From: Candidatus Latescibacterota bacterium
GTDB lineage: Bacteria > Krumholzibacteriota > Krumholzibacteriia > WVZY01
NCBI GenBank assembly: GCA_011772205.1
Contig: WVZY01000023.1
Coordinates: 1,110 to 65,109, forward strand
DNA: 64,000 nucleotides
Direction of reading: 5' to 3'
The stretch's first letter is position 1. The number at the start of each line of letters is the position of its first letter. The translations under genes and the position numbers were made by a program. A model generated the notes under the pieces. That model saw only the letters and a list, made by a program, of their open reading frames with translations. It had not been told where the DNA came from and ran no database searches. Positions 1 to 64,000 of the stretch are shown piece after piece.

Positions 1-469
1 TAATCGGTTCAAGCCCCGTCTCGTCCTGGGCTTCCAATTCGCTTTGCTCCGGTGTTCGGTTGGTGTTTCGGATGACTTCGAGGAGCTGATGATTTGCGAT
101 GGCATTCCGAGTCTCTCCATCCAGGATATCATCGAGACGAGTTTGTGCACCGCGTTCATCCCTAAGCCTCTGGAAATACAAAAGGGGGTCGCTGATTCTC
201 CAGCGGGCGTACATATCGACCCAGATGAACCGTTTGTCTTTCGTAGGCAGCTGGTTGGGATCCCCATCCCATTCCAAGAAACGTTTGTCGAAGCGGTGCA
301 CTTTTTGTATAAATGGGATCTTGAGCTTTAGACCCGGTGCGGTGATCGGGTCGCCGATAGGCTTGCCGAACTGGGTGATAATGACCTGCTCGGGCTCCTG
401 GACGACGTACAGGCTGCTGAAGAGCGCAATCACCAAGATGATAGCAATGACAATATATAAAATTTTCAT
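1..469 (-). CDS. hflC: HflC, FtsH protease modulator (3' end cut by window edge)
   Basis: About 156 codons are visible before the gene runs off the left edge. Translation begins with a single N-terminal membrane segment (residues about 3-21, starting MKILYIVIAII) followed by VVQEPEQVIITQFGKP and a band-7/SPFH fold, the typical HflC beginning. HflC and HflK form a membrane complex that surrounds FtsH and limits its proteolysis of membrane proteins. The start ATG at 467-469 is preceded by GGGAGCG. hflK lies 52 bp upstream on the same strand, the usual hflK-hflC order, so the two are probably co-transcribed. Only the C-terminal half is missing from view; nothing suggests a pseudogene. Confidence 0.9.
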   Translation of the reverse strand, partial: MKILYIVIAIILVIALFSSLYVVQEPEQVIITQFGKPIGDPITAPGLKLKIPFIQKVHRFDKRFLEWDGDPNQLPTKDKRFIWVDMYARWRISDPLLYFQRLRDERGAQTRLDDILDGETRNAIANHQLLEVIRNTNRTPEQSELEAQDETGLEPI

Positions 470-521
470 CAAACGCTCCCAATGCGGGGCTTATCGATTC
501 CCCATGTGAGCTGAGCTACTT

Positions 522-1529
522 CTACTTCTTCTCGCTTCTAGGTTCTCTTCTCCAGGTTTCCAAATTGAGCAACGGAAGCACGCTGTTTAGATCGTCGTCT
601 ACAATGATTTTTGCCGAGACACGAGGTAAAATTTCATTCAGCGTCTCGAGATAGATTCGCTTCCTCGTGATCTCCGGAGCCTTCCTATATTCCTCGAAAA
701 ATGCCACAAACCGGGCTGAATCTCCTCTGGCTCGATTCAAACGATCCAGCGCATATCCCTCAGCCTGGCGGATGGTTTGCTCGGCTTCTCCCCTCGCGCG
801 CGGGATCACCTTGTTGTATTCGGCCTGGGCCTGGTTGATGAGTCTTTCCTTTTCCTGCTGCGCTTCGTTGACATCGTTGAAGGAGGGCTTCACCGGATCG
901 GGCGGGTTCACATCCTGGAGCACCACCTGTTCCACCTTGATCCCCGTTTCGTATTGATCGCACAGATCTTGGAGCACCTGTGACACCAGATCGGCGACTT
1001 CCTGGCGGCCGATCGTCAGCACCTCGTTTACCGTGCGGTCACCCACGACCTCTCGCACGACCGCTTCCGACATGTCACGGAAGGTTATGCGGACGTTTCT
1101 AACGCGGAATAGATACTTGTAGGCATCGACGATCCGGTACTGCACCACCCACTCCACCACGGCCGCATTGAGATCGCCCGTCAGCATGAGCGACTCGGCT
1201 TCCCGCCCCCTCGTAGTGTACTGGCTCCTCACACCAGCAGAGACGGTCTGGAAGCCAAACTCCTCCTTGAGCTGACGCTGGATCGGGACTTTGGTCACCC
1301 TTTCGATGCCGAATGGGAATTTGAAGTGGAGCCCCGGCTCAGTGCTGCGTTGGAACTTGCCCAGCCGCAGCACGACACCGATCTCCTCCGGTCCAACTGT
1401 GTAAACACTGGAAATGATGAGTAAAAGAAGAATGAGACCGGGAATCCCCCAACGGAGCAATCCCCTGGGCGCGGAAGGTATCGGGATTTTCTTCAGATCG
1501 AACTGATCTCCAAACTCATCCCGAGGCAT
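522..1529 (-). CDS. hflK: HflK, FtsH protease modulator
   Basis: A 335-residue SPFH/band-7 protein: a short cytoplasmic N-terminus, one membrane helix (about residues 26-47), then YTVGPEEIGVVLRLGKF and an extended PHB domain with a long Glu/Arg/Ala-rich coiled-coil stretch (about 225-270). The C-terminus ends in basic residues. It partners HflC, encoded just downstream, in the complex that controls FtsH. E. coli HflK is longer (419 aa) mostly because of a Gly-rich N-terminal tail absent here. The start ATG at 1527-1529 is preceded by GGAG. Confidence 0.9.
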   Translation of the reverse strand: MPRDEFGDQFDLKKIPIPSAPRGLLRWGIPGLILLLLIISSVYTVGPEEIGVVLRLGKFQRSTEPGLHFKFPFGIERVTKVPIQRQLKEEFGFQTVSAGVRSQYTTRGREAESLMLTGDLNAAVVEWVVQYRIVDAYKYLFRVRNVRITFRDMSEAVVREVVGDRTVNEVLTIGRQEVADLVSQVLQDLCDQYETGIKVEQVVLQDVNPPDPVKPSFNDVNEAQQEKERLINQAQAEYNKVIPRARGEAEQTIRQAEGYALDRLNRARGDSARFVAFFEEYRKAPEITRKRIYLETLNEILPRVSAKIIVDDDLNSVLPLLNLETWRREPRSEKK

Positions 1530-1976
1530 CGAGCAATACTCCTATCATTCAAGGCTCAGACGGATTCGGAAAAAACGTACCATACTCGTACATGGATGCA
1601 AGAGATTTTTGAGCGATTCCGAAAAAAATCTTGCCAGCAGCGCCCACCTAACTATCGACACTCCCTGCAATCCTATCGATCCCGATACTGCTGGTATTGG
1701 GATCGTGCGCCCTGATCACACCTTCGTAAGCGCCTTTTTCAGCATGATTTAAATCCGTCTCGAATGCACCAGGCCGGCCTGTATGTGAGAGGGAGAGAAT
1801 TCGCCATCGCCCCGCAACGAGAGTGCGATGCGTCGTAAGGATAACAAATGCTGCCGGCAATCGAATTCCCGGCAGCCATTCATCAAAGGATCACACGAGG
1901 GATACGAAGCGACAATAACCGGAGCGCTGAGGAGCGGTTTGCCCTCGCGAACGGCTCATTTATGCTGCTGGAGCAA
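1530..1976. other. Intergenic region, no gene recognised
   Basis: No credible coding sequence. It separates hflK from the secreted protein gene upstream on the same strand and contains one hairpin listed separately. A short open frame at 1648-1860 has no Shine-Dalgarno site and no recognisable product. Confidence 0.6.
1850..1876 (-). terminator. Possible intrinsic terminator
   Basis: GCTGCCGG (1850-1857) and CCGGCAGC (1869-1876) form an 8-bp perfect stem with an 11-nt loop. On the minus strand it is followed by ATTTGTTAT, a weak U-rich tail. It lies about 100 bp past the stop codon of the secreted protein gene at 1977-2789. Confidence 0.45.
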
Positions 1977-2789
1977 TTATTTCAGCAGCGTTAGCTTCTT
2001 CGTAAAGACGCGATCGCCCGCTTTCAGACGGTAATAATAAACACCGCTGCTCGTTTGGGTGCCCTGGTCGTTTCTTCCATCCCACACTACCGTATGTTTA
2101 CCGAACTCCTTCCTCCCATTCAGGAGTGTTCTAACCCGCTGCCCCTTCACGTTGTAGATCGTCAGCAAAACGTTTGCGGGTTTAGCAAGAAAGAAAGAGA
2201 TGTTGGTGGATGGGTTGAACGGATTGGGATAGTTCTGATGCAGCGTTGTCTCCCGATACGGCACCTCAACCATAACGGTTGGTGAGAAAAACTCACCATC
2301 GCGATCCACCGCGCCGATTAAGTAAGTGTAGCTCAGACCCGGCCGGATGCGGTTGTCAACGTAACTGTTTCCCTTTTCTGCAGGAATGAGATCGCTGTTG
2401 AGGCGTTTGAACTCCTCCGATTCTCCCCTCGCCCGATACACGTTGAATCCCTCGAGCCCATCTGCGTGGCCGATCTCCCATTCGAGTTTTACCCCTTCCT
2501 CGGTGTACTCCACATCAAATGCGGCAATGACGACCGCCACGATGGTGGTATCCAGGAATCGATTCACAACATACTGGAATCCGATTTCGTGTACGGTGGA
2601 ACCGATGCTCATCACACCAATCACTCCTTCACCCACAGTGTCACCGAGACGAAGATTCGAGCCGCTGGAATATCCGCCCCCGCATCCGAGGACGTCGTGC
2701 GGGATGGTCATCTGGGCTCCGGCGGGCGGGGATACAAAGCAGGCGAGGGAAACGAAAACGAGCGTTAGAAGAGATCTTCTGGCAATCAT
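1977..2789 (-). CDS. Secreted protein with fibronectin-like segment and FlgD-like sorting tail
   Basis: 270 residues. Residues 1-25 are a signal peptide (MIARRSLLTLVFVSLACF, cleaved near PPAGAQ). The middle, about 85-180, resembles a fibronectin type III segment (VKLEWEIGHADGLEGFNVYRAR, here split by position rather than quoted in full). The last 85 residues form a FlgD-Ig-like / type IX-style sorting domain: QNYPNPFNPSTNISF, YNVKGQRVRTL, GVYYYRLKAGD and a final KKLTLLK. Such tails target proteins to the outer membrane or cell exterior in FCB bacteria. The N-terminal part (IPHDVLGCGGGYSSGSN) is a recurrent opening of such proteins. Substrate and role are unknown. Confidence 0.75.
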   Translation of the reverse strand: MIARRSLLTLVFVSLACFVSPPAGAQMTIPHDVLGCGGGYSSGSNLRLGDTVGEGVIGVMSIGSTVHEIGFQYVVNRFLDTTIVAVVIAAFDVEYTEEGVKLEWEIGHADGLEGFNVYRARGESEEFKRLNSDLIPAEKGNSYVDNRIRPGLSYTYLIGAVDRDGEFFSPTVMVEVPYRETTLHQNYPNPFNPSTNISFFLAKPANVLLTIYNVKGQRVRTLLNGRKEFGKHTVVWDGRNDQGTQTSSGVYYYRLKAGDRVFTKKLTLLK

Positions 2790-2923
2790 ATGCCTTAGCC
2801 TCCCTTTTTCGGTTTCTGAGTATAGCTAAGACGACAATTCCGTGCAAGCATCTATTTGATTTTCCCCCACATCCATCGGGACGAAGAGGCATCTCAAGGA
2901 ATAGCTTTACAACTTACTTCATG

Positions 2924-4111
2924 TCAACCCGCGATTCCGTATTTCTCGCCGATACGTTTGAAGGCCTCAATTGCTTTATCCAGATGCTCTTTTTCATGTG
3001 CGGCAGAGATTTGTACGCGGATGCGCGCCTGGCCCTTGGGCACAACTGGATAGCTGAAGCCAATGACGTAGATACCATCCTCGAGAAGATCGTGGGCCAT
3101 GTCGTGCGCGAGCTTGGCATCTCCCAGCATGATCGGAACGATCGGGTGCGTTCCCTCCTTGATATCGAATCCGGCTTCCGTCAATTGTCTTCTGAAATAC
3201 AGCGTGTTCTCTTTGAGCTTGTCGCGGAGTTCGGTTGTTTCAGCCAGGAGGTCAATAGCGGTCATTGCCGCATAGACGATCGATGGAGTGAGCGTATTCG
3301 AAAATAGATACGGGCGTGAGCGTTGGCGCAGAAACTCTACGATTTCACTCCGGCCGCTGGTGAATCCACCGGAAGCGCCGCCGAGAGCCTTGCCGAGCGT
3401 TGATGTGATCACATCTACCTTATCGATGACGTCGTGGTATTCCGGTGTCCCCCGTCCCGCCGGTCCAACAAAACCAGTTGCATGCGAGTCATCGACCATA
3501 ACGAGCGCGTCGTATCTTTCTGCGAGGCCGCATATTTCATCGAGCTTGGCGACGAATCCGTCCATGCTGAACACACCGTCGGTAGCGATCATTCTGGTTC
3601 GATACGCGGTGCATTCCTTCAATATCTCCTCGAGGTGCTGCATGTCGCTGTTGCGAAAGCGCTTCCGGTCCGCTTTGCACAACCTGATCCCATCGATGAT
3701 GCTCGCGTGGTTCAGCTCATCCGAGATCACTACATCTCCCTCCCCCAGAATCGCCTCGAAAAGTCCGCCGTTCGCATCGAAGCACGAGCTGTACAGTATG
3801 GTGTCCTCTGTGCCGAGGAACTCGGAGATTTTGGCTTCCAGCTTCTTGTGGATGTCCTGCGTCCCGCAAATGAAGCGGACGGATGACATTCCGTACCCCC
3901 AATCATCCAGCCCCCGGTGGGCTGCTTCGATAATTTTAGGATGTGATGACAGGCCCAGATAGTTGTTCGCGCAAAAATTGATCACCTCACCACTCTTGAT
4001 CTTGATCTCCGCCGCCTGCGGGCTCAAAATGATGCGCTCATCCTTGTACAAACCCGCTTCGCGGATAGAACTGATCTCACCCGTGAGTTTCTCTTTCAGT
4101 TCCCCGTACAT
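2924..4111 (-). CDS. kbl: 2-amino-3-ketobutyrate CoA ligase (glycine C-acetyltransferase)
   Basis: 395 residues from MYGELKEKL, close to E. coli Kbl (398). A PLP-dependent alpha-oxoamine synthase: [15 protein letters not shown] near the N-terminus, the [11 protein letters not shown] motif around the cofactor aspartate, and [14 protein letters not shown] carrying the PLP lysine. It cleaves 2-amino-3-oxobutanoate with CoA to glycine and acetyl-CoA, the second step of threonine breakdown. ATG at 4111 is chosen because GGAGGA sits 7 nt upstream; a longer frame to 4174 lacks both a site and conserved residues. The neighbouring dehydrogenase (4228-5388) is the expected first-step partner. Confidence 0.93.
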
Positions 4112-4227
4112 GCGCCATCCTCCTTCACTGAACTGGCGACCATGACTATAAGAACATTCACATGCTTGGTACAAAATGGGGATCCTTCACCCCGCATAAG
4201 CTCGATTTTGGATGTTGCAACATCATC

Positions 4228-5388
4228 CTACCACTGGATGATCACCTTAGGGTGTGAAAGGATCCTTTGCTCGAAATCTTTGAGGTCGTAATCGTCGATA
4301 TGAACGATTGTATCTTTTCCCTTGCTCAAGATCACGTTGTAGATCTTTTCCTGAATATGATTTTCTTTTGATTCGAGAAGGTTTGTTGCCGTGTCCCATG
4401 TTTGGAAAATCCTCCGGCCGATAACGCTGTGGAGGGTAATCCCTCGGACGATTACCCGTGAGAAGTCCTGGATAGTGAAGTTGCCGCCTTTGAGGCCAAA
4501 AAGTATCACGTCCCCCCCTCTTCTCACCGACTGGATCGCATTGTTAACAGAGGAATTGTACCCTGCCATCTCGAGCGCGACATCGACGCCGTCGCCGCCG
4601 AAGTCGTGAACGGCTTCCACGATGTCCCCATCGGCTCGAAAGGTCTCCTTGCCCGGATTGAAGCGAACGATCTCGTCCACGCCGAGCTTTTCGGCCATAT
4701 CGGCGTTTTGATCGTTCGGTTCAACGCCGATGATTTTCGAAGCACCGAGAGCTCGGGCAACCAGAATAGTAAAGAGCCCGATTGTCCCGCATCCAAAAAT
4801 GGCAACGCTCTTTCCCCTGAGATCCACCTTGGTGCAGGCGTGGACGGCGTTTCCGAAGGGCTCCTGAAGACACGCGACCTTTTTCCGAATCTTCTTCGGA
4901 TTGGTGCGCCACAAAACTTCCGCAGGCAGCTTGATATACTCGGCAAAACACCCGTCCACGGTAATACCTATAATTTGCTCATCGCTGCACACATGTGTGT
5001 CGCCGATCAGACACTGGCGGCATTTTCCGCAGACGATGTGGGACTCCGTCGATACGATGTCCTTTGGTCCATATCCGTATCTGGCGCTGGCAACCGATCC
5101 CGTCTCGACTATCTCGCCCAGCAATTCGTGCCCTATGACCCGCACCGTCTTCCTCTCCGCCTTCAGCGAACTATAGATCATCCCTTTGAAAGAGTTTCGA
5201 AACCAAATCCCGCGATCGGATCCGCAGAATCCCGCATAAATCACCTTCACAATTACCCTTCCCGCATCCAGCGGATCTCGTGCTTCATCGAGCACCGGCT
5301 TCGCCGTCTCGGCTTTTCTAAGACCCTTTGACTTTTCCCACACGTCTCTCGACTTGTCATACACCAGCGCCCACATTTCATCCTGCAT
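4228..5388 (-). CDS. Zinc-dependent dehydrogenase, probable threonine 3-dehydrogenase role
   Basis: 386 residues, medium-chain Zn dehydrogenase. Seen: catalytic-zinc region (YAGFCGSDRGIW, IGHELLGEIVETG), a structural zinc loop CGKCRQCLIGDTHVC, and a nucleotide-binding GCGTIGLFTI. The enzyme has extra sequence at the N-terminus and before the HE motif compared with Tdh (341 aa), so it is not a plain Tdh orthologue. Its position directly upstream of kbl in the same direction (116 bp) argues that it oxidises L-threonine to 2-amino-3-oxobutanoate with NAD; this is inference. Another polyol or alcohol is possible. Start could also be the ATG four codons later. Confidence 0.75.
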   Translation of the reverse strand: MQDEMWALVYDKSRDVWEKSKGLRKAETAKPVLDEARDPLDAGRVIVKVIYAGFCGSDRGIWFRNSFKGMIYSSLKAERKTVRVIGHELLGEIVETGSVASARYGYGPKDIVSTESHIVCGKCRQCLIGDTHVCSDEQIIGITVDGCFAEYIKLPAEVLWRTNPKKIRKKVACLQEPFGNAVHACTKVDLRGKSVAIFGCGTIGLFTILVARALGASKIIGVEPNDQNADMAEKLGVDEIVRFNPGKETFRADGDIVEAVHDFGGDGVDVALEMAGYNSSVNNAIQSVRRGGDVILFGLKGGNFTIQDFSRVIVRGITLHSVIGRRIFQTWDTATNLLESKENHIQEKIYNVILSKGKDTIVHIDDYDLKDFEQRILSHPKVIIQW

Positions 5389-5454
5389 GATGCCGCCCTT
5401 TCCTATTCGCCATTCAATCCAAGGGAATTATTTTTTGAAAACTCGCTACGCCGT

Positions 5455-6777
5455 TTAGGCCGCGACAGCGGATCCGTACAGCGTCCCTCCTTTGGCCCTT
5501 TCGATTCGAACATCCACCAACTCACCAAGCGCCAATCCGTTCTTGGGAAAGATCGCGTTCTTGAACCCATCGGTGCGTCCGACGGCGAGGGACTTATCCC
5601 TTATCGAAGAATCTTCGACGAGAACTTCGAGCGTGCGCCCAACGAACTGCTGGTTGATTTCACCGGTGATCCTCTTCTGGAGCTCTACGAGTCGAACGAT
5701 TCTTTCGGTTTTCTTCTCGGCTGGGACGTCGTCCTTGAAATGCTTTGCCGCGTGTGTTCCTTTTCTCTCCGAATACTTGAATATGAATGCCGCATCGAAG
5801 CGGATCCGTTCCATCGCATGGAAGGTATCTTCATATTCATCATCGGTCTCAGTGGGGAAACCAACGATTACATCCGTCGTGAGGGAGATTTCAGGAATAC
5901 CTTTTCTTATTTTTTGGACGAGATCTTCGAAGGATTCGATCGTGCAGGTTCTTTTCATCAAGTCGAGCACCCGGTTATTCCCCGCTTGGAGGGGGAGGTG
6001 AATGTGTCCGCAAACTTTCGGGTGCTCTGCAATGACGCGGACGAGCGCGTCAGGGAAATCTTTCGGATGGGGTGAAGTGAACCGGACACGGTAGATGTCG
6101 GGAACGTCCGCTACCATTTTCACGAGGTCGGCAAATCCGTACTTATCGTAGCTGTATGAGTTTACATTCTGTCCGAGGAGCGTGACCTGCCGGTAGCCTT
6201 CCTTTGCCAGGGCGTTGACTTCCTCTACGACACCAAACGGATCGCGGCTCCGCTCCCGGCCCCGCGTGTACGGAACGACACAAAATGTGCACATATTGTC
6301 GCACCCCCGCATTACCGCAACCCACGCGTTGACACCCCCGCTTCTCAAAGGATTGACCCCGGTGTAGGCCTCTTTCCTCGAAAGTCTGAGCGCTGCTCCC
6401 TTCTCGCCACCGATCCTCGCACGTTCGATCAAACGGGGAAGCTCACGGTAGCTGTCCGGTCCGGCAATGAAATCGATCTCCTCGTGACTGTCCAGCAATG
6501 TATCTTTCAGGTTCTGCGCCATACAGCCGAGGATCCCAATTGTGAGGGAATTCTGCTTCATCGCCTTCAATCGCTTGAGCTCCTGGAGCCTTCCATAGAT
6601 CCGGAGATGGGCGTGCTCGCGAACGGCGCAGGTATTCAAAAGAATCACATCCGCTTCACGTTCGGACGGCGTAATAGCATAGCCTTTGTTCGCCACGATG
6701 GATGCGACGAGCTCGCTGTCGTATTCATTCATCTGGCAGCCGTACGTTTCGATGTATATGTTGAGATCTTTCGTCAT
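5455..6777 (-). CDS. miaB: tRNA-2-methylthio-N6-dimethylallyladenosine synthase
   Basis: 440 residues. N-terminal UPF0004 domain starting IYIETYGCQMNEYDSE with the three cluster cysteines, radical SAM domain with CDNMCTFCVVPYTRGRERS (CxxxCxxC), and a C-terminal TRAM domain ending about residue 438. It adds a methylthio group at C2 of i6A37 in tRNAs reading UNN codons. The start ATG at 6777 overlaps the mtaB stop as ATGA, with GAGG six nt before it; an ATG two codons earlier is possible. Translation is therefore likely coupled to mtaB. Confidence 0.93.
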   Translation of the reverse strand: MTKDLNIYIETYGCQMNEYDSELVASIVANKGYAITPSEREADVILLNTCAVREHAHLRIYGRLQELKRLKAMKQNSLTIGILGCMAQNLKDTLLDSHEEIDFIAGPDSYRELPRLIERARIGGEKGAALRLSRKEAYTGVNPLRSGGVNAWVAVMRGCDNMCTFCVVPYTRGRERSRDPFGVVEEVNALAKEGYRQVTLLGQNVNSYSYDKYGFADLVKMVADVPDIYRVRFTSPHPKDFPDALVRVIAEHPKVCGHIHLPLQAGNNRVLDLMKRTCTIESFEDLVQKIRKGIPEISLTTDVIVGFPTETDDEYEDTFHAMERIRFDAAFIFKYSERKGTHAAKHFKDDVPAEKKTERIVRLVELQKRITGEINQQFVGRTLEVLVEDSSIRDKSLAVGRTDGFKNAIFPKNGLALGELVDVRIERAKGGTLYGSAVAA

Positions 6778-8123
6778 CCGCATCCTCTTTTCACGCCGGA
6801 GCTGTGCGACTCCACTTCAATCATTTCACCGACGGCCAGAATAGATGATTTTGGTGCTGCCTGTTCGATCCTGGATATTCTCACTGTAGCCAGCCGATTC
6901 GACAGATCCAACGGCGTGTCCACACCCACTTTTACATAGTTGCCGGAAAAGCCAACGAAGAGCCCGTTGGACTCTCGTTCTTCGAACAGCACGTTGAGCG
7001 TCCTCGCTTGCTGGGCTTCGTAGTATGCCTGCTTCTTTTTATCCGCTATATCGTGCATCGCAGCGCTTCGACGGGTAATCTCCCGCGCCGGCACCTTTTC
7101 CTTGATGGAATAGGCGGCCGTCCGCCGCCTTGCCGAAAAACTGAACACGTGGATATGGGTGAACGGGATCTCTTCCACCAGCTCGCACGACCTTTGGAAC
7201 GCACTTTCACTTTCCCCTGGAAATCCGACCATGATATCGGTCCCCAATCCCACGTTTGGAACACGCTTGATAATATCACGAATGAAAGCGACGTATTCGC
7301 TCACCCGGTACTTTCTCCGCATTCGCAACAACACCTCGTCATCTCCGCTCTGGGCGGGGATATGAAAATAAGGGCAGAGCTTTTGGCCTTCCGCCATCAT
7401 GTCGATGAGCGTTCCCTCGACGGTTGTCGGCTCGATCGAACTCAAACGGATTCTCTCGAGCCCTTCGAGGTTGGAGAGCGCCTCGACCAGATCGGCCAGC
7501 CCGCGACCGCCGTCCCAATACGTTCCCATATTGATGCCGGTCAGGATGAGCTCCCTATGGCCGAACGAAACCAGGTCGCAGGCTTCCCTCACAACATCAT
7601 CGAAATCCCGGCTCCGCGCAGGGCCGCGGCTTCGCGGGATGATGCAATACGAACAGACAAAGTCACAGCCTTCTTGAATTTTCAGATTCGCCCTCGTGTG
7701 GAAAGGATAATACCCCGCACCGGGCACGGAGAACCGCTCCTTGACCGTCCGTTCGCGAACGACCACCGCCTCCGGTAGTTTTACCGGCGAAGCGACGATC
7801 TCCGGCAACCGGAGCTTGTCCGCCGTTCCCACGATGTAGTCCACTCCCCCGATATTGCGAAGCGCTTCCACGTCCGTTTGGGCGTAACAGCCAACCGTTG
7901 CCACGCATACATCCGGATTTTTCCTCAGTATCGAACGGACTTTGCGCCGGCATTTCGATGTGGCCTGTGAGGTAAGCGAGCACGTGTTGATGACGCACAG
8001 ATCGGCCGCGGCTGTATCCTCCACGATTTCAAAGCCCTTTTGGAGGAAGCCTCTATGGAGCGATGCCGTCTCCGATTGATTGAGCCGGCATCCGAGTGTT
8101 TCGAATGCAACTTTGTACTTCAT
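6774..8123 (-). CDS. mtaB: tRNA t6A37 C2-methylthiotransferase
   Basis: 449 residues, same three-domain family as MiaB but of the MtaB type: start MKYKVAFETLGCRLNQSET (GCRLNQ is the MtaB-typical form), radical SAM motif CDFVCSYCIIPRSRGPARS, and a C-terminal TRAM region. It converts t6A37 to ms2t6A37 in ANN-decoding tRNAs. Its stop overlaps the miaB start (ATGA), so the two tRNA-37 methylthiotransferases form a tight pair. No strong Shine-Dalgarno site is seen before the ATG at 8123. Confidence 0.9.
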   Translation of the reverse strand: MKYKVAFETLGCRLNQSETASLHRGFLQKGFEIVEDTAAADLCVINTCSLTSQATSKCRRKVRSILRKNPDVCVATVGCYAQTDVEALRNIGGVDYIVGTADKLRLPEIVASPVKLPEAVVVRERTVKERFSVPGAGYYPFHTRANLKIQEGCDFVCSYCIIPRSRGPARSRDFDDVVREACDLVSFGHRELILTGINMGTYWDGGRGLADLVEALSNLEGLERIRLSSIEPTTVEGTLIDMMAEGQKLCPYFHIPAQSGDDEVLLRMRRKYRVSEYVAFIRDIIKRVPNVGLGTDIMVGFPGESESAFQRSCELVEEIPFTHIHVFSFSARRRTAAYSIKEKVPAREITRRSAAMHDIADKKKQAYYEAQQARTLNVLFEERESNGLFVGFSGNYVKVGVDTPLDLSNRLATVRISRIEQAAPKSSILAVGEMIEVESHSSGVKRGCG

Positions 8124-8355
8124 CGGCCCGATACAAGCAAGAGTTGAGGGAGAACTCGCTACCCCGTATACGGTTCTCAGCGTCGTTAGTATAACTCTTT
8201 GAATCCAAAAAGATTTCTATAGGATTCCTGTTTCCACCGGATCGCGAACTCATTAACTATAACAGAACCAAGGTCGAAAAAAAAGCGGTACGAATGGGTG
8301 GGCTGGCTTGGGTTCACTCGGAGTTATCGGGGTGGTGCGCTGGATGGTGAGCGAT

Positions 8356-9402
8356 TTAAGCAGCGAAGTGGTCCCACCCCTTGGCGGAAAATGATGTCCT
8401 GCGACGATCCGCGGTTAGGAGCTCATACCGGCCCTTTCGTTTTGTGAACTTGCCGACCACCCGAGCCGGTTTCTTGAGTGTCGCTTGGAGGCGGCCGGCG
8501 ATTTTTTCGGCCTTTTCCTCGGCAACGCTCAGGATAAGCGCATAGTCTTCTCCGCCTTCGAGCGCCCACTCGATTGTATCCTCGCGACGTTCTTTGCAGA
8601 ACCGCTGGAGTGAACGCGCAATGGGAAGCTCCGGGGCATTGACTTCGCATCCAGCTCCACTTCGCTCACAAATATGGATCACATCGGTCGAGAAACCATC
8701 GCTCACATCGATGGCTCCGTGGATAGCGGGATTGTCACTCAGCAGCTCCGCCACCTCCAGGAGGGGTTGGGGCTTCTTGAACGCCCTGACGAGAGAAGCG
8801 TACCCAGCATGCCTGCTCCGGCTTTTTAGGAGCCTGAGACCCGCCCGGGCGCTGCCGAGCGTGCCCACGACTACAATCGCATCACGTCCGGGGCGACAAT
8901 TCCTGCGCCAGGCCCTGTTCTTGGAAGAGGATCCAATGAGCATGATATCGCAGATCAAATTCTTTTCGGTTTTCGAGATATTTCCACCGACAATAGCCGC
9001 CCCATACCGGCCAAGATGAGCTGCGACGCCTTTTTCGATTCCTTTTACATAGGCCGGGCTAAGGCGTGGTGGAATCGCCAGTGAAAGAAGCGCATAAAGC
9101 GGCCGTCCGCCCATTGCGGCCACATCGCTGAGGTTGACCGCGGCCAGCCTCCAGCCCAATTCGGGGCCGGAAAACCAGCTGCGCTTGAAGTGGATATCTT
9201 CGACCTGAATGTCGGTGGTCAGGATGAGATCACGCTTCGCATCGCCGCTCACCACTGCCGTATCATCGCCGACACCGAGAACAAGACCGGGGGGGCGATG
9301 CTTGTTCTTGGAGATCAAGCGTGTAAACAACTCGATGAGTTCACGCTCGCTTGGGCGTTTACGTCTTTGGGACTTGCTCAATTTGCCACGCTTCGTCTTC
9401 AT
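8356..9402 (-). CDS. thiL: Thiamine-monophosphate kinase
   Basis: 348 residues. Typical ThiL features: GVGDDTAVV near residue 45, TDIQVEDIHFKRSW, AVNLSDVAAMGGRP, GGNISKT, and AIDVSDGFSTD followed by EGGEDYALILS. It phosphorylates thiamine monophosphate to the active cofactor thiamine diphosphate, which the 2-oxoacid oxidoreductase encoded at 26-29 kb would need. The first 20 residues are an unusually basic extension (KTKRGKLSKSQRRKRPS); the Shine-Dalgarno site is weak, so the exact start is uncertain. No other thi gene is adjacent. Confidence 0.9.
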   Translation of the reverse strand: MKTKRGKLSKSQRRKRPSERELIELFTRLISKNKHRPPGLVLGVGDDTAVVSGDAKRDLILTTDIQVEDIHFKRSWFSGPELGWRLAAVNLSDVAAMGGRPLYALLSLAIPPRLSPAYVKGIEKGVAAHLGRYGAAIVGGNISKTEKNLICDIMLIGSSSKNRAWRRNCRPGRDAIVVVGTLGSARAGLRLLKSRSRHAGYASLVRAFKKPQPLLEVAELLSDNPAIHGAIDVSDGFSTDVIHICERSGAGCEVNAPELPIARSLQRFCKERREDTIEWALEGGEDYALILSVAEEKAEKIAGRLQATLKKPARVVGKFTKRKGRYELLTADRRRTSFSAKGWDHFAA

Positions 9403-9658
9403 TGCATCAATACCAACAGATCCTCCAACTGGCGCGATACCGATTGTGGATCACTCATGACTATATCTGATCTCGCATGCAATGTCGAATCTCTTTCCGA
9501 CAGGTATGAGCGTGCTGACACCTCCTTCTAAAAGGTTGAGCTCGACTTACGTAGGATTGGCTTTCGTTCATGCCGGCTCGATCTTGTAACTTTTTCCTGG
9601 CGCAAACGTATATCTTATTATTAAAGCCAAGCCTTTCACTATCCCCTAGGTGCCGATC

Positions 9659-10642
9659 ATGAAAAGACATTTGATCTTATCCCTTGTGTTTCTGCTATCG
9701 GGGCTCGAGACCACTTGGGCCACCTCTCTGGATGTCGGCTTGCAAAGATGCGGAGTGAGCTTCGGGAACTCGAAGCGATTCACGGGCCTGCGACTGAACC
9801 TCGTCGATCGCGAAGTCGAAAAGATTGACGGAATAAGCATTTCGCTTTGGAGACCGGCGAACAATCCGAATGCAACGTTCAACGGGCTCGCCGCGGGGCT
9901 CGTCGGTCTGGAAGCACGAATCATCCGAGGTCTGGCAGCAGGAGGTGTTGGAATCGCTGGCGATGAAGCAACCGGCATTGCCATCGGCGGCATCGGTATC
10001 GGAGGTGGCAAAACCAGAGGATTGGCCATCGGCGGCATCGGCCTCGGAACCCGATCTGCATCCGGGATCCTCATCGGCGGCGTGGGGCTCGGCTGCACTA
10101 ATGTATCGGGGATCGCAGTCGGGGGTGTCGGCATCGGCGCAACCACAATCAAAGGCATTGCCGTGGGAGGCGTTGGCCTCGGCGCAACAACGATTCATGG
10201 CATCGCCATTGGCGGCGTCGGCACTGGAGCAACGACATTTTCCGGGGTTGCAATTGCAGGTATCGGTGTGGGCTCGAGCAGCTTTACCGGCTTGTCGATT
10301 TGCGGTGTCGGCATGGGCGCCTCAGATGTAAGCGGAGTGACGATCTCGGGTGTCGGCGCCGGTGCTTCTCACTTCAGGGGAGTCGGTGTTTGCGGTCTCG
10401 GAGTTGGTGGAGATGCGCTGAGCGGCGTTTTCCTGTGCGGCGGATCCATCCGCGCAGAAGATTTCCGCGGATTCGGTGCCAGTGCTTATAATCGATTCAC
10501 AGGTCATCAAGATGGACTGGTCATCGGGATTGTCAATATTGCAAGCCACCTCAACGGTGTGCAGATCGGATTGATCAACTATGCGGGAAACCAGCGAGAA
10601 GGCTTCCGCCTCCTTCCGGTATTCAGCATGCATTTCGATTGA
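9659..10642 (+). CDS. Secreted 15-residue-repeat surface protein (LA_2272-like)
   Basis: 327 residues from ATG 9659 (AGGTG about 8 nt upstream; a GTG at 9650 is also in frame). Signal peptide residues 1-21. Residues about 75-290 are a run of at least 13 tandem 15-residue units of the form G-[IL]-A-[IV]-G-G-[IV]-G-[IL]-G-x5, e.g. GIAVGGVGLGATTIH, giving a very Gly-rich chain with alternating small hydrophobics, probably a beta-solenoid. The last about 40 residues (NGVQIGLINYAGNQ) match the closing pattern of the LA_2272-type surface repeat proteins known from Leptospira. Function unknown; likely at the outer surface. Confidence 0.75.
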   Translation: MKRHLILSLVFLLSGLETTWATSLDVGLQRCGVSFGNSKRFTGLRLNLVDREVEKIDGISISLWRPANNPNATFNGLAAGLVGLEARIIRGLAAGGVGIAGDEATGIAIGGIGIGGGKTRGLAIGGIGLGTRSASGILIGGVGLGCTNVSGIAVGGVGIGATTIKGIAVGGVGLGATTIHGIAIGGVGTGATTFSGVAIAGIGVGSSSFTGLSICGVGMGASDVSGVTISGVGAGASHFRGVGVCGLGVGGDALSGVFLCGGSIRAEDFRGFGASAYNRFTGHQDGLVIGIVNIASHLNGVQIGLINYAGNQREGFRLLPVFSMHFD

Positions 10643-10664
10643 CAGGCTCTTTTGCAAATGATCG

Positions 10665-10965
10665 TGCGAAGGGGAGTCTGCTCCTTGTGCCAGAGCTTTA
10701 CGATGATTCGCGAGGGGATTCGACCTATCTATCGCTTCGCGAATACGGCCTCATCCCCCCACGAATCATCTTCACTTTACTGGGCCATGCATGGAATGCG
10801 TTGTGACATCAGCCAGTCAAAAAGCGAAGCGTGCCTTGATCGCCTCGAGGCGATTTCCGCAGCGCGCTATAACTTTAGACGCGCGCGAAGACCATGAGCC
10901 AAGGGGCGATCATGGCACGCTTGGTATGTGACGCTCTAGTGTCAAGGAGCAGACTCCCCTTCGCA
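10665..10965. mobile_element. MITE-like element with 23-bp perfect terminal inverted repeats
   Basis: The 23-bp arm at 10665-10687 (starts TGCGAAGGGGAGTC) is exactly complementary to 10943-10965. Inside are a second imperfect hairpin (10702-10719 with 10753-10770, GATGATTCG cores) and the structured repeat at 10827-10922. The element is 301 bp, has no coding capacity and no clear target-site duplication. It lies between two convergent genes. Whether it is a transposon derivative or a large nested hairpin is open. Confidence 0.5.
10827..10922. repeat. Structured intergenic repeat, copy 1
   Basis: Outer arms AAGCGTGCC (10827-10835) and GGCACGCTT (10914-10922) pair perfectly, continued by TGATCGCC / GGCGATCA. 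The core GATTTCCGCAGCGCGCTATA (10852-10871) and the following hairpin GCGCGC..GCGCGC are shared with copy 2 at 24272-24380; the core alone is shared with copy 3 at 62258-62340. Outer stem sequences differ between copies while pairing is kept. Confidence 0.7.
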
Positions 10966-10978
10966 TGAGCCCATATGT

Positions 10979-11914
10979 TCAACGAATATCAAATCGATGC
11001 AGCCCCGCCTCTGCAGCGACACGGTATGCAGATTCCATTTCTTTCGGTGTGACGCGCCTGTTGATCTCGCTGTACTTGTCCCTCCCGACTTTACCATCTG
11101 GATGATACTGCGCCATGATGTTCACGTAAGTGTCCGGTGACAGCTCATTGGCAAGAAACCGCATGATCTCGCGTGTCTCTGCAGTCTCCCCGGGCATGAC
11201 AAGATGGCGAACGAGCAATCCACGGCGCGCAAGCCCGCTCTCATCGATCTGCAGAGGGCCCACCTGCCGGTGCATTTCCTTGAAGGCCGCCTGAGCCACA
11301 TCCGGGTAGTTTTCCGCCTTGAGAAACCGTTTCGCTTTTGCGGGACTCCAGTATTTGAAGTCAGGCATGTAAATGTCCACGATTCCGTCCATTAGGCGCA
11401 GACTTTCCAGCGAGTCGTACCCTCCCGTATTGTAGACAATCGGGAGGTTCAGGCCCGCCCGAATGGCGATGGGAATCGCTTCTAAAATTTGAGGAACGAT
11501 ATGTTCCGGGGTAACGAAGTTAATGTTGTGACAACCTGCGTTCTGCAGCTCGATCATCATCGCGGCAATCTGAGCTGGCGAGACTTCTGCGCCGGCCGCA
11601 GCCTGACTGATATCGTGATTCTGGCAGAACACGCAATGGAGATTGCACCATGAGAAGAAGATCGTTCCGCTTCCCTTCCAACCACGCAAGCAATCCTCCT
11701 CTCCGAAATGGGCGAAATAGCTGGACACGCGGGCGTACCGGCCGGTCCTGCATACTTTCGTCTCATTTGTGAGCCTGTCGACGTCACATTCCCAAGGACA
11801 AGCGCGGCAGCTTTTCAAACCGGCCAACGCTTGCTGGACCCTGTTTGCCAGCTCGCCCGTTTCAAACAGCCTGATATAATTTGGGAAAGACCTGTTGGCA
11901 GGCTTTTCACTCAC
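10979..11914 (-). CDS. Radical SAM protein, PflX-like (COG1313)
   Basis: 311 residues. An N-terminal cysteine set (CRACPWECDVDR, then VCRTGRY) precedes the radical SAM motif CNLHCVFCQN (CxxxCxxC). Residues 125-290 continue the TIM-barrel: HNINFVTPEHIVPQ, YNTGGYDS, VDIYMPDFKYW, RHLVMPG, YVNIMAQYHP. Length and motif order match PflX, a homologue of pyruvate formate-lyase activase whose substrate is not established. It is isolated here; no glycyl radical enzyme is visible in the window. The 3' end lies 13 bp from the inverted-repeat element. Confidence 0.85.
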   Translation of the reverse strand: MSEKPANRSFPNYIRLFETGELANRVQQALAGLKSCRACPWECDVDRLTNETKVCRTGRYARVSSYFAHFGEEDCLRGWKGSGTIFFSWCNLHCVFCQNHDISQAAAGAEVSPAQIAAMMIELQNAGCHNINFVTPEHIVPQILEAIPIAIRAGLNLPIVYNTGGYDSLESLRLMDGIVDIYMPDFKYWSPAKAKRFLKAENYPDVAQAAFKEMHRQVGPLQIDESGLARRGLLVRHLVMPGETAETREIMRFLANELSPDTYVNIMAQYHPDGKVGRDKYSEINRRVTPKEMESAYRVAAEAGLHRFDIR

Positions 11915-12165
11915 GAGGAACCTCTTTGCAAAGGATCATGTGGCGATTGAGCGGCCACGGAACGTCGTCTACTCCAATCGCTGCACGCTGCGCTACCGAA
12001 GGTCGGCGTTTCATTATCGATTATCCGCTCTTTTTCTCCGGCGAACAACCCCCATTTGCCAGCACTTTGCCCACAGGGAGCTTGCCAAAGACCACAACTT
12101 GAGCTACCTTAGGGAACCCCAAGATATTTGCTATCTTAATAGGGTAGAAATATCCCCAAAGATCC

Positions 12166-12420
12166 CTAATATCTGTCTTCCACATCAATTATTTTCTTCC
12201 CATCGATCAGAATGAAGGTGATAATATAGCTCCGCGACCCGGCAGGGGATACTATGACCGCTTCTTTCTGGTTCAGGATCCACGAACCATCAAGATAGGC
12301 AACCGCCGTTTTCAAATCCGGTCTTTCGTTTCCACGAGATCGCCATAGTTCGCATGAACATACTCAGCATTTATAGGCACACGCTCCTCCACTGGCAGGG
12401 TTATACGCTTGTCTCCTTCC
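12166..12420 (-). pseudogene. Decayed gene remnant with one frameshift
   Basis: On the minus strand one frame reads ..EERVPINAEYVHANYG DLVETKDR and stops; a one-base shift continues as PDLKTAVAYLDGSWILNQ.. up to KKIIDVEDRY and a stop at 12166-12168. The two halves join smoothly at about 12318-12325, which is the pattern of a single-base indel. No start codon with a ribosome site exists; upstream the frame meets a stop at about 12414. I do not recognise the family. The rest of 11915-12447 shows nothing else but the ribosome site of the next gene. Confidence 0.4.
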
Positions 12421-12447
12421 TACTGTTCGACTTTAGGAGGAATTGTT

Positions 12448-15400
12448 ATGCGTAAGCATTCCCTCCGCTCACGGTTTCCCCGTCCTCATGAGTGGATGTT
12501 TGCGATTCCTTGCTGTGTGTTATGCCTCTCCGTGTTTTCATATTCCGGTGCCCCAACGACTGAACGCGGAGATCAAGCTGAAGGCGTGCCTTACGGAGCA
12601 ACACACAAGCAGGTGGCGAAGAAGCCATCCGACGTTTTGCCTGTTGTAAACGCCACCGCGCCCCCCGAAGAAATTAGCCCTGCGGCAGATCAACTCGAAC
12701 TGCCGGATGAGGCGCGCTGGGAAAACGGCGAGCTTATCCCTCCGTTACCTCGCGATCCCCAGAAGCGCGAAGAGGCGATGGCCCAATTGAGGGCCAAGCC
12801 CCCCGTAACCGCCCTCCGTCCCGGTGATGTGGTTTATTACGGAGTGCCTTCTGCAATGAAAGTAGAGCCAAAAATGGTTTGGACAGATGATGCCCGGCCC
12901 AAGATCAAACCCTATATCCCCCCAGAGGTTCTGCAGGGAGAAAGAACTCACAACTTGAAACTTCCAGATGAATTTACGCTCTCGAAAGAGGAGCTCCAGC
13001 GGCTTTCGGAAGAACACCCGGCGTCTCAGGATGATGGGCCAATGGCTCCGCAAGCCCCGGCGCTGATCCAAGATTTCGAGGGGATCGATCAAACCACGCT
13101 CACCCCACCCGACTGCGACATCGCTGCTGGACCGGAGCACGTCATGGTCGTCGTCAATTCGAGCTTCGCTATATACGACAAGTGCGGGAACAATCTTCGC
13201 GAGGAAACTTTCGCGTCCTTTCTAGGTGATGCAACAAACTTTCTGTTCGACCCAAAGGTGATATATGACGCGTTTGATGGCCGCTGGGTAATGAGCATTG
13301 TGGCAAGAAATAATGCGACCTCCGAAGGATACGTCGTGATCATCGTATCCGATGACAACAATCCAGTGGGCGCTTGGTGGTCCTATTATTTCGACTTTAC
13401 ACTGGATGGAGGCACACCAACGAATAACTGGCCGGATTATCCGGACATCGGCATGGACCACATCGCGCTATACATCACGAGCAACCAATTTACATTTCCG
13501 CCTTACAGCTTCCAATACGCGAAGATCCGCATACTGGACAAGTCGGAGATCTACAACGCTGTGGGGGCAAGCTGGTACGACTTCCGGAACATGCTCAATC
13601 CCGGTGACAACTTGAGAGCATTCACGCTCCGCCCATCCAAAATGCGCACTCTGCCCCCGCAATACTGGCTGGTAAACTCGGTATCTTACGGAGGGAACTT
13701 TCTCACACTCTGGGCGATCACAGATCCGCTGGGCACCCCATCTCTGACCGGCTACAACGTCCCCGTTGTTGCATACGATGATCCGCCACCGGTGATTCAG
13801 CCTAATGGAACGCGCGTAGATTGCGGCGACGCCCGTCTGCAGAACGCAAGCTACGGGAATGGCCGCTTATGGACGGGCTGCGCAGAACGTCACAACTGGG
13901 GCGAAGCGGATGATCGATCCAGGCTCCAAATGTATCAGATCAACACAAACACCCAGAGCATCTTCTGGGAGCTGGGTTGGGGCTCCCCTGGTTACTATTA
14001 CGCTTACCCTGCCGTCGATTTTGACATCAGCAATCGAGGTATCGTCTGCTTCTCGCGTGGCGGACCGACCGAGTTTATTGGCACGAGATACGCGGACTTG
14101 AGCCTCGGAGGTCCTTTGGGCGCGAGCGCCCTGCTCGTCGCCGGACTGGCCAATTACGCCGGAGGCGGCTCGGGCACGCTGAGTAATCCCTATCGCTGGG
14201 GAGACTACTACGGTTGCGATCTCGACCCATCCGATAACCGCACGCTCTGGTTCTACGGCCAGTTCGCATCGGATGATCCGATTCCCTCATGGGACACGCA
14301 TATTGGTGCCACATCCCATGACGGAGCCGGCGTGCTGAGCGTCGCACCCACTGCGACTTTTGAATCGACCGGCCTCGAAGGCGGTCCATTCGATCCGCCG
14401 GGAGTGACATACACACTTGAGAACACGGGTGGTGCGGCTCTCTCTTGGGACTTGACGAACGTGAACTCATGGAATACCGCGAGTGCCTACGAAGGGCAGA
14501 TCACCCCTGGAGGCACGCAAGACGTTACCGTTAGCATCAACTCCATAGCAAACTCCTACGCTCCAGGCACATATCTCGATATCTACCCGTTTATAAACTG
14601 CTGCGACGGCAGCAGCCACCTTCGCACAACGCGTCTCACCATCGGCATCGACGGGAGCTGCCCTGGAGCGATCGTTGATCTGGCTCCCGATGCACAGCCA
14701 ACCAACTTTGGGCCGGATGTTGGTACTTACGAGCGCGGCGTATATATCACCGCCATGAAAGATTTCGAGGTGTGCGCAATTGGGTGGAAGCTCGTTGCGG
14801 ATCGCCCGCAAACACTCACCGCCAACATTTACGAAGCAATCGGGACGACTCGCGGCCCCCTCGTCGCAACGGGCTCTCTTACTGCGGTGCAAGCGGGGAA
14901 CGTGATGCATTACATTCCGATCGATTACACACTCCACGCGTGCCAGGAATACGACATTGCAATCGAGTACAGCGGTACGAACAGTTTCGATTGGTGGAAT
15001 GAAAACACCACATATGAGCCGATCGACGCAGATGGTGTAATCCGCGTCCGCGATGGTGAATTGGGCGGGGACCCCAGCAACTTCGCCTTGCTCTACTTTT
15101 CGCTCATCGGGCGCCAGATCGATTGTCCCCAAATGGCGGACCTCAGGCCGCCGGATGCCGGCACACCGGAGCTCCCCAACGATGATAATCAAGAACGCGG
15201 GGCTTACATCACAGCGGTAAATACGATCCAGCTCTGCTCACTCGGCTGGGAGGCGGATCTTGTCGCTCCCCAAATCCTAACCGCAAGGATCTACAAAGCA
15301 ACGGGGATAACACGAGGGGATATGATTGCAGAAGGGACGATGGAATTAGCGTCATCCGGCATGCGGTTCCACGACATCCCGATCGCTGCTCTTCTAAAAG

Positions 15401-16359
15401 AGGGTGAGGATTACGATATCGCGGTGGCATTCGGCACGACCAAGGAGTGGCCGGGGTGGCTCGAAGCTACCTTCACGTTGCCCTATACGATCGATGATGT
15501 GATTCAAGTTCGAGACGGTGAGTTAGATGGCGCCGCAGCGAACGGTGGCCTTGCGCATTTCCGCGTCGGATGGGGGCCCGATATCGGAGGTGCTCCAAGA
15601 ATTCTTGGCAAACATTATACCGATATCGATGTATACCCACCACCGAATGTAACAAGCTATGACAATTCAGCGTACGGGCTTTTCGTCACCTCGCTCATTG
15701 ACCAAGAGCTGTATGCGCTTGGCTGGAACGCGGACGTCCCCGAAGGGGAAGGGCTCACCGTCCGCGTCTATGAAGCCACAGGATCAATCCGGGGCGCTCT
15801 CATCGCCGAAGGAAGTGCCGCCTCTTCCGAGCCAGGCATGAAATGGCACGATATTCCTATCTCAGTGACCATCCAATCCGGTGTCGACTATGACTTCGAA
15901 GTGGAGTTCAATCTCGTGAATACCTGGCGTTGGTGGAATGATACGTGGGGCCTCCCTTACGAACCATTCGGAGTGATCAGGGTCACTGATGGCGAGCATT
16001 TGGGGGATGGAGGCAACACGGCGATCATCGACATGCGAATGTACTCCTGCGATGCCACCCTTACCAGCGTGGCAGAGAGGCCTCCCGCGAAAGTACCGTT
16101 CTATCTCGGACACCCATCTCCGAATCCGATATCCGGTACATCGCTGATCCGGTACAGCCTGGAGGAGCCGGGTCCGGTCGAGCTCAGGTTGTACGACGTC
16201 GGAGGGAGGCGCGCGGCTACGCTCTTCAGCAATCCCAACATTCCGGCAGGACCCAGAACATACCACTTCGATTCGAACCAATTCGCCAGCGGCGTTTACT
16301 TCCTCCGCCTCAAGTCGCAGCAAAAGATGGTTTCTCGAAAGGTGGTCATTGTCCATTAG
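12448..16359 (+). CDS. Very large secreted protein with three tandem domains and C-terminal sorting domain
   Basis: 1303 residues from ATG 12448, preceded by AGGAGGAAT (12436-12444). N-terminal signal (SRFPRPHEWMFAIPCCVLCL) then a Pro-rich linker to about residue 190; a large domain (about 200-580) with IGMDHIALYITSNQF; an Ig-like stretch (about 620-730). Then three related about 140-residue repeats begin near residues 752, 900 and 1050; each has a YEATGSIRGALIAEG-type strand, HDIPI, a YDI/FEV strand, WW and VIxVRDGE. The last 80 residues (SPNPISGTSLIRY, GVYFLRLKS) form a divergent FlgD-like sorting domain. Probably a surface or exported protein; activity unknown. An intrinsic terminator follows. 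Confidence 0.75.
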   Translation: MRKHSLRSRFPRPHEWMFAIPCCVLCLSVFSYSGAPTTERGDQAEGVPYGATHKQVAKKPSDVLPVVNATAPPEEISPAADQLELPDEARWENGELIPPLPRDPQKREEAMAQLRAKPPVTALRPGDVVYYGVPSAMKVEPKMVWTDDARPKIKPYIPPEVLQGERTHNLKLPDEFTLSKEELQRLSEEHPASQDDGPMAPQAPALIQDFEGIDQTTLTPPDCDIAAGPEHVMVVVNSSFAIYDKCGNNLREETFASFLGDATNFLFDPKVIYDAFDGRWVMSIVARNNATSEGYVVIIVSDDNNPVGAWWSYYFDFTLDGGTPTNNWPDYPDIGMDHIALYITSNQFTFPPYSFQYAKIRILDKSEIYNAVGASWYDFRNMLNPGDNLRAFTLRPSKMRTLPPQYWLVNSVSYGGNFLTLWAITDPLGTPSLTGYNVPVVAYDDPPPVIQPNGTRVDCGDARLQNASYGNGRLWTGCAERHNWGEADDRSRLQMYQINTNTQSIFWELGWGSPGYYYAYPAVDFDISNRGIVCFSRGGPTEFIGTRYADLSLGGPLGASALLVAGLANYAGGGSGTLSNPYRWGDYYGCDLDPSDNRTLWFYGQFASDDPIPSWDTHIGATSHDGAGVLSVAPTATFESTGLEGGPFDPPGVTYTLENTGGAALSWDLTNVNSWNTASAYEGQITPGGTQDVTVSINSIANSYAPGTYLDIYPFINCCDGSSHLRTTRLTIGIDGSCPGAIVDLAPDAQPTNFGPDVGTYERGVYITAMKDFEVCAIGWKLVADRPQTLTANIYEAIGTTRGPLVATGSLTAVQAGNVMHYIPIDYTLHACQEYDIAIEYSGTNSFDWWNENTTYEPIDADGVIRVRDGELGGDPSNFALLYFSLIGRQIDCPQMADLRPPDAGTPELPNDDNQERGAYITAVNTIQLCSLGWEADLVAPQILTARIYKATGITRGDMIAEGTMELASSGMRFHDIPIAALLKEGEDYDIAVAFGTTKEWPGWLEATFTLPYTIDDVIQVRDGELDGAAANGGLAHFRVGWGPDIGGAPRILGKHYTDIDVYPPPNVTSYDNSAYGLFVTSLIDQELYALGWNADVPEGEGLTVRVYEATGSIRGALIAEGSAASSEPGMKWHDIPISVTIQSGVDYDFEVEFNLVNTWRWWNDTWGLPYEPFGVIRVTDGEHLGDGGNTAIIDMRMYSCDATLTSVAERPPAKVPFYLGHPSPNPISGTSLIRYSLEEPGPVELRLYDVGGRRAATLFSNPNIPAGPRTYHFDSNQFASGVYFLRLKSQQKMVSRKVVIVH

Positions 16360-16385
16360 CTTTGAGCAGCTGAAGAGCCACAGAC

Positions 16386-16421
16386 AAAAAGCGGGGCTTC
16401 AAGAGAGGTCCCGCTTTTTTT
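16386..16421 (+). terminator. Intrinsic terminator
   Basis: AAAAAGCGGG (16386-16395) pairs with CCCGCTTTTT (16410-16419) around a 14-nt loop and is followed by T residues. It lies 27 bp after the stop of the 1303-residue secreted protein gene. Confidence 0.8.
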
Positions 16422-16569
16422 AGCCCGACCGAATCTTAGGAAGCCCGAAGTAGGATGCCTCCCGGACATCCGCATCCAACCGCTGGACATTCCTGCGTAA
16501 ATCCCGTATCGTTTTGCATAACCGCCACTAACCCCACGTTCAAAAAACCCTAGTCTGAGAGGGGACATC

Positions 16570-18357
16570 ATGCGCCCATTGCTTACCGGCATATTCATGC
16601 TGTTTTCATTGATCATATTTGGCGTCCTGCCGAACGACGCCGCCGATTGGAGAACCGATTATGAAAAATCTGGCTGCAAAGAGACTCCTCGCTACGATGC
16701 AACGGTCGCTTATTGCAAGCGTCTTGCGAGTGCATCACACTGGATCCACTACACGACCTTCGGCAACAGCCCGCAAGGGCGCGACCTTCCCCTGCTTATG
16801 GTTGACAAAACAAAACATTTCACACCTGAATCCGTTAGAAAATCAGACAACGCCGTTCTCCTGATCCAGGCCGGCATCCACAGCGGTGAAATCGATGGTA
16901 AAGATGCAGGGCTAATGCTCGTTAGGGACATTGCGATCACAAAGAAATACCCGGAGCTGCTCGACCACCTCACCGTCCTGTTCATGCCCATCTTCAATGT
17001 GGACGGCCATGAGCGGTTCGGTCCTTACAACCGGATCAACCAGAATGGCCCCAAAGAAATGGGATGGCGGGTCACGGCGCAAAATCTCAACTTGAACCGC
17101 GACTATCTCAAAGCGGATGCACCGGAGATGCATGCCTGGATGCGGCTCTTTCTCGAGTGGCTTCCCGACTTTTTTGTCGACTGCCACGTAACCGATGGAG
17201 CGGACTATCAGTATGTGATCACATACGGCCTCGAAATCGGTGGCAGCATGGCGCCGGGAATTACCGATTGGACGCGAAACGTTTACTTGAAAAACGTAGA
17301 AAAGATGATGGAGGAAAGTGGATTTCCGATTTCGCCATACGTGATTTTCAGGACACATCATGAACCGACCAGTGGACTGATCAGCTGGGTGGCTCCACCG
17401 AGGTTGTCCGAAGGGTATACGGCGCTGCAAAACCGGTCCGGGCTCCTCATTGAATCCCACATGCTCAAGGACTATAAAACGCGCGTCGAGGGGACGTACG
17501 AAATGCTTCGGCACACAATGTCGATTCTCAACAAGGAGCACCGGGAGCTGATTCGGTTGAACGAAGAGGCCGATCGATTGACGGCCAGCGCCGAGTTTCG
17601 CGAAGAGCCGTTTCCCCTCGGCTTCAGGGGAACGCGGGATTCCGTTATGGTCGACTTTCTTGGTCTCGAGTACGAGGTGGAGAAAAGCGATCTCACAGGA
17701 GGGCTTTGGCACAGGTACAGTGACAAACCGGTTACGTACAGGATTCCGTACTTCAATAAACAGGAGCCGGCCACGACCGTTGCGCTCCCCGAGGCGTACA
17801 TCATTCCGACGGAATGGACCGAGGTCATCGATCGGCTCGCTCTTCACGGCGTGGAGTTCAACCTCCTCGAACAGCCACACACCATCAAGGTGAAGTCGTA
17901 CCGTTTCAATAATATTGACTGGCGCACAAGACCCTACGAAGGACGCCACATGGTTCAATTCGAACAGGTACAGATTGAAGAAGAGCGCACCTACCCTGCC
18001 GGATCCGCCGTTGTGGACATGAACCAGCGAGCCGCTCGCGTTGCCGCGCATATACTCGAACCTGAAGCACCGGACTCGTATCTACGCTGGGATTTTTTCG
18101 ACACGATTTTCGAAAGAAAGGAATACACGGAGACCTACGTCATGGAAGCAATGGCGAGGGAGATGCTCGCTTCGGATCCAGACTTGAAGGAAGAATTCGA
18201 GCAGAAAGTCGCGGAAGATTCGACTTTCGTCGGCAACCAGTGGGCGGTTTTGAACTGGTTTTACGAGAGAACGCCTTACTGGGATGACAGGAAGGATGTG
18301 TATCCCGTAGGGAAGATTTTCAACAGGGATATTGTCAATAGGCTTCGAATCCGATAG
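16570..18357 (+). CDS. Secreted M14-family zinc carboxypeptidase
   Basis: 595 residues with signal peptide (about 1-24, ending NDAADW). Peptidase M14 core: QAGIHSGEIDGKDAG (HxxE zinc ligands near residue 100), FNVDGHERFGPYNRINQNG, LNLNRDYLKADAPEM (arginine of the substrate pocket), DFFVDCHVTDG (third zinc histidine). A 300-residue C-terminal region follows with no recognised domain. It is expected to trim C-terminal residues or short peptides outside the cytoplasm. GAGGGGACATC just before the ATG gives the ribosome site. Gene stands alone; the neighbouring lipoprotein gene converges on it. Confidence 0.85.
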   Translation: MRPLLTGIFMLFSLIIFGVLPNDAADWRTDYEKSGCKETPRYDATVAYCKRLASASHWIHYTTFGNSPQGRDLPLLMVDKTKHFTPESVRKSDNAVLLIQAGIHSGEIDGKDAGLMLVRDIAITKKYPELLDHLTVLFMPIFNVDGHERFGPYNRINQNGPKEMGWRVTAQNLNLNRDYLKADAPEMHAWMRLFLEWLPDFFVDCHVTDGADYQYVITYGLEIGGSMAPGITDWTRNVYLKNVEKMMEESGFPISPYVIFRTHHEPTSGLISWVAPPRLSEGYTALQNRSGLLIESHMLKDYKTRVEGTYEMLRHTMSILNKEHRELIRLNEEADRLTASAEFREEPFPLGFRGTRDSVMVDFLGLEYEVEKSDLTGGLWHRYSDKPVTYRIPYFNKQEPATTVALPEAYIIPTEWTEVIDRLALHGVEFNLLEQPHTIKVKSYRFNNIDWRTRPYEGRHMVQFEQVQIEEERTYPAGSAVVDMNQRAARVAAHILEPEAPDSYLRWDFFDTIFERKEYTETYVMEAMAREMLASDPDLKEEFEQKVAEDSTFVGNQWAVLNWFYERTPYWDDRKDVYPVGKIFNRDIVNRLRIR

Positions 18358-18408
18358 CCGCGCAGCCCAGCGCGGACGCGCGATCGGGTTGTGTTTTGTA
18401 ACACTTCG

Positions 18409-19623
18409 CTAATTCAACAACACACCGCCCCACTCGACCACAGTCGTTGGCCCTCTTTGGAAATCAGGCAGTTCAGGTGCCGGAGGCGATGTGTATGCGT
18501 CACATCCTCGGAAAAACAGCCAGAACCGCAGCATGGCATCCGGTTCCGGCATGATATGGAGTTCCACCATATCGTCCAGAGAGCGATCGAAGACCGGGAA
18601 GACCATGTAATATTCAAATCTCACCAATAGGTCCAGCCAGTACTCGAGAAACTCCTCGGTCTCCTTTTCATTCAACCCGATCTGCATGAGTAGAGAATGG
18701 AGCTCGGTCGCCGCGTGATCGAGAGAGATACACCAGCCTCGTGACAGCTCCGGAATCCTTCCCAAAGAAGCTTCATAGAACAGGTATTCATACTGGTGAT
18801 CGATCTTCCCGGATTTCTCCACCAAGACATCCCAACCGTCGCCGTATTCGGGAACGCTCTTCGTTAGCACCGTTCCGTTGTTCAAATCCAACCGCACCTG
18901 GAAGTAGGCATCCTCTTTTGGATAGATATAAATGGCCGGCTTCCTGACGGGCTGCGGCGCCAATTCGAGTACATCGATGGCATATGACTCGACGCCATTA
19001 CAATAGAAAATGCCGCACTCGTCCATCAACGAACCTTCAGGCATTTTGCAGGCATATATGTAATAGTTGCCGGATCTTACCTTCGCGAATGAATACTGCC
19101 CGCTGTTATCGGTCAAGACACTATCAGCAGCCACGAAATGCTCGCCGAAAAGGCTGTACAATACGACATCCACACTGTCTGCGGGCATACCGGTGCTCTC
19201 ATAAACAACGTCTCCCGCCAGGAACGATTGGGAATACACTCCATAGAGAATGATGTCTCCGGCGGAGAACTGGTTTTGGCCGTCAACATTGATCGGCCCG
19301 GAGAGAGGACTGACGAGCTCGAACGAAGGAGCGACGGGATCAGTTCGCTCACCTGCGTAGATAAAATATGGGCCCTCTGCAAGGCCGCCGAAGTGAAACC
19401 ATCCGCGCCTATTCGTTTCAGCACGTTCGATGAATTGGAAGAATCCAAACCGCATGGAAAACAGATAGACCTCTGCGCCTGCTGCGCCTGTTGCCGGGTC
19501 CCCGGTACCCGCATAAAGAACCTGGCCGGATATGGCGCTCGGGCGCGTGCCGGTCAGTTTGTCGCTGCAAGACAAAATTGAGAATAGAAAGAGGACGAAT
19601 GAAAGCACACGGAGATATTTCAT
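18409..19623 (-). CDS. Lipoprotein with carboxypeptidase-regulatory-like domains
   Basis: 404 residues. Lipobox FSILSC places the lipid-modified cysteine at residue 19. Two carboxypeptidase-regulatory-like (CarboxypepD_reg) segments at about 31-75 (SAISGQVLYAGTG, GWFHFGGLAEGPYFIYA) and 135-190 (FLAGDVVYESTG, GQYSFAKVRSGNYYIYA). The C-terminal half begins KPAIYIYPKEDAYFQVRLD and continues PEYGDGWDVLVEKSG and YEYLFYEASLG; this KPxIYLYP domain recurs in many bacteria without known function. Probably outer-membrane anchored. It is convergent with the M14 peptidase gene; no operon partner. Confidence 0.7.
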   Translation of the reverse strand: MKYLRVLSFVLFLFSILSCSDKLTGTRPSAISGQVLYAGTGDPATGAAGAEVYLFSMRFGFFQFIERAETNRRGWFHFGGLAEGPYFIYAGERTDPVAPSFELVSPLSGPINVDGQNQFSAGDIILYGVYSQSFLAGDVVYESTGMPADSVDVVLYSLFGEHFVAADSVLTDNSGQYSFAKVRSGNYYIYACKMPEGSLMDECGIFYCNGVESYAIDVLELAPQPVRKPAIYIYPKEDAYFQVRLDLNNGTVLTKSVPEYGDGWDVLVEKSGKIDHQYEYLFYEASLGRIPELSRGWCISLDHAATELHSLLMQIGLNEKETEEFLEYWLDLLVRFEYYMVFPVFDRSLDDMVELHIMPEPDAMLRFWLFFRGCDAYTSPPAPELPDFQRGPTTVVEWGGVLLN

Positions 19624-19988
19624 AACTTCCCCCTTGGCTCAGTGTAATTCCGGCGCCTGGACTGTCCTGAACTACCATGAAGGGGGACGGTGGGGATCAC
19701 GCCTTATTTGCGCGCGCCGCCAGGCACGGGGATTGTGGGAAGATCCTTATAAGTATACCATATTCAAGCGCTTTTATCAATTGCGGAGAGCTGGGTGAGA
19801 AGGCTCCGTGGGGAATGAACCTGTCACTGCACGGAGCGAGCAGGAGTGCTGCGTGATGAGGGTGACGAACCATTGCGCGGAACGAGCGAGGATCCTCCGC
19901 CGCAGGCGGATAGCCGATTGAAGTGGGAGCGTGGCAGGCAATCCCCACGGAGCCTTCCAACTTGGATCCGCGCAAGGACTCGTCGCCC
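19624..19988. other. Intergenic region with structured element
   Basis: No gene. Most of the stretch is taken by the inverted-repeat element at 19799-19957. Confidence 0.6.
19799..19957. repeat. Inverted-repeat element with internal repeats
   Basis: GAAGGCTCCGTGGGGA (19799-19814) is perfectly complementary to 19942-19957. Inside, CGGAGCGAGC and CGGAACGAGC occur as near-direct repeats, and TCCGCCGCAGGCGGA forms a small hairpin. It lies downstream of the NrfD gene (minus strand) and upstream of the lipoprotein gene. No similarity to the other repeat family beyond its architecture. Confidence 0.55.
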
Positions 19989-20903
19989 TCACACCATCGG
20001 CAGTGCGAACTCGAAGCGGCCCGCGCGAAGCGGCGCCAGGATGCCGCCAGAAAGCACCACTTCTCTCAAACACAAGCCCCCAAATAGTCCGCTAACGGAG
20101 GCCAAGATGCTGATCGCGGCACCACCTTCACCATGCATGCCGAACGTCCCGATCAATTCGAGGATGATCGGAACGATAAGTCCCAGGATGACCACACCCA
20201 CCCAGAAGAGCGGCGCTACGGATCCGGTGAGGACCAGCTTGGCCGACGCGCGGGATTCCGGCACCCGGTGGGTGGCCTGTAGATAGAAGACGAGGACGAA
20301 CATCTCCATTATAATGAGCAAAATATCCATTCTTGCCAGGGCTTCGACTTGTCCGGTGAGTGCACCTCCCCTCGCCGATGCAATCAGCATGACGGCCATG
20401 ATTCCCGTCGACAGCGCCGATACGAAGAATAGCAACGGTACCATTGCCGTGCTCCAGAACGCGATCGGGCGGTTCGCTCCTAGCAGAATCCCTGTGTAGA
20501 TCATCGTGAGCACGGCGAATATGGTTCCCAACACGCCTATTACTTGGCGAGCCCCCACCGCGTCCTCCAGCGCGTGAAAGGGCCAGATCCAAAAGCCAAT
20601 ATGGATAACCCCGACAATCATGAAGGTCGTAATGATGATCGTGCCTCTGGCGACCCACGATGTATTCGGACGCATTCCGGCCCGCCAGAAGTTTTTCGGT
20701 GTGCCCAGATCGGCGATGAGGAACAAGCATCCCACCGCCACACAGGGAAAACCGAGGAATACACCGATCTTCGATATCTGAACCCACTCTCCGCCGAGGA
20801 AATCAGCCACGACGCCAGTGACATAGGCGCCCCCGCCGAGCCCGGCGAGAAACAGATACGCAGCGATCAGCCATCTCCATTTGCTTTGTGCTTTCAACTC
20901 CAT
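19989..20903 (-). CDS. NrfD-like membrane subunit of molybdopterin oxidoreductase
   Basis: 304 residues from MELKAQSKWRW; about eight membrane segments. The opening LAGLGGGAYVTGVV, the segment FLIADLGTPKNFWR and later LYTGILLG-type turns (here IYTGILLGANRP) match the NrfD/PsrC family, which exchanges electrons with quinone. It starts 4 bp after the ferredoxin-subunit stop and ends the three-gene operon (large subunit, FeS, membrane). The chosen ATG at 20903 agrees with the operon spacing; a longer frame to 20972 would overlap the FeS gene. Confidence 0.87.
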   Translation of the reverse strand: MELKAQSKWRWLIAAYLFLAGLGGGAYVTGVVADFLGGEWVQISKIGVFLGFPCVAVGCLFLIADLGTPKNFWRAGMRPNTSWVARGTIIITTFMIVGVIHIGFWIWPFHALEDAVGARQVIGVLGTIFAVLTMIYTGILLGANRPIAFWSTAMVPLLFFVSALSTGIMAVMLIASARGGALTGQVEALARMDILLIIMEMFVLVFYLQATHRVPESRASAKLVLTGSVAPLFWVGVVILGLIVPIILELIGTFGMHGEGGAAISILASVSGLFGGLCLREVVLSGGILAPLRAGRFEFALPMV

Positions 20904-20907
20904 TTTT

Positions 20908-21537
20908 CTACCTCGGCGGTAAGTAGTAACAAGACGGATCCGTTCCGAACTCCGGATTGAGCTGGAAACCATGTTCGCGTTTTATCAAGATCGAGATCTC
21001 GCTTTCGGGATCATCGAGATCCCCGAAGTAGCGGGCCTTGGCCGGGCATGTGTCCACACAAGCAGGCTGGCGCCCTTCTTTGACGCGGTCCATGCAGTAA
21101 TCGCATTTCGTGGCCATCCCGTAACCATTTTTCTCTTCCCACTTCTCCTTTGCGTAGGCCTCGTACGGATCGAGACCTCCCTCCGCATCGGGGAAATATG
21201 TCTTCCAGTCTTCCACAGACTGCCGAGCCCCATAAGGACAGGCCATCATGCAGGCTTTGCATCCCATGCAGAGATTTTTATCCACGTGGACAATGCCGTT
21301 CTCATCCTGTGTTGTGGCTCCTGTTGGACACACCTCCATGCAGGTCGGATTCGCACACTGCTGGCAGACAAGCGGTAGCATTTGCCTTAGAGAGGAAGGA
21401 AACTTGCCCGTCTCCGCGGGAACGCACCTGGCCCAATCAATGCCTTGAGGCGTGTGGTTTGCGGCCTTGCATGCCACCTGACACGAGTAGCACCCGTAGC
21501 ATCTTTTCAAATCGATGACAAATCCATAGCGTGGCAC
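20908..21537 (-). CDS. 4Fe-4S electron-transfer subunit (DmsB/PsrB type)
   Basis: 209 residues with four [4Fe-4S] cysteine sets in the DmsB/PsrB order: CYGCYSCQVAC (residue about 13), CQQCANPTCMEVCP, CMGCKACMMACPYG, and CDYCMDRVKEGRQPACVDTCP. No signal peptide, as usual for this subunit. It would wire the Mo active-site subunit (21543-24164) to the membrane subunit (19989-20903). Gaps to both neighbours are 4-5 bp, so this is one operon. Confidence 0.92.
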   Translation of the reverse strand: MPRYGFVIDLKRCYGCYSCQVACKAANHTPQGIDWARCVPAETGKFPSSLRQMLPLVCQQCANPTCMEVCPTGATTQDENGIVHVDKNLCMGCKACMMACPYGARQSVEDWKTYFPDAEGGLDPYEAYAKEKWEEKNGYGMATKCDYCMDRVKEGRQPACVDTCPAKARYFGDLDDPESEISILIKREHGFQLNPEFGTDPSCYYLPPR

Positions 21538-21542
21538 TTGGA

Positions 21543-24164
21543 TTACCTCCCGTTAGCCTTATAAACCTTCACCTTCACACAGGCATCAGAACCCTGGGTG
21601 AGTGAGTCTGTGTGTTTCGCATCGGTAATAATGAGGTCGTCAAAGAATTGACCCTTGCCTTTCGAAATCGGAGTTCCTCTGGCCCAGTGACCATGGCATC
21701 CTGCGATACCCAGCTGTTCAGGGTGCATGCCCTCGACGAGCTTCACCGGGCCTTTGATTTTTCTCCCAATTGGATTTTCGACGTAAACAACGTCCCCGTC
21801 CGAGAGTCCTTTCTTCTTTCCAGTGTCCGCGTTGATCTGAATCAGATACACGAATGGATCGTTGACGGACACCTCATCGAGCCAGGGGTTGTTCTGAGTC
21901 GAGGACTGCGTGTGGAAGGAGGGACGCCAGCTGAACGCCCAAAGGTCGAACTCGGGATTCTTCTCTTCGTGAGATGGACACGGGAACCATTCAGCAAGCG
22001 GTGTGTAGAAACTCCAGTCTTGAATGTCTTCCCTCCCGAACGATGCGCAGAGCTCTCTTGCTTTTTTTCCGGAGTCTAGGAAATACTCGAAGTAGATCGG
22101 CACCCTGACGGGCACGAACCACCTCCAGTACATTTCTTCTACTTTTGTCGCCCATTTCTCAAGGCCGGTTTTCTTCAGAGCCTCCAGCCCTTTATCCGGC
22201 CCCAGGCGGTCCTTGAGGACACGGTCGACAATATCCTGCCAGGAGTAGTCACCGCTGGGATCCAGTTTGTATTCCGGAGACATTTCCCCGCCATACCGGA
22301 CGGGGATGAGATCGTTGATGGCCTTGTAGTACTTGTCATGAATGCCGAGCCGCTTGGCGATTTCCAGCATGATTTCATTGAAGTCCCGGCGCTCGTACAA
22401 CGGCTGGACAACAGGCTGGCGTATCTGCCAGACCCAGTGATCCATTCCCGTGGGATGACAGAATGTCGATGGAAAAGTGACACACGGGGTGTACCGTTCG
22501 AGGAAGCAGCAATCCGGAAGGACAACATCGGCTACGGCCTCCGTGAACTCGTTGTGGAAGATATTGAATGAGAAGACGAAGTCGAATTTCTTCAAGAAAT
22601 TCTCGGTGACATCTTCCGCGTTCGCCATGGTCATAACGGAATTGGAGCCGAAGTTGATCATGATCTCCGGGCGGTAATCGATTTTGAAGTCCTTCAAGTA
22701 CTGCTCCCACTCGGGCGTGCAAATGGTAAACGCGTTGTAGACCGAGCACGGGAACATGTCTTGAAGGTCCAACCTCGTTGGAGGCTTCGGCTCCCTGAGC
22801 GGGTAGGGTTTGTGATCGTACACCCACCCCTTTACCACCATGAGACCATCGGGGCAAGGATACGGGATCGTTTCGGGCTTTCCCGTGTCGGGATGACCGT
22901 GGGAGACGGGCGGCCCGTGCCCCATGGCGCCACCGGGAACATCCGATGCTCCGATCACTTGATTGAGTAGATCGATCTCGAGACAGTTCCACCCGGAGTT
23001 GACGTGGCCCTGGCTGCCCCGGAAGAAGATCGCCGCCGCAGGTCTCAGCGGAAGTTCCTTCCCGTTGATCGCGATCGTGCTGCCGATCTGCGCGTGCTCG
23101 ACGAACTCATGGGCAATGCGGCGGATCGTTGTTGCGGGCACGCTGCTGATTTTCTCAACTTTATCCAGCGGATAGTTTCCCTTTACATGTTCCTTGAGAA
23201 GCTGGAACGACGGATGGCAGGGCGTGCCGTTCACTTCATAGGTCCCCTCGATAGCGTAATCCTTGATGGAAGGATGGTCGAAGGGCTTTGCTTTTCCGTC
23301 CTCGGGATCCCAAATGAGAGGCTTATTGGTTTCGGGATCCCTCATGTAGTATTGATCCGGCTTGATCAAATAGGGAGCGTTCGTCTTCAGCTTGAGATAG
23401 TGCGCATCCCACTTCCCTATCTCATTCAGTATGACGTTTAACATGGCGAGAGCGACAGCACCGTCCGTTCCCACGCGGATCGGCACCCACTCGTGAGCTT
23501 TCGAGGCCTGGGTAGAGAGAAACGGATCGAAGACCACTGCTTTCATTCCCCTTGCTCTGGCATCGGCGACCCACTGGGCGCTCTGCAGGGCGGCATGTCC
23601 TGCGCCGTGTCCTTTGGAACAGCCGAAGTAGATCGTATAATTGTTGTGAGTCCAATCCGGGATGATCGACCATGCGGCATGCATGATGCCGTTCATGAAA
23701 TGGGCGCCGTTGCCACACCACAGTCCGCCTCCCGACACCCAATAGTTTTTGAAGCCCCAGGCTTTCATGAAAGCGGGTACGGCGAAACGGATCTCGCTGG
23801 TCTGCACCGTGGTGGCCTGGAAATACGTGCCCCTCGGATCTTTCATGTTTTTGAACTTCGACACAATCGTGTCGATAGCCTCGTCCCAGGTGATCCGTTC
23901 CCATTTGGGATCGACTCCCACACCTTTTTCTGGATTCGTTCTCTTGACCGGGTAGTTTACGCGGTGCCTGTCGTACAGCGTCATCAGCTGGGCAGTTCCC
24001 TTTGCACAGATCCGGCCGCTGCCGGCCGGCGTTTCCGGATTCCCTTCGATGTCGACGACGACACCGTCCACGCGGCGAACTCTGATGCCGCATTGAGCGT
24101 AGCAACCGCCGCAGGATGTATGGATCCAAACATCTTCTTTAACGTTCGAACGCTGTGCGCTCAT
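21543..24164 (-). CDS. Molybdopterin (bis-MGD) oxidoreductase catalytic subunit, cytoplasmic
   Basis: 873 residues. N-terminal [4Fe-4S] site CxxCxxxC at residues 18-25 (CGGCYAQC) with C53 (RICAKG), then the DMSO-reductase-family domains. The segment GGGLWCGNGAHF holds a cysteine where the Mo ligand is expected; this is inference. The N-terminus (MSAQRSNVKEDVWIHTSC) has no twin-arginine signal, so unlike PsrA/PhsA the catalytic site should face the cytoplasm. With the FeS and NrfD subunits it forms a quinone-linked complex; the substrate cannot be read from sequence. GGTGG before ATG 24164 supports that start. Confidence 0.87.
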   Translation of the reverse strand: MSAQRSNVKEDVWIHTSCGGCYAQCGIRVRRVDGVVVDIEGNPETPAGSGRICAKGTAQLMTLYDRHRVNYPVKRTNPEKGVGVDPKWERITWDEAIDTIVSKFKNMKDPRGTYFQATTVQTSEIRFAVPAFMKAWGFKNYWVSGGGLWCGNGAHFMNGIMHAAWSIIPDWTHNNYTIYFGCSKGHGAGHAALQSAQWVADARARGMKAVVFDPFLSTQASKAHEWVPIRVGTDGAVALAMLNVILNEIGKWDAHYLKLKTNAPYLIKPDQYYMRDPETNKPLIWDPEDGKAKPFDHPSIKDYAIEGTYEVNGTPCHPSFQLLKEHVKGNYPLDKVEKISSVPATTIRRIAHEFVEHAQIGSTIAINGKELPLRPAAAIFFRGSQGHVNSGWNCLEIDLLNQVIGASDVPGGAMGHGPPVSHGHPDTGKPETIPYPCPDGLMVVKGWVYDHKPYPLREPKPPTRLDLQDMFPCSVYNAFTICTPEWEQYLKDFKIDYRPEIMINFGSNSVMTMANAEDVTENFLKKFDFVFSFNIFHNEFTEAVADVVLPDCCFLERYTPCVTFPSTFCHPTGMDHWVWQIRQPVVQPLYERRDFNEIMLEIAKRLGIHDKYYKAINDLIPVRYGGEMSPEYKLDPSGDYSWQDIVDRVLKDRLGPDKGLEALKKTGLEKWATKVEEMYWRWFVPVRVPIYFEYFLDSGKKARELCASFGREDIQDWSFYTPLAEWFPCPSHEEKNPEFDLWAFSWRPSFHTQSSTQNNPWLDEVSVNDPFVYLIQINADTGKKKGLSDGDVVYVENPIGRKIKGPVKLVEGMHPEQLGIAGCHGHWARGTPISKGKGQFFDDLIITDAKHTDSLTQGSDACVKVKVYKANGR

Positions 24165-24271
24165 CGTCGTACCACCTTTTCTCTCATCGGTCCTCAACCA
24201 TACGCAACAGAACGTTTACACATTCACCAGTCTATCGATTCTTCGTTTACGCCCGGTGTTGTCAAGGCATC

Positions 24272-24380
24272 ACGATAATGAGTGTGCCGGGATCGCCTCG
24301 AGGCGATTTCCGCAGCGCGCTATAACTTTAGACGCGTGCGAGGACCAGGAGCCGAGGTGAGATCCCGGCACGCTCATCGT
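24272..24380. repeat. Structured intergenic repeat, copy 2
   Basis: The arm TGAGTGTGCCGGGATC (24279-24294) pairs with GATCCCGGCACGCTCA (24361-24376), with one G-T pair, and extends outward by ACGA/TCGT. The core shared with copy 1 covers about 24293-24345, including GATTTCCGCAGCGCGCTATA and the hairpin GCGCGC..GCGTGC, where the C-to-T change leaves a G-T pair. It lies between the Mo-oxidoreductase operon and the CoA-transferase gene, both minus strand. Confidence 0.7.
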
Positions 24381-24400
24381 AAATTATCAACGCATCAATG

Positions 24401-25609
24401 CTAAATCGCACCTTGCTTCCTCAACTCCTCTATCTCCACCGGCCCGTAACCCAGCACGCCGGTCATTATCTCTCCCGTGTGCTCTCCGAGAAGGGGTGGA
24501 GCGAGGTGAACGCTCACCGGTGTCTCGGAGTATTTAATTGGATTGCCAACCAGGCGAAGCGCGCCTATCGTCGCATGCGGCACTTCCACCGCCATACCGC
24601 GATGCACTACCTGAGGATCGGCGAACAAACTCTGCATCGTATTGACCGGCCCACAGGGAATCGCCGCTTTCACAAAAAGCTCTATCCATTCGTCGCAAGT
24701 TTTCCCTGCCATGACGTCGGCAACCAATGGGATGAGGATCTCGCGGCTCTCCACCCGTTTCGGATTGGATTCGAATCGCGGATCGTCGATCCACTCTCTT
24801 TTACCGATTAACTCGCAGAAACTAATCCACAGCTTTTGATTCGCAACGGCAATTGCGATGGGAAGATCTTTCGTGGGAAAAACCTGATAAGGAACTATCG
24901 ACTCATGTTCGGTCCCCCACCGCTGAGCTTCTTGACTCGCCACGAGATAATTGCTGGCGATGTTGGCCAAACACGAGACCTGCACATCGAGGAGGCTGAC
25001 ATCCATATACTGCCCCCGGCCGGAGCGCTCTCGCTTCAAAAGAGCAGCAGTTATCGCTCCCGACGCGTATACGCCGGTGACAACATCGGTGATCGCCACG
25101 CCGACTTTGACCGGCTTTCCCCCCTTCTCACCGGTTATCCACATGAGGCCGCCGACAGCTGAAAGAACCATGTCGTAGCCCGGCCGGTTGCTGTAGGGCC
25201 CGTCCTGACCGTAGGCGGTAATCGAGCAATAGACCAGACGCGGATTTATTTCACAAAGCGTTTCGTAATCCAATCCAACCCGCTTCATCAATCCCGGCGT
25301 GAAGTTTTCAACCAGAACATCGGAGACTTTGGCGAGGTCTTTGACCAGTTCAGCGCCGCGGGGATTTTTCAGATCAATCGTTATGGATTTCTTGTTTCGG
25401 TTGCAGCAGAGATAGTAAGCACTCTCACCGCCTGCAAAGGGCGGTCCCCAGGTTCGTGTGTCATCCCCCATATCCGGGCGCTCGACTTTGATCACCTCGG
25501 CACCCAGATCTCCGAGGAGCATCGTGCAGTAAGGACCTGCGAGAATTCTAGAAAGATCCAGCACCCGAATCCCGCTCAACGGCAGGTCGGTCACAGGTTG
25601 ATTGGTCAT
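24401..25609 (-). CDS. Class III CoA-transferase (CaiB/BaiF family)
   Basis: 402 residues. Family III CoA-transferase signatures: SGIRVLDLSRILAGPYCTM at the N-terminus, LGAEVIKVERP, DVLVENFTPG containing the region before the catalytic aspartate, and GYDMVLSAVGGLMWITG. Members move CoA between carboxylic acids (carnitine, formyl/oxalyl, benzylsuccinate and others); substrate here is not deducible. AAGGA sits before ATG 25609. Lying next to redox complexes and in a genome region rich in acyl-CoA genes, it may activate an organic acid for the pathway at 50-64 kb (inference). Confidence 0.9.
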   Translation of the reverse strand: MTNQPVTDLPLSGIRVLDLSRILAGPYCTMLLGDLGAEVIKVERPDMGDDTRTWGPPFAGGESAYYLCCNRNKKSITIDLKNPRGAELVKDLAKVSDVLVENFTPGLMKRVGLDYETLCEINPRLVYCSITAYGQDGPYSNRPGYDMVLSAVGGLMWITGEKGGKPVKVGVAITDVVTGVYASGAITAALLKRERSGRGQYMDVSLLDVQVSCLANIASNYLVASQEAQRWGTEHESIVPYQVFPTKDLPIAIAVANQKLWISFCELIGKREWIDDPRFESNPKRVESREILIPLVADVMAGKTCDEWIELFVKAAIPCGPVNTMQSLFADPQVVHRGMAVEVPHATIGALRLVGNPIKYSETPVSVHLAPPLLGEHTGEIMTGVLGYGPVEIEELRKQGAI

Positions 25610-25779
25610 GTTTCCTTGTCCAGGAGGCCAGAAGGTACCCGGAGGTCAAACCATAGGGCTTTGAGAAGCTCTTCGCGGCCTCGTTCTATGTATTAGGCGT
25701 CGAAGGTCATGCCATCTAAGTCGCTTATGCTACTGAATTAAACGCGATGTGTCAAGATGGATTCCTCTGGACCTATTGC

Positions 25780-25812
25780 TTGCGATTTTCTTTTAATCGG
25801 ACTATATTAGTC
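25780..25812 (+). promoter_or_regulatory. Promoter with IscR-type operator for the Rrf2 gene
   Basis: TTGCGA (25780-25785), a 17-bp spacer and TATATT (25803-25808) form a sigma-70-type promoter. GACTATATTAGTC (25800-25812), matching the core GACT-N5-AGTC of the IscR type 1 binding site, overlaps the -10 box. It is 130 bp upstream of the Rrf2 start and suggests autorepression. The remaining 25610-25941 holds the divergent leader of the CoA-transferase gene and no other feature. Confidence 0.6.
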
Positions 25813-25941
25813 TTAGAACTCGAAAGGCCGCTTCCGAAACAAAAGCGGCTTCCTCACCTCTCTATGATACGGCGCCACAAGAGGTGCTCTGCTCAGCAGC
25901 AATCAAAGTTCACCCCGCCGATCAGGGAAAGGTGGACAATC

Positions 25942-26337
25942 ATGCTGAGATTTTCTAAGAAATCAGATTATGGGCTCATTGCCCTCAAGCATATCGCCTC
26001 GCAGGGTGAGGACAACGTGGTGAACGCGCGGGAAATATCCGAGAAATACAATCTCCCGCCGGACCTCCTCGCCAAAATTCTTCAGAGTTTGTCGAAGAGC
26101 GGCATCATCAAGTCGCAGTTCGGCAGCGGCGGCGGCTACCGAATGGCAAAAAAACCTTCCGAGGTAACTCTGAAAGAGATCGTCCAATCGATCGACGGCC
26201 CCGTGCACCTCGTTGGGTGCAGCAGGGAGGATACCGACTGCAGCATCGAGCCCCAATGCACGATCAAACAGATGCTGCTCAACGTCGAACAAAAACTGGA
26301 AGCGTTTTTTAGTACGATTACACTCAAGGATATCTAG
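25942..26337 (+). CDS. Rrf2/IscR-family Fe-S regulator
   Basis: 131 residues from ATG 25942, with AAAGGTGG upstream. A winged helix (KKSDYGLIALKHIAS, the Rrf2 opening), recognition region DLLAKILQSLSKSGIIKSQFGSG split about residues 41-64, and three cysteines C93, C100, C106 (CX6CX5C), close to the IscR [2Fe-2S] ligand spacing. It probably senses iron-sulfur status, oxygen or NO. An IscR-like operator lies over its own promoter. It is convergent with the 2-oxoacid oxidoreductase genes, which are packed with FeS or ferredoxin-dependent enzymes. Confidence 0.88.
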   Translation: MLRFSKKSDYGLIALKHIASQGEDNVVNAREISEKYNLPPDLLAKILQSLSKSGIIKSQFGSGGGYRMAKKPSEVTLKEIVQSIDGPVHLVGCSREDTDCSIEPQCTIKQMLLNVEQKLEAFFSTITLKDI

Positions 26338-26353
26338 AGGGGGATTGACAACC

Positions 26354-27691
26354 TTAGCCGCCTTTAGCCGCCAGTTCTGCACCCGCACTCAACGCCTTCA
26401 CATTGATTTCGGCAATGGCAGGACTCTGGGACCTGCGTATCGCCTCCGCAAAAGCTTCCACGGGAAACATTCTTGTATCTGCGAGCATGGTTCCCAACGC
26501 GGTTGCAGCCACAGAGAGCCGGCCCACATCCCTCCCGATCCGTGAAAAAGGAAACCGCCGGACTCTAGCATTTGTCTCGGGGAGTTGCAGTTTTTCCTCT
26601 GCATATAAGATGCATGTCTCGGGAAGTTTCTCTACCTGAGAACGGACTCGCTTCAATCCATCCTCGGAAATCAGAACAAATAAATCGGGTGAGTTGATGC
26701 CGGTATATTCAATGGTTTCGGGGCTCAAGATGATTTCCGACACCGAGTGGCCGGTCTGGACGGTGATGGGATAGTCGTCTTTCTGGGTAGCGTTCAAGCC
26801 TGCGAACATCGCCCCTTCAGCGAATAGCGTGGCCGTCGATCGGATCTTCTGGCCTGCGCTTCCCGCGATAAAGATGCCGGTTTGTTTCGTGACCGTATTT
26901 GCATACTTCGGTTCGATCGGTGGCTTCTTTTTGACGGTGCTTTTCCCTGCTTTGTATGCCGCCCAATAACGCTCGCTGTATTCAGGGCGCGGCTTGTCCG
27001 CCAGGAGCCCACGCTCGAAGCTCAATCCGTCCAGCAGTGAAAAGAGTTCTTTTTTATCCAGCTCGTTTAGCGCCACATAGTACGCTGCACACAACTCCCA
27101 CACATCGAGCATCGCAAAGCCCGGCTGCTCGATGGCCGTGGCAATGACATCGGGGAGATCCTTATCGAACATGGTCGCCCGGTATACCCATGGGGCACCG
27201 GCGGCGATGGCCGTCGCACAAAGATCCATTGGCCCTTCCACATTTCCCCAGGGTGTAGTTGTCGTCCTTCCATCGGTCGGCGTCGTGACCGAGTGCTGCC
27301 CTCCTGTCATACCGTAGTTGAAATTATTGCCAACGATTAGGGTAATCCCGATGTTGCGCCGCGCAACGTTCAAAAGATGAGTACCACCGATGCCGCATCC
27401 ACCGTCACCCTTCAGGACGATCACCTTGAGTTCGGGTCGCGCCAGCTTGAGGCCGCAACCGTATGTAATCGACCGGCCGTGCAGGCCGTGGAATGCGTTT
27501 GTGATGAAATACCTGCAGGACAGGCCAATACACCCGATGTCGGTGACGATCACCACCTCCTTGGGATCGAGCTGCAGCTTCACCAGGGCTTTATCCAGGG
27601 CTTTAATAAGGGGAGTGTGTCCGCAGCCGGGGCAGAATGGGAGCGGCCCGATTGCATCCGTCATGTAAGTCTTGTACTTCACCGTGCTCAC
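26354..27691 (-). CDS. 2-oxoacid:ferredoxin oxidoreductase, fused beta-gamma chain
   Basis: 445 residues. Residues 1-270 are the beta (TPP) chain: FCPGCGHTPLIKALDKAL, GDGGCGIGG, and NNFNYGMTGGQHS. Residues about 275-445 are the gamma domain: IFIAGSAGQKIRSTATLFAE, TVQTGHSVSEIILS, PDLFVLISEDGLKR. In most bacteria beta and gamma are separate genes, so this is a fusion. GTG start at 27691 overlaps the alpha-subunit stop (GTGA). Together the chains decarboxylate a 2-oxoacid with CoA and ferredoxin; the preference (2-oxoglutarate, branched-chain, indolepyruvate) is not clear, though alpha lacks its own ferredoxin domain. Confidence 0.85.
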   Translation of the reverse strand: MSTVKYKTYMTDAIGPLPFCPGCGHTPLIKALDKALVKLQLDPKEVVIVTDIGCIGLSCRYFITNAFHGLHGRSITYGCGLKLARPELKVIVLKGDGGCGIGGTHLLNVARRNIGITLIVGNNFNYGMTGGQHSVTTPTDGRTTTTPWGNVEGPMDLCATAIAAGAPWVYRATMFDKDLPDVIATAIEQPGFAMLDVWELCAAYYVALNELDKKELFSLLDGLSFERGLLADKPRPEYSERYWAAYKAGKSTVKKKPPIEPKYANTVTKQTGIFIAGSAGQKIRSTATLFAEGAMFAGLNATQKDDYPITVQTGHSVSEIILSPETIEYTGINSPDLFVLISEDGLKRVRSQVEKLPETCILYAEEKLQLPETNARVRRFPFSRIGRDVGRLSVAATALGTMLADTRMFPVEAFAEAIRRSQSPAIAEINVKALSAGAELAAKGG

Positions 27692-28815
27692 AGAAGCCCT
27701 CCTCGCTCGATAATCTCTTCAGGAGATACCAGCGTAGTGTTCATCTTGCAAACTCCCACTACTTCCACCTCCGGTGGAGCCAGCCTCTCTACTTCGACGA
27801 GATACTGCCCCATGTTCATTTCGGGTATGATGACTTTCTTCACTCCACACATAGCTGATTCGATGACTTTTTCGGGAACCGGCCAAAGCGTCTGCAACAC
27901 CAAGGAGGATACCTTTCTTCCTTGCGCTCGAGCCCGTCTTACGGCCACTGCTGCAGATCTCGAAATGATTCCGTAGCTTATAACGAGAATGTCCGCGCCT
28001 TCCTCCAAATCCTCCTTTACCAGGGCAATGTCATCTGCCGCCCGGTCGATCTTCGCCGCATAATGGTCGATCATCTCCTGGATGATTTCAGGCTTCGTCG
28101 TCAGGTAGGCGGTTTTATCATGTGTGGACGTGGTGAAGCGCGCGACATATTCCCCACCGAAATCCGATATTGCCGGTACCTCTTCAGCCGATTCGAAATA
28201 ATGCGGAAAATACCTGTCCTGGCCGGTGGGGACTCGTTTGCGTTCGACGAGCGGCGGGAGTTTGATGGAGTCTAGTGACACCGATTCCTTTGTCACCCCG
28301 ATTTCTTTATTCGTGAGAATGAAGACCGGTGTGCGGTACTTTTCAGCGAAGTTGAATGCAATGTATGTGAGTTCGTACGCCTCTCCAACCGTCGCGGGGC
28401 TTAGCGCAATAATTGGAAGCCCTCCGGAAGTCGACCAGCGTGTGAACTGGATATCGCTCTCGGCGCCCTTTGTGGCGGAACCGGTGGCGGGGCCCTGCCG
28501 CTGGACATCCACGATCACCATCGGTGTCTCCCCCATGATTGCAAGACCGATGTTCTCGCTGTAAAGGCTCATTCCCGGTCCGCTCGTAGAGGTGAGCACC
28601 CTTCGACCGGCCATAGAGGCGGCGATGCAAAAGCCCATTGATGCGATTTCATCCTCTGCTTGAATGGCAATGCCTCCAACCTCGGGCACGAGCCGCAGCA
28701 GGTAATGAAGAATCGACGAGGCCGGTGTGATGGGGTAGCTGGCAACAAAATCGCACTTCGCCTTTATGGCTCCCCGTGCGATCGCTTCGTTTCCTTCTAT
28801 GAATTCATATCCCAT
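27688..28815 (-). CDS. 2-oxoacid:ferredoxin oxidoreductase, alpha subunit
   Basis: 375 residues, KorA/VorA type: EGNEAIARGAIKAKCDFVA, SYPITPASSILHYL, EDEIASMGFCIAASMAGRR, TSTSGPGMSLYSENIGLA, then a transketolase C-terminal-like domain (ALVKEDL..VISYGIISRS, EMNMGQYLVEVERL). It contributes to the TPP pocket and binds CoA. Stop overlaps the beta-gamma start by 4 bp, so translation is coupled. No strong ribosome site precedes ATG 28815, and the promoter was not found. Confidence 0.87.
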   Translation of the reverse strand: MGYEFIEGNEAIARGAIKAKCDFVASYPITPASSILHYLLRLVPEVGGIAIQAEDEIASMGFCIAASMAGRRVLTSTSGPGMSLYSENIGLAIMGETPMVIVDVQRQGPATGSATKGAESDIQFTRWSTSGGLPIIALSPATVGEAYELTYIAFNFAEKYRTPVFILTNKEIGVTKESVSLDSIKLPPLVERKRVPTGQDRYFPHYFESAEEVPAISDFGGEYVARFTTSTHDKTAYLTTKPEIIQEMIDHYAAKIDRAADDIALVKEDLEEGADILVISYGIISRSAAVAVRRARAQGRKVSSLVLQTLWPVPEKVIESAMCGVKKVIIPEMNMGQYLVEVERLAPPEVEVVGVCKMNTTLVSPEEIIERGGLL

Positions 28816-29362
28816 GGTGAATAATCGGATGTCCGAACCTTGTTACTACTAATGTAATGCTGGAAAAGGCTTGCTTCAACGAAGGAAGGAGCCCCGCCCA
28901 CGCCAGCACGTCACCCTGAAGCTTTATTTCGAGTCGGGCCAGACGGATCTCCTCCCAAGTTATACGGGAAATCCTGTCCCCATCAGGGAATCCCAGCCCC
29001 AAGATAAAGCATTCTATTCGGAAAAATTAGCGCCGTCAAGCACCAAGGAATCTGCTGAGTCCAATACCTCGGCGTGAGCAACTAGCAGAACTATTGGGTT
29101 TTGGCCAGCCTTCCATACTTTTCCTGAAGGAGGGGATCGCCGTTTCTACCAGCGTCTTTATCGGCGTATCCACCGATCTCGAACTGGCCATCGGTTCAAT
29201 TCTTGGTTCATTTGGTAGTTTTAACATTTTGTGATATCATATTCCCGTGGCGTATGCCTTTAGACTTTTGTCATATTTGTACTTCTCTTATTATGGATTC
29301 CCCTTCTGACTACGGGGTTTAATAGAACGAGACGAGTTCCAACGCCATATGGAAGAAATACC
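28816..29362. other. Intergenic region between divergent genes
   Basis: No confident gene. It separates the minus-strand oxidoreductase genes from the plus-strand histidine kinase. On the plus strand about 29080-29232 a short hydrophobic frame (GFGQPSILFLKEGIAVSTS onward, ending SFNIL) reads like part of a membrane protein but has no start; it could be a decayed remnant. I found no convincing sigma-54 or sigma-70 promoter. Confidence 0.4.
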
Positions 29363-31135
29363 ATGAATAACAGCAAGTTGAATCAAATGGAAGGAAATGG
29401 TCCGAGAAACGATATAACAAACAAGAGCGGTATGCTTGTGAGCCAAATCCTGATGCGCGCGAGCATCGGTATGCCCACGCTGGATTTTCTGAGGGAAGTA
29501 TCCAAATTGCTCCTGGATTTCACCAGGTGTGATGAAATCGAAATCAGAATCGTCGAGAGAAATAAGCTTTTATACTGCATAACTGCAAACGAGCAGAAGC
29601 TGCCACTGCAGTGTGGAACCATCCGGGGAAGGCACAACGAGGCCGGCCAGGTTCTTCCCTGCCTGAAGAAAGAGACAGACCTGGAGAAGATCTGCCAAGA
29701 AATCTTGAACAATCGTTTCGACCCAGAATTGCCCTATTTCACACCGAACGGAAGCTTTTGTATTGGAGATACGAGCAATCCGTTGGATCTGAGTTCGGAA
29801 ACGTGCAAGTGGGCCGGTGGCCGGACCTTCCATATCGACAGCGCTTTCAAGTCACTCGCCGTCATTCCTTTCAAAATAGAGAACACCGATTTTGGATTGC
29901 TATTATTGAAGAGCAGAAAGAAAAATTTCCTCGCCGCACATGAAGTAGAATGTTACGAAGATTTTGCAAAGATCTTGGGGATTGCATCAACCCAGCGACG
30001 CGCGCAAATCGCCTTGCGTGAACGCGTTAAAGAGTTAACTTGCCTTTACGGAATAGCCAAAGTCGCGGCAAGACCCGGCATATCTCTCGAGCAAATTTTA
30101 ACTGAAGCCGTAGCGCTTCTTCCTCAAGGTTGGCTCTACCCAGATATCGCTTCGGCCAGCATTGATTTCGCCGGTCAAACCTACTCCACGGAAGGCTTTC
30201 ATGAAAGCCCCCAAATGCAAACAACACAAATCATGATCGGCGGAGAGAAGCGAGGTGCCGTGCAGGTTGCATACTCTAAAAAAATGCCTGAGCTCGATGA
30301 GGGCCCTTTTCTGAAAGAGGAACGCCATTTGATCGATGCTATAGGCAGAGAATTGTCGCTAATCATAGAGACCATGCAGAAAGAAGAGGAAAAGACCGTC
30401 CTCCAAGAACAGTTGCGCCATGCCGACCGGTTGGCTACGATCGGCCAGCTGGCAGCTGGTGTAGTTCATGAGCTGAACGAACCGCTGGCAAGTATCCTCG
30501 GACGCGCCCAGCTGGCCGCGAAGATCCCAGAATTGCCGGAGCAAGCGCGTCTGGACAACGAGAAGATTGTCAAAGCATCGCTGCATGCTAGGGAAATCAT
30601 TAATAAGCTCAAACTCTTTGCACGCCAGGAGCCGTCGCGTAAAGATCGAATCAATCTCAACGATATCGTATACGATGGGTTGTACTTTGTGGAATCGCGA
30701 TGCGCAAAAGCTGGGATCACGCTGCTGAGAGACCTGGACCCAGATCTTCCCGATATCACCGCCGACGCCGGCCAACTATACCAGGTGCTGATCAACCTGG
30801 TCGTCAATGCAGTTCAGGCAACCCCCGATGGCGGACGCATTACTGTCCGCACCGCAAAGCACGGTGCAGATGTTGCATTGATAGTGCAGGATACGGGGGC
30901 GGGTATGGATGAAAAAATGCTCAAGCATATCTTCACCCCATTCTTTACAACAAAGGATGTCGATGAGGGAACGGGTCTTGGACTGGCCGTTGTGCACGGG
31001 ATAGTAGATTCCCACGGCGGCTCCATCAGCGTTGAGAGCACGTTGGGAAAGGGCTCCTGTTTCGAGGTTCATCTTCCCTCAACCCACCCCGAGAAGCAAA
31101 AAGAGGAGGAAGGGAATGAAAGTGCAAAAGAATAA
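29363..31135 (+). CDS. Sensor histidine kinase, cytoplasmic, with two GAF-like regions
   Basis: 590 residues, no membrane segment. Two GAF-like regions at about 30-215 and 220-340 precede the dimerisation domain with the H-box GVVHELNEPLAS (phospho-accepting His369). The ATPase domain follows: NLVVNAVQATPDGG (N box), VQDTGAGMD (G1), FTPFFTTKDVDEGTGLGLAVV (F/G2). The NtrB-like H-box suits pairing with the sigma-54 response regulator, whose gene overlaps its 3' end by 20 bp. The N-terminal region is unusually cysteine-rich for a soluble sensor (C55, C71, C84, C99 and others), which may hint at redox or metal sensing; this is speculative. Confidence 0.85.
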   Translation: MNNSKLNQMEGNGPRNDITNKSGMLVSQILMRASIGMPTLDFLREVSKLLLDFTRCDEIEIRIVERNKLLYCITANEQKLPLQCGTIRGRHNEAGQVLPCLKKETDLEKICQEILNNRFDPELPYFTPNGSFCIGDTSNPLDLSSETCKWAGGRTFHIDSAFKSLAVIPFKIENTDFGLLLLKSRKKNFLAAHEVECYEDFAKILGIASTQRRAQIALRERVKELTCLYGIAKVAARPGISLEQILTEAVALLPQGWLYPDIASASIDFAGQTYSTEGFHESPQMQTTQIMIGGEKRGAVQVAYSKKMPELDEGPFLKEERHLIDAIGRELSLIIETMQKEEEKTVLQEQLRHADRLATIGQLAAGVVHELNEPLASILGRAQLAAKIPELPEQARLDNEKIVKASLHAREIINKLKLFARQEPSRKDRINLNDIVYDGLYFVESRCAKAGITLLRDLDPDLPDITADAGQLYQVLINLVVNAVQATPDGGRITVRTAKHGADVALIVQDTGAGMDEKMLKHIFTPFFTTKDVDEGTGLGLAVVHGIVDSHGGSISVESTLGKGSCFEVHLPSTHPEKQKEEEGNESAKE

Positions 31136-32462
31136 AGCTTCTATACTCGTTGTTGACGACGCCCCTGACACCCTGGAAGTGTTGCAGCGCAATCTTTCCT
31201 CCTCGGGATATAAGGTGTATGCGGCGCCGGGAGTTGCCGAAGCAATTGAGCTTCTAGAGAAGATACGAGTGGATCTGGTGATTACTGATCTGAAAATGCC
31301 CAAGATCAGCGGGCTCGATCTGGTTCGTCACGTCCGCGAAAACCTCACTGATACCGAAGTCATGATGATCACCGGATATGCGACCATAGGCGGTGCCGTA
31401 GAAGCGGTCAAAACCGGCGCCGATGAGTATCTGTCCAAGCCGTTTACAGACGAGGAGCTGGCTGCTGCTGTTGACAGGGTGCTTGGAAAGCTTCATGCCC
31501 GACGGCTAGCGCAAGAGCGACCTGACCATAGAGCTTCATCGGTGCACGGTATTCTCGGAAAATCTCAAGCCATGCAGGAGGTATTCCTTGCAATCGAAAA
31601 AGCAGCGACAACATCAGCCACAGTACTCATCTCGGGTGAAAGTGGGACTGGGAAAGAGTTGGTAGGCCGGGCCATCCACTACAGCGGTGCGAGAAGCTCA
31701 GCGCCGTTCGTACCGATTAACTGCGGCGGTATCCCCGGTGAACTCGTTGAAAGCGAACTTTTCGGCCACGTTAAAGGTGCCTTCACAGGAGCGGCGGCTT
31801 CACGCGCGGGTTTCTTTCAGACAGCGGATGGTGGAAGCATATTTCTAGATGAGATCAGCGAGACGAGCGGTTCGACGCAAGTGAAACTTCTGCGGGTGCT
31901 GCAGGATAAGGAAGTCTACATGCTCGGTGCCACTCGTCCCACCAAAGTCGATGTTCGCATCCTAACTGCCACCAATAAAAACCTCCATTCACTAGTCGAA
32001 AAGGGATCTTTTCGCGAGGACCTTTACTTCCGTTTGAGCGTCATTACGATCAATGTCCCTCCGCTTAGAGAACGAGGTGCTGACGTTCTCCTTTTGGCAA
32101 ACCACTTCGTCTCCAAATTCGCTAGAGAAGCAGACAAACCAGTTCCCGAATTCTCCAGTGCTGTGCTTGAAGTCCTAAAGAATTATTCATGGCCCGGAAA
32201 CGTTCGCGAACTGGAAAATCTTATGCAACGTCTCGTCGTCATGAAAGATGGACCGATCATCGAGGTCCCGGATCTTCCGCCTTTCATGCGTTTTTCTGTA
32301 AGTCGTGAGCGAGGTTTCAACCGAACGCTTGCCGAAGTCGAAGCAGAATACATCAAGAACGTGCTCGCGAGTGTGAAGGGCAACAAGACAAAAGCAGCCC
32401 AAATACTCGGCATTGATCGAAAGACGCTTCGGGATAGACTCAAGAATATCGAGAGTCCCTGA
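31116..32462 (+). CDS. Sigma-54-dependent response regulator (NtrC family)
   Basis: 448 residues from ATG 31116 (GAGGAGGAAGGGA upstream). Receiver domain residues 7-120 with phospho-acceptor Asp58 (VITDLKMP) and Lys at SKPF; AAA+ domain about 145-375 with Walker A GESGTGKE, the sigma-54 contact loop GAFTGA, and Walker B GGSIFLDEI; Fis-type HTH at the C-terminus (NKTKAAQILGIDRKTLRDRL split across 425-445). It should activate sigma-54 promoters, most simply the one at 32666-32680 directly downstream. Coupled to the histidine kinase by overlap. Confidence 0.93.
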   Translation: MKVQKNKASILVVDDAPDTLEVLQRNLSSSGYKVYAAPGVAEAIELLEKIRVDLVITDLKMPKISGLDLVRHVRENLTDTEVMMITGYATIGGAVEAVKTGADEYLSKPFTDEELAAAVDRVLGKLHARRLAQERPDHRASSVHGILGKSQAMQEVFLAIEKAATTSATVLISGESGTGKELVGRAIHYSGARSSAPFVPINCGGIPGELVESELFGHVKGAFTGAAASRAGFFQTADGGSIFLDEISETSGSTQVKLLRVLQDKEVYMLGATRPTKVDVRILTATNKNLHSLVEKGSFREDLYFRLSVITINVPPLRERGADVLLLANHFVSKFAREADKPVPEFSSAVLEVLKNYSWPGNVRELENLMQRLVVMKDGPIIEVPDLPPFMRFSVSRERGFNRTLAEVEAEYIKNVLASVKGNKTKAAQILGIDRKTLRDRLKNIESP

Positions 32463-32530
32463 GTACCCGAATAAGAATTTGAGGAATTTCTCCCCAGTGG
32501 TTCAAATTTCCCCGTTCAACTCTTCATGAT

Positions 32531-32542
32531 ATGACCGGTCAT
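32531..32542. promoter_or_regulatory. Perfect palindrome, possible activator binding site
   Basis: ATGACCGGTCAT is a 12-bp perfect palindrome flanked by further TCATGA half-matches. It lies about 125 bp upstream of the sigma-54 promoter, a distance usual for NtrC-family upstream sites. Assignment is inference. Confidence 0.4.
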
Positions 32543-32665
32543 GATTATCTCCGGGGCCTTCGCTAGAGAATTCACTCTCCCCATCCTTGATATTATCAAA
32601 GAGTTAGCAGCTGGCCGGCACCTGCTTCTCGCGTAACAGTTGCCGGAGATTTATTACCCACATCC

Positions 32666-32680
32666 TGGTATAGGTCTTGC
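32666..32680 (+). promoter_or_regulatory. Sigma-54 (-24/-12) promoter
   Basis: TGGTATAGGTCTTGC carries GG at 32667-32668 and GC at 32679-32680 with exactly 10 bp between, matching TGGCAYR-N4-TTGC in most positions. It lies 187 bp upstream of the ATG of the small CxxC protein gene and directly downstream of the sigma-54 activator gene. It probably drives 32867-39605. The rest of 32463-32866 shows no gene. Confidence 0.65.
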
Positions 32681-32866
32681 CTTGTGCTTGGAGGTAAGAA
32701 GACGAATAGGGTGAAAGGGCGAGTCAATAATTCGATTGCTGGATCGGCAAAAGTGATCGCAATATCCACTCAACCCTGATGACGCTTTGGCTTTCTTGAG
32801 CGGGGGGTCAACATGCCCTCTAACTACGAATATGCCGAACGCGGAAGTGCGAAGGAGGAGATCTCC

Positions 32867-33175
32867 ATGGCCCTCATTGTCGAAACCAAGTCTCCAGGTC
32901 TTTGCTCGACTTGTAATAATGCCCATACCTGTTTCTACCGGAAGAGGCGCGGTTTTGATGCTTTGTTTTGTGAGATGTTCGACGACTATGTCCCAGATGG
33001 GAAAGCCGGGACCCGAGTAGCGGGAGTGGTCATTCCAACAGCCTGGACCGAAGCGGAAGGTGAAAGATCAGCCGCTGAGCCATTAAAAGGTCTCTGCGTG
33101 AACTGCGAAAACAGGGATGCCTGCATGTTTCCAAAACCTGAAGGCGGCATCTGGCATTGTGAAGAGTACAAGTAG
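32867..33175 (+). CDS. Small double-CxxC metal-binding protein, function unknown
   Basis: 102 residues from ATG 32867, with a strong AAGGAGGAG site. Two related halves each hold a four-cysteine set: CSTCNNAHTCFYRK..C near residues 13-36 and CVNCENRDACMFPK..C near 80-99. Both read C-x2-C-x5/6-C and then a lone Cys in an aromatic/acidic stretch. It likely binds zinc or an FeS cluster. First gene of the sigma-54-controlled operon containing NuoE/NuoF::GltD/NuoG-like subunits, so it may be an electron carrier or assembly factor for that complex (inference). I do not recognise the family. Confidence 0.65.
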   Translation: MALIVETKSPGLCSTCNNAHTCFYRKRRGFDALFCEMFDDYVPDGKAGTRVAGVVIPTAWTEAEGERSAAEPLKGLCVNCENRDACMFPKPEGGIWHCEEYK

Positions 33176-33238
33176 TTATCGTTTGGCGCCCGCGATGATC
33201 GGGGAACCGGAACAAATTTCAATCAGAGGATTCAAATC

Positions 33239-34090
33239 ATGAAGAAAGAGATAGTGCAGAGTATCTTGAAGAAGAACGACGGTAGTCGGAGCGGACTGAT
33301 CTCGATTCTTGAGGACATACAGGCAAAACAAGGCTATCTATCTGAAGATGCATTGCGCATGGTAGCAGAAAAGACCAAGCGCTCCCTAGTCGACGTGTAT
33401 GCTGTCGCCACCTTCTACAAGGCCTTTAGCCTCCAGCCCCGCGGGAAGCACCTGATATCCGTATGCCTAGGAACTGCTTGCCACGTTCGGGGAGGACCGA
33501 CAGTCGCCCGAGGATTCGAAAAAAATCTGAGCATTAAAGCAGGCGAGACGACTCATGACAAAGAATTTACTTTGGAAACGGTTAATTGCCTCGGTGCTTG
33601 TGCTCTGGGACCCGTCGCCGTAGTAGACGGTCATTATTTTCCGAAAATGAAAACCTCAGGTGTTCCTGGAATCATCGAGAAAACTCGCGTTGGCCTCGAT
33701 CATGTGGAAATCGATACGGACCAGCGGGTGTTTCCTGTTGAGGTGAGTTGTGCTCGCTGCAATCACAGCCTCATGGACCCCCGCCACCCGATCGACGGTC
33801 ATCCGTCAATACGAGTCACTGTATCCTTCGGACACAAGCATGGCTGGTTAGCGCTCTCCAGCCTGTATGGCAGCTACAACGTAGCCTCCGAGTACGAGAT
33901 TCCAACGGATGCGGTTGCTCATATCTTTTGTCCGCATTGTCACGCCGAGTTGATTGGCGGCGCTAAATGCGGCGAGTGTGGAGCACCGATGGTGCCGATG
34001 ATCGTTCGAGGGGGCGGCGTGGTCCAGATCTGCGCCCGCCGAGGTTGCAAAGGTCATATGTTGGACCTCATTGGTACTACCATCGGCTGA
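33239..34090 (+). CDS. NuoE-like [2Fe-2S] subunit with C-terminal zinc-ribbon domain
   Basis: 283 residues. Residues 1-155 are a thioredoxin-like NuoE/HndA chain: LISILEDIQAKQGYLSED, VYAVATFYKAFSL, and cluster ligands CLGTACHVRGG ... CLGACALGP. The remaining about 125 residues are not found on ordinary NuoE: CARCNHSL near the junction, CPHCHAELIGGAKCGECG, and CARRGCKGH, suggesting one or two zinc ribbons. NuoE passes electrons between NADH/FMN and other clusters. It is the second gene of the operon and 35 bp before the NuoF::GltD gene. Confidence 0.85.
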   Translation: MKKEIVQSILKKNDGSRSGLISILEDIQAKQGYLSEDALRMVAEKTKRSLVDVYAVATFYKAFSLQPRGKHLISVCLGTACHVRGGPTVARGFEKNLSIKAGETTHDKEFTLETVNCLGACALGPVAVVDGHYFPKMKTSGVPGIIEKTRVGLDHVEIDTDQRVFPVEVSCARCNHSLMDPRHPIDGHPSIRVTVSFGHKHGWLALSSLYGSYNVASEYEIPTDAVAHIFCPHCHAELIGGAKCGECGAPMVPMIVRGGGVVQICARRGCKGHMLDLIGTTIG

Positions 34091-34125
34091 TTTTTTGCCA
34101 AAGACTTGCAAAGGAAGATGTTTAC

Positions 34126-37100
34126 ATGTACAAGCTCTCATCCATCAACGAACTCGCTGAATTTCGCGGTCGTATTCTGAGAGAGAAGGAAGTTCAGCAA
34201 GACAGGCCTACTCTGGTCATATGCGCCGGGACAGGTGGGCAAGCCAGCGGCTCCAATGATGTTATAAGAATAATCAAACGATGCATTCTAGAGCGCGGTT
34301 TGCAAGAGAAGTTGAACCTCAGAATTACTGGTTGTCAAGGCTTCTGCGAGATGGACCCATTTATCGTGGTGCACCCCGGACAACATCTTTACCCCAAGCT
34401 GAGAATGGAAGATGTCCCCCGGGTAATCGATGCCGCAATGGGCGGGTATGTAGATGGAGAACTGATCTACAAAGATGCAAGCGAGCAAAGAGGTTGTCAT
34501 TGTCAGAGTGACATCCCGTTTTTTAGTAAGCAAACGCGTACCATTCTGGGCGATAACCAGAAATTGGATCCTATAAGGATCATGGAATATTTGGAGCAGG
34601 GAGGATATGCCGCTCTGGAAAAAGCACTGTCAAATCCTGATCCAGAATGGATTATCAATGAAGTAAAGAAATCCGAACTAAGGGGGCGTGGGGGCGCCGG
34701 TTTCCCAACCGGTAAAAAGTGGGAATTGGCCCGAGCTGCGGGCAACGGGTTTCAACAGAAATATATAGTCTGCAATGCTGATGAAGGCGATCCAGGTGCA
34801 TACATGGATCGCAGCCTTCTTGAAGGCAATCCTCATGCGATTATCGAAGGGATGCTAATTGCGGGCGTTGCAATCGGCGCTACGCGGGGGTTCATCTATG
34901 TCCGTAGCGAATATCCCCTGGCGATCAAACACACGCTCATCGGGCTCAGGCAAGCACGCGATCTAGGTCTTTTAGGTATGGATATTCTAGGAACTGGTAT
35001 TGACTTCGATATCGAGATAGTCCGTGGCGCCGGGGCTTTCGTCTGCGGCGAAGAGACAGCTTTGATTAGCTCGATAGAGGGGCGAATGGGTGAGCCGAGA
35101 CAGCGACCACCTTATCCTATCGAAAGGGGTCTTTGGGGTTGTCCCACTTGCATAAATAACGTTGAGACACTGGCCAATATACCGGTGATTATAAACAGAG
35201 GAGGCGAAGGATACGCCAAGGTTGGAGTTCCCGGTAATAGAGGGACGAAGATTTTTTCTTTGGTCGGAAAAATCAGAAACACGGGCCTGGTAGAAGTGCC
35301 GCTCGGCACCAAAATCAGCGAGGTCGTATACGGTATAGGTGGTGGGCCTGTCGACAAAAGGAAGATCAAGGCTGTTCAGACAGGGGGGCCCTCGGGGGGT
35401 TGTATTCCAGCCAGCAGGTTCGATCTGCCCATAGACTATGAAAGCTTGGCAGAGGTTGGATCTATTATGGGCTCAGGCGGCATGATTGTGATGGACGAAA
35501 ACACCTGCATGGTTGATGTCGCTAAATACTTCATGAATTTCTTGAAAGATGAGTCATGCGGCAAGTGCTTTACCTGCCGCAAGGGAACACAGCGGATGTA
35601 CGAAATCCTCGATGCCATTACGAAAGGCCAAGCTGAACTGGAAGACCTCGACCTACTCGAGGAACTCGCGCTGGTCGTGAAAGACACCACCATGTGTGGC
35701 CTCGGGCATTCAGCCCCCAATCCGGTTCTCAGCACTTTAAGCTATTTTCGAGAAGAGTACGAACAGCATATCAAAAACAAGAAATGCAATGCATTCGTGT
35801 GCAAAGAGCTGGTGGGAGCTCCCTGCCAGGCCGCCTGTCCGCTGGGTACCGAAGCCTGGCGCTACGTTGCGCATATTGCGCGGGGTGAGTATGAAGACGC
35901 CTATCAAGTCATCCGTGAGGCCAATCCCTTCCCATCGGTGTGCGCGCGGGTTTGTCATCATCCATGCGAGGAAAGGTGCCGCGCTGGCACCAGTGGAGAT
36001 AGCTCTGTGGCTATTCGAGCTCTCAAGCGTTTTATTACGGATCGTATCGACCCTTCGGTATACACCCCGAAGAGAACTGCTTGGAAAGATGGAGAGCCTC
36101 CGCTTGTCGCTATTGTAGGGTCGGGTCCCGCCGGTCTCACCGCTGCTCACTGCCTTTCCTTGCGCGGCTATAAGGTAACCGTCTTCGAAGCGGAGTGCGA
36201 GCCAGGAGGCATGCTTAGCTGTGCAATCCCGTCATACCGCCTGCCTCAGGAAGTCATTAAAAAGGAAATCGATTCTCTCCTGGACGAGAATATCACCATC
36301 AAGTGCAATACCGTTCTCGGCCGCAACCTAACGGTTGATGGTCTATTTGAAGACGGCTACCAAGCGGTGCTGCTGGCGCTGGGTGCGCACAAAAGCCGTC
36401 CGCTCCGGCTTGAAAACGAGGATGCGCAGGGAATCTATCCATCAATCGAATTTCTCAAGTCATTCAATGTGGAAGGCAGAGAACTCGCTCAAGGGCGGGT
36501 TGGCATCATTGGCGGCGGGAACTCAGCTATTGACGCCGCGCGCACGGCGCTCCGCCAGAGAGATGTGGAAAGTGTCACCATCCTATACCGCCGAACCCGG
36601 GATGAAATGCCGGCATTTCTCGAAGAGATTGAAGCTGCAGATCGGGATGGCATTCAGATTAATACGCTGGTTGCTCCAACCAGAATCATTGCTGAAGGCG
36701 GGCGTCTCAAAGCCCTTGAACTTATCCGAAACGAGCTGGGCGACTTTGATGAAAGCGGGCGGCGTCGGCCGATTCCGATAGCTGGCACCGAGCATGTGAT
36801 CGAAATCGACACGTTGATCGTTGCGATAGGAGAGGACCCGGGAATTGATGCGATCGGGGCTGACTCATTAAGCCAGATTGAGACGACCAGATCCAACACC
36901 GTACGAGTTGATTCAGCCACTCTGTTGACCAGTCGGCCTGGGGTGTTTGCCGCAGGGGACGTCGTCACCGGGCCCAATACTGTGGTCGATGCCATTGCGG
37001 ACGGCAAGAGAGCGGCAACGATGATCGACCGTTATATACGAGGGGAAGAAATGGCGCAACCGGAAGAGCCGCAGCTGCCGAAGGTCTATCTCGAACCGGT

Positions 37101-37317
37101 CCAGGTGGAGGCAGAAGAAGCCGAGGCCATTAGCCGAATAGTAACGCGTAGAGCCCCGGTAGAACCGCGCAAACTAGATTTCACTGAGGTGGAGGTGGCA
37201 CTCTCGGCAGACGAGGCAACCTGTGAGGCACGCCGTTGCCTGCGGTGTGATTTGGATTACACGCAACCCAAGGAAATAGAAACTCTGGCCGGGGCTGCTA
37301 TAAGCGGAGGAGACTGA
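34126..37317 (+). CDS. NuoF::GltD fusion, NADH-binding flavoprotein with FAD/NAD(P) domain
   Basis: 1063 residues from ATG 34126 (AAGGAAG upstream). Order: N-terminal thioredoxin-like [2Fe-2S] region (about 1-115; CxxxC at CQGFCEMDP), NuoF FMN/NADH domain (GRGGAGFPTGKKWE near 188, ADEGDPGAYMDR), SLBB, and NuoF 4Fe-4S helix bundle (CGKCFTCRKGTQRM). From about residue 540 a GltD-type chain: Cys sets CQAACPLG and CARVCHHPCEERC, FAD motif GSGPAGLTAAHCLSLRGY, GIIGGGNSAID for NAD(P), and VFAAGDVVTGPNTVVDA. HydB/NuoF-type proteins usually carry a ferredoxin domain there instead. It would link NADH, FMN, FeS and FAD in one chain; suitable for hydride transfer or bifurcation, which is inference. Confidence 0.87.
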   Translation: MYKLSSINELAEFRGRILREKEVQQDRPTLVICAGTGGQASGSNDVIRIIKRCILERGLQEKLNLRITGCQGFCEMDPFIVVHPGQHLYPKLRMEDVPRVIDAAMGGYVDGELIYKDASEQRGCHCQSDIPFFSKQTRTILGDNQKLDPIRIMEYLEQGGYAALEKALSNPDPEWIINEVKKSELRGRGGAGFPTGKKWELARAAGNGFQQKYIVCNADEGDPGAYMDRSLLEGNPHAIIEGMLIAGVAIGATRGFIYVRSEYPLAIKHTLIGLRQARDLGLLGMDILGTGIDFDIEIVRGAGAFVCGEETALISSIEGRMGEPRQRPPYPIERGLWGCPTCINNVETLANIPVIINRGGEGYAKVGVPGNRGTKIFSLVGKIRNTGLVEVPLGTKISEVVYGIGGGPVDKRKIKAVQTGGPSGGCIPASRFDLPIDYESLAEVGSIMGSGGMIVMDENTCMVDVAKYFMNFLKDESCGKCFTCRKGTQRMYEILDAITKGQAELEDLDLLEELALVVKDTTMCGLGHSAPNPVLSTLSYFREEYEQHIKNKKCNAFVCKELVGAPCQAACPLGTEAWRYVAHIARGEYEDAYQVIREANPFPSVCARVCHHPCEERCRAGTSGDSSVAIRALKRFITDRIDPSVYTPKRTAWKDGEPPLVAIVGSGPAGLTAAHCLSLRGYKVTVFEAECEPGGMLSCAIPSYRLPQEVIKKEIDSLLDENITIKCNTVLGRNLTVDGLFEDGYQAVLLALGAHKSRPLRLENEDAQGIYPSIEFLKSFNVEGRELAQGRVGIIGGGNSAIDAARTALRQRDVESVTILYRRTRDEMPAFLEEIEAADRDGIQINTLVAPTRIIAEGGRLKALELIRNELGDFDESGRRRPIPIAGTEHVIEIDTLIVAIGEDPGIDAIGADSLSQIETTRSNTVRVDSATLLTSRPGVFAAGDVVTGPNTVVDAIADGKRAATMIDRYIRGEEMAQPEEPQLPKVYLEPVQVEAEEAEAISRIVTRRAPVEPRKLDFTEVEVALSADEATCEARRCLRCDLDYTQPKEIETLAGAAISGGD

Positions 37318-37997
37318 TGATGGTTACATTGCACCTAAATGGTTTAAAAGTCTCGCTGGAAGAAGGCGCTACCTTACTTGATGCGGCGAAGTTTCTCGGT
37401 TTTCCGATTCCAACGCTTTGTCACATGGAAGGTCTCTCTCCTTACGGTGCTTGCCGGCTATGCGTCGTAGAGATCGGGGAAGGCGAGAATGCCAAATTAG
37501 TCTCATCATGCACTTACCCAGTGCAAGAGGGTTTGAAGATACGTACCGCATCATCGCGCGTTTTAAGGGCTCGCAGGATGATTCTGGAACTCCTGCTTGC
37601 CTCGTGTCCGCAATCGAGGACCATTCAGGATCTTGCATCTGCGCATGGTATTCGCATTCAACGATTCCGGCAGGAGCACGAGGACTGCATACTTTGTGGC
37701 CGCTGCGTGAGGATGTGCGAGGAGCAGATGATGGCCAAAGCCATTGGCTTTCGCGGGCGTGGCCAGGCCCGGAGCATCGGTACGCCGTTTGATATCAAAT
37801 CAGACGTTTGCCGATTGTGCGGCGGTTGCATGTATATTTGCCCGGCCTGCCAGCTCAGATGCACGTACAGCGAGCCAGAGAGAGCTGTCTGCGGCGGCTG
37901 TGCGAATCTTATGTCACCGTGTGTGGAGATGGAAAATTTCGATGACCTGATGTGCTATATGGATCCTTGTGTGGCATGTGAAATACATAAGGACTGA
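37317..37997 (+). CDS. HoxU/NuoG-N-like iron-sulfur protein
   Basis: 226 residues. N-terminal plant-type [2Fe-2S] domain (PTLCHMEGLSPYGACRLCVV, C at CTYPV), a His/Cys [4Fe-4S] segment as in NuoG, and two [4Fe-4S] sets CILCGRCVRMCEE and CRLCGGCMYICPAC, followed by an extra Cys-rich tail (CGGCANLMSPC, CVACE). It lacks the large Mo-enzyme-like part of NuoG, so it resembles the diaphorase subunit HoxU. It starts inside the stop of the NuoF::GltD gene (TGATG), giving coupled translation; a start one codon later is equally possible. It likely supplies an electron exit path for the complex. Confidence 0.85.
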   Translation: MMVTLHLNGLKVSLEEGATLLDAAKFLGFPIPTLCHMEGLSPYGACRLCVVEIGEGENAKLVSSCTYPVQEGLKIRTASSRVLRARRMILELLLASCPQSRTIQDLASAHGIRIQRFRQEHEDCILCGRCVRMCEEQMMAKAIGFRGRGQARSIGTPFDIKSDVCRLCGGCMYICPACQLRCTYSEPERAVCGGCANLMSPCVEMENFDDLMCYMDPCVACEIHKD

Positions 37998-38024
37998 TGA
38001 AACGGAAGAGGAGGAGAAGAAAAA

Positions 38025-39605
38025 ATGTCGTTTTCTAGAGTAAACACATCGGCTGCAACCCTTACGAAAAACAGAACAGAGGATTCCATAGTGCCGATCT
38101 CCGGCATGTGCGTAACATGCGTTGACGGCTGCATTGGTATGTGCGAGATCGGCAAGTCGGCATACCGGGGACACGAAGTGATCTACCCGCAGCCATTCGG
38201 AGTCATCACGTCGGCCGCCGAAAAAGATTTTCCCATTGACTATTCTCATTTCAGCATCATGGGGACTTCAGTAGGGGCGCACGGTATCGAGCAAGACAGT
38301 GACAAGGCTGTCTTTCCGAACGTGAATCTCGAGGTTACTTTTGGCCATGACGGCGGACTAAGGTTCAAGTATCCCTGGATCATACCGGGCATCGGGTCCA
38401 CGGACATCGCGAAAAATAACTGGGAGGGTCTGGCAATTGGCACCGCAATAGCCGGAACGGGCCTTACGATCGGCGAAAACGTCGTTGGAATGGACCCCGA
38501 GGCCAAGATCGAAAACGGACGAGTAGTCGATACCGTTGATCTCAAAAAGCGGGTAAATCTGTTCAAGGACTTCCAAAGAGACAACTACGGCGCCACGATC
38601 GTCCAGGCAAACATCGAAGACACACGATTGGGAGTCCAAGAGTATGCGATCGAGAAACTAGGAGTTGAATGCGTCGAACTCAAATGGGGCCAGGGCGCAA
38701 AAAACATCGGCGGCGAAGTCAAAATCCGGAATTTGGAAAAAGCGCAAATGCTCTACAAGCGCGGATACGTCGTCCTGCCAAATCCTACCAATCCAAACGT
38801 TGTCGAGGACTTTAAGCGAGGCGTGTTCAGAGAGTTCGAGCGGCACTCGAGGGTTGGCATGGTCACCGAAGAATCATTTGCCCAACGCGTCGGAGAACTC
38901 CGTAAAGCCGGAGCCAAATACATTTTTTTGAAAACTGGAGCGTATAGACCGGCTGATTTGGCCAGGGCCGTGAAGTTCTGTTCCAAATACAAAATAGACC
39001 TTCTCACTGTCGACGGCGCTGGAGGAGGAACCGGTATGAGCCCGTGGCGGATGATGAACGAGTGGGGAGTGCCTCCCGTAGAACTGCATTCGCTTCTGTA
39101 TCAATACACCAAGCGCATCTCTGATAGAGGCGAGCACGTGCCAGCGCTCGCCCTTGCCGGTGGATTTACGTTCGAAGACCAAATATTCAAGGGACTGGCC
39201 ATCGGTGCCCCATTTGTAAAGCTCATCGGCATGGCGCGAGGCCCCATCGCCGCAGCGATGGTCGGCAAGACAATTGGCCGGGCTATCGATGAACATCAGC
39301 TTCCCGTCTATGTCGAACGTTTCGGAAATACGAAGGACGAAATCTTTGTAACCGCAGGTGCGCTGCGCAGAGAGCTTGGAAACGAGGAATTCGAAAGGCT
39401 TCCAACAGGCGCAATCGGATTGTATACCTACTATGAGCGTCTCGCGCAGGGGCTGCGGCAGCTCATGGCAGGAAGCCGGAAGTTTTCTATCGAGCACATT
39501 TCGAGAGACGACATAGCGGCTCTAACTCACAAGGCAGCGGATATCAGTGGAATCCCTTATGTAACCGATGTTGACAAGGCAGAGGTCGAGGAGATTCTAA
39601 GCTAG
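38025..39605 (+). CDS. GltB-like FMN-binding protein without the 3Fe-4S motif
   Basis: 526 residues. N-terminal cysteine cluster CVTCVDGCIGMCE (residues about 29-41), then a glutamate-synthase FMN barrel: KWGQGAKNIGGEVKI, the TVDGAGGGTGMSPWRMMNEWG loop region, LALAGGFTFEDQIFKGLAIGA. The usual C-x5-C-x4-C 3Fe-4S ligands of GltB after the barrel are missing, unlike the second copy at 41736-43163. There is no amidotransferase domain, so it is not a full glutamate synthase. It is the last gene of the NuoE/NuoF::GltD operon (27 bp gap) and the likely terminal flavin site. Substrate unknown. Confidence 0.82.
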   Translation: MSFSRVNTSAATLTKNRTEDSIVPISGMCVTCVDGCIGMCEIGKSAYRGHEVIYPQPFGVITSAAEKDFPIDYSHFSIMGTSVGAHGIEQDSDKAVFPNVNLEVTFGHDGGLRFKYPWIIPGIGSTDIAKNNWEGLAIGTAIAGTGLTIGENVVGMDPEAKIENGRVVDTVDLKKRVNLFKDFQRDNYGATIVQANIEDTRLGVQEYAIEKLGVECVELKWGQGAKNIGGEVKIRNLEKAQMLYKRGYVVLPNPTNPNVVEDFKRGVFREFERHSRVGMVTEESFAQRVGELRKAGAKYIFLKTGAYRPADLARAVKFCSKYKIDLLTVDGAGGGTGMSPWRMMNEWGVPPVELHSLLYQYTKRISDRGEHVPALALAGGFTFEDQIFKGLAIGAPFVKLIGMARGPIAAAMVGKTIGRAIDEHQLPVYVERFGNTKDEIFVTAGALRRELGNEEFERLPTGAIGLYTYYERLAQGLRQLMAGSRKFSIEHISRDDIAALTHKAADISGIPYVTDVDKAEVEEILS

Positions 39606-40025
39606 TCAATGCCTTACACATCGGGTTCGGTGAGCCCGGTATTTCTCGGCTAAATTTTCCCGCTGATTCTGCCTTGGACCTGCGAAACTAGTTCGCCACC
39701 GCTCGGAAACCACTTCCTCCTTTCCGAGCACGATCGCCGGTAGCTTTTGGATAAAGTAAAAGTGCGCCGGCGATCGCTATTGAGACTCGAACCATCCGTA
39801 TTCGGGCCGACCGAGATACGAATGTAAGCGCTCCTTGTCGAGAACATGGTTGGCTCAGACGCGCTTGCCGCAGGTCTAGAGCTGGCTCTCGCTCCAGCTT
39901 TCCACCACGCTTTACTTTTATAATAAACCAAAGTAATTACTAAAGAATGAAGCTGGGAGAAACCAAGGTAATGCAAAAAGGGCTCCACCAGGGTGGAGCC
40001 CCGACAATGAATCTTTATCGTTTGT
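39606..40025. other. Intergenic region between convergent genes
   Basis: No gene recognised. Besides the terminator at 39980-40001, CGATCGCCGG (39731-39740) and CCGGCGATCG (39767-39776) form a 10-bp perfect stem with an inner CTTTT/AAAAG pairing, without a T-run. A frame at 39650-39988 on the minus strand has no ribosome site and is Ser/Arg-rich like an out-of-frame read. Confidence 0.5.
39980..40001 (-). terminator. Intrinsic terminator
   Basis: GGGCTCCAC (39980-39988) and GTGGAGCCC (39993-40001) form a 9-bp stem. On the minus strand the hairpin is followed by CTTTTTGC, so it terminates the outer-membrane protein gene that ends at 40026. Confidence 0.75.
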
Positions 40026-40607
40026 CTAACTTCCCAATCTGAACATCATGCCTACCTTGACGGAGAGCTGGCTGATGTCACTAACCACCGTGTACCATGC
40101 TTCCGTCAGCATCGCCATGCCCGGATTGATGTCGAATGCAATCCCTCCTCCCATGTCCAACCCAACTTTTATTTCCGTATCATCTTCCGAAACGGCCGGC
40201 GCGATGAAACCACCGCCATAATCAATGGCCGGTATATCCACTCCGGCTGTGAATACATGAAACCCGAGGCCGCCGCCGGCGAACGGCCGAATTCTCGGGT
40301 TTGACACTGGGAAAATATACTTGGCCTTCGCACCAATGACGAAATCGCGAGCCGATACCTCACCACCTCCAAGTACATCTTCGGACTTCGTCCAGAAATC
40401 GAAATACGTCTCCAGTGCGACATTCGAACTCACGTGACCCAGGTCCGCAAAAAAGCCAAATGAGATGGTCGCATCCACATCTTCCGGATCGACCAACCCG
40501 ATCCTGAATCCTACCCCTTTGAGGGCAAGGTCAGCCTGGGCATACGCACCGGAGAGCGCCAGCGAACTCAGGGCGAAGAAGACCAACACTGCTGTAACTT
40601 GTTTCAT
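40026..40607 (-). CDS. Outer-membrane beta-barrel protein
   Basis: 193 residues from ATG 40607 (GGGAGGG upstream). Signal peptide about 1-24 (MKQVTAVLVFFALSSLALSG, cleaved near AYA-QAD). The rest alternates polar and hydrophobic residues in strands (VGFRIGLVD, ATISFGFFADL, RIRPFAGGGLGFHVFTA, VKVGMMFRLGS), like OmpA/OmpW-type eight-strand barrels. PFAGGGLGFH is a frequent motif in such families. The gene interrupts the redox gene block in the opposite direction. Role unknown. Confidence 0.75.
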   Translation of the reverse strand: MKQVTAVLVFFALSSLALSGAYAQADLALKGVGFRIGLVDPEDVDATISFGFFADLGHVSSNVALETYFDFWTKSEDVLGGGEVSARDFVIGAKAKYIFPVSNPRIRPFAGGGLGFHVFTAGVDIPAIDYGGGFIAPAVSEDDTEIKVGLDMGGGIAFDINPGMAMLTEAWYTVVSDISQLSVKVGMMFRLGS

Positions 40608-41060
40608 GCCAATCCCTCCCGCGAAGAGTGTTTGAGTGCCCCAGTTAATCTGCAATCGCAAAGCTCCATATGGGATTCTTCGATCGGGGGTGCAAAATCC
40701 GATCCAACTCCATAGGTGCGGCACTCATTTTTGCGAGAGGCCGGGTATGGCCTTCGTGCTGCATGTCCCCGGCAAGAGCCTGAGGTCTGGAGGCCAAACG
40801 GCTGATCGTCTATTAGAAGCGTGCCAGGATGTCCACACTCTTGATTCCGGTACCGATCGGCAGTTTGCCAGGGTGCTGTCGTCCACGACTCTGGTACCGA
40901 TCGGCAGTTGCCAGGGTGCCTTCATCCCCGACTCTGGTAACGGATTGCCACCGCCGGGCACGCAGAGATTCAAAACTCAATGCATTTGTTGTATCATTCC
41001 CCCCAGCAAGAATGCATTTGCATCTGGAAAAATCTGTTCGTAAGCGAAAGGAGTTACTAA
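40608..41060. other. Intergenic region with tandem repeats
   Basis: Between the divergent outer-membrane protein and rubrerythrin genes. It contains the tandem array at 40823-40952; nothing else recognised apart from GAAAGGAG before the rubrerythrin start. Confidence 0.55.
40823..40952. repeat. Three tandem repeats of about 43 bp
   Basis: Units begin at 40823 (44 bp), 40867 (43 bp) and 40910 (43 bp), each starting GCCAGG and containing GGTACCGATCGGCAG or, in the third, GGTAACGGATTGCCA. The array is bracketed by GCGTGCC (40819-40825) and GGCACGC (40957-40963), the same outer-arm sequence as the structured repeat family, though the inside differs. It sits about 110 bp before the rubrerythrin start. 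Confidence 0.65.
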
Positions 41061-41555
41061 ATGGCCACGAGGGACAACTTGAAAGAAGCATTCGCAGGAG
41101 AGAGCCAGGCGTACCGCAAGTATATGATGTTTGCAAAGAAGGCCGAGCAAGACGGGCTGCCCAATATCGCCCGTCTGTTTCGTACGACGGCCGAGGCGGA
41201 GAGGATTCACGCGGAGGGGCATCTGAACGCTATGGGAGCAATTGGCTCAACAGCGGAAAATCTGCAGGCGGCCATTGACGGAGAGACCTATGAGTACACC
41301 GACATGTACCCGCCGATGATCGAGCAGGCCGAAGCTGATGGTCACAAGGCCAAGCGCATGTTTGGATACGCGGTCAAGGCCAAAGCGACCCATGCGAAGC
41401 TGTACAAACACGCACTTGAGGCCGCACAGCGCGGTGAAGACTTAGCAGAGACACAGTTTTATCTATGTCCGGTATGCGGGCATATCGAATTCGGGAACCC
41501 TCCGGATTCATGTCCTGCGTGCGGTGCGAAAGGCGATAAGTTCGTCCAGGTATAG
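41061..41555 (+). CDS. rbr: Rubrerythrin
   Basis: 164 residues. Four-helix diiron domain with the ligand motifs FAGESQAYRKY, TAEAERIHAEGH, and KATHAKLYKHAL, followed by a C-terminal rubredoxin-like domain CPVCGHIEFGNPPDSCPACG (residues about 137-156). It reduces hydrogen peroxide in anaerobes, using reductant from rubredoxin or NADH oxidoreductases. GAAAGGAG precedes ATG 41061. The next gene carries a rubredoxin domain, a possible electron donor. Confidence 0.95.
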   Translation: MATRDNLKEAFAGESQAYRKYMMFAKKAEQDGLPNIARLFRTTAEAERIHAEGHLNAMGAIGSTAENLQAAIDGETYEYTDMYPPMIEQAEADGHKAKRMFGYAVKAKATHAKLYKHALEAAQRGEDLAETQFYLCPVCGHIEFGNPPDSCPACGAKGDKFVQV

Positions 41556-41735
41556 TCAGGCCTTTTTATCTGCCCTTAATAATAGAGGCGCCGGCGGCTG
41601 TTTGAGCACTAAACCGTCTCGTGCAGCTACCGACGGAGTGACCGTATATGGCCGCCGGACGGGTGGTGGCGAACCGCCTTGTCAGGCCGATATCGAAGCG
41701 CTGAAGCAATCTCGTTGGTAAAGGAGATCTTAACC

Positions 41736-43163
41736 ATGGCCCATCCATCTGCAAGGGTTTGGGAGTGCGGGGTGTGCGGTTATCTATATGATGAAAAAAA
41801 AGAAGGCACAGGATGGGATGAATTGCCGGAGGATTGGGAGTGCCCTATTTGCGGTGCCCTCAAGTCCGAGTTCATCCCGGCTGAGCAATCCGCGGGTGCT
41901 CAAGCTCCGGGGCCAGGAGCGCCCGAAGGCTCACCTAGCGAGTATCTCGGACAATGGGCGAGAGCCACCGATGATACCGAAACGCTCATGGCAGACATCC
42001 ATCGAATGGCGGCAACCGGTGAGTCCATCATCGAGCCGATGAGATCGAAGACACCCGTCGTTTCATGGAATGACATATTGATAAAAGGCGCACAGCTTGC
42101 CCGCTTCCCACTGAACAAGACAGAACCCGTAAACACGAGGACGGTCGTAGGGCACAATGCAAAGCGTCCTTTAGTGATAGAAACGCCTATCTATATCACA
42201 CACATGTCTTTTGGAGCATTATCAAGAGAGATCAAGCTGGCGCTGGCAAAAGGCAGCGCGGCCGCACGCACTGCGATGTGCTCTGGAGAAGGCGGAATTC
42301 TCAAGGAATCCTTGGAGAGCGCACACAAATATATCTTCGAATATGTACCCAACCGATATAGTGTCACCGACGATTATCTAAGAGCCATTGATGCGATCGA
42401 AATCAAAATCGGCCAGTCCGCAAAACCCGGCATGGGCGGCCACTTGCCTGCGAATAAAGTCACAAAAGAAATCGCCGAAATCCGCGGTTTCCCTGAAGGA
42501 ACCGACATCACCAGCCCTTCTCGCTTTGATGACATCGCCAATAAGGATGACCTGAAGAAAAAAGTCCAATGGCTTCGGGAAAAATCCAGCGGCAAGCCAA
42601 TTGGTATCAAGATTGCCGGTGGACATATCGAAGCGGATTTGGAAGTTGCCCTTCACGCTGGACCCGACTTCATCACCATTGACGGAAAACCGGGCGCTAC
42701 CGGGGCAGCACCAAAGTTCATCAAGAGCGCTACTTCGGTTCCAACGATTTTCGCTCTCCACCGCGCCAGAAAGTTCCTGGATGAGAAAGGCGCCGGCAAT
42801 GTATCGCTGCTGATTACTGGCGGACTGCGGGTCTCCCCGGATTTCGCAAAAGCTCTGGCGCTGGGCGCAGATGCCATCGCCATCGGCACGTCGGCGCTAA
42901 TGGCGTGCGGATGTCAACAATATCGCATCTGTCACACGGGTAAATGTCCTGTCGGCATCACCACTCAGGATCCAGGTCTCAGGGCAAGGCTCGACATCAA
43001 TGAATCCGCCAGAAGACTGGAGAATTTCCTCCGGGTTTCCACAGAAGAGCTCAAGGACTTTGCCAGGCTCACAGGAAACAAAGACGTTCACGACCTTTCG
43101 ATAACCGATCTGTGTACTATAAATTCCGAGATTTCAGAGCATACCGACATCGAACACGTGTAG
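41736..43163 (+). CDS. Rubredoxin-fused GltB-like FMN protein
   Basis: 475 residues from ATG 41736 (AAAGGAG upstream). N-terminal rubredoxin with C11/C14 (CGVCGYLYD) and C36/C39 ([11 protein letters not shown]). Then a glutamate synthase FMN domain: [24 protein letters not shown]-type loop, [58 protein letters not shown], and the 3Fe-4S ligands [20 protein letters not shown]. No amidotransferase domain. The rubredoxin domain suggests electron input from a rubredoxin-type partner; the cluster nearby offers both NADH and peroxide chemistry. Probably co-expressed with rubrerythrin 180 bp upstream. Confidence 0.88.
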
Positions 43164-43260
43164 AAGTTGAAAATGAAGATGGCTTCCGGAGGCCACCCGA
43201 ATGGGCAAGAAGTTGCATGGCAAGAATGCTAACATACACCACAGGCAGGGGGTGTTCACT

Positions 43261-45213
43261 ATGCTGCGCTATAGGACAGCAATTGCCATTTTCTTCGTGT
43301 CTATTTGCATCCTACTCCTAGCTGATGCCGGTGATGCATTCTATGTTTCCTCGACGGTGGACGTGGAGGAGCGATCCATCACAACCGTGAATTGCGGTAA
43401 GCTCTTCGGCCTCCGCGTTCTGTTCGATGGATCTCGCGGCCAGGATCTCAGCGAATGGTCGACCTTCATTGCCGATCTTACGAGCGAAGGAGCGATTGTT
43501 ACCGAGAACACTCAGTCCATCGATGACACCGTTCTGAGCGACATCGACGTCTTGTGGCTCACAGCGATGACCCAGCCATTTTCCGGTGACGTCCTTTCTA
43601 CGATTTCCAACTGGATCGAAAATGGCGGTCGCGTGCTCATGGCTGCAGACGATGACTTAACGGCCGTTGAATTCGAGAACCTCCTCGATCAGGTTGCGAG
43701 TGACGGGACGGGCATCACGTTTCGGACCACCGATGGTACGGCCGGTGTATCCGTGTTCATTGGAACGCACCCCACAACGGAGGGCATCGATGCATTCCGC
43801 ATTGATTCACCTTCGACAACACTTTCCATCACTTCTCCAGCAACAGTGCTCGCCTGGGATCTCGGTTTGAAACACATCATTGGCGCGTCCCAATTGGGAG
43901 ATACCCGCATCATTGCACTCGGCGACCGTTTCTTTGCGAATTACGAAATTCTACATGCAGACAACCGACGCTTTGGCTTTCAGGTTTTCGAATGGTTTGG
44001 TGAGGATCTGCAAGTGGGCCTTCCTGATCTCTCCGTCTCACCGAGCTCGATCGATGTGACGCTCGCCCCTGGAGAGTCAACGACGGTGTCGATCCAGATC
44101 ACAAATCCCGCCGAATGCGTGGTGGATTACGAAATATTTTGGTCCGGATCGCCGACTTTCCTCGAACCACCCATTTTCTCGGACGATTTCGAGGACGGCG
44201 ACTTCGCTGAATGGACGGATTCCGGCGGATCAGGCACGAAAGAGGTCACGACGGATGTTGCTGCCAACGGGACGACGTGGAGTTACCACGAATATGGATC
44301 GTCTCAAGGTTGGTTCGATGGCATCTACCGAAAGATCGGGAGCCTCCAGCCGAATTACATCAGCTTCTGGGTACGTTCAGCGAGCAGAATAATAAGCGAT
44401 GGTTACTTCGTCATTCTCGACACTGAGGGACGAATGGCAATAAAGTTCATCATGACCTCTTGGGCTACATTCTGCTTGAACAATAACGGCATGGGCGATT
44501 GTTTTTCGTTTCCCTACGATGCGGATCGTTGGTACCAGATTAGCCTGGCCAACATTAACTTCACGACGCAAAGGCTCGACTGGTACATCAACAACATTCT
44601 GAAGCAGAGCGGTGTGTACTTCGAGGATTGGCCACTGGTAGAGAACTTCGACGAAGTGCATCTCTTCAATTATGAACTCGGTGGTGAAGCATGGTGGGAT
44701 GAGATTTTTTTCTGGGATGGTAACCCAATCGAGTGGCTTGCGACGAGCGCCAACCATGGCAGTGTGACGGCAGGGACAGAGGTTTTCGATGTGGTGATAT
44801 GCGCTTCGTCACTGAAGGACAGTACGTACGCCGGTTCCGTTCAGATAGAAGGTAACGCGGCCAATGCACCCGTGGTCATACCCATACAGCTCACCGTGTC
44901 CTCGTTATCCGCGGTTGAAAAGAAGAAAGTGCCGCCCACAGTGCTCCTCGAGCAGAATTGGCCCAATCCGTTCAAGCCTGTGACAACCATTGCGTACGAG
45001 ATACCGTCTGCGACACACGCAAGGCTCGCCATCTTCGATGTCACTGGAAAAATGATACGCGTGTTGGTTGACCGTCCCTTGCCTGCGGGCCGTTTTACCG
45101 CGACATGGGATGGCACGGATTCACACGGAGATCTCGTGGCAAGCGGCGTGTATTTCTACCGGCTCGATGCCTCCAGCTCGACTCAAACGAAAAAGATGGT
45201 GCTTCTCAAGTAG
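43261..45213 (+). CDS. Secreted protein with FlgD-like sorting tail
   Basis: 650 residues from ATG 43261 (AGGGGGTG upstream); signal peptide about 1-26 (AIAIFFVSICILLLADAG). Residues 45-245 resemble a GATase-like/DUF4350-type domain: RVLFDGSRGQDLSEW, DIDVLWLTAMTQPF, NWIENGGRVLMAADDDL. Residues 280-305 begin an Ig-like stretch (LAPGESTTVSIQITNPAEC), 330-500 look like a lectin-type jelly roll (FSDDFEDGDFAEWTD, WWDEIFFWDG), and the end is QNWPNPFKPVTTIAYE..GVYFYRLDASSS..KKMVLLK, the sorting domain. Likely exported and surface attached. Confidence 0.75.
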   Translation: MLRYRTAIAIFFVSICILLLADAGDAFYVSSTVDVEERSITTVNCGKLFGLRVLFDGSRGQDLSEWSTFIADLTSEGAIVTENTQSIDDTVLSDIDVLWLTAMTQPFSGDVLSTISNWIENGGRVLMAADDDLTAVEFENLLDQVASDGTGITFRTTDGTAGVSVFIGTHPTTEGIDAFRIDSPSTTLSITSPATVLAWDLGLKHIIGASQLGDTRIIALGDRFFANYEILHADNRRFGFQVFEWFGEDLQVGLPDLSVSPSSIDVTLAPGESTTVSIQITNPAECVVDYEIFWSGSPTFLEPPIFSDDFEDGDFAEWTDSGGSGTKEVTTDVAANGTTWSYHEYGSSQGWFDGIYRKIGSLQPNYISFWVRSASRIISDGYFVILDTEGRMAIKFIMTSWATFCLNNNGMGDCFSFPYDADRWYQISLANINFTTQRLDWYINNILKQSGVYFEDWPLVENFDEVHLFNYELGGEAWWDEIFFWDGNPIEWLATSANHGSVTAGTEVFDVVICASSLKDSTYAGSVQIEGNAANAPVVIPIQLTVSSLSAVEKKKVPPTVLLEQNWPNPFKPVTTIAYEIPSATHARLAIFDVTGKMIRVLVDRPLPAGRFTATWDGTDSHGDLVASGVYFYRLDASSSTQTKKMVLLK

Positions 45214-45270
45214 GCTTGAGGAGCTCCGCATGCTGGAATTCCACACACCGCTGAACCCAGTCACGCGATA

Positions 45271-45298
45271 AAAAGGCCGGTCCCTTGGGACCGGCCTT
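45271..45298. terminator. Bidirectional intrinsic terminator
   Basis: AAAGGCCGGTCCC and GGGACCGGCCTTT form a 13-bp perfect stem around TT. A-rich sequence on the left and T-rich on the right let it serve both the secreted protein gene ending at 45213 and the convergent gene ending at 45369. Confidence 0.85.
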
Positions 45299-45368
45299 TC
45301 TTGCTGGCCTCGTTCGCATCGGGAGATCTGCGTGCATCGTGCCGCCCCGTGATTTGGTGCTGCCGATC

Positions 45369-46358
45369 CTATTGGTCAGGCCCCCCGATCACCTCATTCT
45401 TCAGTGTCGGCAGACACAGGTAGAGGTTGTCATAGAGGACAATCCACTCCTCGATGAACTGATCTCTTACGAATGCCTCCATGTTGTAGGACACTGTATT
45501 CAGGACATAGTAGACGGTCAGATGAGCCAAGGGATCAACAATGGGATGCTTGACACCGTCCGGGGTTTCCTTCTCACATGGATTGCAGAAAAACGCCGGT
45601 TCTAGCACGACCACTGTTGTTTGATCAAACTGATCAACGAGCCTGACCTGGACGTTCAGTGTCTCACCCTGAGCAAAGTAGCATTTGTAGTGGTTCAGCT
45701 CGGGGAGCGTATCAGCGGGCGTGGGATTCTTCAGGGCCGGGACAAGCAGATATATCGCGTCCCCCAGCACCAGATCATGGAAACCGAACTGGTCCTGTAC
45801 ATTTACTTGCCTCACGGGTTCCGGATACCCGAATTCCCACCACGTCAGGTGAGCGAGCGAATCACAAAATGCCTGGTCGTTCTTCGATACCGGAGTTGCA
45901 AATTTCGTCATTTGCATGAACGTAATGATTTCCTCGCCGAACTGATCCCTGAGGTAAATGGGTCCGGTAATAGTGGGCCCGAAGGTCTCATAGGTCTTGT
46001 AGTGGTCCACCGGCGGCTGGTTGAATCCCGGTATAGGACCCATATGACCCCAGTGCGCCGCAAAAATTGCAAAATCCACCAGATTAACGAGTCCGTCGCA
46101 GTTGTAATCTATGCAGAACGTGTACGGCTTGGGCGGAGACCCAAAACCGGCAGCAAACATAGCAAAATCAACCAGATTGACTGCGCCATTCCCGTCAAGA
46201 TCCGGGGTCTTGTATCCGCCGACCGGTGCCATGACGGCGTTATCGCCTGCAGGACAGTTCACGATACACGGACACTGGCCAAAACTGGTAGCCGTTGCAT
46301 TGCTTATTAGGAGAAAGGCAATGACGGCTGCCATACTCACCTTCACCAAGGTTTTCAT
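45369..46358 (-). CDS. Secreted dockerin-like protein
   Basis: 329 residues from ATG 46358 (GGAGGAAG upstream). Signal peptide about 1-25. A dockerin type I-like pair of calcium loops: DLDGNGAVNLVDFAMFAAGF (about 54-73) and DYNCDGLVNLVDFAIFAAHW (about 84-103). The remaining 220 residues hold about three similar blocks (HYKTYETFG.., VNVQDQFGF, HYKCYFAQGE, VRDQFIEEW) each ending with a P-x-LKNPT/LCLPTLKN-type strand. Dockerin-like modules here need not mean a cellulosome; no cohesin was recognised. Function unknown. Confidence 0.72.
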   Translation of the reverse strand: MKTLVKVSMAAVIAFLLISNATATSFGQCPCIVNCPAGDNAVMAPVGGYKTPDLDGNGAVNLVDFAMFAAGFGSPPKPYTFCIDYNCDGLVNLVDFAIFAAHWGHMGPIPGFNQPPVDHYKTYETFGPTITGPIYLRDQFGEEIITFMQMTKFATPVSKNDQAFCDSLAHLTWWEFGYPEPVRQVNVQDQFGFHDLVLGDAIYLLVPALKNPTPADTLPELNHYKCYFAQGETLNVQVRLVDQFDQTTVVVLEPAFFCNPCEKETPDGVKHPIVDPLAHLTVYYVLNTVSYNMEAFVRDQFIEEWIVLYDNLYLCLPTLKNEVIGGPDQ

Positions 46359-46561
46359 TTTTCTTCCTCCCGTGTGGTTTGGACCGACATGCGTCAGACG
46401 CCCCATCCACGGCAAGACTCACTCTCGAAGTGACCTTCAGTGGGCTCCGTATGATAATTGCCGAACGTCAGAAGATGTGAACGATGTGATATCAATAGAA
46501 GATCTGACTCTATAGGTACAGCAACTCCCGCTGAAATCGGTCACGCGGAGCGGGCCGTGGT

Positions 46562-47332
46562 CTACTTGAGGAGCATCACCTTTCTTTGTTCGGAGAAGTT
46601 GCCAACCTCGAGCCGGCAGAAATAAACGCCACTCGGCAGGTCATCGGCATGCCATCCAACCGTGTGTTCCCCACTGTCCCGCTCGTCGTCCACCAGCCTT
46701 GCGACCAGTCGGCCGGCCACGTCGTAGACGGTCAGGCGCACGTGTGCCTTTTGTGGGAGCCAATAGGTGATCTTCGTCACGGGATTGAACGGATTCGGGT
46801 ACGTGGCATACAGCTCCGGCTCGCTCCCGCGCAAAGAAGAGCCACCGGTCAAGCGTGCGTACGATGTCTCACCCTGCGCCTCTATGATGCGATAGTCAGG
46901 CGCGGCCGTGGCGCGAACGAATCCGGAAGTCGGGTGGGGCTTGACCGCCACTTCTCCGCTCGTACCTTCCTCCGCATCCCACCGCACGACCGCTCTGGCA
47001 AGCACCACGGGAGAGAAACCGTCGAGGGGCTTCGGAAACGCTTGGGTGATGCCCTCTTTTGTCGTGCCGATCTTGAGGGGTGACACGTCGAGATCCTTGA
47101 TCCACGTCATGCCAGCCGGGTATTCAATCTTGTACTCGATCGACGTCAGTTGCGCATCGAAGCCTTCCGCCACGATGCAGAGCGTATGCAGACCCTTACC
47201 TGAATGGTCCACGCTTCGCAACGTCAAAGCCTCATCGAAGTACACCGCCACCTTTGGTGTGGTTGCGACTGAAACCGAGGCCAACAGGGTGATGACGGCA
47301 ATACACATGAGCCCAAACATCGTTCTGTTCAT
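46562..47332 (-). CDS. Secreted protein with FlgD-like sorting tail
   Basis: 256 residues; signal peptide about 1-23 (MFGLMCIAVITLLASVSV). Residues 25-165 are a beta-rich domain of unrecognised family (KVAVYFDEALTLRSVD, SIEYKIEYPAGMTWI). The last 85 residues are a clear sorting domain: YPNPFNPVTKITYWLPQ, VYDVAGRLVARLVD, GVYFCRLEVGNF, ending RKVMLLK. Upstream sequence has AGGAGGTCAGG before ATG 47332. It lies 200 bp from the dockerin-like gene in the same direction and may be co-expressed. Confidence 0.75.
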   Translation of the reverse strand: MNRTMFGLMCIAVITLLASVSVATTPKVAVYFDEALTLRSVDHSGKGLHTLCIVAEGFDAQLTSIEYKIEYPAGMTWIKDLDVSPLKIGTTKEGITQAFPKPLDGFSPVVLARAVVRWDAEEGTSGEVAVKPHPTSGFVRATAAPDYRIIEAQGETSYARLTGGSSLRGSEPELYATYPNPFNPVTKITYWLPQKAHVRLTVYDVAGRLVARLVDDERDSGEHTVGWHADDLPSGVYFCRLEVGNFSEQRKVMLLK

Positions 47333-48174
47333 CCTGACCTCCTTGCTCTAGAGACAATAGGCTGAGCGGCGATCGTACCTGGCAGTGGAGGGATAGGGGC
47401 TCTTCAAGCGGAGGGCCGGGCAATTCCTTACGATAATCGTCCCCGCCCTCTTCACGACGGCCAGTTACGAATCGGCATGTATGATTAAAATGCCCTTGGC
47501 CAGCTGATTCCGGTTACAGCCCTCGTCGATAATTTATCACTTTTCAGCGAAAAAACAACCGCAGCATGACCACTTTTTATAGAAGTCAATAGACTTCGCA
47601 GCGAAGGGCAATTGAGATGCTGCCAGAAACGGGCAAGGGATAACCGCCTATTTCATAGAAAACAAACTGGATAGCACCAAATCGGCTCCCCAATTGCGTC
47701 GGCGTGCAAATCCTCCCCATCCACCCCAGCCGGAGGTCCGATTCCGGATCGGTCATCGATCGATGCATTCTCGAGAATGTCCCCAAGCATCAAAGCGCAA
47801 AATATCGGAATCGTTTGAGGTTCACCATATGTTCCCTTGTTCGAATCTGAAGGCATGGATTGGCAGCAAATCCTTATCTCCTGGCGACTTACTCAGCCTG
47901 AGATCTGAAGGCAGGCTGCGCCGAGTTACACCCCGATCAGGTCGTGATCGATTAGCGCCGAGAATTAATATTCAATTTAATCTAATTTGGTGGTATGATC
48001 ATCGGGGGTAGCTTGGTATAAATCCAATACACTCATTATCCTTCCTAAACCTGCGAGAAAAGCACGGGTGAAGGGAGGTAGAGCACTTCATCATTGTCCT
48101 CCCTCGAATAGAGGGACTAGGAATTGTTTCCTCGGTTGCTGTTTCAAAAACAAAATGTTATCGGGAGGTTTTTC
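47333..48174. other. Intergenic region, possible decayed outer-membrane gene
   Basis: No intact gene. On the minus strand, 47586-47750 reads as DLRLGWMGRICT and then GAIQFVFYEIGGYPLPVSGS and ends ALRCEVY-stop, like the last strands of an outer-membrane barrel; matching upstream pieces appear in other frames, so it may be a broken gene. This is weak. A GGGAGG site just before 48175 belongs to the next gene. Confidence 0.25.
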
Positions 48175-48782
48175 ATGCGCAATATGTGTTGCTTAAGCGG
48201 ACTCGCCTGTATTGTCTCCCTGTTTTTGCTGTCGAGCACTGCGTCAGCGTTTCAGATGACTTTCGACGTTCAGGGCTTCGTACAGAACCAGATCGTTGGA
48301 CCAACAATCGAAGAGGATAACATTCACTTAACTTCCTCGGATAAATACTATGCGAGCGCCTCTTTTCACGGAAATCCTGGATTTGGCATGCTGCCAACTT
48401 CAACGCCAAGACTCATTACTGTAACGCTGATTGGCGGCGCTGAATTTGACTTCGTTTCGATCGATTATAACGAAATGAATCTGCCATCCCTCCGCAGCAA
48501 ATCATATTTACGGGTACGAAAGCCGGTGGAGGCACGGTTATCGATACCGTCACATCAGATGGGACCATTGACAATTACGAGACAATGGTACCTTCGGGAA
48601 ATTTCACGGATCTGACGCAAATAACTATCTGGATCTACCATGGAGCGTTCGACAATATCGTTCTAGTTCCTGCACTGGATATCCCGACGGTTTCGCAATG
48701 GGGCTTGATTGTTCTAGTTCTTCTTCTGGTTACGGCAGGAACGCTGTTAATAATCCGGCGTCGCCAAGCGAAAACCGCATAA
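48175..48782 (+). pseudogene. IPTL-CTERM exported protein, frameshifted
   Basis: Starts at ATG 48175 after CGGGAGG, with a signal peptide (SGLACIVSLFLLSSTASAF) and a beta-rich domain up to FDFVSIDYNEM. Near 48470-48482 the reading frame changes: the first frame ends at 48613 in nonsense, while another frame resumes as ESAIPPQQIIFTGTKAGGG, TVIDTVTSDGTIDNYET and ends in a classic IPTL-CTERM tail: IPTVSQWGLIVLVLLLVTAG and then RRRQ. The joined product would be about 202 residues. Such tails are recognised by an exosortase/archaeosortase-type system. Either a true indel or an assembly error; no sortase gene is in view. Confidence 0.7.
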
Positions 48783-49006
48783 ATGCCAGCGGTCGATATT
48801 GCGTTGCAGATGCGGACTGAATGAGAAGCGCAGAAGCACGGACCAAGGCAGGACGGACGCCGGTGCGCCACTCATATGTCTATCCATTCGGTCCCGCGGC
48901 ATATCTCCCGGCAGCCAATTCGACTCATCGGATACATTGCGTTTTTGTTTGCTTTCTGCTATGCCTAAAGCCAGAGCTCGCTCAGCGAAGATCCAGGAGT
49001 GGAATT

Positions 49007-49210
49007 ATGATGAGAACAATACTATTAGTGATGACCGTACAAGTTGAAGCGTTTGATTGCGACTATCGGGTCGTTCCCATCGTCGGAGGGAGTGATATCA
49101 TCAATGCCACAGCAGAATGTTGGTGCCCGCCTCCACCGGATGGTTGTTACCCTGTCGCACTTGAGTCATCCACTTGGGGAAAGATCAAGTCACTGTATTT
49201 CAGCAATTGA
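49007..49210 (+). CDS. Small hypothetical secreted-like protein
   Basis: 67 residues from ATG 49007 with AGGAG 7 nt upstream. A short hydrophobic start (MMRTILLVMTVQVEAF) resembles a clipped signal peptide; the rest has CWCPPPPDGCYPV and ends STWGKIKSLYFSN. The STWGxIKSLY ending is one I associate with secreted proteins of related candidate phyla, from memory. It may be intact or the remnant of a larger gene. Confidence 0.35.
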   Translation: MMRTILLVMTVQVEAFDCDYRVVPIVGGSDIINATAECWCPPPPDGCYPVALESSTWGKIKSLYFSN

Positions 49211-49395
49211 GCTCATCTTGGCTGAAAAGATTCCCTCCCAGGTCTGAACGTCTCGGAAACCGTGCCCGTCGATTTCATCAAAGTTCGATGAACCGTACAA
49301 AGCGGTCCGCATTTAGAGCCTGCAGAGTGCAGCTTGTCTGATTCGCGCAGTGGATCAGCCGATTCAAAAACGAGTTGGCAGGGGAGCGATGGGGA

Positions 49396-50286
49396 TTAGC
49401 AACTGTTCTCACACCGCTTCACCATCGTGATCTCGTTGCCGATGTCGTTGAACGTCACCTCGTCCATGAACGTCCGGATCAACATCACACCACGCCCGCT
49501 TGCCTTGAGAAGGTTCTTCGGCTCTTTCGGGTTAGGGAGTGCGGAATGGTCGAAGCCGGGGCCCTCATCGCGGATCACGTAGGTAGCTTGAGGGGGAGTG
49601 AACCGTTCGGTCACATAAACCTTTTGATCGCGATACGGGAGGTGTTGCATCCGTTCCTCGCGCAGTGCGGCGTACGCTTGTTTGCTCCTCTCGCGCAGCT
49701 CGGAATCGAGCTCGAGGTTGCCGTGATCGATCGCGTTGTTGAGCGCCTCGGTCAGTGCGGTGCTCACCTGGAAGATCGCGGCTTCGTCGCAGAGTTCGAT
49801 TCGTGATAGATTGCCCTGGAGATGACTGACGAGCGCGGTCGGCCCGTTGCGTTCGTAGCCCAGAATGAAGTGGGCCTCGGTCTGCTGGAGAAAGCTGCGG
49901 ACCTGCACTTTGTGATGTTTCGCTTCGAGGGCCGCTACCACGACGCTCATCGCATCACACAGATTTGTCCGTAGATCTTTTTTAGGCACGTAGCTGGCTG
50001 CCCCGGCTTTCAGCGCGGCGCTGGCGGCTTGCTCGTTCCCTTGATCGGTCATCAGGACCACGGGCACACTCGGGTAGTCTCGTCGCATGAGTTCCACGAG
50101 CCTCCAACCGTCCATTTCGGGCATGTCCAGGTCAGTGAGGACGGCATCCGGCGGACGGTGCTCGATGATTTTCAACGCCTCACGGCCGTTCTCGGCTAAG
50201 ACGGGTGTTAAACCGTGTTCCTCGAGACACCCGCCAGCGATCTTACGGAAGTGGGAATTGTCGTCGATGACTAGAATGGTTTCCAT
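49396..50286 (-). CDS. Response regulator fused to anti-sigma-type ATPase domain
   Basis: 296 residues. Residues 1-120 are a receiver domain (TILVIDDNSHF, phospho-Asp in AVLTDLDMPEMDGW, Lys in YVPKKDL). Residues about 145-296 are a GHKL ATPase of the RsbW/SpoIIAB kind: ALTEALNNAIDHGNLEL (N box), YVIRDEGPGFDHSALP (G1), SGRGVMLIRTFMDEVTFN (G2). There is no histidine dimerisation domain. Such proteins usually control an anti-anti-sigma partner-switch, with phosphorylation at the receiver altering the kinase. TAGGAGACAG precedes the ATG. No cognate kinase or STAS gene is adjacent. Confidence 0.88.
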   Translation of the reverse strand: METILVIDDNSHFRKIAGGCLEEHGLTPVLAENGREALKIIEHRPPDAVLTDLDMPEMDGWRLVELMRRDYPSVPVVLMTDQGNEQAASAALKAGAASYVPKKDLRTNLCDAMSVVVAALEAKHHKVQVRSFLQQTEAHFILGYERNGPTALVSHLQGNLSRIELCDEAAIFQVSTALTEALNNAIDHGNLELDSELRERSKQAYAALREERMQHLPYRDQKVYVTERFTPPQATYVIRDEGPGFDHSALPNPKEPKNLLKASGRGVMLIRTFMDEVTFNDIGNEITMVKRCENSC

Positions 50287-50781
50287 GGACTGTCTCCTAT
50301 GCTAGTTTACCCTTCCGCTGCCCGAATGCCAACAGAAACGCGTCGCCGGTCATCGTGACGAACGCTCCCGGCAGGGTTTTCTCCCCGTCATCGAAACTTC
50401 CAGATGGCCCCCGGTCTGGAAGTTTTGCAAACCTTCCCAATGGAATTCCCCGCAGTTCGCTAAACCATACGCAGCGTTCCCCGTTCAAGATCCGAACCTA
50501 CGCACCTTTCCTCACTCCAAAGCTCATTTGGGACTTGAAGACCAGGGGAGGCTTCCATATCATGATGAACTATGACATTAGGGCAAACTAGGAGAAGAGC
50601 GGTCAACCCCCTATAGGGAAGCCGGAGTTGTGATAACGATCGCGTGACTTGTGACCGTATCATTTCCCGAGCCCAGGAATTTATAAGAATTGTTCTCAGC
50701 GCCTCGCTGGCCGGCCGCGAGCGAAGCCACCTTTTCAATAATTTTCGATCCACAATTTCAGACCAACACGAGGAGCTACCA
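50287..50781. other. Intergenic region between divergent genes
   Basis: Mostly featureless. A minus-strand frame at 50297-50488, starting at TTG, ends 10 bp before the response-regulator start and encodes a 63-residue Gly-rich peptide (GAFVTMTGDAFLLAFGQ). It has no recognised family and no ribosome site, so I leave it uncalled. GAGGAGC at 50770-50776 serves the next gene. Confidence 0.4.
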
Positions 50782-51993
50782 ATGAAAAACGGAGACTCGA
50801 TGTTTCCGAGAGCAAGAATTCCCTACGGAACATGGGGAAGCAGCTACTTTCCCGCCTGGCAAATGTCGCCGTTGGCCGAAGTGAACATCGGCCAGTTTGC
50901 CGGAGAGGGGGCAAACCGGATCCTTGGCAAGAGAAAGGTTCCAAAGAACGAGCTGGAGTACCTCATCATCGGCTCGACCGTTCCATGGCACTGGAAGTTC
51001 TGGACTGCACCTATGGTGTCCAGCTGCTTGGGACAGCGCCTCCCCGGTTACCATATCGAGCAGGCGTGCGCGACCGGACTGCAGGCCGCAATTTTGGGAG
51101 CCAACGAAGTCCAAGGCGGTACGTACGATGTGGTCGGCGTGCTCACCTTCGATCGGACGAGCGACTCCCCTGTGGGTGTTTTTCCCGAACGCCGTTCATA
51201 TGAAAGAACCGTCGCCCTCAGTGACGTCTGGGACAACTTCGGATTCGATCCGGCAACCGGCAACGCAATGATCACCACCGCAGGCATCGCCGCGCGAAAA
51301 TATAAAATCGACCGCAGAGAAGTGGATGAACTCACCCATCACCGCTACGAGCAGTACTTCAATGCAAGGAAAACAGGATTCCTCGATCGTGTCCTCTTCC
51401 CATTAGAAATATTGAATCTCCAAGGCCGAATGCTGGGAAAAGTCGACGACGATTTGGGCGTGCGCAAGGTAACCCTGGATTCCTTGCGGGCCATGCGGGA
51501 GCTGGACACTTGTGTCACCGGTGGCACGCAAACGCATGCCTCGGATGGAATGGCCGTCATGCTGGTCACCACCCGAGAGAAAGCCCGTGAGCTCAGCCCG
51601 CGCCCGGAAATCGATATCCAGTTCGTTGCCAAAACGGAGGTGCGTGCACTTCCGAGTCTCATGCCAGAAGCTCCGACATTGGCCGTACAAAAACTGTTGA
51701 AGCGGACCGGTCTCAAAATGAAGGACATCGCCGTTGCCAAAAATCACAATCCATTTGCGGTCAACGATGTCATCTTCTCCAAGGTGATGGATTACGACTG
51801 GCGAAACATGAACAACACCGGTTGCCCGCTGGTTTGGGGCCACCCCCAGGGCCCCACGCTGACCCGAGTGCTGATCGAAGCGCTCGAAGAAGCGGTGGCC
51901 CTCGGCGGCGGATACGTGCTTATTTTTGGCTGCGCCGCGGGAGATGTCGGTATTGCAGCCATATTGAAAGTTACGGAAGGGGGTGGTCAGTGA
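50782..51993 (+). CDS. Thiolase (acetyl-CoA acyltransferase family)
   Basis: 403 residues from ATG 50782 (GAGGAGC upstream). Thiolase fold with the nucleophile in EQACATGLQAAILGANEVQ (Cys about 94) and the C-terminal catalytic loops NTGCPLVWGHPQGPT and LIFGCAAGDVGIAAI. The opening differs from ordinary acetoacetyl-CoA thiolases and the last motif reads GCAAGD rather than CxGGG, so specificity is unclear. The stop overlaps the next start (TGATG), so it is coupled to the dehydrogenase::crotonase gene. It would cleave a 3-oxoacyl-CoA with CoA. Confidence 0.85.
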   Translation: MKNGDSMFPRARIPYGTWGSSYFPAWQMSPLAEVNIGQFAGEGANRILGKRKVPKNELEYLIIGSTVPWHWKFWTAPMVSSCLGQRLPGYHIEQACATGLQAAILGANEVQGGTYDVVGVLTFDRTSDSPVGVFPERRSYERTVALSDVWDNFGFDPATGNAMITTAGIAARKYKIDRREVDELTHHRYEQYFNARKTGFLDRVLFPLEILNLQGRMLGKVDDDLGVRKVTLDSLRAMRELDTCVTGGTQTHASDGMAVMLVTTREKARELSPRPEIDIQFVAKTEVRALPSLMPEAPTLAVQKLLKRTGLKMKDIAVAKNHNPFAVNDVIFSKVMDYDWRNMNNTGCPLVWGHPQGPTLTRVLIEALEEAVALGGGYVLIFGCAAGDVGIAAILKVTEGGGQ

Positions 51994-54083
51994 TGGCGAC
52001 GACGATGAGACCATCCACACTCGAGACGCTGGGTTTGGGAACCGTTTTGGATATTTTCGAAAAAGGACAGTTGCCGGCTGACTCTAGTGATTTGGTGGAT
52101 CGCGTCTTTGGCGAACCCGGCAACCGCGGTTCTTTGGTCATCTCAGGCGCCAATGGTATTGTCGGAGCCGGCAAAACCATGCAGCTCGGCTCGAGACTTC
52201 AACCGTTTGGCGTGCCCATTATAGCCCTGGACTTTCCGGGCGTTCCTGACGGAATCGGCAGGCAGTATCAAGGTCTCGTGTCCGCGTTCGGGCGTGAAGG
52301 AGCCAATAGAATTATGGAGAGCATCGTTCAGCTCTCCTATGATGGTACTCACCTGCCATCCCGCCTCAAAGATGCCAATCCGCGTTTTCTCCTGGAAGCG
52401 ATTCCGGAAATTCTCGATATCAAAAAATCCCACTATGACATCTTTCGCGCCGAGTTCCCGGATATACAGATCCGCTCGGTCACATCCGGGTTTCCAATGT
52501 CCCAGCTCGGCGTCGGCATCGCCCACCCGGCATTTCCCCACGAGATAAACAAGATCTGGGAAGTGGTCGAGTCCAAACCCTCATCCATCACCCAGCTCTT
52601 TTGGGCTTTGGGATTGATTCCCATTCCGGTAAGCGATCATTGGTCGTTCGTCCTCGACGTGCTTTTCTGCGGCCTGACGCTCACGGGCCTGAGGTATCAC
52701 AGAGCCACGAACATGCCTTTCTGGAAAATGGACAAGCACATCCGGAAGCTGCTGGGGCCGAATCCATTCCGGGCCCATGATGCAATTGGAGCGAAGGGAG
52801 CCAACTTCCTCACCTGGTCCTGTTTGTTCCACCTCAGCAAGCATTACGGCGACTTGTTCACTCCCACCCCCGAGTTGGACGAGCGGAAGGAAAGCGGCCA
52901 AAACTGGTATCCGCCGAACCATTTCCGCCCCCTGGTCAATTGGACAATGCAAGCCGATGGCGAGGAGGAATTCAACGCCTGGATCCTGGGACCCATGTTC
53001 CAAATGGCCGGCCTCATGCTGCACGAAAACCGCGCGCATCTTTCCCATATCAATATTATTGGCGAGCTGTGCGCCCAGTTCAGGCGGGGAATTCTTGCCG
53101 TTATCCGGGACTTTGGTCCTGAAGCCGCAAACGATATCGTGAAGAAGTACCACGCACTGCATCCGGCGGCGGCAAAGAGTGCCTGGCATCCCGATGCATT
53201 CGAACAAATGGAGAGTACATCATGGCGGCAGCTCTATGTGAACGCCGAACACAACGGAAACGTCGGTGTCATCACGCTCGGCCGCGAAAGTTATAACAGC
53301 GACGTGAACGCAGAGCTGAACCGGGCCATCGATTGGCTGAAATCGGAAGGTATCGAGCGCGTCATCGTCACCGGAGATTTCCATCTGTCCACACAAATGG
53401 TCGGAGCAGATACCAGCGACTTCTTCCCCGCACTGGAAGACCAATCGAAAGGCCTCGAGATTGCCCAGACCTGGTCCAAAACAGCCCGACGGCTGAACGA
53501 CGAATTCAAAATCTCCGTCGGTTTCGTCAACGGCAAGCGATGCTTAGGAGGGATGCTGGAGCTGCTCATGCACTGCCACTATTTGGTCGCCGCAGAAGGC
53601 GCCGATTTGGGCATGCCGGAAGTCACTCTCCCCGTCGTCCCCGGCATGGAAGGATGCCACTGGCCGTTCCGAAAAGCAGACTCCAAACACTGGCCAAAGC
53701 TGGTCACACTCCTGCTGGACGGGAACCCGGTCAAAGCGAAAGACGCTATTGGCTGGCTCGTGGACTACGCTGGACCAATGGATGCCTCGCTCAAAACGGT
53801 ATGGAAAATCGCAACAGATGGCGATCATGGCCTGGCCCTTCGAAAAGTTGAAGTGGGTGTGCTAAAAGGTGTTCCAACGAACGTCACCGGCCTGGAGTCT
53901 GCTGGAGATCCAGGGATGGAGAGCGCCCGGAAAACCATTTTGGAGAACATCAGCAGCTCATGTGAAGCGGCGCTGCCCGAAGCACTCGTGATTCAAGCCA
54001 CACACTCCGCAGGCTTCATGTCCAGCCAGTATTGCCGGAAAGGAGCCATCGGCGCAGCATTCACGAAGACAACGACTGTTTAA
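51993..54083 (+). CDS. 3-hydroxyacyl-CoA dehydrogenase :: enoyl-CoA hydratase fusion
   Basis: 696 residues. N-terminal dehydrogenase part (about 1-430): a Rossmann start SGANGIVGAGKTMQLGSRL that departs from the usual GxGxMG, and GVPIIALDFPG; the later GLRYHRATNMPFWKMD and GPNPFRAHDAIG stretches belong to the dehydrogenase region. C-terminal crotonase part (about 445-696): VGVITLGRESYNSDVN, RCLGGMLELLMHCHYLVAAEG with Glu, and GMPEVTLPVVPG with the second Glu. The order (dehydrogenase first) is opposite to FadB, where crotonase is N-terminal. It should hydrate and oxidise an enoyl-CoA, feeding the thiolase encoded just upstream. The non-canonical nucleotide motif leaves dehydrogenase activity unproven. 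Confidence 0.75.
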   Translation: MATTMRPSTLETLGLGTVLDIFEKGQLPADSSDLVDRVFGEPGNRGSLVISGANGIVGAGKTMQLGSRLQPFGVPIIALDFPGVPDGIGRQYQGLVSAFGREGANRIMESIVQLSYDGTHLPSRLKDANPRFLLEAIPEILDIKKSHYDIFRAEFPDIQIRSVTSGFPMSQLGVGIAHPAFPHEINKIWEVVESKPSSITQLFWALGLIPIPVSDHWSFVLDVLFCGLTLTGLRYHRATNMPFWKMDKHIRKLLGPNPFRAHDAIGAKGANFLTWSCLFHLSKHYGDLFTPTPELDERKESGQNWYPPNHFRPLVNWTMQADGEEEFNAWILGPMFQMAGLMLHENRAHLSHINIIGELCAQFRRGILAVIRDFGPEAANDIVKKYHALHPAAAKSAWHPDAFEQMESTSWRQLYVNAEHNGNVGVITLGRESYNSDVNAELNRAIDWLKSEGIERVIVTGDFHLSTQMVGADTSDFFPALEDQSKGLEIAQTWSKTARRLNDEFKISVGFVNGKRCLGGMLELLMHCHYLVAAEGADLGMPEVTLPVVPGMEGCHWPFRKADSKHWPKLVTLLLDGNPVKAKDAIGWLVDYAGPMDASLKTVWKIATDGDHGLALRKVEVGVLKGVPTNVTGLESAGDPGMESARKTILENISSSCEAALPEALVIQATHSAGFMSSQYCRKGAIGAAFTKTTTV

Positions 54084-54423
54084 ACGTAGCACTCCCTGAG
54101 CCAGACTTTAAAAGCCGACTGCGGGCGGCTCTTAACGGCAAGTCTCTCTTTATGGCAAATCCATAGATGCCGCCTCATTCTCCTGCAGTCCTCTCAAACT
54201 TGACATTCGCAGACCTATCTGATAGGCTAACCGAACAATTCTCAGGGGCTTCGAGCAATCAATGCAAGTGCCGGTCTCGCTCTCAAAAGCAGCCCTGGAT
54301 GCACATTCCGTTCAGCGCTTCTGTGAGCTTGGCTTGTTTTTCAATTCTTCGTAGATTGCCGCCCACATCTCATAAAAGAATCGGACTGTACCCGTCTCAG
54401 GATGTTTCCCTAGGAAGACGCGA
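54084..54423. other. Intergenic region
   Basis: No gene. AGCCG (54113-54117) and CGGCT (54126-54130) with flanking A/T could make a weak terminator for the thiolase operon. AGGAAG lies before the GTG start at 54424; no promoter was recognised. Confidence 0.45.
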
Positions 54424-55803
54424 GTGTCAAAAGAACTCAAGACGCATTACGCCATTGTCGGAGCCGGCATCGCCGGCATCACCGCAGCGGAGGCCATTCG
54501 AGAAGTCGATTCCAAGCGAGAGCTTCTGCTCATAAACGGCGAAAAAGTTGCTCCTTACTGCCGCCCCCTCATTATCGAGCTGCTAAAAGGCGAGAGGGCC
54601 TTCGATGAGGTTCACCTGCGCGGGCAGAACTGGTTCGAGGAGAAAAACATCTCAATTATCACAGGCGATCCTGCTGTGCGGCTCGATGCCGAGCGCAAGC
54701 GGCTCCTTCTCGAATCAGGAAGCACTGTTGAATGGAAGAAGCTCCTCATAGCGGTCGGCTCCAAGCCCGCCATGCCTCGAATCAACGGTATCGAAGATGT
54801 GCCGGCGTTCACGCTTTACCGGCAAGACGACATAGAACACATCAAGCCTCGATGCAAGCCCGGTGCGAAAGCACTGCTCATCGGTATTGGGTTGATAGGC
54901 CTCCAGGCTATGACATCTCTAAGAGAGCTAGAGGTTGACGTCGTTGCCATCGAGCTCAAGCGGAAGGTGCTGCCGCTCATCCTAGACGAAAAGGCGGCAA
55001 AGTACGCCAAACAAAAGCTGGAACAGAACGGGATCGAGATACACCTCGGAACTTCGGTTAAGAAAGTGTGGTCTGTAAACGGTACGGGGCATCCCTATGC
55101 AGCGCTCACGAGCGGCGGGGATGAAATCGCCTTTGATTTCCTCGTTACAACAACGGGCATGAAACCTGATTTCTCGCTCATCAATGGTTCGACAATCGAA
55201 ACGAACCGCGGCATCAAAGTATCACCCGACATGCAAACCAGCGTTTCCGACGTTTTCGCCGCCGGAGATGTCACCCAGTATCCCAACTGGATCGAAGGTC
55301 GGGTGGAGATACACGCCCATTGGGTGAATGCCTACCGCCAGGGCCGGATTGCCGGTCTGCGCATGGCCGGCAAGATCTCAGCCCCATATGATCCGGTCTA
55401 CATCAACTCCCTCAATGTATTTGGCCTGCCGATTATCACGATGGGAGCGAGCCGGATCGACAAGCCAAAAGACGCAGAAGTGTACGTTTCGAACGCACCG
55501 GCGCGCCCCGCATACAGGCGGTTTGTTGTAAAGGGCGGCCGGCTGGTTGCGGCAACATTCCTGAACGACACGAACAGAGCGGGTGTATTCCAGTATCTGA
55601 TGCGCGAAAAAGTGGACATTGGGAACATTGCCGAAGCGCTTTTCGACCAAAAGCTCGAAGGCATGGAGTTTCTGTACAAGTACCATGACGAAGTTATCCA
55701 AGGGAATGTGGACTGGCCCGCATCCATGGACCTCATCGACAAATATAAAAAAGATCACAGCCACACGCGATGGGGGAAAGTGAAGAAGCGCAAGAAGAGT
55801 TGA
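54424..55803 (+). CDS. FAD/NAD-dependent oxidoreductase, AorC-like
   Basis: 459 residues, GTG start. NADH oxidase/rubredoxin reductase fold: YAIVGAGIAGITAAEAIRE for FAD, CRPLIIELLKG, a second Rossmann motif LLIGIGLIGLQAMTSLREL for NAD, and VFAAGDVTQYPNW. The chain lacks a redox-active CxxC. It ends 2 bp before the AOR gene, in the order seen when an NAD-oxidoreductase subunit accompanies a tungsten aldehyde oxidoreductase and a ferredoxin (Aromatoleum AorABC). Likely role: hydride transfer between NAD and the ferredoxin/AOR, letting aldehyde oxidation reduce NAD. This is inference from neighbours. Confidence 0.75.
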   Translation: MSKELKTHYAIVGAGIAGITAAEAIREVDSKRELLLINGEKVAPYCRPLIIELLKGERAFDEVHLRGQNWFEEKNISIITGDPAVRLDAERKRLLLESGSTVEWKKLLIAVGSKPAMPRINGIEDVPAFTLYRQDDIEHIKPRCKPGAKALLIGIGLIGLQAMTSLRELEVDVVAIELKRKVLPLILDEKAAKYAKQKLEQNGIEIHLGTSVKKVWSVNGTGHPYAALTSGGDEIAFDFLVTTTGMKPDFSLINGSTIETNRGIKVSPDMQTSVSDVFAAGDVTQYPNWIEGRVEIHAHWVNAYRQGRIAGLRMAGKISAPYDPVYINSLNVFGLPIITMGASRIDKPKDAEVYVSNAPARPAYRRFVVKGGRLVAATFLNDTNRAGVFQYLMREKVDIGNIAEALFDQKLEGMEFLYKYHDEVIQGNVDWPASMDLIDKYKKDHSHTRWGKVKKRKKS

Positions 55804-55805
55804 GC

Positions 55806-57677
55806 ATGAATGACTCGATTGGAATAATGCGATCCCGCACTGCGCTCGTGGACCTCCCCGAAGGCCGGGTGCAATATGAAGACACTCCACCAGATGTGGT
55901 ACGGAACTACCTCGGCGGTCGAGGGATCAATATGGCCTATCTCCATAAGATGCTCCCTGCGGGGATCGATCCCCTATCTCCCGATAATATCCTTATCATC
56001 GGCACCGGGGCGCTCACCGGGACCGGCTGCCCGAACTCGAGCCGCTTCAACGTGACGGCCAAATCACCCGAATCCAACCTGCTTGGGGACGCCAACTGCG
56101 GTGGATTCTTCGCGCCGAAGCTTCGTTACTCCGGCATCGACCGCCTAATAATTAAAGGCAAAGCAAAGAATCCTGTCTTTGTAAGAGTCGAGAACGGCGA
56201 AGTCACCGTCGAAGATGCAAAAAACTATTGGGGAATGGATGTGAACGAAGTCCAGGCATCCCTCCGAAGGGATATCGGCCCTTCCAGCGAATCCATCTGC
56301 ATAGGCCCGGCGGGTGAAAATCTCGTCCGGTTTGCCTGCATTATGACCGGAGTGAAAAACGCAGCCGGGCGCGGAGGTATGGGTGCCGTGATGGGAAGCA
56401 AAAACATCAAGGCCATCGCGGCGGCGGGCGGAAGCGGATTCGAGATTGCGGATCCGGACGGGCTGCTCGAACTCAACGCGCAGCTCAAGGACTACCTCAC
56501 CGACTCGATGATTGTCAAAGTCCTCGGCCGGGTGGGTACGCCGCTTCTCTATGAAGTCAGCAACCACCTGGGCACGATTCGCACGCGAAACAGCCAGGAC
56601 AGCGCTTTCGAAGACACGCTGAACGCCGAGGTGATCCACAAGCACGTCGCCAAGATGATCGCCTGCCATTCGTGCGTAGTGCACTGCCGGCATCGAAATA
56701 TCTACGACGGCGAGGGCCCGGAATATACAACGATTGGTTTATTGGGAGCGAACCTCGGGATTGCCGACACGGCTAACGTGATAAGGCTCAACAATCTCGT
56801 CAACCGCCTGGGGCTCGATTGCGCTTCCACGGGCGGGATCCTGTCGTGGGCAATCGAGCTGTATCAAAGAGGGATCATCGACGACTCCATAACAGGGGGG
56901 CCAATCCAATACGACGATTACGATCTCGCGGTGAGATTGATAGAAGCAACGGCCCGAAGGGAGGGTTTTGGCGACATCCTGGCGGATAGCTCCCAAGCGG
57001 CCGAGAAACTCAACGATCCCGAACGAAAATACATCACGGCAATAAAAGGTCTGCCGCAATCCGATCCGCATGACTGCCGCTATATCAAAGCTTTTGCGCT
57101 CGGGATCGCCACCGCCTCACGCGGCGCCGATCACCTCCGAAGCCGCCCGACGCTCGAAGTTTTCGACCTGCCCCAGGAACTTCTCCTGGAAATATACGGA
57201 GCCGACGTGAATCGTGATCCAACTTCGTACCTCACCAAAGAAATCGTGGTTGCAACCCACGAGAACATCTATGCCATCACGGATTCCGTAGGTATCTGCA
57301 AATTCATCTGCCACGGATTCAATAGCCCCAAGCTTCTCAAGTACGAACACTTCTCGCGGCTTTTGGAAAAAGCGTTCGGCGCGACATTCAGTGTGGAGGA
57401 TCTAAAAGATACCGGCCGGAGAATCGTGGATCTGGAAAGGGCGATCATCAACCGAGAAGGTGTCCGGCGTCCCGACGATACACTTCCCAACCGCTACTTC
57501 GAGGATCCGTTGCCCCACGGCGTAGCGAAAGGTCACCGCATCGAGAAAGACAAGTTTCTCGAAATGCTCGATAAATATTATCAACTAAGACACTGGGACG
57601 AAGAAGGCGTGGTGCCCAAAGAAAGAATCGCCGAACTCGTCGCCCCATGGGATGGACAAGGGGGAGGTGTACAATAA
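55806..57677 (+). CDS. aor: Tungsten-dependent aldehyde:ferredoxin oxidoreductase
   Basis: 623 residues from ATG 55806. AOR family: GGRGINMAYLHKML near residue 40, TGTGCPNSSRFNVTAKSP, NCGGFFAPKLRYSGIDRLI, and NAAGRGGMGAVMGSKNIKAI for W-pterin binding. [4Fe-4S] ligands C287, C290, C294 (ACHSCVVHC) and a distal Cys (GICKFIC, about 498 or 502) fit AOR. It oxidises aldehydes to acids (or the reverse) at a W-bis-pterin site. Families within AOR (BamB, FOR, GAPOR) cannot be excluded by sight; the neighbours favour AorB. Confidence 0.87.
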   Translation: MNDSIGIMRSRTALVDLPEGRVQYEDTPPDVVRNYLGGRGINMAYLHKMLPAGIDPLSPDNILIIGTGALTGTGCPNSSRFNVTAKSPESNLLGDANCGGFFAPKLRYSGIDRLIIKGKAKNPVFVRVENGEVTVEDAKNYWGMDVNEVQASLRRDIGPSSESICIGPAGENLVRFACIMTGVKNAAGRGGMGAVMGSKNIKAIAAAGGSGFEIADPDGLLELNAQLKDYLTDSMIVKVLGRVGTPLLYEVSNHLGTIRTRNSQDSAFEDTLNAEVIHKHVAKMIACHSCVVHCRHRNIYDGEGPEYTTIGLLGANLGIADTANVIRLNNLVNRLGLDCASTGGILSWAIELYQRGIIDDSITGGPIQYDDYDLAVRLIEATARREGFGDILADSSQAAEKLNDPERKYITAIKGLPQSDPHDCRYIKAFALGIATASRGADHLRSRPTLEVFDLPQELLLEIYGADVNRDPTSYLTKEIVVATHENIYAITDSVGICKFICHGFNSPKLLKYEHFSRLLEKAFGATFSVEDLKDTGRRIVDLERAIINREGVRRPDDTLPNRYFEDPLPHGVAKGHRIEKDKFLEMLDKYYQLRHWDEEGVVPKERIAELVAPWDGQGGGVQ

Positions 57678-58111
57678 GGCGCATCTATACGAATCACCTG
57701 CTCTGTTCCGGATGTCGTGCCTGCAGCGTTGCCTGCACCGTCGCTCACTTTGGTGTGGCCGACGACTCGCGCGGTGCCATACAGATACTCAGAGATCCTC
57801 TCGAAGGATACGAGTTTCAAGCGGTTTGCAGGCTGTGCGAAGATCCGGAGTGCGTCGCCGCATGCATGGCCGTTGCATTGTCCATCGAACCCGACACGGG
57901 ACGCGTTGTGTTCGATAGAGACCGCTGCGTGGGCTGTGCGATGTGCGTCATGGTCTGCCCACATCACGCCGTTGTGCCAGACTGGAGAGCGGGTAAAGCG
58001 ATTATCTGCGATCAGTGCGAGGGTCGCGATATGCCCGCTTGCGTAGTTGCATGTGCTACAGGTGCAGTCGAATTTGTCGAAGTGGAGGAGGCGGCCAAGC
58101 TCGAGAAATGA
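57647..58111 (+). CDS. Ferredoxin subunit, AorA-like (four 4Fe-4S sets)
   Basis: 154 residues if started at ATG 57647. Cys sets: CSGCRACSVACT, CRLCEDPECVAACM, CVGCAMCVMVCPHH, CDQCEGRDMPACVVACA, the DmsB-like arrangement used by small AOR partner subunits. The 3' end of the AOR gene overlaps. A strong GGGGGAGG (57661-57668) is placed not for the ATG but for an ATA at 57674, which overlaps the AOR stop as ATAA; the true start may be that ATA, giving 145 residues. It passes electrons from AOR to the NAD subunit. Confidence 0.82.
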   Translation: MGWTRGRCTIRRIYTNHLLCSGCRACSVACTVAHFGVADDSRGAIQILRDPLEGYEFQAVCRLCEDPECVAACMAVALSIEPDTGRVVFDRDRCVGCAMCVMVCPHHAVVPDWRAGKAIICDQCEGRDMPACVVACATGAVEFVEVEEAAKLEK

Positions 58112-58190
58112 AGTTATTCGGTCGAGTTTCTCTGCAGGAAAGAGCCCGGCTTCATTATTAGCTTCGGAAATCAACATGGGAGAGGTCAAG

Positions 58191-59177
58191 ATGTCGGGAG
58201 ATAAAATTACGGTGGGCACCATCGGCCTGGGGCCGGTAGGTGCGGTGGTGGGGGCATGCCTTGCCAAAGCAGGGGCCGAGATCGTCGCAACAGATCTTCC
58301 ACATCGCATTTCTCAGCTGGAGAAAAGCGGTATCCAGGTCTACTGGGATAACGAGTTGCTCCAGTACGCCGTGCGTACGGCGGACTCGATCCGAGCAATG
58401 GCCGATGCACGCCCGTACTGCATGATCATCGCCACCAAGGCGTCGATCCTCAAGCAAATAATGCCGGAGGTAGCCGAAGCAGCGGGTGACCATTGCCTCG
58501 TGATCAGTACTCAAAACGGTATCGGCACCGAAGATGAGATTGCCCGCTATGTTCCCCCTGAAAACGTTTGCCGGATGGTTGTGAACTTCGCCGGCGGCAT
58601 CGATGCCCAGGGCGTTGTCCGCGTGGGCTGGTTCAATCCCCCGAATTGTTTCGGTCTTATCGAGGAACGGGAAGAACCGAGGTTGACCACAATCATAGAC
58701 ATGCTCAACTCCGCCGGACTCACATCCGAACTGGTTAGCCCGTTCACCATCAAGAAGAAGGCCTTCCTCAAAACGGTTCTCAACGCCTCTTTATTGCCGC
58801 TTTGTGCGGTGATGGAACTCACCATGAAGCAGGCAATGCAGGGGAAAGCCACCCGGCCGCTTGTCGAAAAGCTCGTCAGAGAGGGGCTCTCCGTAGCCGA
58901 GCGCTTGGAGTATGATTATGGAGAAGACATCTTCGAACAATGCATGGGCTATCTCGACAAAGGTGGAGATCATCATCCCTCAATGACGGTGGATCTCCAG
59001 TGCAAGCTTCCCACCGAGATCGATTTCATCAACGGCAAGATCCTGGAGATTGGACACTCGTTTGGTGATCTCGATCTCGAAACTCATCGCTTCTTCGTTT
59101 CGTTGCTGATGACGGCGGAGGTCAAGAACGGTACCCGGGAGCCCGATGATTTTCCGGAGTACCTGTTAAATCCTTGA
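58191..59177 (+). CDS. Ketopantoate reductase-like dehydrogenase (PanE/ApbA family)
   Basis: 328 residues from ATG 58191, with GGGAGAGG 6 nt upstream; an ATG five codons earlier is possible. Rossmann start TVGTIGLGPVGAVVGACLA and QNGIGTEDEIARYVP (the QNG motif of the family), then the helical ApbA_C domain with KTVLNASLLPLCAVM and ETHRFF. Family members reduce 2-oxoacids such as ketopantoate with NADPH; many paralogues have unknown substrates. Embedded in an acyl-CoA locus, it may act on an unrelated hydroxyacid (inference). Confidence 0.78.
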   Translation: MSGDKITVGTIGLGPVGAVVGACLAKAGAEIVATDLPHRISQLEKSGIQVYWDNELLQYAVRTADSIRAMADARPYCMIIATKASILKQIMPEVAEAAGDHCLVISTQNGIGTEDEIARYVPPENVCRMVVNFAGGIDAQGVVRVGWFNPPNCFGLIEEREEPRLTTIIDMLNSAGLTSELVSPFTIKKKAFLKTVLNASLLPLCAVMELTMKQAMQGKATRPLVEKLVREGLSVAERLEYDYGEDIFEQCMGYLDKGGDHHPSMTVDLQCKLPTEIDFINGKILEIGHSFGDLDLETHRFFVSLLMTAEVKNGTREPDDFPEYLLNP

Positions 59178-59291
59178 AAAAGTGTTGGACTGCCGTGTTT
59201 CGGCACTGCCGAAAAACAGCAGGATTCAACCGGTAACCAACGATGATATGGTCAAATAAACCCTAGGTGATTCAGGGAGGAGGTTTGAGTA

Positions 59292-60335
59292 ATGTCGAAT
59301 CCTGAATTCATGCAGTATCCCAAACCAACGCGGAAAGCCCCAACACTGTTCGAACCAAAGGATCCCTCGGAGTTCGATTTCAAGTACATCAAGTACGACA
59401 AGAAAGACGGCATCGCCAGGGTCACGATCAACCGCCCGCAGGTCTACAACTCGTACAACCTCGATACACTTCAGGAAATGACCGAGGCATTCGACGACGT
59501 GACCGTTGACGACCGGATCGGCGTGGTGGTTCTTCGAGGCGAGGGAGACATGGCGTTCTGCACCGGCGGAGACGTGAAGGAATATGCAGAGAGCATCGTC
59601 AAGGGAAAATCCCAGGACATGTGGGGATGGATGAACTATTTCGTCCGCGCGCACGATGCTCTTCGTAACTGCGGTAAGACAACGATCGCCGCGTTGAACG
59701 GCATTGTTGTCGGAGGAGGCAACGAGTGGAACTTGAGCTGTGACGTTGCCATCATGGCCGATACGGAGTTTATCGAGAAAAAAGGTAGAAAAATTCCCAC
59801 GCGGTACATCAAGCAGGTCGGAGCAACAGTGGGCAGTATCGCTGCTGGCGGCGCCACCCAATATCTCCCACTGGTTGTGGGGCTCCGTCGCGCCAAGGAG
59901 ATTCTCCTTTTCAATCGCCCGATACCGCCCCAGCAGTGCAAGGAGTGGGGCCTCGTAAACGAAGTGGTGCCTTACAACGAATTCGACGACGTCGTGGACA
60001 AATGGGCGCATGACGCGTTGAACCAGTTCCCCGGCTCCATCCGTTCCACTCGCGAGCAATTGAACTTCTTGGGCAATTTCGTTTGGGGATCGACAATGGG
60101 ATTTGCCAAAGACTCGCTTACGCGGAACATGGGCGGTATCGAATCTTACTTCGGGATGGTCGGCTTCACATCCAAGCGTCCGGTCGACTACGACTCCATT
60201 CGCCGGGCGATGGCAGAGGGCGCCGATGCGGAGAGCCTATTCGGGCCCTACACTAACACGTGCCCTTCCTGCGGCAAAGAAGGTCTCCCGCTCGAGTTCG
60301 AATACTGCGGCTTCTGCGCCAGCAAGTTGAAGTAG
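59292..60335 (+). CDS. BamA-like crotonase with C-terminal zinc ribbon
   Basis: 347 residues; GGGAGGAGG lies upstream. Crotonase superfamily: RPQVYNSYNLDTLQEM, GDMAFCTGGDVKEYA (oxyanion hole), LNGIVVGGGNEWNLSCDVA, and AAGGATQYLPLVVGLRRAKE. These last two motifs are close to those of 6-oxocyclohex-1-ene-1-carbonyl-CoA hydrolase (BamA/Oah), the ring-opening hydrolase of anaerobic benzoyl-CoA degradation; I judge by memory of that family. The C-terminus adds a CPSCGKEG..CGFC zinc ribbon (about residues 325-347) not typical of BamA. No benzoyl-CoA reductase or BamR/BamQ assignment is certain here. Confidence 0.75.
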   Translation: MSNPEFMQYPKPTRKAPTLFEPKDPSEFDFKYIKYDKKDGIARVTINRPQVYNSYNLDTLQEMTEAFDDVTVDDRIGVVVLRGEGDMAFCTGGDVKEYAESIVKGKSQDMWGWMNYFVRAHDALRNCGKTTIAALNGIVVGGGNEWNLSCDVAIMADTEFIEKKGRKIPTRYIKQVGATVGSIAAGGATQYLPLVVGLRRAKEILLFNRPIPPQQCKEWGLVNEVVPYNEFDDVVDKWAHDALNQFPGSIRSTREQLNFLGNFVWGSTMGFAKDSLTRNMGGIESYFGMVGFTSKRPVDYDSIRRAMAEGADAESLFGPYTNTCPSCGKEGLPLEFEYCGFCASKLK

Positions 60336-60366
60336 AAGCGAAGTCGATGAGAAGGAGGAGAGGCAA

Positions 60367-61413
60367 GTGATACCTGACAAAATGAAAGCCGCGGTCCTAC
60401 ATGGACCGAAGGAGCTCAAGATCGAAGAGGTCGATGTGCCCGAGCCGGGCCCGGGCGAGGTGCTGGTCCAGGTGGCTGCCAACGGCGTCTGCCATACCGA
60501 TGTGACATATTATGAGGCAAAAATTCCGGAGAAGATGCGGATGTATCCGTTGATTCTCGGACACGAAGCCGCCGGCAAAATAGTCGCGATCAATGAACGC
60601 GCCGAAGGTCTCGAGGAGGGGGATAGCGTACTGCTGCCACCTGTCTACGGCTGCGGTGACTGCGATTATTGTCACGCGGGCCTGGACAATCTCTGCCGGA
60701 AGTCGGTTTTTCTAGGCGCTTCGCGACACGGTACCTATGCACAGTACGTCACGCTACCGGCCAAGTTCGCCTTCAAAATGAAACCGTCGGTCAACCTGGA
60801 ACGTGCCTGCATCGCGGCGGACTCCGTTTCCACCGTCTACTATGCGTTGAAAGAACGAGTAGAGATTCGAAAAGGTGATTCCGTTGCCGTTTTCGGCTGC
60901 GGCGGGTTGGGGCTGGCTGCTCTGAATGTCGCCCGTGAGCTCGGGGCGGCAAAACTCTACGCCATTGACATCCGCGATGACAGTCTCGAAGCAGCAAAGA
61001 AGCTCGGCGCAGAAGCAATCAACAGCAAAGGCAAGGAAAAGCTCTATAAGGAGCTCAAGTCGATGTCCGGCGATGGCATCCGCATCGCGATGGACTGCGT
61101 CGGATACGAAGCCACCGTCACCGAAGCATTCAACACGGTCTGCAAGGGCGGAGAAGTGGGCGTGATCGGCTTTACACTGGACAAGGTGACGCTTCCCGCT
61201 GGTAATTTCATGGGCCTTCAGAAACGCATCGGCGGCTCCTGGGCCTGTCCGACCCGTCTCTTTCCCGAAATCGTGAAGCTTCTGGAGAGCGGTGGGATTG
61301 ATTTCAACGTTTTGGTGAGCAAATTCTACGATCTGGAGCAGGTCGAGCAAGCGTTCACGGATCTCGAAGAGGGAAAGATCGTGGGGCGTGCGGTAGTACG
61401 TATTCCTCACTGA
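60367..61413 (+). CDS. Zinc-dependent alcohol dehydrogenase
   Basis: 348 residues, GTG start with GGAGGAG about 7 nt upstream. Medium-chain Zn alcohol dehydrogenase: GVCHTDVTYYE (catalytic Zn Cys), LGHEAAGKIVAIN, structural Zn CGDCDYCHAGLDNLC, and nucleotide motif GCGGLGLAALNVA followed by YAIDIRDD (an Asp that favours NAD). 31 bp after the BamA-like gene. It could act like a 6-hydroxycyclohexenecarbonyl-CoA dehydrogenase or simply make an aldehyde for the AOR; not decidable by sight. Confidence 0.85.
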   Translation: MIPDKMKAAVLHGPKELKIEEVDVPEPGPGEVLVQVAANGVCHTDVTYYEAKIPEKMRMYPLILGHEAAGKIVAINERAEGLEEGDSVLLPPVYGCGDCDYCHAGLDNLCRKSVFLGASRHGTYAQYVTLPAKFAFKMKPSVNLERACIAADSVSTVYYALKERVEIRKGDSVAVFGCGGLGLAALNVARELGAAKLYAIDIRDDSLEAAKKLGAEAINSKGKEKLYKELKSMSGDGIRIAMDCVGYEATVTEAFNTVCKGGEVGVIGFTLDKVTLPAGNFMGLQKRIGGSWACPTRLFPEIVKLLESGGIDFNVLVSKFYDLEQVEQAFTDLEEGKIVGRAVVRIPH

Positions 61414-61476
61414 ATTCGTTTTCCGCACTGGGATAGATAGCCGCTTTCTCAGTGCGGTTAAAAGGAGACACCCATC

Positions 61477-62220
61477 ATGAATCTGGAAAACAAAAACGCG
61501 ATCGTCACCGGAGGAAGTATCGGGATCGGCTGCGCAATCGTACCGGCTTTGGCCAGGGCAGGGGCAAACGTGGCTCTAAACTATCGCCGGCACGCCGATG
61601 AAGCCAACGCCGTCGTTGCCGATATCGAGAAAATGGGCCGCAGAGGTTTGGCCGTTAAAGCTGATGTGTCTTCCTTCGAAGATGCGCAGGCGATGGTAAA
61701 GACGGTGGCCGATGAGTTTGGCTCGATCGACATTCTCGTGTGCAACGCCGGTATCAACCGCGACGGTGTCATCTGGAAAATGACCGAACAGCAGTGGGAT
61801 GAAGTTCTCGATATCAACCTCAAGGGTTACTTCAATTACATCCGCGCCGTTGCGCCATATTTCCGCGAGCAAAAGAGCGGGCGCATCATCAACATTACAT
61901 CGATCAACGCCATGAGAGGCAAGTTCGGGCAGTCGAACTACGCTGCGTCCAAGGCGGGTATCATTGGTTTGACAAAGACGGTGGCCCGCGAACTTGGCTC
62001 CTCCAATGTGACGGTCAATGCAGTTGCCCCTGGAATGATCATGACGGATATGGCCAGAACGCTCGATCAGAAATGGATCGATGCGGCGACGGCGGAGACG
62101 GTGTTGGGCAAGCTGGGGGATCCGGAAGATGTGGCGCACCTGGTGGTCTTTCTGGCTTCCGATCTGGCAGGGCACATCACCGGTCAGGTCATCTCTGTCG
62201 ACGGCGGGCAGTATATCTAG
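61477..62220 (+). CDS. Short-chain dehydrogenase, FabG-like
   Basis: 247 residues. SDR motifs: TGGSIGIGCAI (TGxxxGxG), NAG at CNAGINRDG, catalytic Ser-Tyr-Lys in ITSINAMRG, YAASKAGIIG, and SVDGGQYI at the end. Similar to 3-oxoacyl-ACP or 3-hydroxyacyl-CoA dehydrogenases (FabG/PhaB type). In this locus it likely works on a CoA ester. AAGGAG precedes ATG 61477. Confidence 0.87.
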   Translation: MNLENKNAIVTGGSIGIGCAIVPALARAGANVALNYRRHADEANAVVADIEKMGRRGLAVKADVSSFEDAQAMVKTVADEFGSIDILVCNAGINRDGVIWKMTEQQWDEVLDINLKGYFNYIRAVAPYFREQKSGRIINITSINAMRGKFGQSNYAASKAGIIGLTKTVARELGSSNVTVNAVAPGMIMTDMARTLDQKWIDAATAETVLGKLGDPEDVAHLVVFLASDLAGHITGQVISVDGGQYI

Positions 62221-62257
62221 ATATCCAGCATTGATGTGTCCGCGATGCGGGAGTCCA

Positions 62258-62340
62258 AATCGCCCTGAGATGATTTCCGCAGCGCACTACAATCCATGCA
62301 ATGCCGGCTCTCGGCGGCATAGCATTCAGGAGCATCATCT
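62258..62340. repeat. Structured intergenic repeat, copy 3 (divergent)
   Basis: ATCGCCCTGAGATGATTTCC onward aligns with copies 1 and 2 over the core GATTTCCGCAGCGC[GA]CTA, then differs. Its own hairpin ATGCAATGCCG..CGGCATAGCAT and outer GATGAT..ATCATC arms keep a folded form. It lies between the SDR and crotonase genes, in the 5' leader of the latter. Confidence 0.55.
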
Positions 62341-62358
62341 TTAAATAAGGAGATCATT

Positions 62359-63195
62359 ATGACCGAAGACTTGGTACTGCTCGAAAAAGCAAAAGAGAAC
62401 GAGCACATCGCCATTCTCACGTGGAACCGGCCCGATGCGGGGAATGCGCTCAACACGCCTATGCTCGAAGCTATGTCAGCGAAGTTAGATCAGGTTGAGA
62501 AGGACACATCCATACGCGTCATGATCATGATCTCCGCCGGCAAGCACGCGAGCTTCGGTGCCGACCTCAACGAGCTGGTGGTAAAAACAGACGAAGGTTA
62601 CTCGAATATGTCAAAAGAGGACGCGAAAAAGCACATCGACGACGGCCGCATCGTGGCAAAGAAGCTCTTTGGGCTGCGTGTTCCCACGGTCGGCCTCATT
62701 CACGGCTTTTGCCTCGGCGGCGGCGCGGAGCTATACACGTTGTGCGATGTCTTATTCGGCGCTTCCGGCGGAAAAGATGAAGGCGGGATGATGTACGGTT
62801 TTCCCGAGCCAACGATCGGTGTGATGGCGGGATGGATGGGTCCGGAAATATTGATGACGCGAATTGGTGCCGGGCACGCGAAAGACCTGCTGCTCACCGG
62901 CCGGATGATCGGCAGCAGTGACGCATTGTTGATGGGAATCGTCCAGGCGCTGTATCCAAAAGACGACCTCATGATCCGCGCAATCGAGTGGGCAAGTATG
63001 ATTGCGGCGAACGCGCCATTTGCCGTCGAGTCCACACGCCGGACGTTGAACCGCGTTCTGTTCCCCGAATTTTCTAAGATCCTCGAATCCACCGGTGATG
63101 AAACGGTGGACAACCTGATGACAGCTGATTTCGTCAAAGGTGCGAATAAAATTCTCACTCGATCGAAAGAACAACCCGATTACGAGAGGCGGTGA
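62359..63195 (+). CDS. Enoyl-CoA hydratase/isomerase family protein
   Basis: 278 residues. Crotonase core: AILTWNRPDAGNALNTPM, ASFGADLNELV (oxyanion hole), GFCLGGGAELYTLCDV with Glu at the usual position, FPEPTIGVMAGWMG with a second Glu. It should hydrate enoyl-CoA or an alternative; length slightly above the 260 of typical hydratases. AAGGAG before ATG 62359. It is 10 bp before the thiolase gene, so the two are co-transcribed. Confidence 0.85.
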   Translation: MTEDLVLLEKAKENEHIAILTWNRPDAGNALNTPMLEAMSAKLDQVEKDTSIRVMIMISAGKHASFGADLNELVVKTDEGYSNMSKEDAKKHIDDGRIVAKKLFGLRVPTVGLIHGFCLGGGAELYTLCDVLFGASGGKDEGGMMYGFPEPTIGVMAGWMGPEILMTRIGAGHAKDLLLTGRMIGSSDALLMGIVQALYPKDDLMIRAIEWASMIAANAPFAVESTRRTLNRVLFPEFSKILESTGDETVDNLMTADFVKGANKILTRSKEQPDYERR

Positions 63196-63205
63196 AAAAA
63201 GAAGC

Positions 63206-64000
63206 ATGACATTTCCACTCGATCCACCGGTAATGATTCTCGCCGGAGCGCGTACGCCCTGGGGTAGATTCACAGGAAGTTTGAAAGAGTTTTCGGCAAC
63301 CGATCTCGGCGTGATCGCCGCCAAAGAGGCGATCCAGCGAAGCGGTGTGCCGCCTGAAAAGTTTGGACACACCGTCATGGCCAACACGCGTGCTACGAGC
63401 AGCCTCGATGCGCACCACATGGGACGGCACGTCGGGTTGAAAGCGGGCCTGCCGATCGAAGCCGGCGGCCTGATGCTAAACCGTTTGTGCGGGGGCTCGC
63501 TCCAGTCGACGGTGAGCGGCGCGTACATGATTCACTTTGGTGAAGCGGAGTATGTACTCACAGGCGGTGCGGAAAGCCTCACCAACTGCCCCCACTCGAT
63601 CTGGAATCTTCGGACCGGCCTCGGTTTGGGTCAAGGCACGATGCACGATACGCTTTGGGATGGGCTCGTGGACACCTATTGCAATCTAGGTATGGGGCCT
63701 ACCGCAGAAAAGCTGGCTGCCGAGTACGGGATCACACGTGAAGCATCCGATGAGTACGCGCTTCGAAGCCAAGTGCTCACCGCTGATGCGCAAAAGAACG
63801 GCCGCCTGGCCGAGGAGATCGTGCCGGTCGAACATACCGTTTCGAGAAAAGAAAAGGCGATGCTCGAGGCCGATGAAACGCCAAAGGAAACGAGCCTCGA
63901 AAAACTGGCCAATCTGCGCCCTGCTTTTGTAAAAGACGGGCAGGTCACGGCGGGCAATGCGTGCGGACTGGCCGATGGAGCGGGCGCGATCGTGATCGGA
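63206..64000 (+). CDS. Thiolase (3' end cut by window edge)
   Basis: 265 codons visible. Thiolase N-terminal half: VMILAGARTPWGRFTGSL, then LNRLCGGSLQSTVSGAY with the catalytic Cys (about 95) in the NRxCxSG-like position but as NRLCGGS. GGAESLTNCPHS and MGPTAEKLAAEYG follow, and GNACGLADGAGAIVIG closes the visible part. Probably an acetyl-CoA acyltransferase finishing the beta-oxidation-like set of this locus, distinct from the 403-residue thiolase at 50782. No frameshift in view. Confidence 0.87.
   Translation, partial: MTFPLDPPVMILAGARTPWGRFTGSLKEFSATDLGVIAAKEAIQRSGVPPEKFGHTVMANTRATSSLDAHHMGRHVGLKAGLPIEAGGLMLNRLCGGSLQSTVSGAYMIHFGEAEYVLTGGAESLTNCPHSIWNLRTGLGLGQGTMHDTLWDGLVDTYCNLGMGPTAEKLAAEYGITREASDEYALRSQVLTADAQKNGRLAEEIVPVEHTVSRKEKAMLEADETPKETSLEKLANLRPAFVKDGQVTAGNACGLADGAGAIVIG

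Follow-up and report, generated by a model that had tools for sequence, protein, structure and literature searches.

Organization and regulation of the operon

The window, the whole 64,000-nucleotide stretch of DNA analyzed here, contains a compact operon on the + strand with genes for a histidine kinase, an NtrC-type regulator, a small CxxC protein, NuoE, NuoF fused to GltD (NuoF::GltD), a HoxU-like protein and a GltB-like protein, together with a -24/-12 site. All parts named in a preliminary description of this DNA were located where it had placed them. The first gene (29363..31135, + strand) encodes a cytoplasmic-type sensor histidine kinase with HisKA and HATPase_c domains (Pfam PF00512/PF02518), a conserved operon partner whose family recurs 5′ of the operon in 41 loci. 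It is followed by the gene for an NtrC-family response regulator, a sigma-54 activator (about 31110..32462, + strand; PF00072, PF00158 and PF02954), an orthologue of which, with 60–71% identity, lies upstream in 39 of the 56 loci with enough sequence. The -24/-12 (sigma-54) promoter element, TGGTATAGGTCTTGC, occupies 32666..32680 (+ strand), and its TGG-N9-TGC spacing recurs in 31 of 44 homologous regulator–operon gaps versus 3.2 expected from shuffling; the element was identified by sequence, and its frequency among relatives far exceeds chance. Sigma-70 promoters and terminators were found at shuffle level only. An element of conserved spacing and an adjacent activator, the marks of a sigma-54-dependent operon, are both present, and the dedicated histidine kinase, the NtrC-type activator and sigma-54 would together switch on expression.

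Homologues totaled at least 568 matches, and 80 genomes from about 14 phyla were examined, across which the GltB-like protein is 76–86% identical. The order NuoE-NuoF-HoxU-GltB is retained in every locus with enough sequence: counting only loci with enough upstream sequence, the upstream order is kept for HoxU in 77/77, NuoF in 69/69 and NuoE in 62/62. The GltD module is present in 43 of 62 testable loci, a recurrence of the same NuoF::GltD fusion that rules out a one-off fusion or an assembly artefact. The preliminary description had proposed that a single operon under sigma-54 control encodes a single redox complex, a reading that is supported, and had held that a failure of the subunits to co-occur would speak against it; they co-occur in every testable locus. 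In a Pfam scan of the immediate neighbors, from which glutamate dehydrogenases were excluded (they were tallied separately), the sole recurrent flanking family was PPDK_N (8/53), and a search of viral contigs returned no relative. The operon is a widespread, strongly conserved and apparently undescribed bacterial gene set.

A bifurcating-type core with an exchangeable module

The small protein (32867..33175, + strand) carries two C-x2-C-x5-C-x11/12-C motifs. Its open reading frame spans 32813–33175, with the better start at the ATG at 32867, which is preceded by AGGAGG. It has no match in Pfam or NCBIfam, its eight cysteines are invariant in 22/22 homologues, and it likely has two metal sites. 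NuoE (33239..34090, + strand) matches PF01257 at residues 7–149, followed by a C-terminal double zinc-ribbon-like domain with four cysteine pairs, and its closest PDB matches are HydC/BfuC of bifurcating enzymes. The cysteines of its putative [2Fe-2S] cluster C1 (C76, C81, C117 and C121), as found in BfuC of Bfu enzymes, are conserved in 49–50 of 50 homologues, and the eight additional cysteines in all 50.

NuoF::GltD (34126..37317, + strand; PF01512, PF10589, PF14691 and PF07992) is a 1063-residue chain in which a NuoF-like BfuB is fused to a Stn-type GltD; its AlphaFold model has a pLDDT of 84 and a pTM of 0.80. By both sequence and fold, the NuoF part is closest to the bifurcating BfuB chains 7t2r, 7q4v, 8a6t, 9bp5 and 9mqx. 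It has the FMN/NADH domain of BfuB (PF01512, PF10589) and four cysteines, present in 66/66 proteins, for a predicted [4Fe-4S] cluster B1. For the predicted B2 cluster we used the Bfu ligands defined in PMC9304861 (Cys438, Cys/Thr476, His525, Cys531 and Cys536 of 7t2r_B): the Cys, His, Cys and Cys are conserved in 66/66, and the fifth position (476) is Ser, Thr or Cys in 63/66. The B2 histidine is missing from non-bifurcating homologues (PMC9304861). As far as its sequence tells, the NuoEF part is a bifurcating-type BfuBC core, not a plain complex-I NuoEF. NADH entry at NuoEF, as initially suggested, is upheld, while the plain NuoF label gives way to BfuB for that half of the chain; flavin-based bifurcation, initially raised as a possibility, gains support as one from the invariant B2 ligands. 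The N-terminal thioredoxin-like domain of BfuB has only three of the four cysteines of the [2Fe-2S] cluster B5, a point against a Bfu assignment; StnB of Stn has likewise lost cysteine at B5 (PMC7483475).

Among the 66 complete BfuB proteins, 17 have no GltD and carry an ordinary ferredoxin-binding 2x[4Fe-4S] (B3/B4) domain in the same place, so GltD replaces the ferredoxin site; the two modules have been swapped at least 6 times. The GltD module, with two predicted [4Fe-4S] clusters and predicted FAD and NADP(H) sites, most resembles the NADP(H) module found in Nfn/Stn-Bfu, whose tail CxxC it shares, and retains the Arg-Arg of the NADPH site. Schut et al. counted B3/B4 in the invariant Bfu core. 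The short form fits the Bfu definition; the long form of the window, with GltD in that position, can in strict terms only be called a variant derived from Bfu. A BfuB-like protein that lacks B3/B4 is classed as non-bifurcating (PMC11406978), and the absence of B3/B4 from the long form would suit a non-bifurcating NADH/NADPH (or NADH/Fd) oxidoreductase with a linear FeS path and the GltB-like subunit as a simple electron sink. We consider this quite improbable, as the B2 ligands, including the histidine that non-bifurcating homologues lack, are invariant in both forms and the short form keeps its ferredoxin domain.

The HoxU-like subunit (37317..37997, + strand), the ATG of which overlaps the NuoF::GltD stop codon (both share position 37317), has as its best PDB match 9mqx_A, the Type-2 BfuA of a bifurcating aldehyde oxidoreductase. 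The cysteine sets for A1 [2Fe-2S] and two [4Fe-4S] clusters, the Type 2 set, are invariant, and a C-terminal tail adds eight further near-invariant cysteines (cysteine conservation 65–66 of 66). The HoxU-like and GltB-like subunits are highly conserved in the short forms too, which makes the HoxU-like subunit the likely wire to the GltB-like one. The preliminary description had instead routed electrons from NADH through FMN, FeS and the FAD of GltD to GltB, and GltD and GltB are indeed partners in glutamate synthase and both present here. The short forms rule out GltD as an obligate wire, however, and such a glutamate-synthase-like linear chain is also at odds with the GltD module, which resembles that of Stn/Nfn-Bfu, and with the GltB-like subunit, which lacks the [3Fe-4S] site of GltS; we regard it as highly improbable.

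The GltB-like subunit and glutamate dehydrogenase linkage

The GltB-like subunit (38025..39605, + strand) combines an N-terminal CxxCxxxCxxxC motif, putatively for a [4Fe-4S] cluster, with an FMN (β/α)8 domain of the kind found in glutamate synthase, and its cysteines are conserved in 68–69 of 69 proteins. The PF01645 match is confined to residues 279–400, and sequence and profile searches against the PDB gave a chance-level match only. Its AlphaFold model has an FMN-barrel fold, with FMN predicted, that Foldseek matched to hydroxyacid oxidases, IDI-2 and GltS (7mfm, 2vdc). In a profile alignment, E151, Q223, K226 and R246 align with conserved positions of the canonical GltS domain and are invariant among GltB-like proteins, whereas the cysteines of the GltS [3Fe-4S] motif (CxxxxxCxxxxC) are missing. 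Pfam identified neither a class-II amidotransferase, in agreement with the initial description, nor a GXGXG domain in the protein, and a search of its own genome for a GXGXG domain found none. The subunit appears to occupy the place of the third-substrate module in enzymes of the Bfu (HydABC) family, a position more usually held by a hydrogenase or formate dehydrogenase.

Thirteen glutamate dehydrogenase genes lie in or adjoining 12 of the 80 operons, with ~0.3 expected from ~1.6 such genes per genome (P ~1e-13 even assuming 3 per genome). This linkage points to glutamate/2-oxoglutarate; it is absent from the window's locus and from 85% of loci. Different phyla have added members of distinct glutamate dehydrogenase subfamilies to the operon, in two loci (L052 and L063) within it. 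The similarity of the barrel to GltS is only distant, and its substrate could differ. The same Bfu complex might then act on another 2-oxo/imino acid, a 2-hydroxy acid or an unsaturated compound, with the linkage reflecting shared nitrogen/redox control only. The Foldseek ranking (2-hydroxyacid oxidases first, GltS 14th), the partial PF01645 match and the occurrence of stand-alone relatives of the barrel without NuoEF all suit this alternative, which we nevertheless judge somewhat unlikely given these glutamate dehydrogenase associations in different phyla and the invariant Q/K/E/R of the GltS site.

Canonical GltB is missing from the own genome and from most of 30 carriers of the operon. A replacement of canonical GOGAT as a general rule was rejected: relatives without the operon likewise lack canonical GltB, and in Phycisphaerae 11/18 carriers retain it, about the class average (Fisher P about 0.8 versus non-carriers), which also tells against the reading proposed below.

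Proposed mechanism

We tentatively read the operon as encoding a Bfu-family (HydBC-core) complex with the GltB-like FMN subunit as its third-substrate module ('Glt-Bfu'), most likely for 2-oxoglutarate and ammonium/glutamate, an assignment that we consider quite possible. NAD(H) would react at the BfuB FMN, from which electrons would pass, across presumed subunit contacts, through B1, the clusters and Cys-rich tail of BfuA (HoxU-like) and the N-terminal [4Fe-4S] to the FMN of the GltB-like subunit, where 2-oxoglutarate and free ammonium, or glutamate, would most likely be converted. A C1–B2 branch would end at ferredoxin in short forms and, in the long form of the window, at the FAD/NADP(H) of GltD. 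Depending on direction, favorable amination could power the reduction of ferredoxin or NADP+ by NADH (bifurcation), or NADH together with Fd/NADPH could push amination harder (confurcation); any bifurcation would take place at the Bfu FMN-FeS center. In its most specific form, which we think rather unlikely, the complex would be an ATP-free, amidotransferase-free glutamate synthase on a Bfu core, coupling 2-oxoglutarate amination by bifurcation or confurcation to NADH and ferredoxin (short) or NADH and NADPH (long), with an evolutionarily exchangeable low-potential port; it would be the first enzyme in amino-acid/nitrogen metabolism to bifurcate electrons.

If true, electron bifurcation would extend to nitrogen metabolism, and the Bfu family would gain a new third-substrate type. 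Uncultured anaerobes of ~14 phyla would make or oxidize glutamate without ATP or glutamine via an NADH/Fd(NADPH)-linked complex, which may tie their nitrogen (glutamate) chemistry straight to the NADH, NADPH and ferredoxin pools of the cell. A complex that otherwise stays constant while its ferredoxin port has repeatedly given way to one for NADPH would be a natural experiment on which clusters carry the low-potential branch.

Comparison with known systems

The Type 2 Bfu enzymes (Wor-Bfu aldehyde oxidoreductase, 9MQX, and Bam-Bfu, with NiFe-Bfu as structural reference) share with the present complex the BfuB/BfuC core with B1, B2 and C1 ligands, the FMN/NADH site, a BfuA with A1 and two [4Fe-4S] clusters, and an extra third-substrate subunit. 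Unlike them, the present complex has a GltB-like FMN barrel as that subunit, an 8-Cys tail on BfuA, zinc ribbons on NuoE and, in the long form, GltD for B3/B4. B3/B4 is likewise replaced, by a C-terminal DPD_II and FAD/NAD(P) domain, in the Sub-type I [FeFe]-hydrogenase BfuB of Hydrogenedentota, still named BfuABC (PMC11406978); its partner is an [FeFe]-hydrogenase BfuA with no GltB-like subunit, whereas here the module exchange is recurrent. The preliminary description named no described enzyme with this exact arrangement. The NuoF::GltD fusion alone was already reported for [FeFe]-hydrogenases in 2024 (PMC11406978). For the GltB-like combination, we found no description of NuoEF with GltB/GltD in the open-access literature, a mention in a supplement (e.g. 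as an unassigned BfuB, Schut 2022) being possible.

The Stn/NfnABC (Nfn-Bfu) transhydrogenase shares the HydBC-type core and the GltD NADP(H) module, including a C-terminal RCLxC tail; there GltD lies in the BfuA chain (StnC) and feeds the core, whereas here it is fused to BfuB where the ferredoxin domain would otherwise be, and the complex has an additional FMN subunit. The FMN-barrel superfamily and the GltD module are shared with NAD(P)H/Fd glutamate synthase (GltBD, GltS) and archaeal-type GltB. Unlike these enzymes, the GltB-like subunit has no glutaminase, GXGXG or [3Fe-4S] motif; it carries its own N-terminal CxxCxxxCxxxC and would receive its electrons by a different input.

Operon organization and sigma-54 control

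From 29363 to 39605 on the + strand of the window, all genes run uninterrupted in the same direction. Genes for a histidine kinase and an NtrC-type sigma-54 activator come first; downstream of a -24/-12 element at 32666, five genes follow, which encode a small protein with two four-cysteine motifs, NuoE extended at its C terminus by a double Zn-ribbon-like domain, a NuoF::GltD fusion of 1063 residues (numbered by the translation of 34123-37314, so that residues count one higher than when the protein begins at 34126), a HoxU-like FeS protein and, last, a GltB-like protein. The HoxU start overlaps the NuoF stop, and the GltB-like start follows the HoxU stop after 27 bases. The preliminary description of these genes was accurate. 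Divergent from the kinase (27688-28815, - strand) lies a gene for a 2-oxoacid:ferredoxin oxidoreductase alpha-type subunit; this adjacency is not conserved at other loci.

The pattern TGG-N9-TGC occurs in 31 of 44 regulator-operon gaps, compared with 3.2 expected from shuffles, and the operon is predicted to be under sigma-54 control. The regulator looks dedicated to it, since it is 60-71% identical across phyla. In loci of Bacteroidota/Ignavibacteria/Neomarinimicrobiota type (L030, L057, L060, L077, L097), the operon often lacks the kinase and regulator genes and has beside it the gene for a large protein of PPDK_N (PEP/pyruvate-binding) type instead, often with glutamate dehydrogenase. In L041, L053, L088 and L090, a large downstream protein shares its sensor region with the kinase.

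Distribution of the gene set

Four GltB-like proteins of the window's own and related genomes were aligned, and a scan of one genome per species with this alignment gave at least 568 confirmed stretches. The best 80 of these match over the full length at 76-86% identity and come from Zixibacteria, Latescibacterota, Planctomycetota, Myxococcota, Thermodesulfobacteriota, Ignavibacteria, Bacteroidota, Acidobacteriota, Armatimonadota, Spirochaetota, Coatesbacteria, Eisenbacteria, KSB1, Riflebacteria, Neomarinimicrobiota and others. Where the contig extends far enough upstream of the GltB-like gene, HoxU adjoins that gene (77/77 loci) and NuoF (69/69) and NuoE (62/62) are always present; 43/62 have GltD and 39/56 the regulator. 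The close form is carried by 18 of 198 sampled Phycisphaerae genomes and by 4 of 58 relatives of the window's genome, itself included. Phyla are intermingled in the tree of the NuoF part, which argues that the operon moves horizontally. One deltaproteobacterial MAG contig (L083) has a second, fragmentary GltB-like copy (6584-7103) downstream of the complete one.

A bifurcase-type core

By sequence and modelled fold, we identify the NuoEF part as the core of a bifurcase. The structures closest to the NuoF half are B subunits of bifurcating enzymes, both by sequence (7t2r, 7q4v, 9n5u, 8a6t, 9bov) and by fold of its AlphaFold model (8a6t, 9bp5, 9mqx, 9n5u); complex-I NuoF ranks below all of them in both comparisons. 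Schut et al. (PMC9304861) defined the Bfu family by its BfuBC core (here NuoF and NuoE), with the B2 cluster, liganded by Cys, Cys or Thr, His, Cys and Cys, as hallmark; non-bifurcating homologues lack the B2 His. Among 66 complete operon BfuB proteins (49 of the long, GltD-fused form and 17 short), the B2 ligands Cys462, His549, Cys555 and Cys560 and the four B1 cysteines are invariant, and position 500 is Ser, Thr or Cys in 63. The C1 cysteines of BfuC are present, as are three of four at the B5 site.

The best match of the HoxU-like protein is 9mqx_A, the Type-2 BfuA of a tungsten aldehyde oxidoreductase Bfu, with A1 and two [4Fe-4S] sites; the HoxU-like protein has in addition a C-terminal tail carrying eight more cysteines (conserved in 65-66 of 66 proteins). 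In Type-2 Bfu enzymes, the third substrate is handled by an additional subunit beside BfuA; the gene in that place here encodes the GltB-like protein. The products of these genes likely form a single complex of Bfu type, in which the GltB-like protein would be the subunit for the third substrate. Past the window end, another cluster (L025; G000:C9, about 76.9-87.4 kb) resembles class II benzoyl-CoA reductase, with AOR-type BamB, FeS and HdrA-like subunits and NuoE/NuoF/HoxU-like proteins, its NuoF lacking the B3/B4 domain.

The GltB-like subunit

The GltB-like protein matches only the middle of PF01645 in Pfam. AlphaFold gave no prediction for its first 68 residues; the model (pLDDT 74.5, mostly >80 within the barrel) shows an FMN-type (beta/alpha)8 barrel, for which Foldseek matched 2-hydroxyacid oxidases, type-2 IPP isomerase and GltS. 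Aligned by profile with the neighbouring canonical GltS-type domain (41679-43163), it lacks the [3Fe-4S] cysteines, whereas E151, Q223, K226 and R246 align with conserved positions, which we take to be those surrounding FMN and 2-oxoglutarate in GltS structures. Residues 29-40 form a CxxCxxxCxxxC motif, which 68-69 of 69 proteins conserve and which likely binds a [4Fe-4S] cluster that could meet the HoxU tail.

Stand-alone relatives in other Phycisphaerae (L107-L113; 41-49% identical) have the same N-terminal motif and no NuoEF genes; one, L111, lies near an Rnf cluster. Directly downstream of the operon (41061-43163), rubrerythrin precedes a fusion of rubredoxin to a GltB FMN barrel that has the canonical [3Fe-4S] motif. 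The fusion is likewise a predicted orphan synthase domain, because no GXGXG was found in the window's genome. The pair recurs at 7441-7935 and 8069-9457 of L026, from a relative lacking any close copy of the operon's GltB-like gene in its genome.

GltD as an exchangeable port

GltD is no obligate wire to GltB, contrary to the electron path of the preliminary view: 17 of 66 BfuB proteins (for example L004/L023/L050, L028, L034 and L036) lack it and carry after the B2 hinge the usual 2x[4Fe-4S] ferredoxin-binding domain (B3/B4), with partner subunits otherwise the same. Parsimony places 11 changes between long and short forms on the NuoF tree, at least six of them over well supported branches. 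GltD thus reads as an exchangeable port. It is nearer to the NADP(H) module of NfnABC and Stn, with which it shares a C-terminal RCLxC tail completing FeS ligands, than to its GltS or NfnAB counterpart, and it retains the Arg-Arg of the NADPH site; from this likeness, ferredoxin is most likely replaced by NADP(H) in the long form. The GltD domain of Stn transfers electrons and is not bifurcating (PMC10482914).

Linkage to glutamate dehydrogenase

In 12 of 80 loci, the flanking DNA holds a total of 13 genes for glutamate dehydrogenase, which represent at least two subfamilies and come from many phyla; the expected number is about 0.3. Carrier genomes have about 1.6 copies each (47 in 30), and with three copies assumed for each genome P is still about 1e-13, by a rough Poisson estimate that takes no account of common ancestry among lineages. 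Among the neighbouring genes, no other family from outside the operon equals this frequency. In a Zixibacterium (L052) and in Scalindua rubra (L063), the gene is inside the operon, with the CxxC gene on one side and NuoE on the other.

Canonical GltB is missing from the window's genome and most carriers, as would suit a simple GOGAT substitute. As a general rule this reading does not hold, since relatives without the operon lack canonical GltB too, and 11 of 18 Phycisphaerae carriers keep it, about the class average.

Possible activity and relation to known systems

For the proposed Bfu-type complex, 2-oxoglutarate plus ammonium/glutamate has about an even chance of being the substrate. By textbook potentials, NADH-driven amination of 2-oxoglutarate is exergonic enough for NADP+ reduction and about enough for that of ferredoxin. 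Used in the bifurcating direction, this amination would pay for reduction of NADP+ or ferredoxin; confurcation, the opposite direction, would give ammonium capture a larger driving force without ATP. The data favour neither direction. Bifurcation or confurcation in the strict sense is somewhat less likely than not, given that no ferredoxin domain is present in the long form.

In the main texts of open-access papers, we found no description of the combination of BfuBC, Type-2 BfuA, GltD fusion and GltB-like subunit, or of this operon's spread, conserved regulator, recurrent port exchange and glutamate dehydrogenase linkage. The pieces are already known: the BfuBC core, Type-2 BfuA, GltB-like FMN proteins and the fusion of GltD to BfuB as such, the last from the BfuB of a Hydrogenedentota sub-type I [FeFe]-hydrogenase, which has a DPD_II and FAD/NAD(P) domain in place of B3/B4 (PMC11406978).
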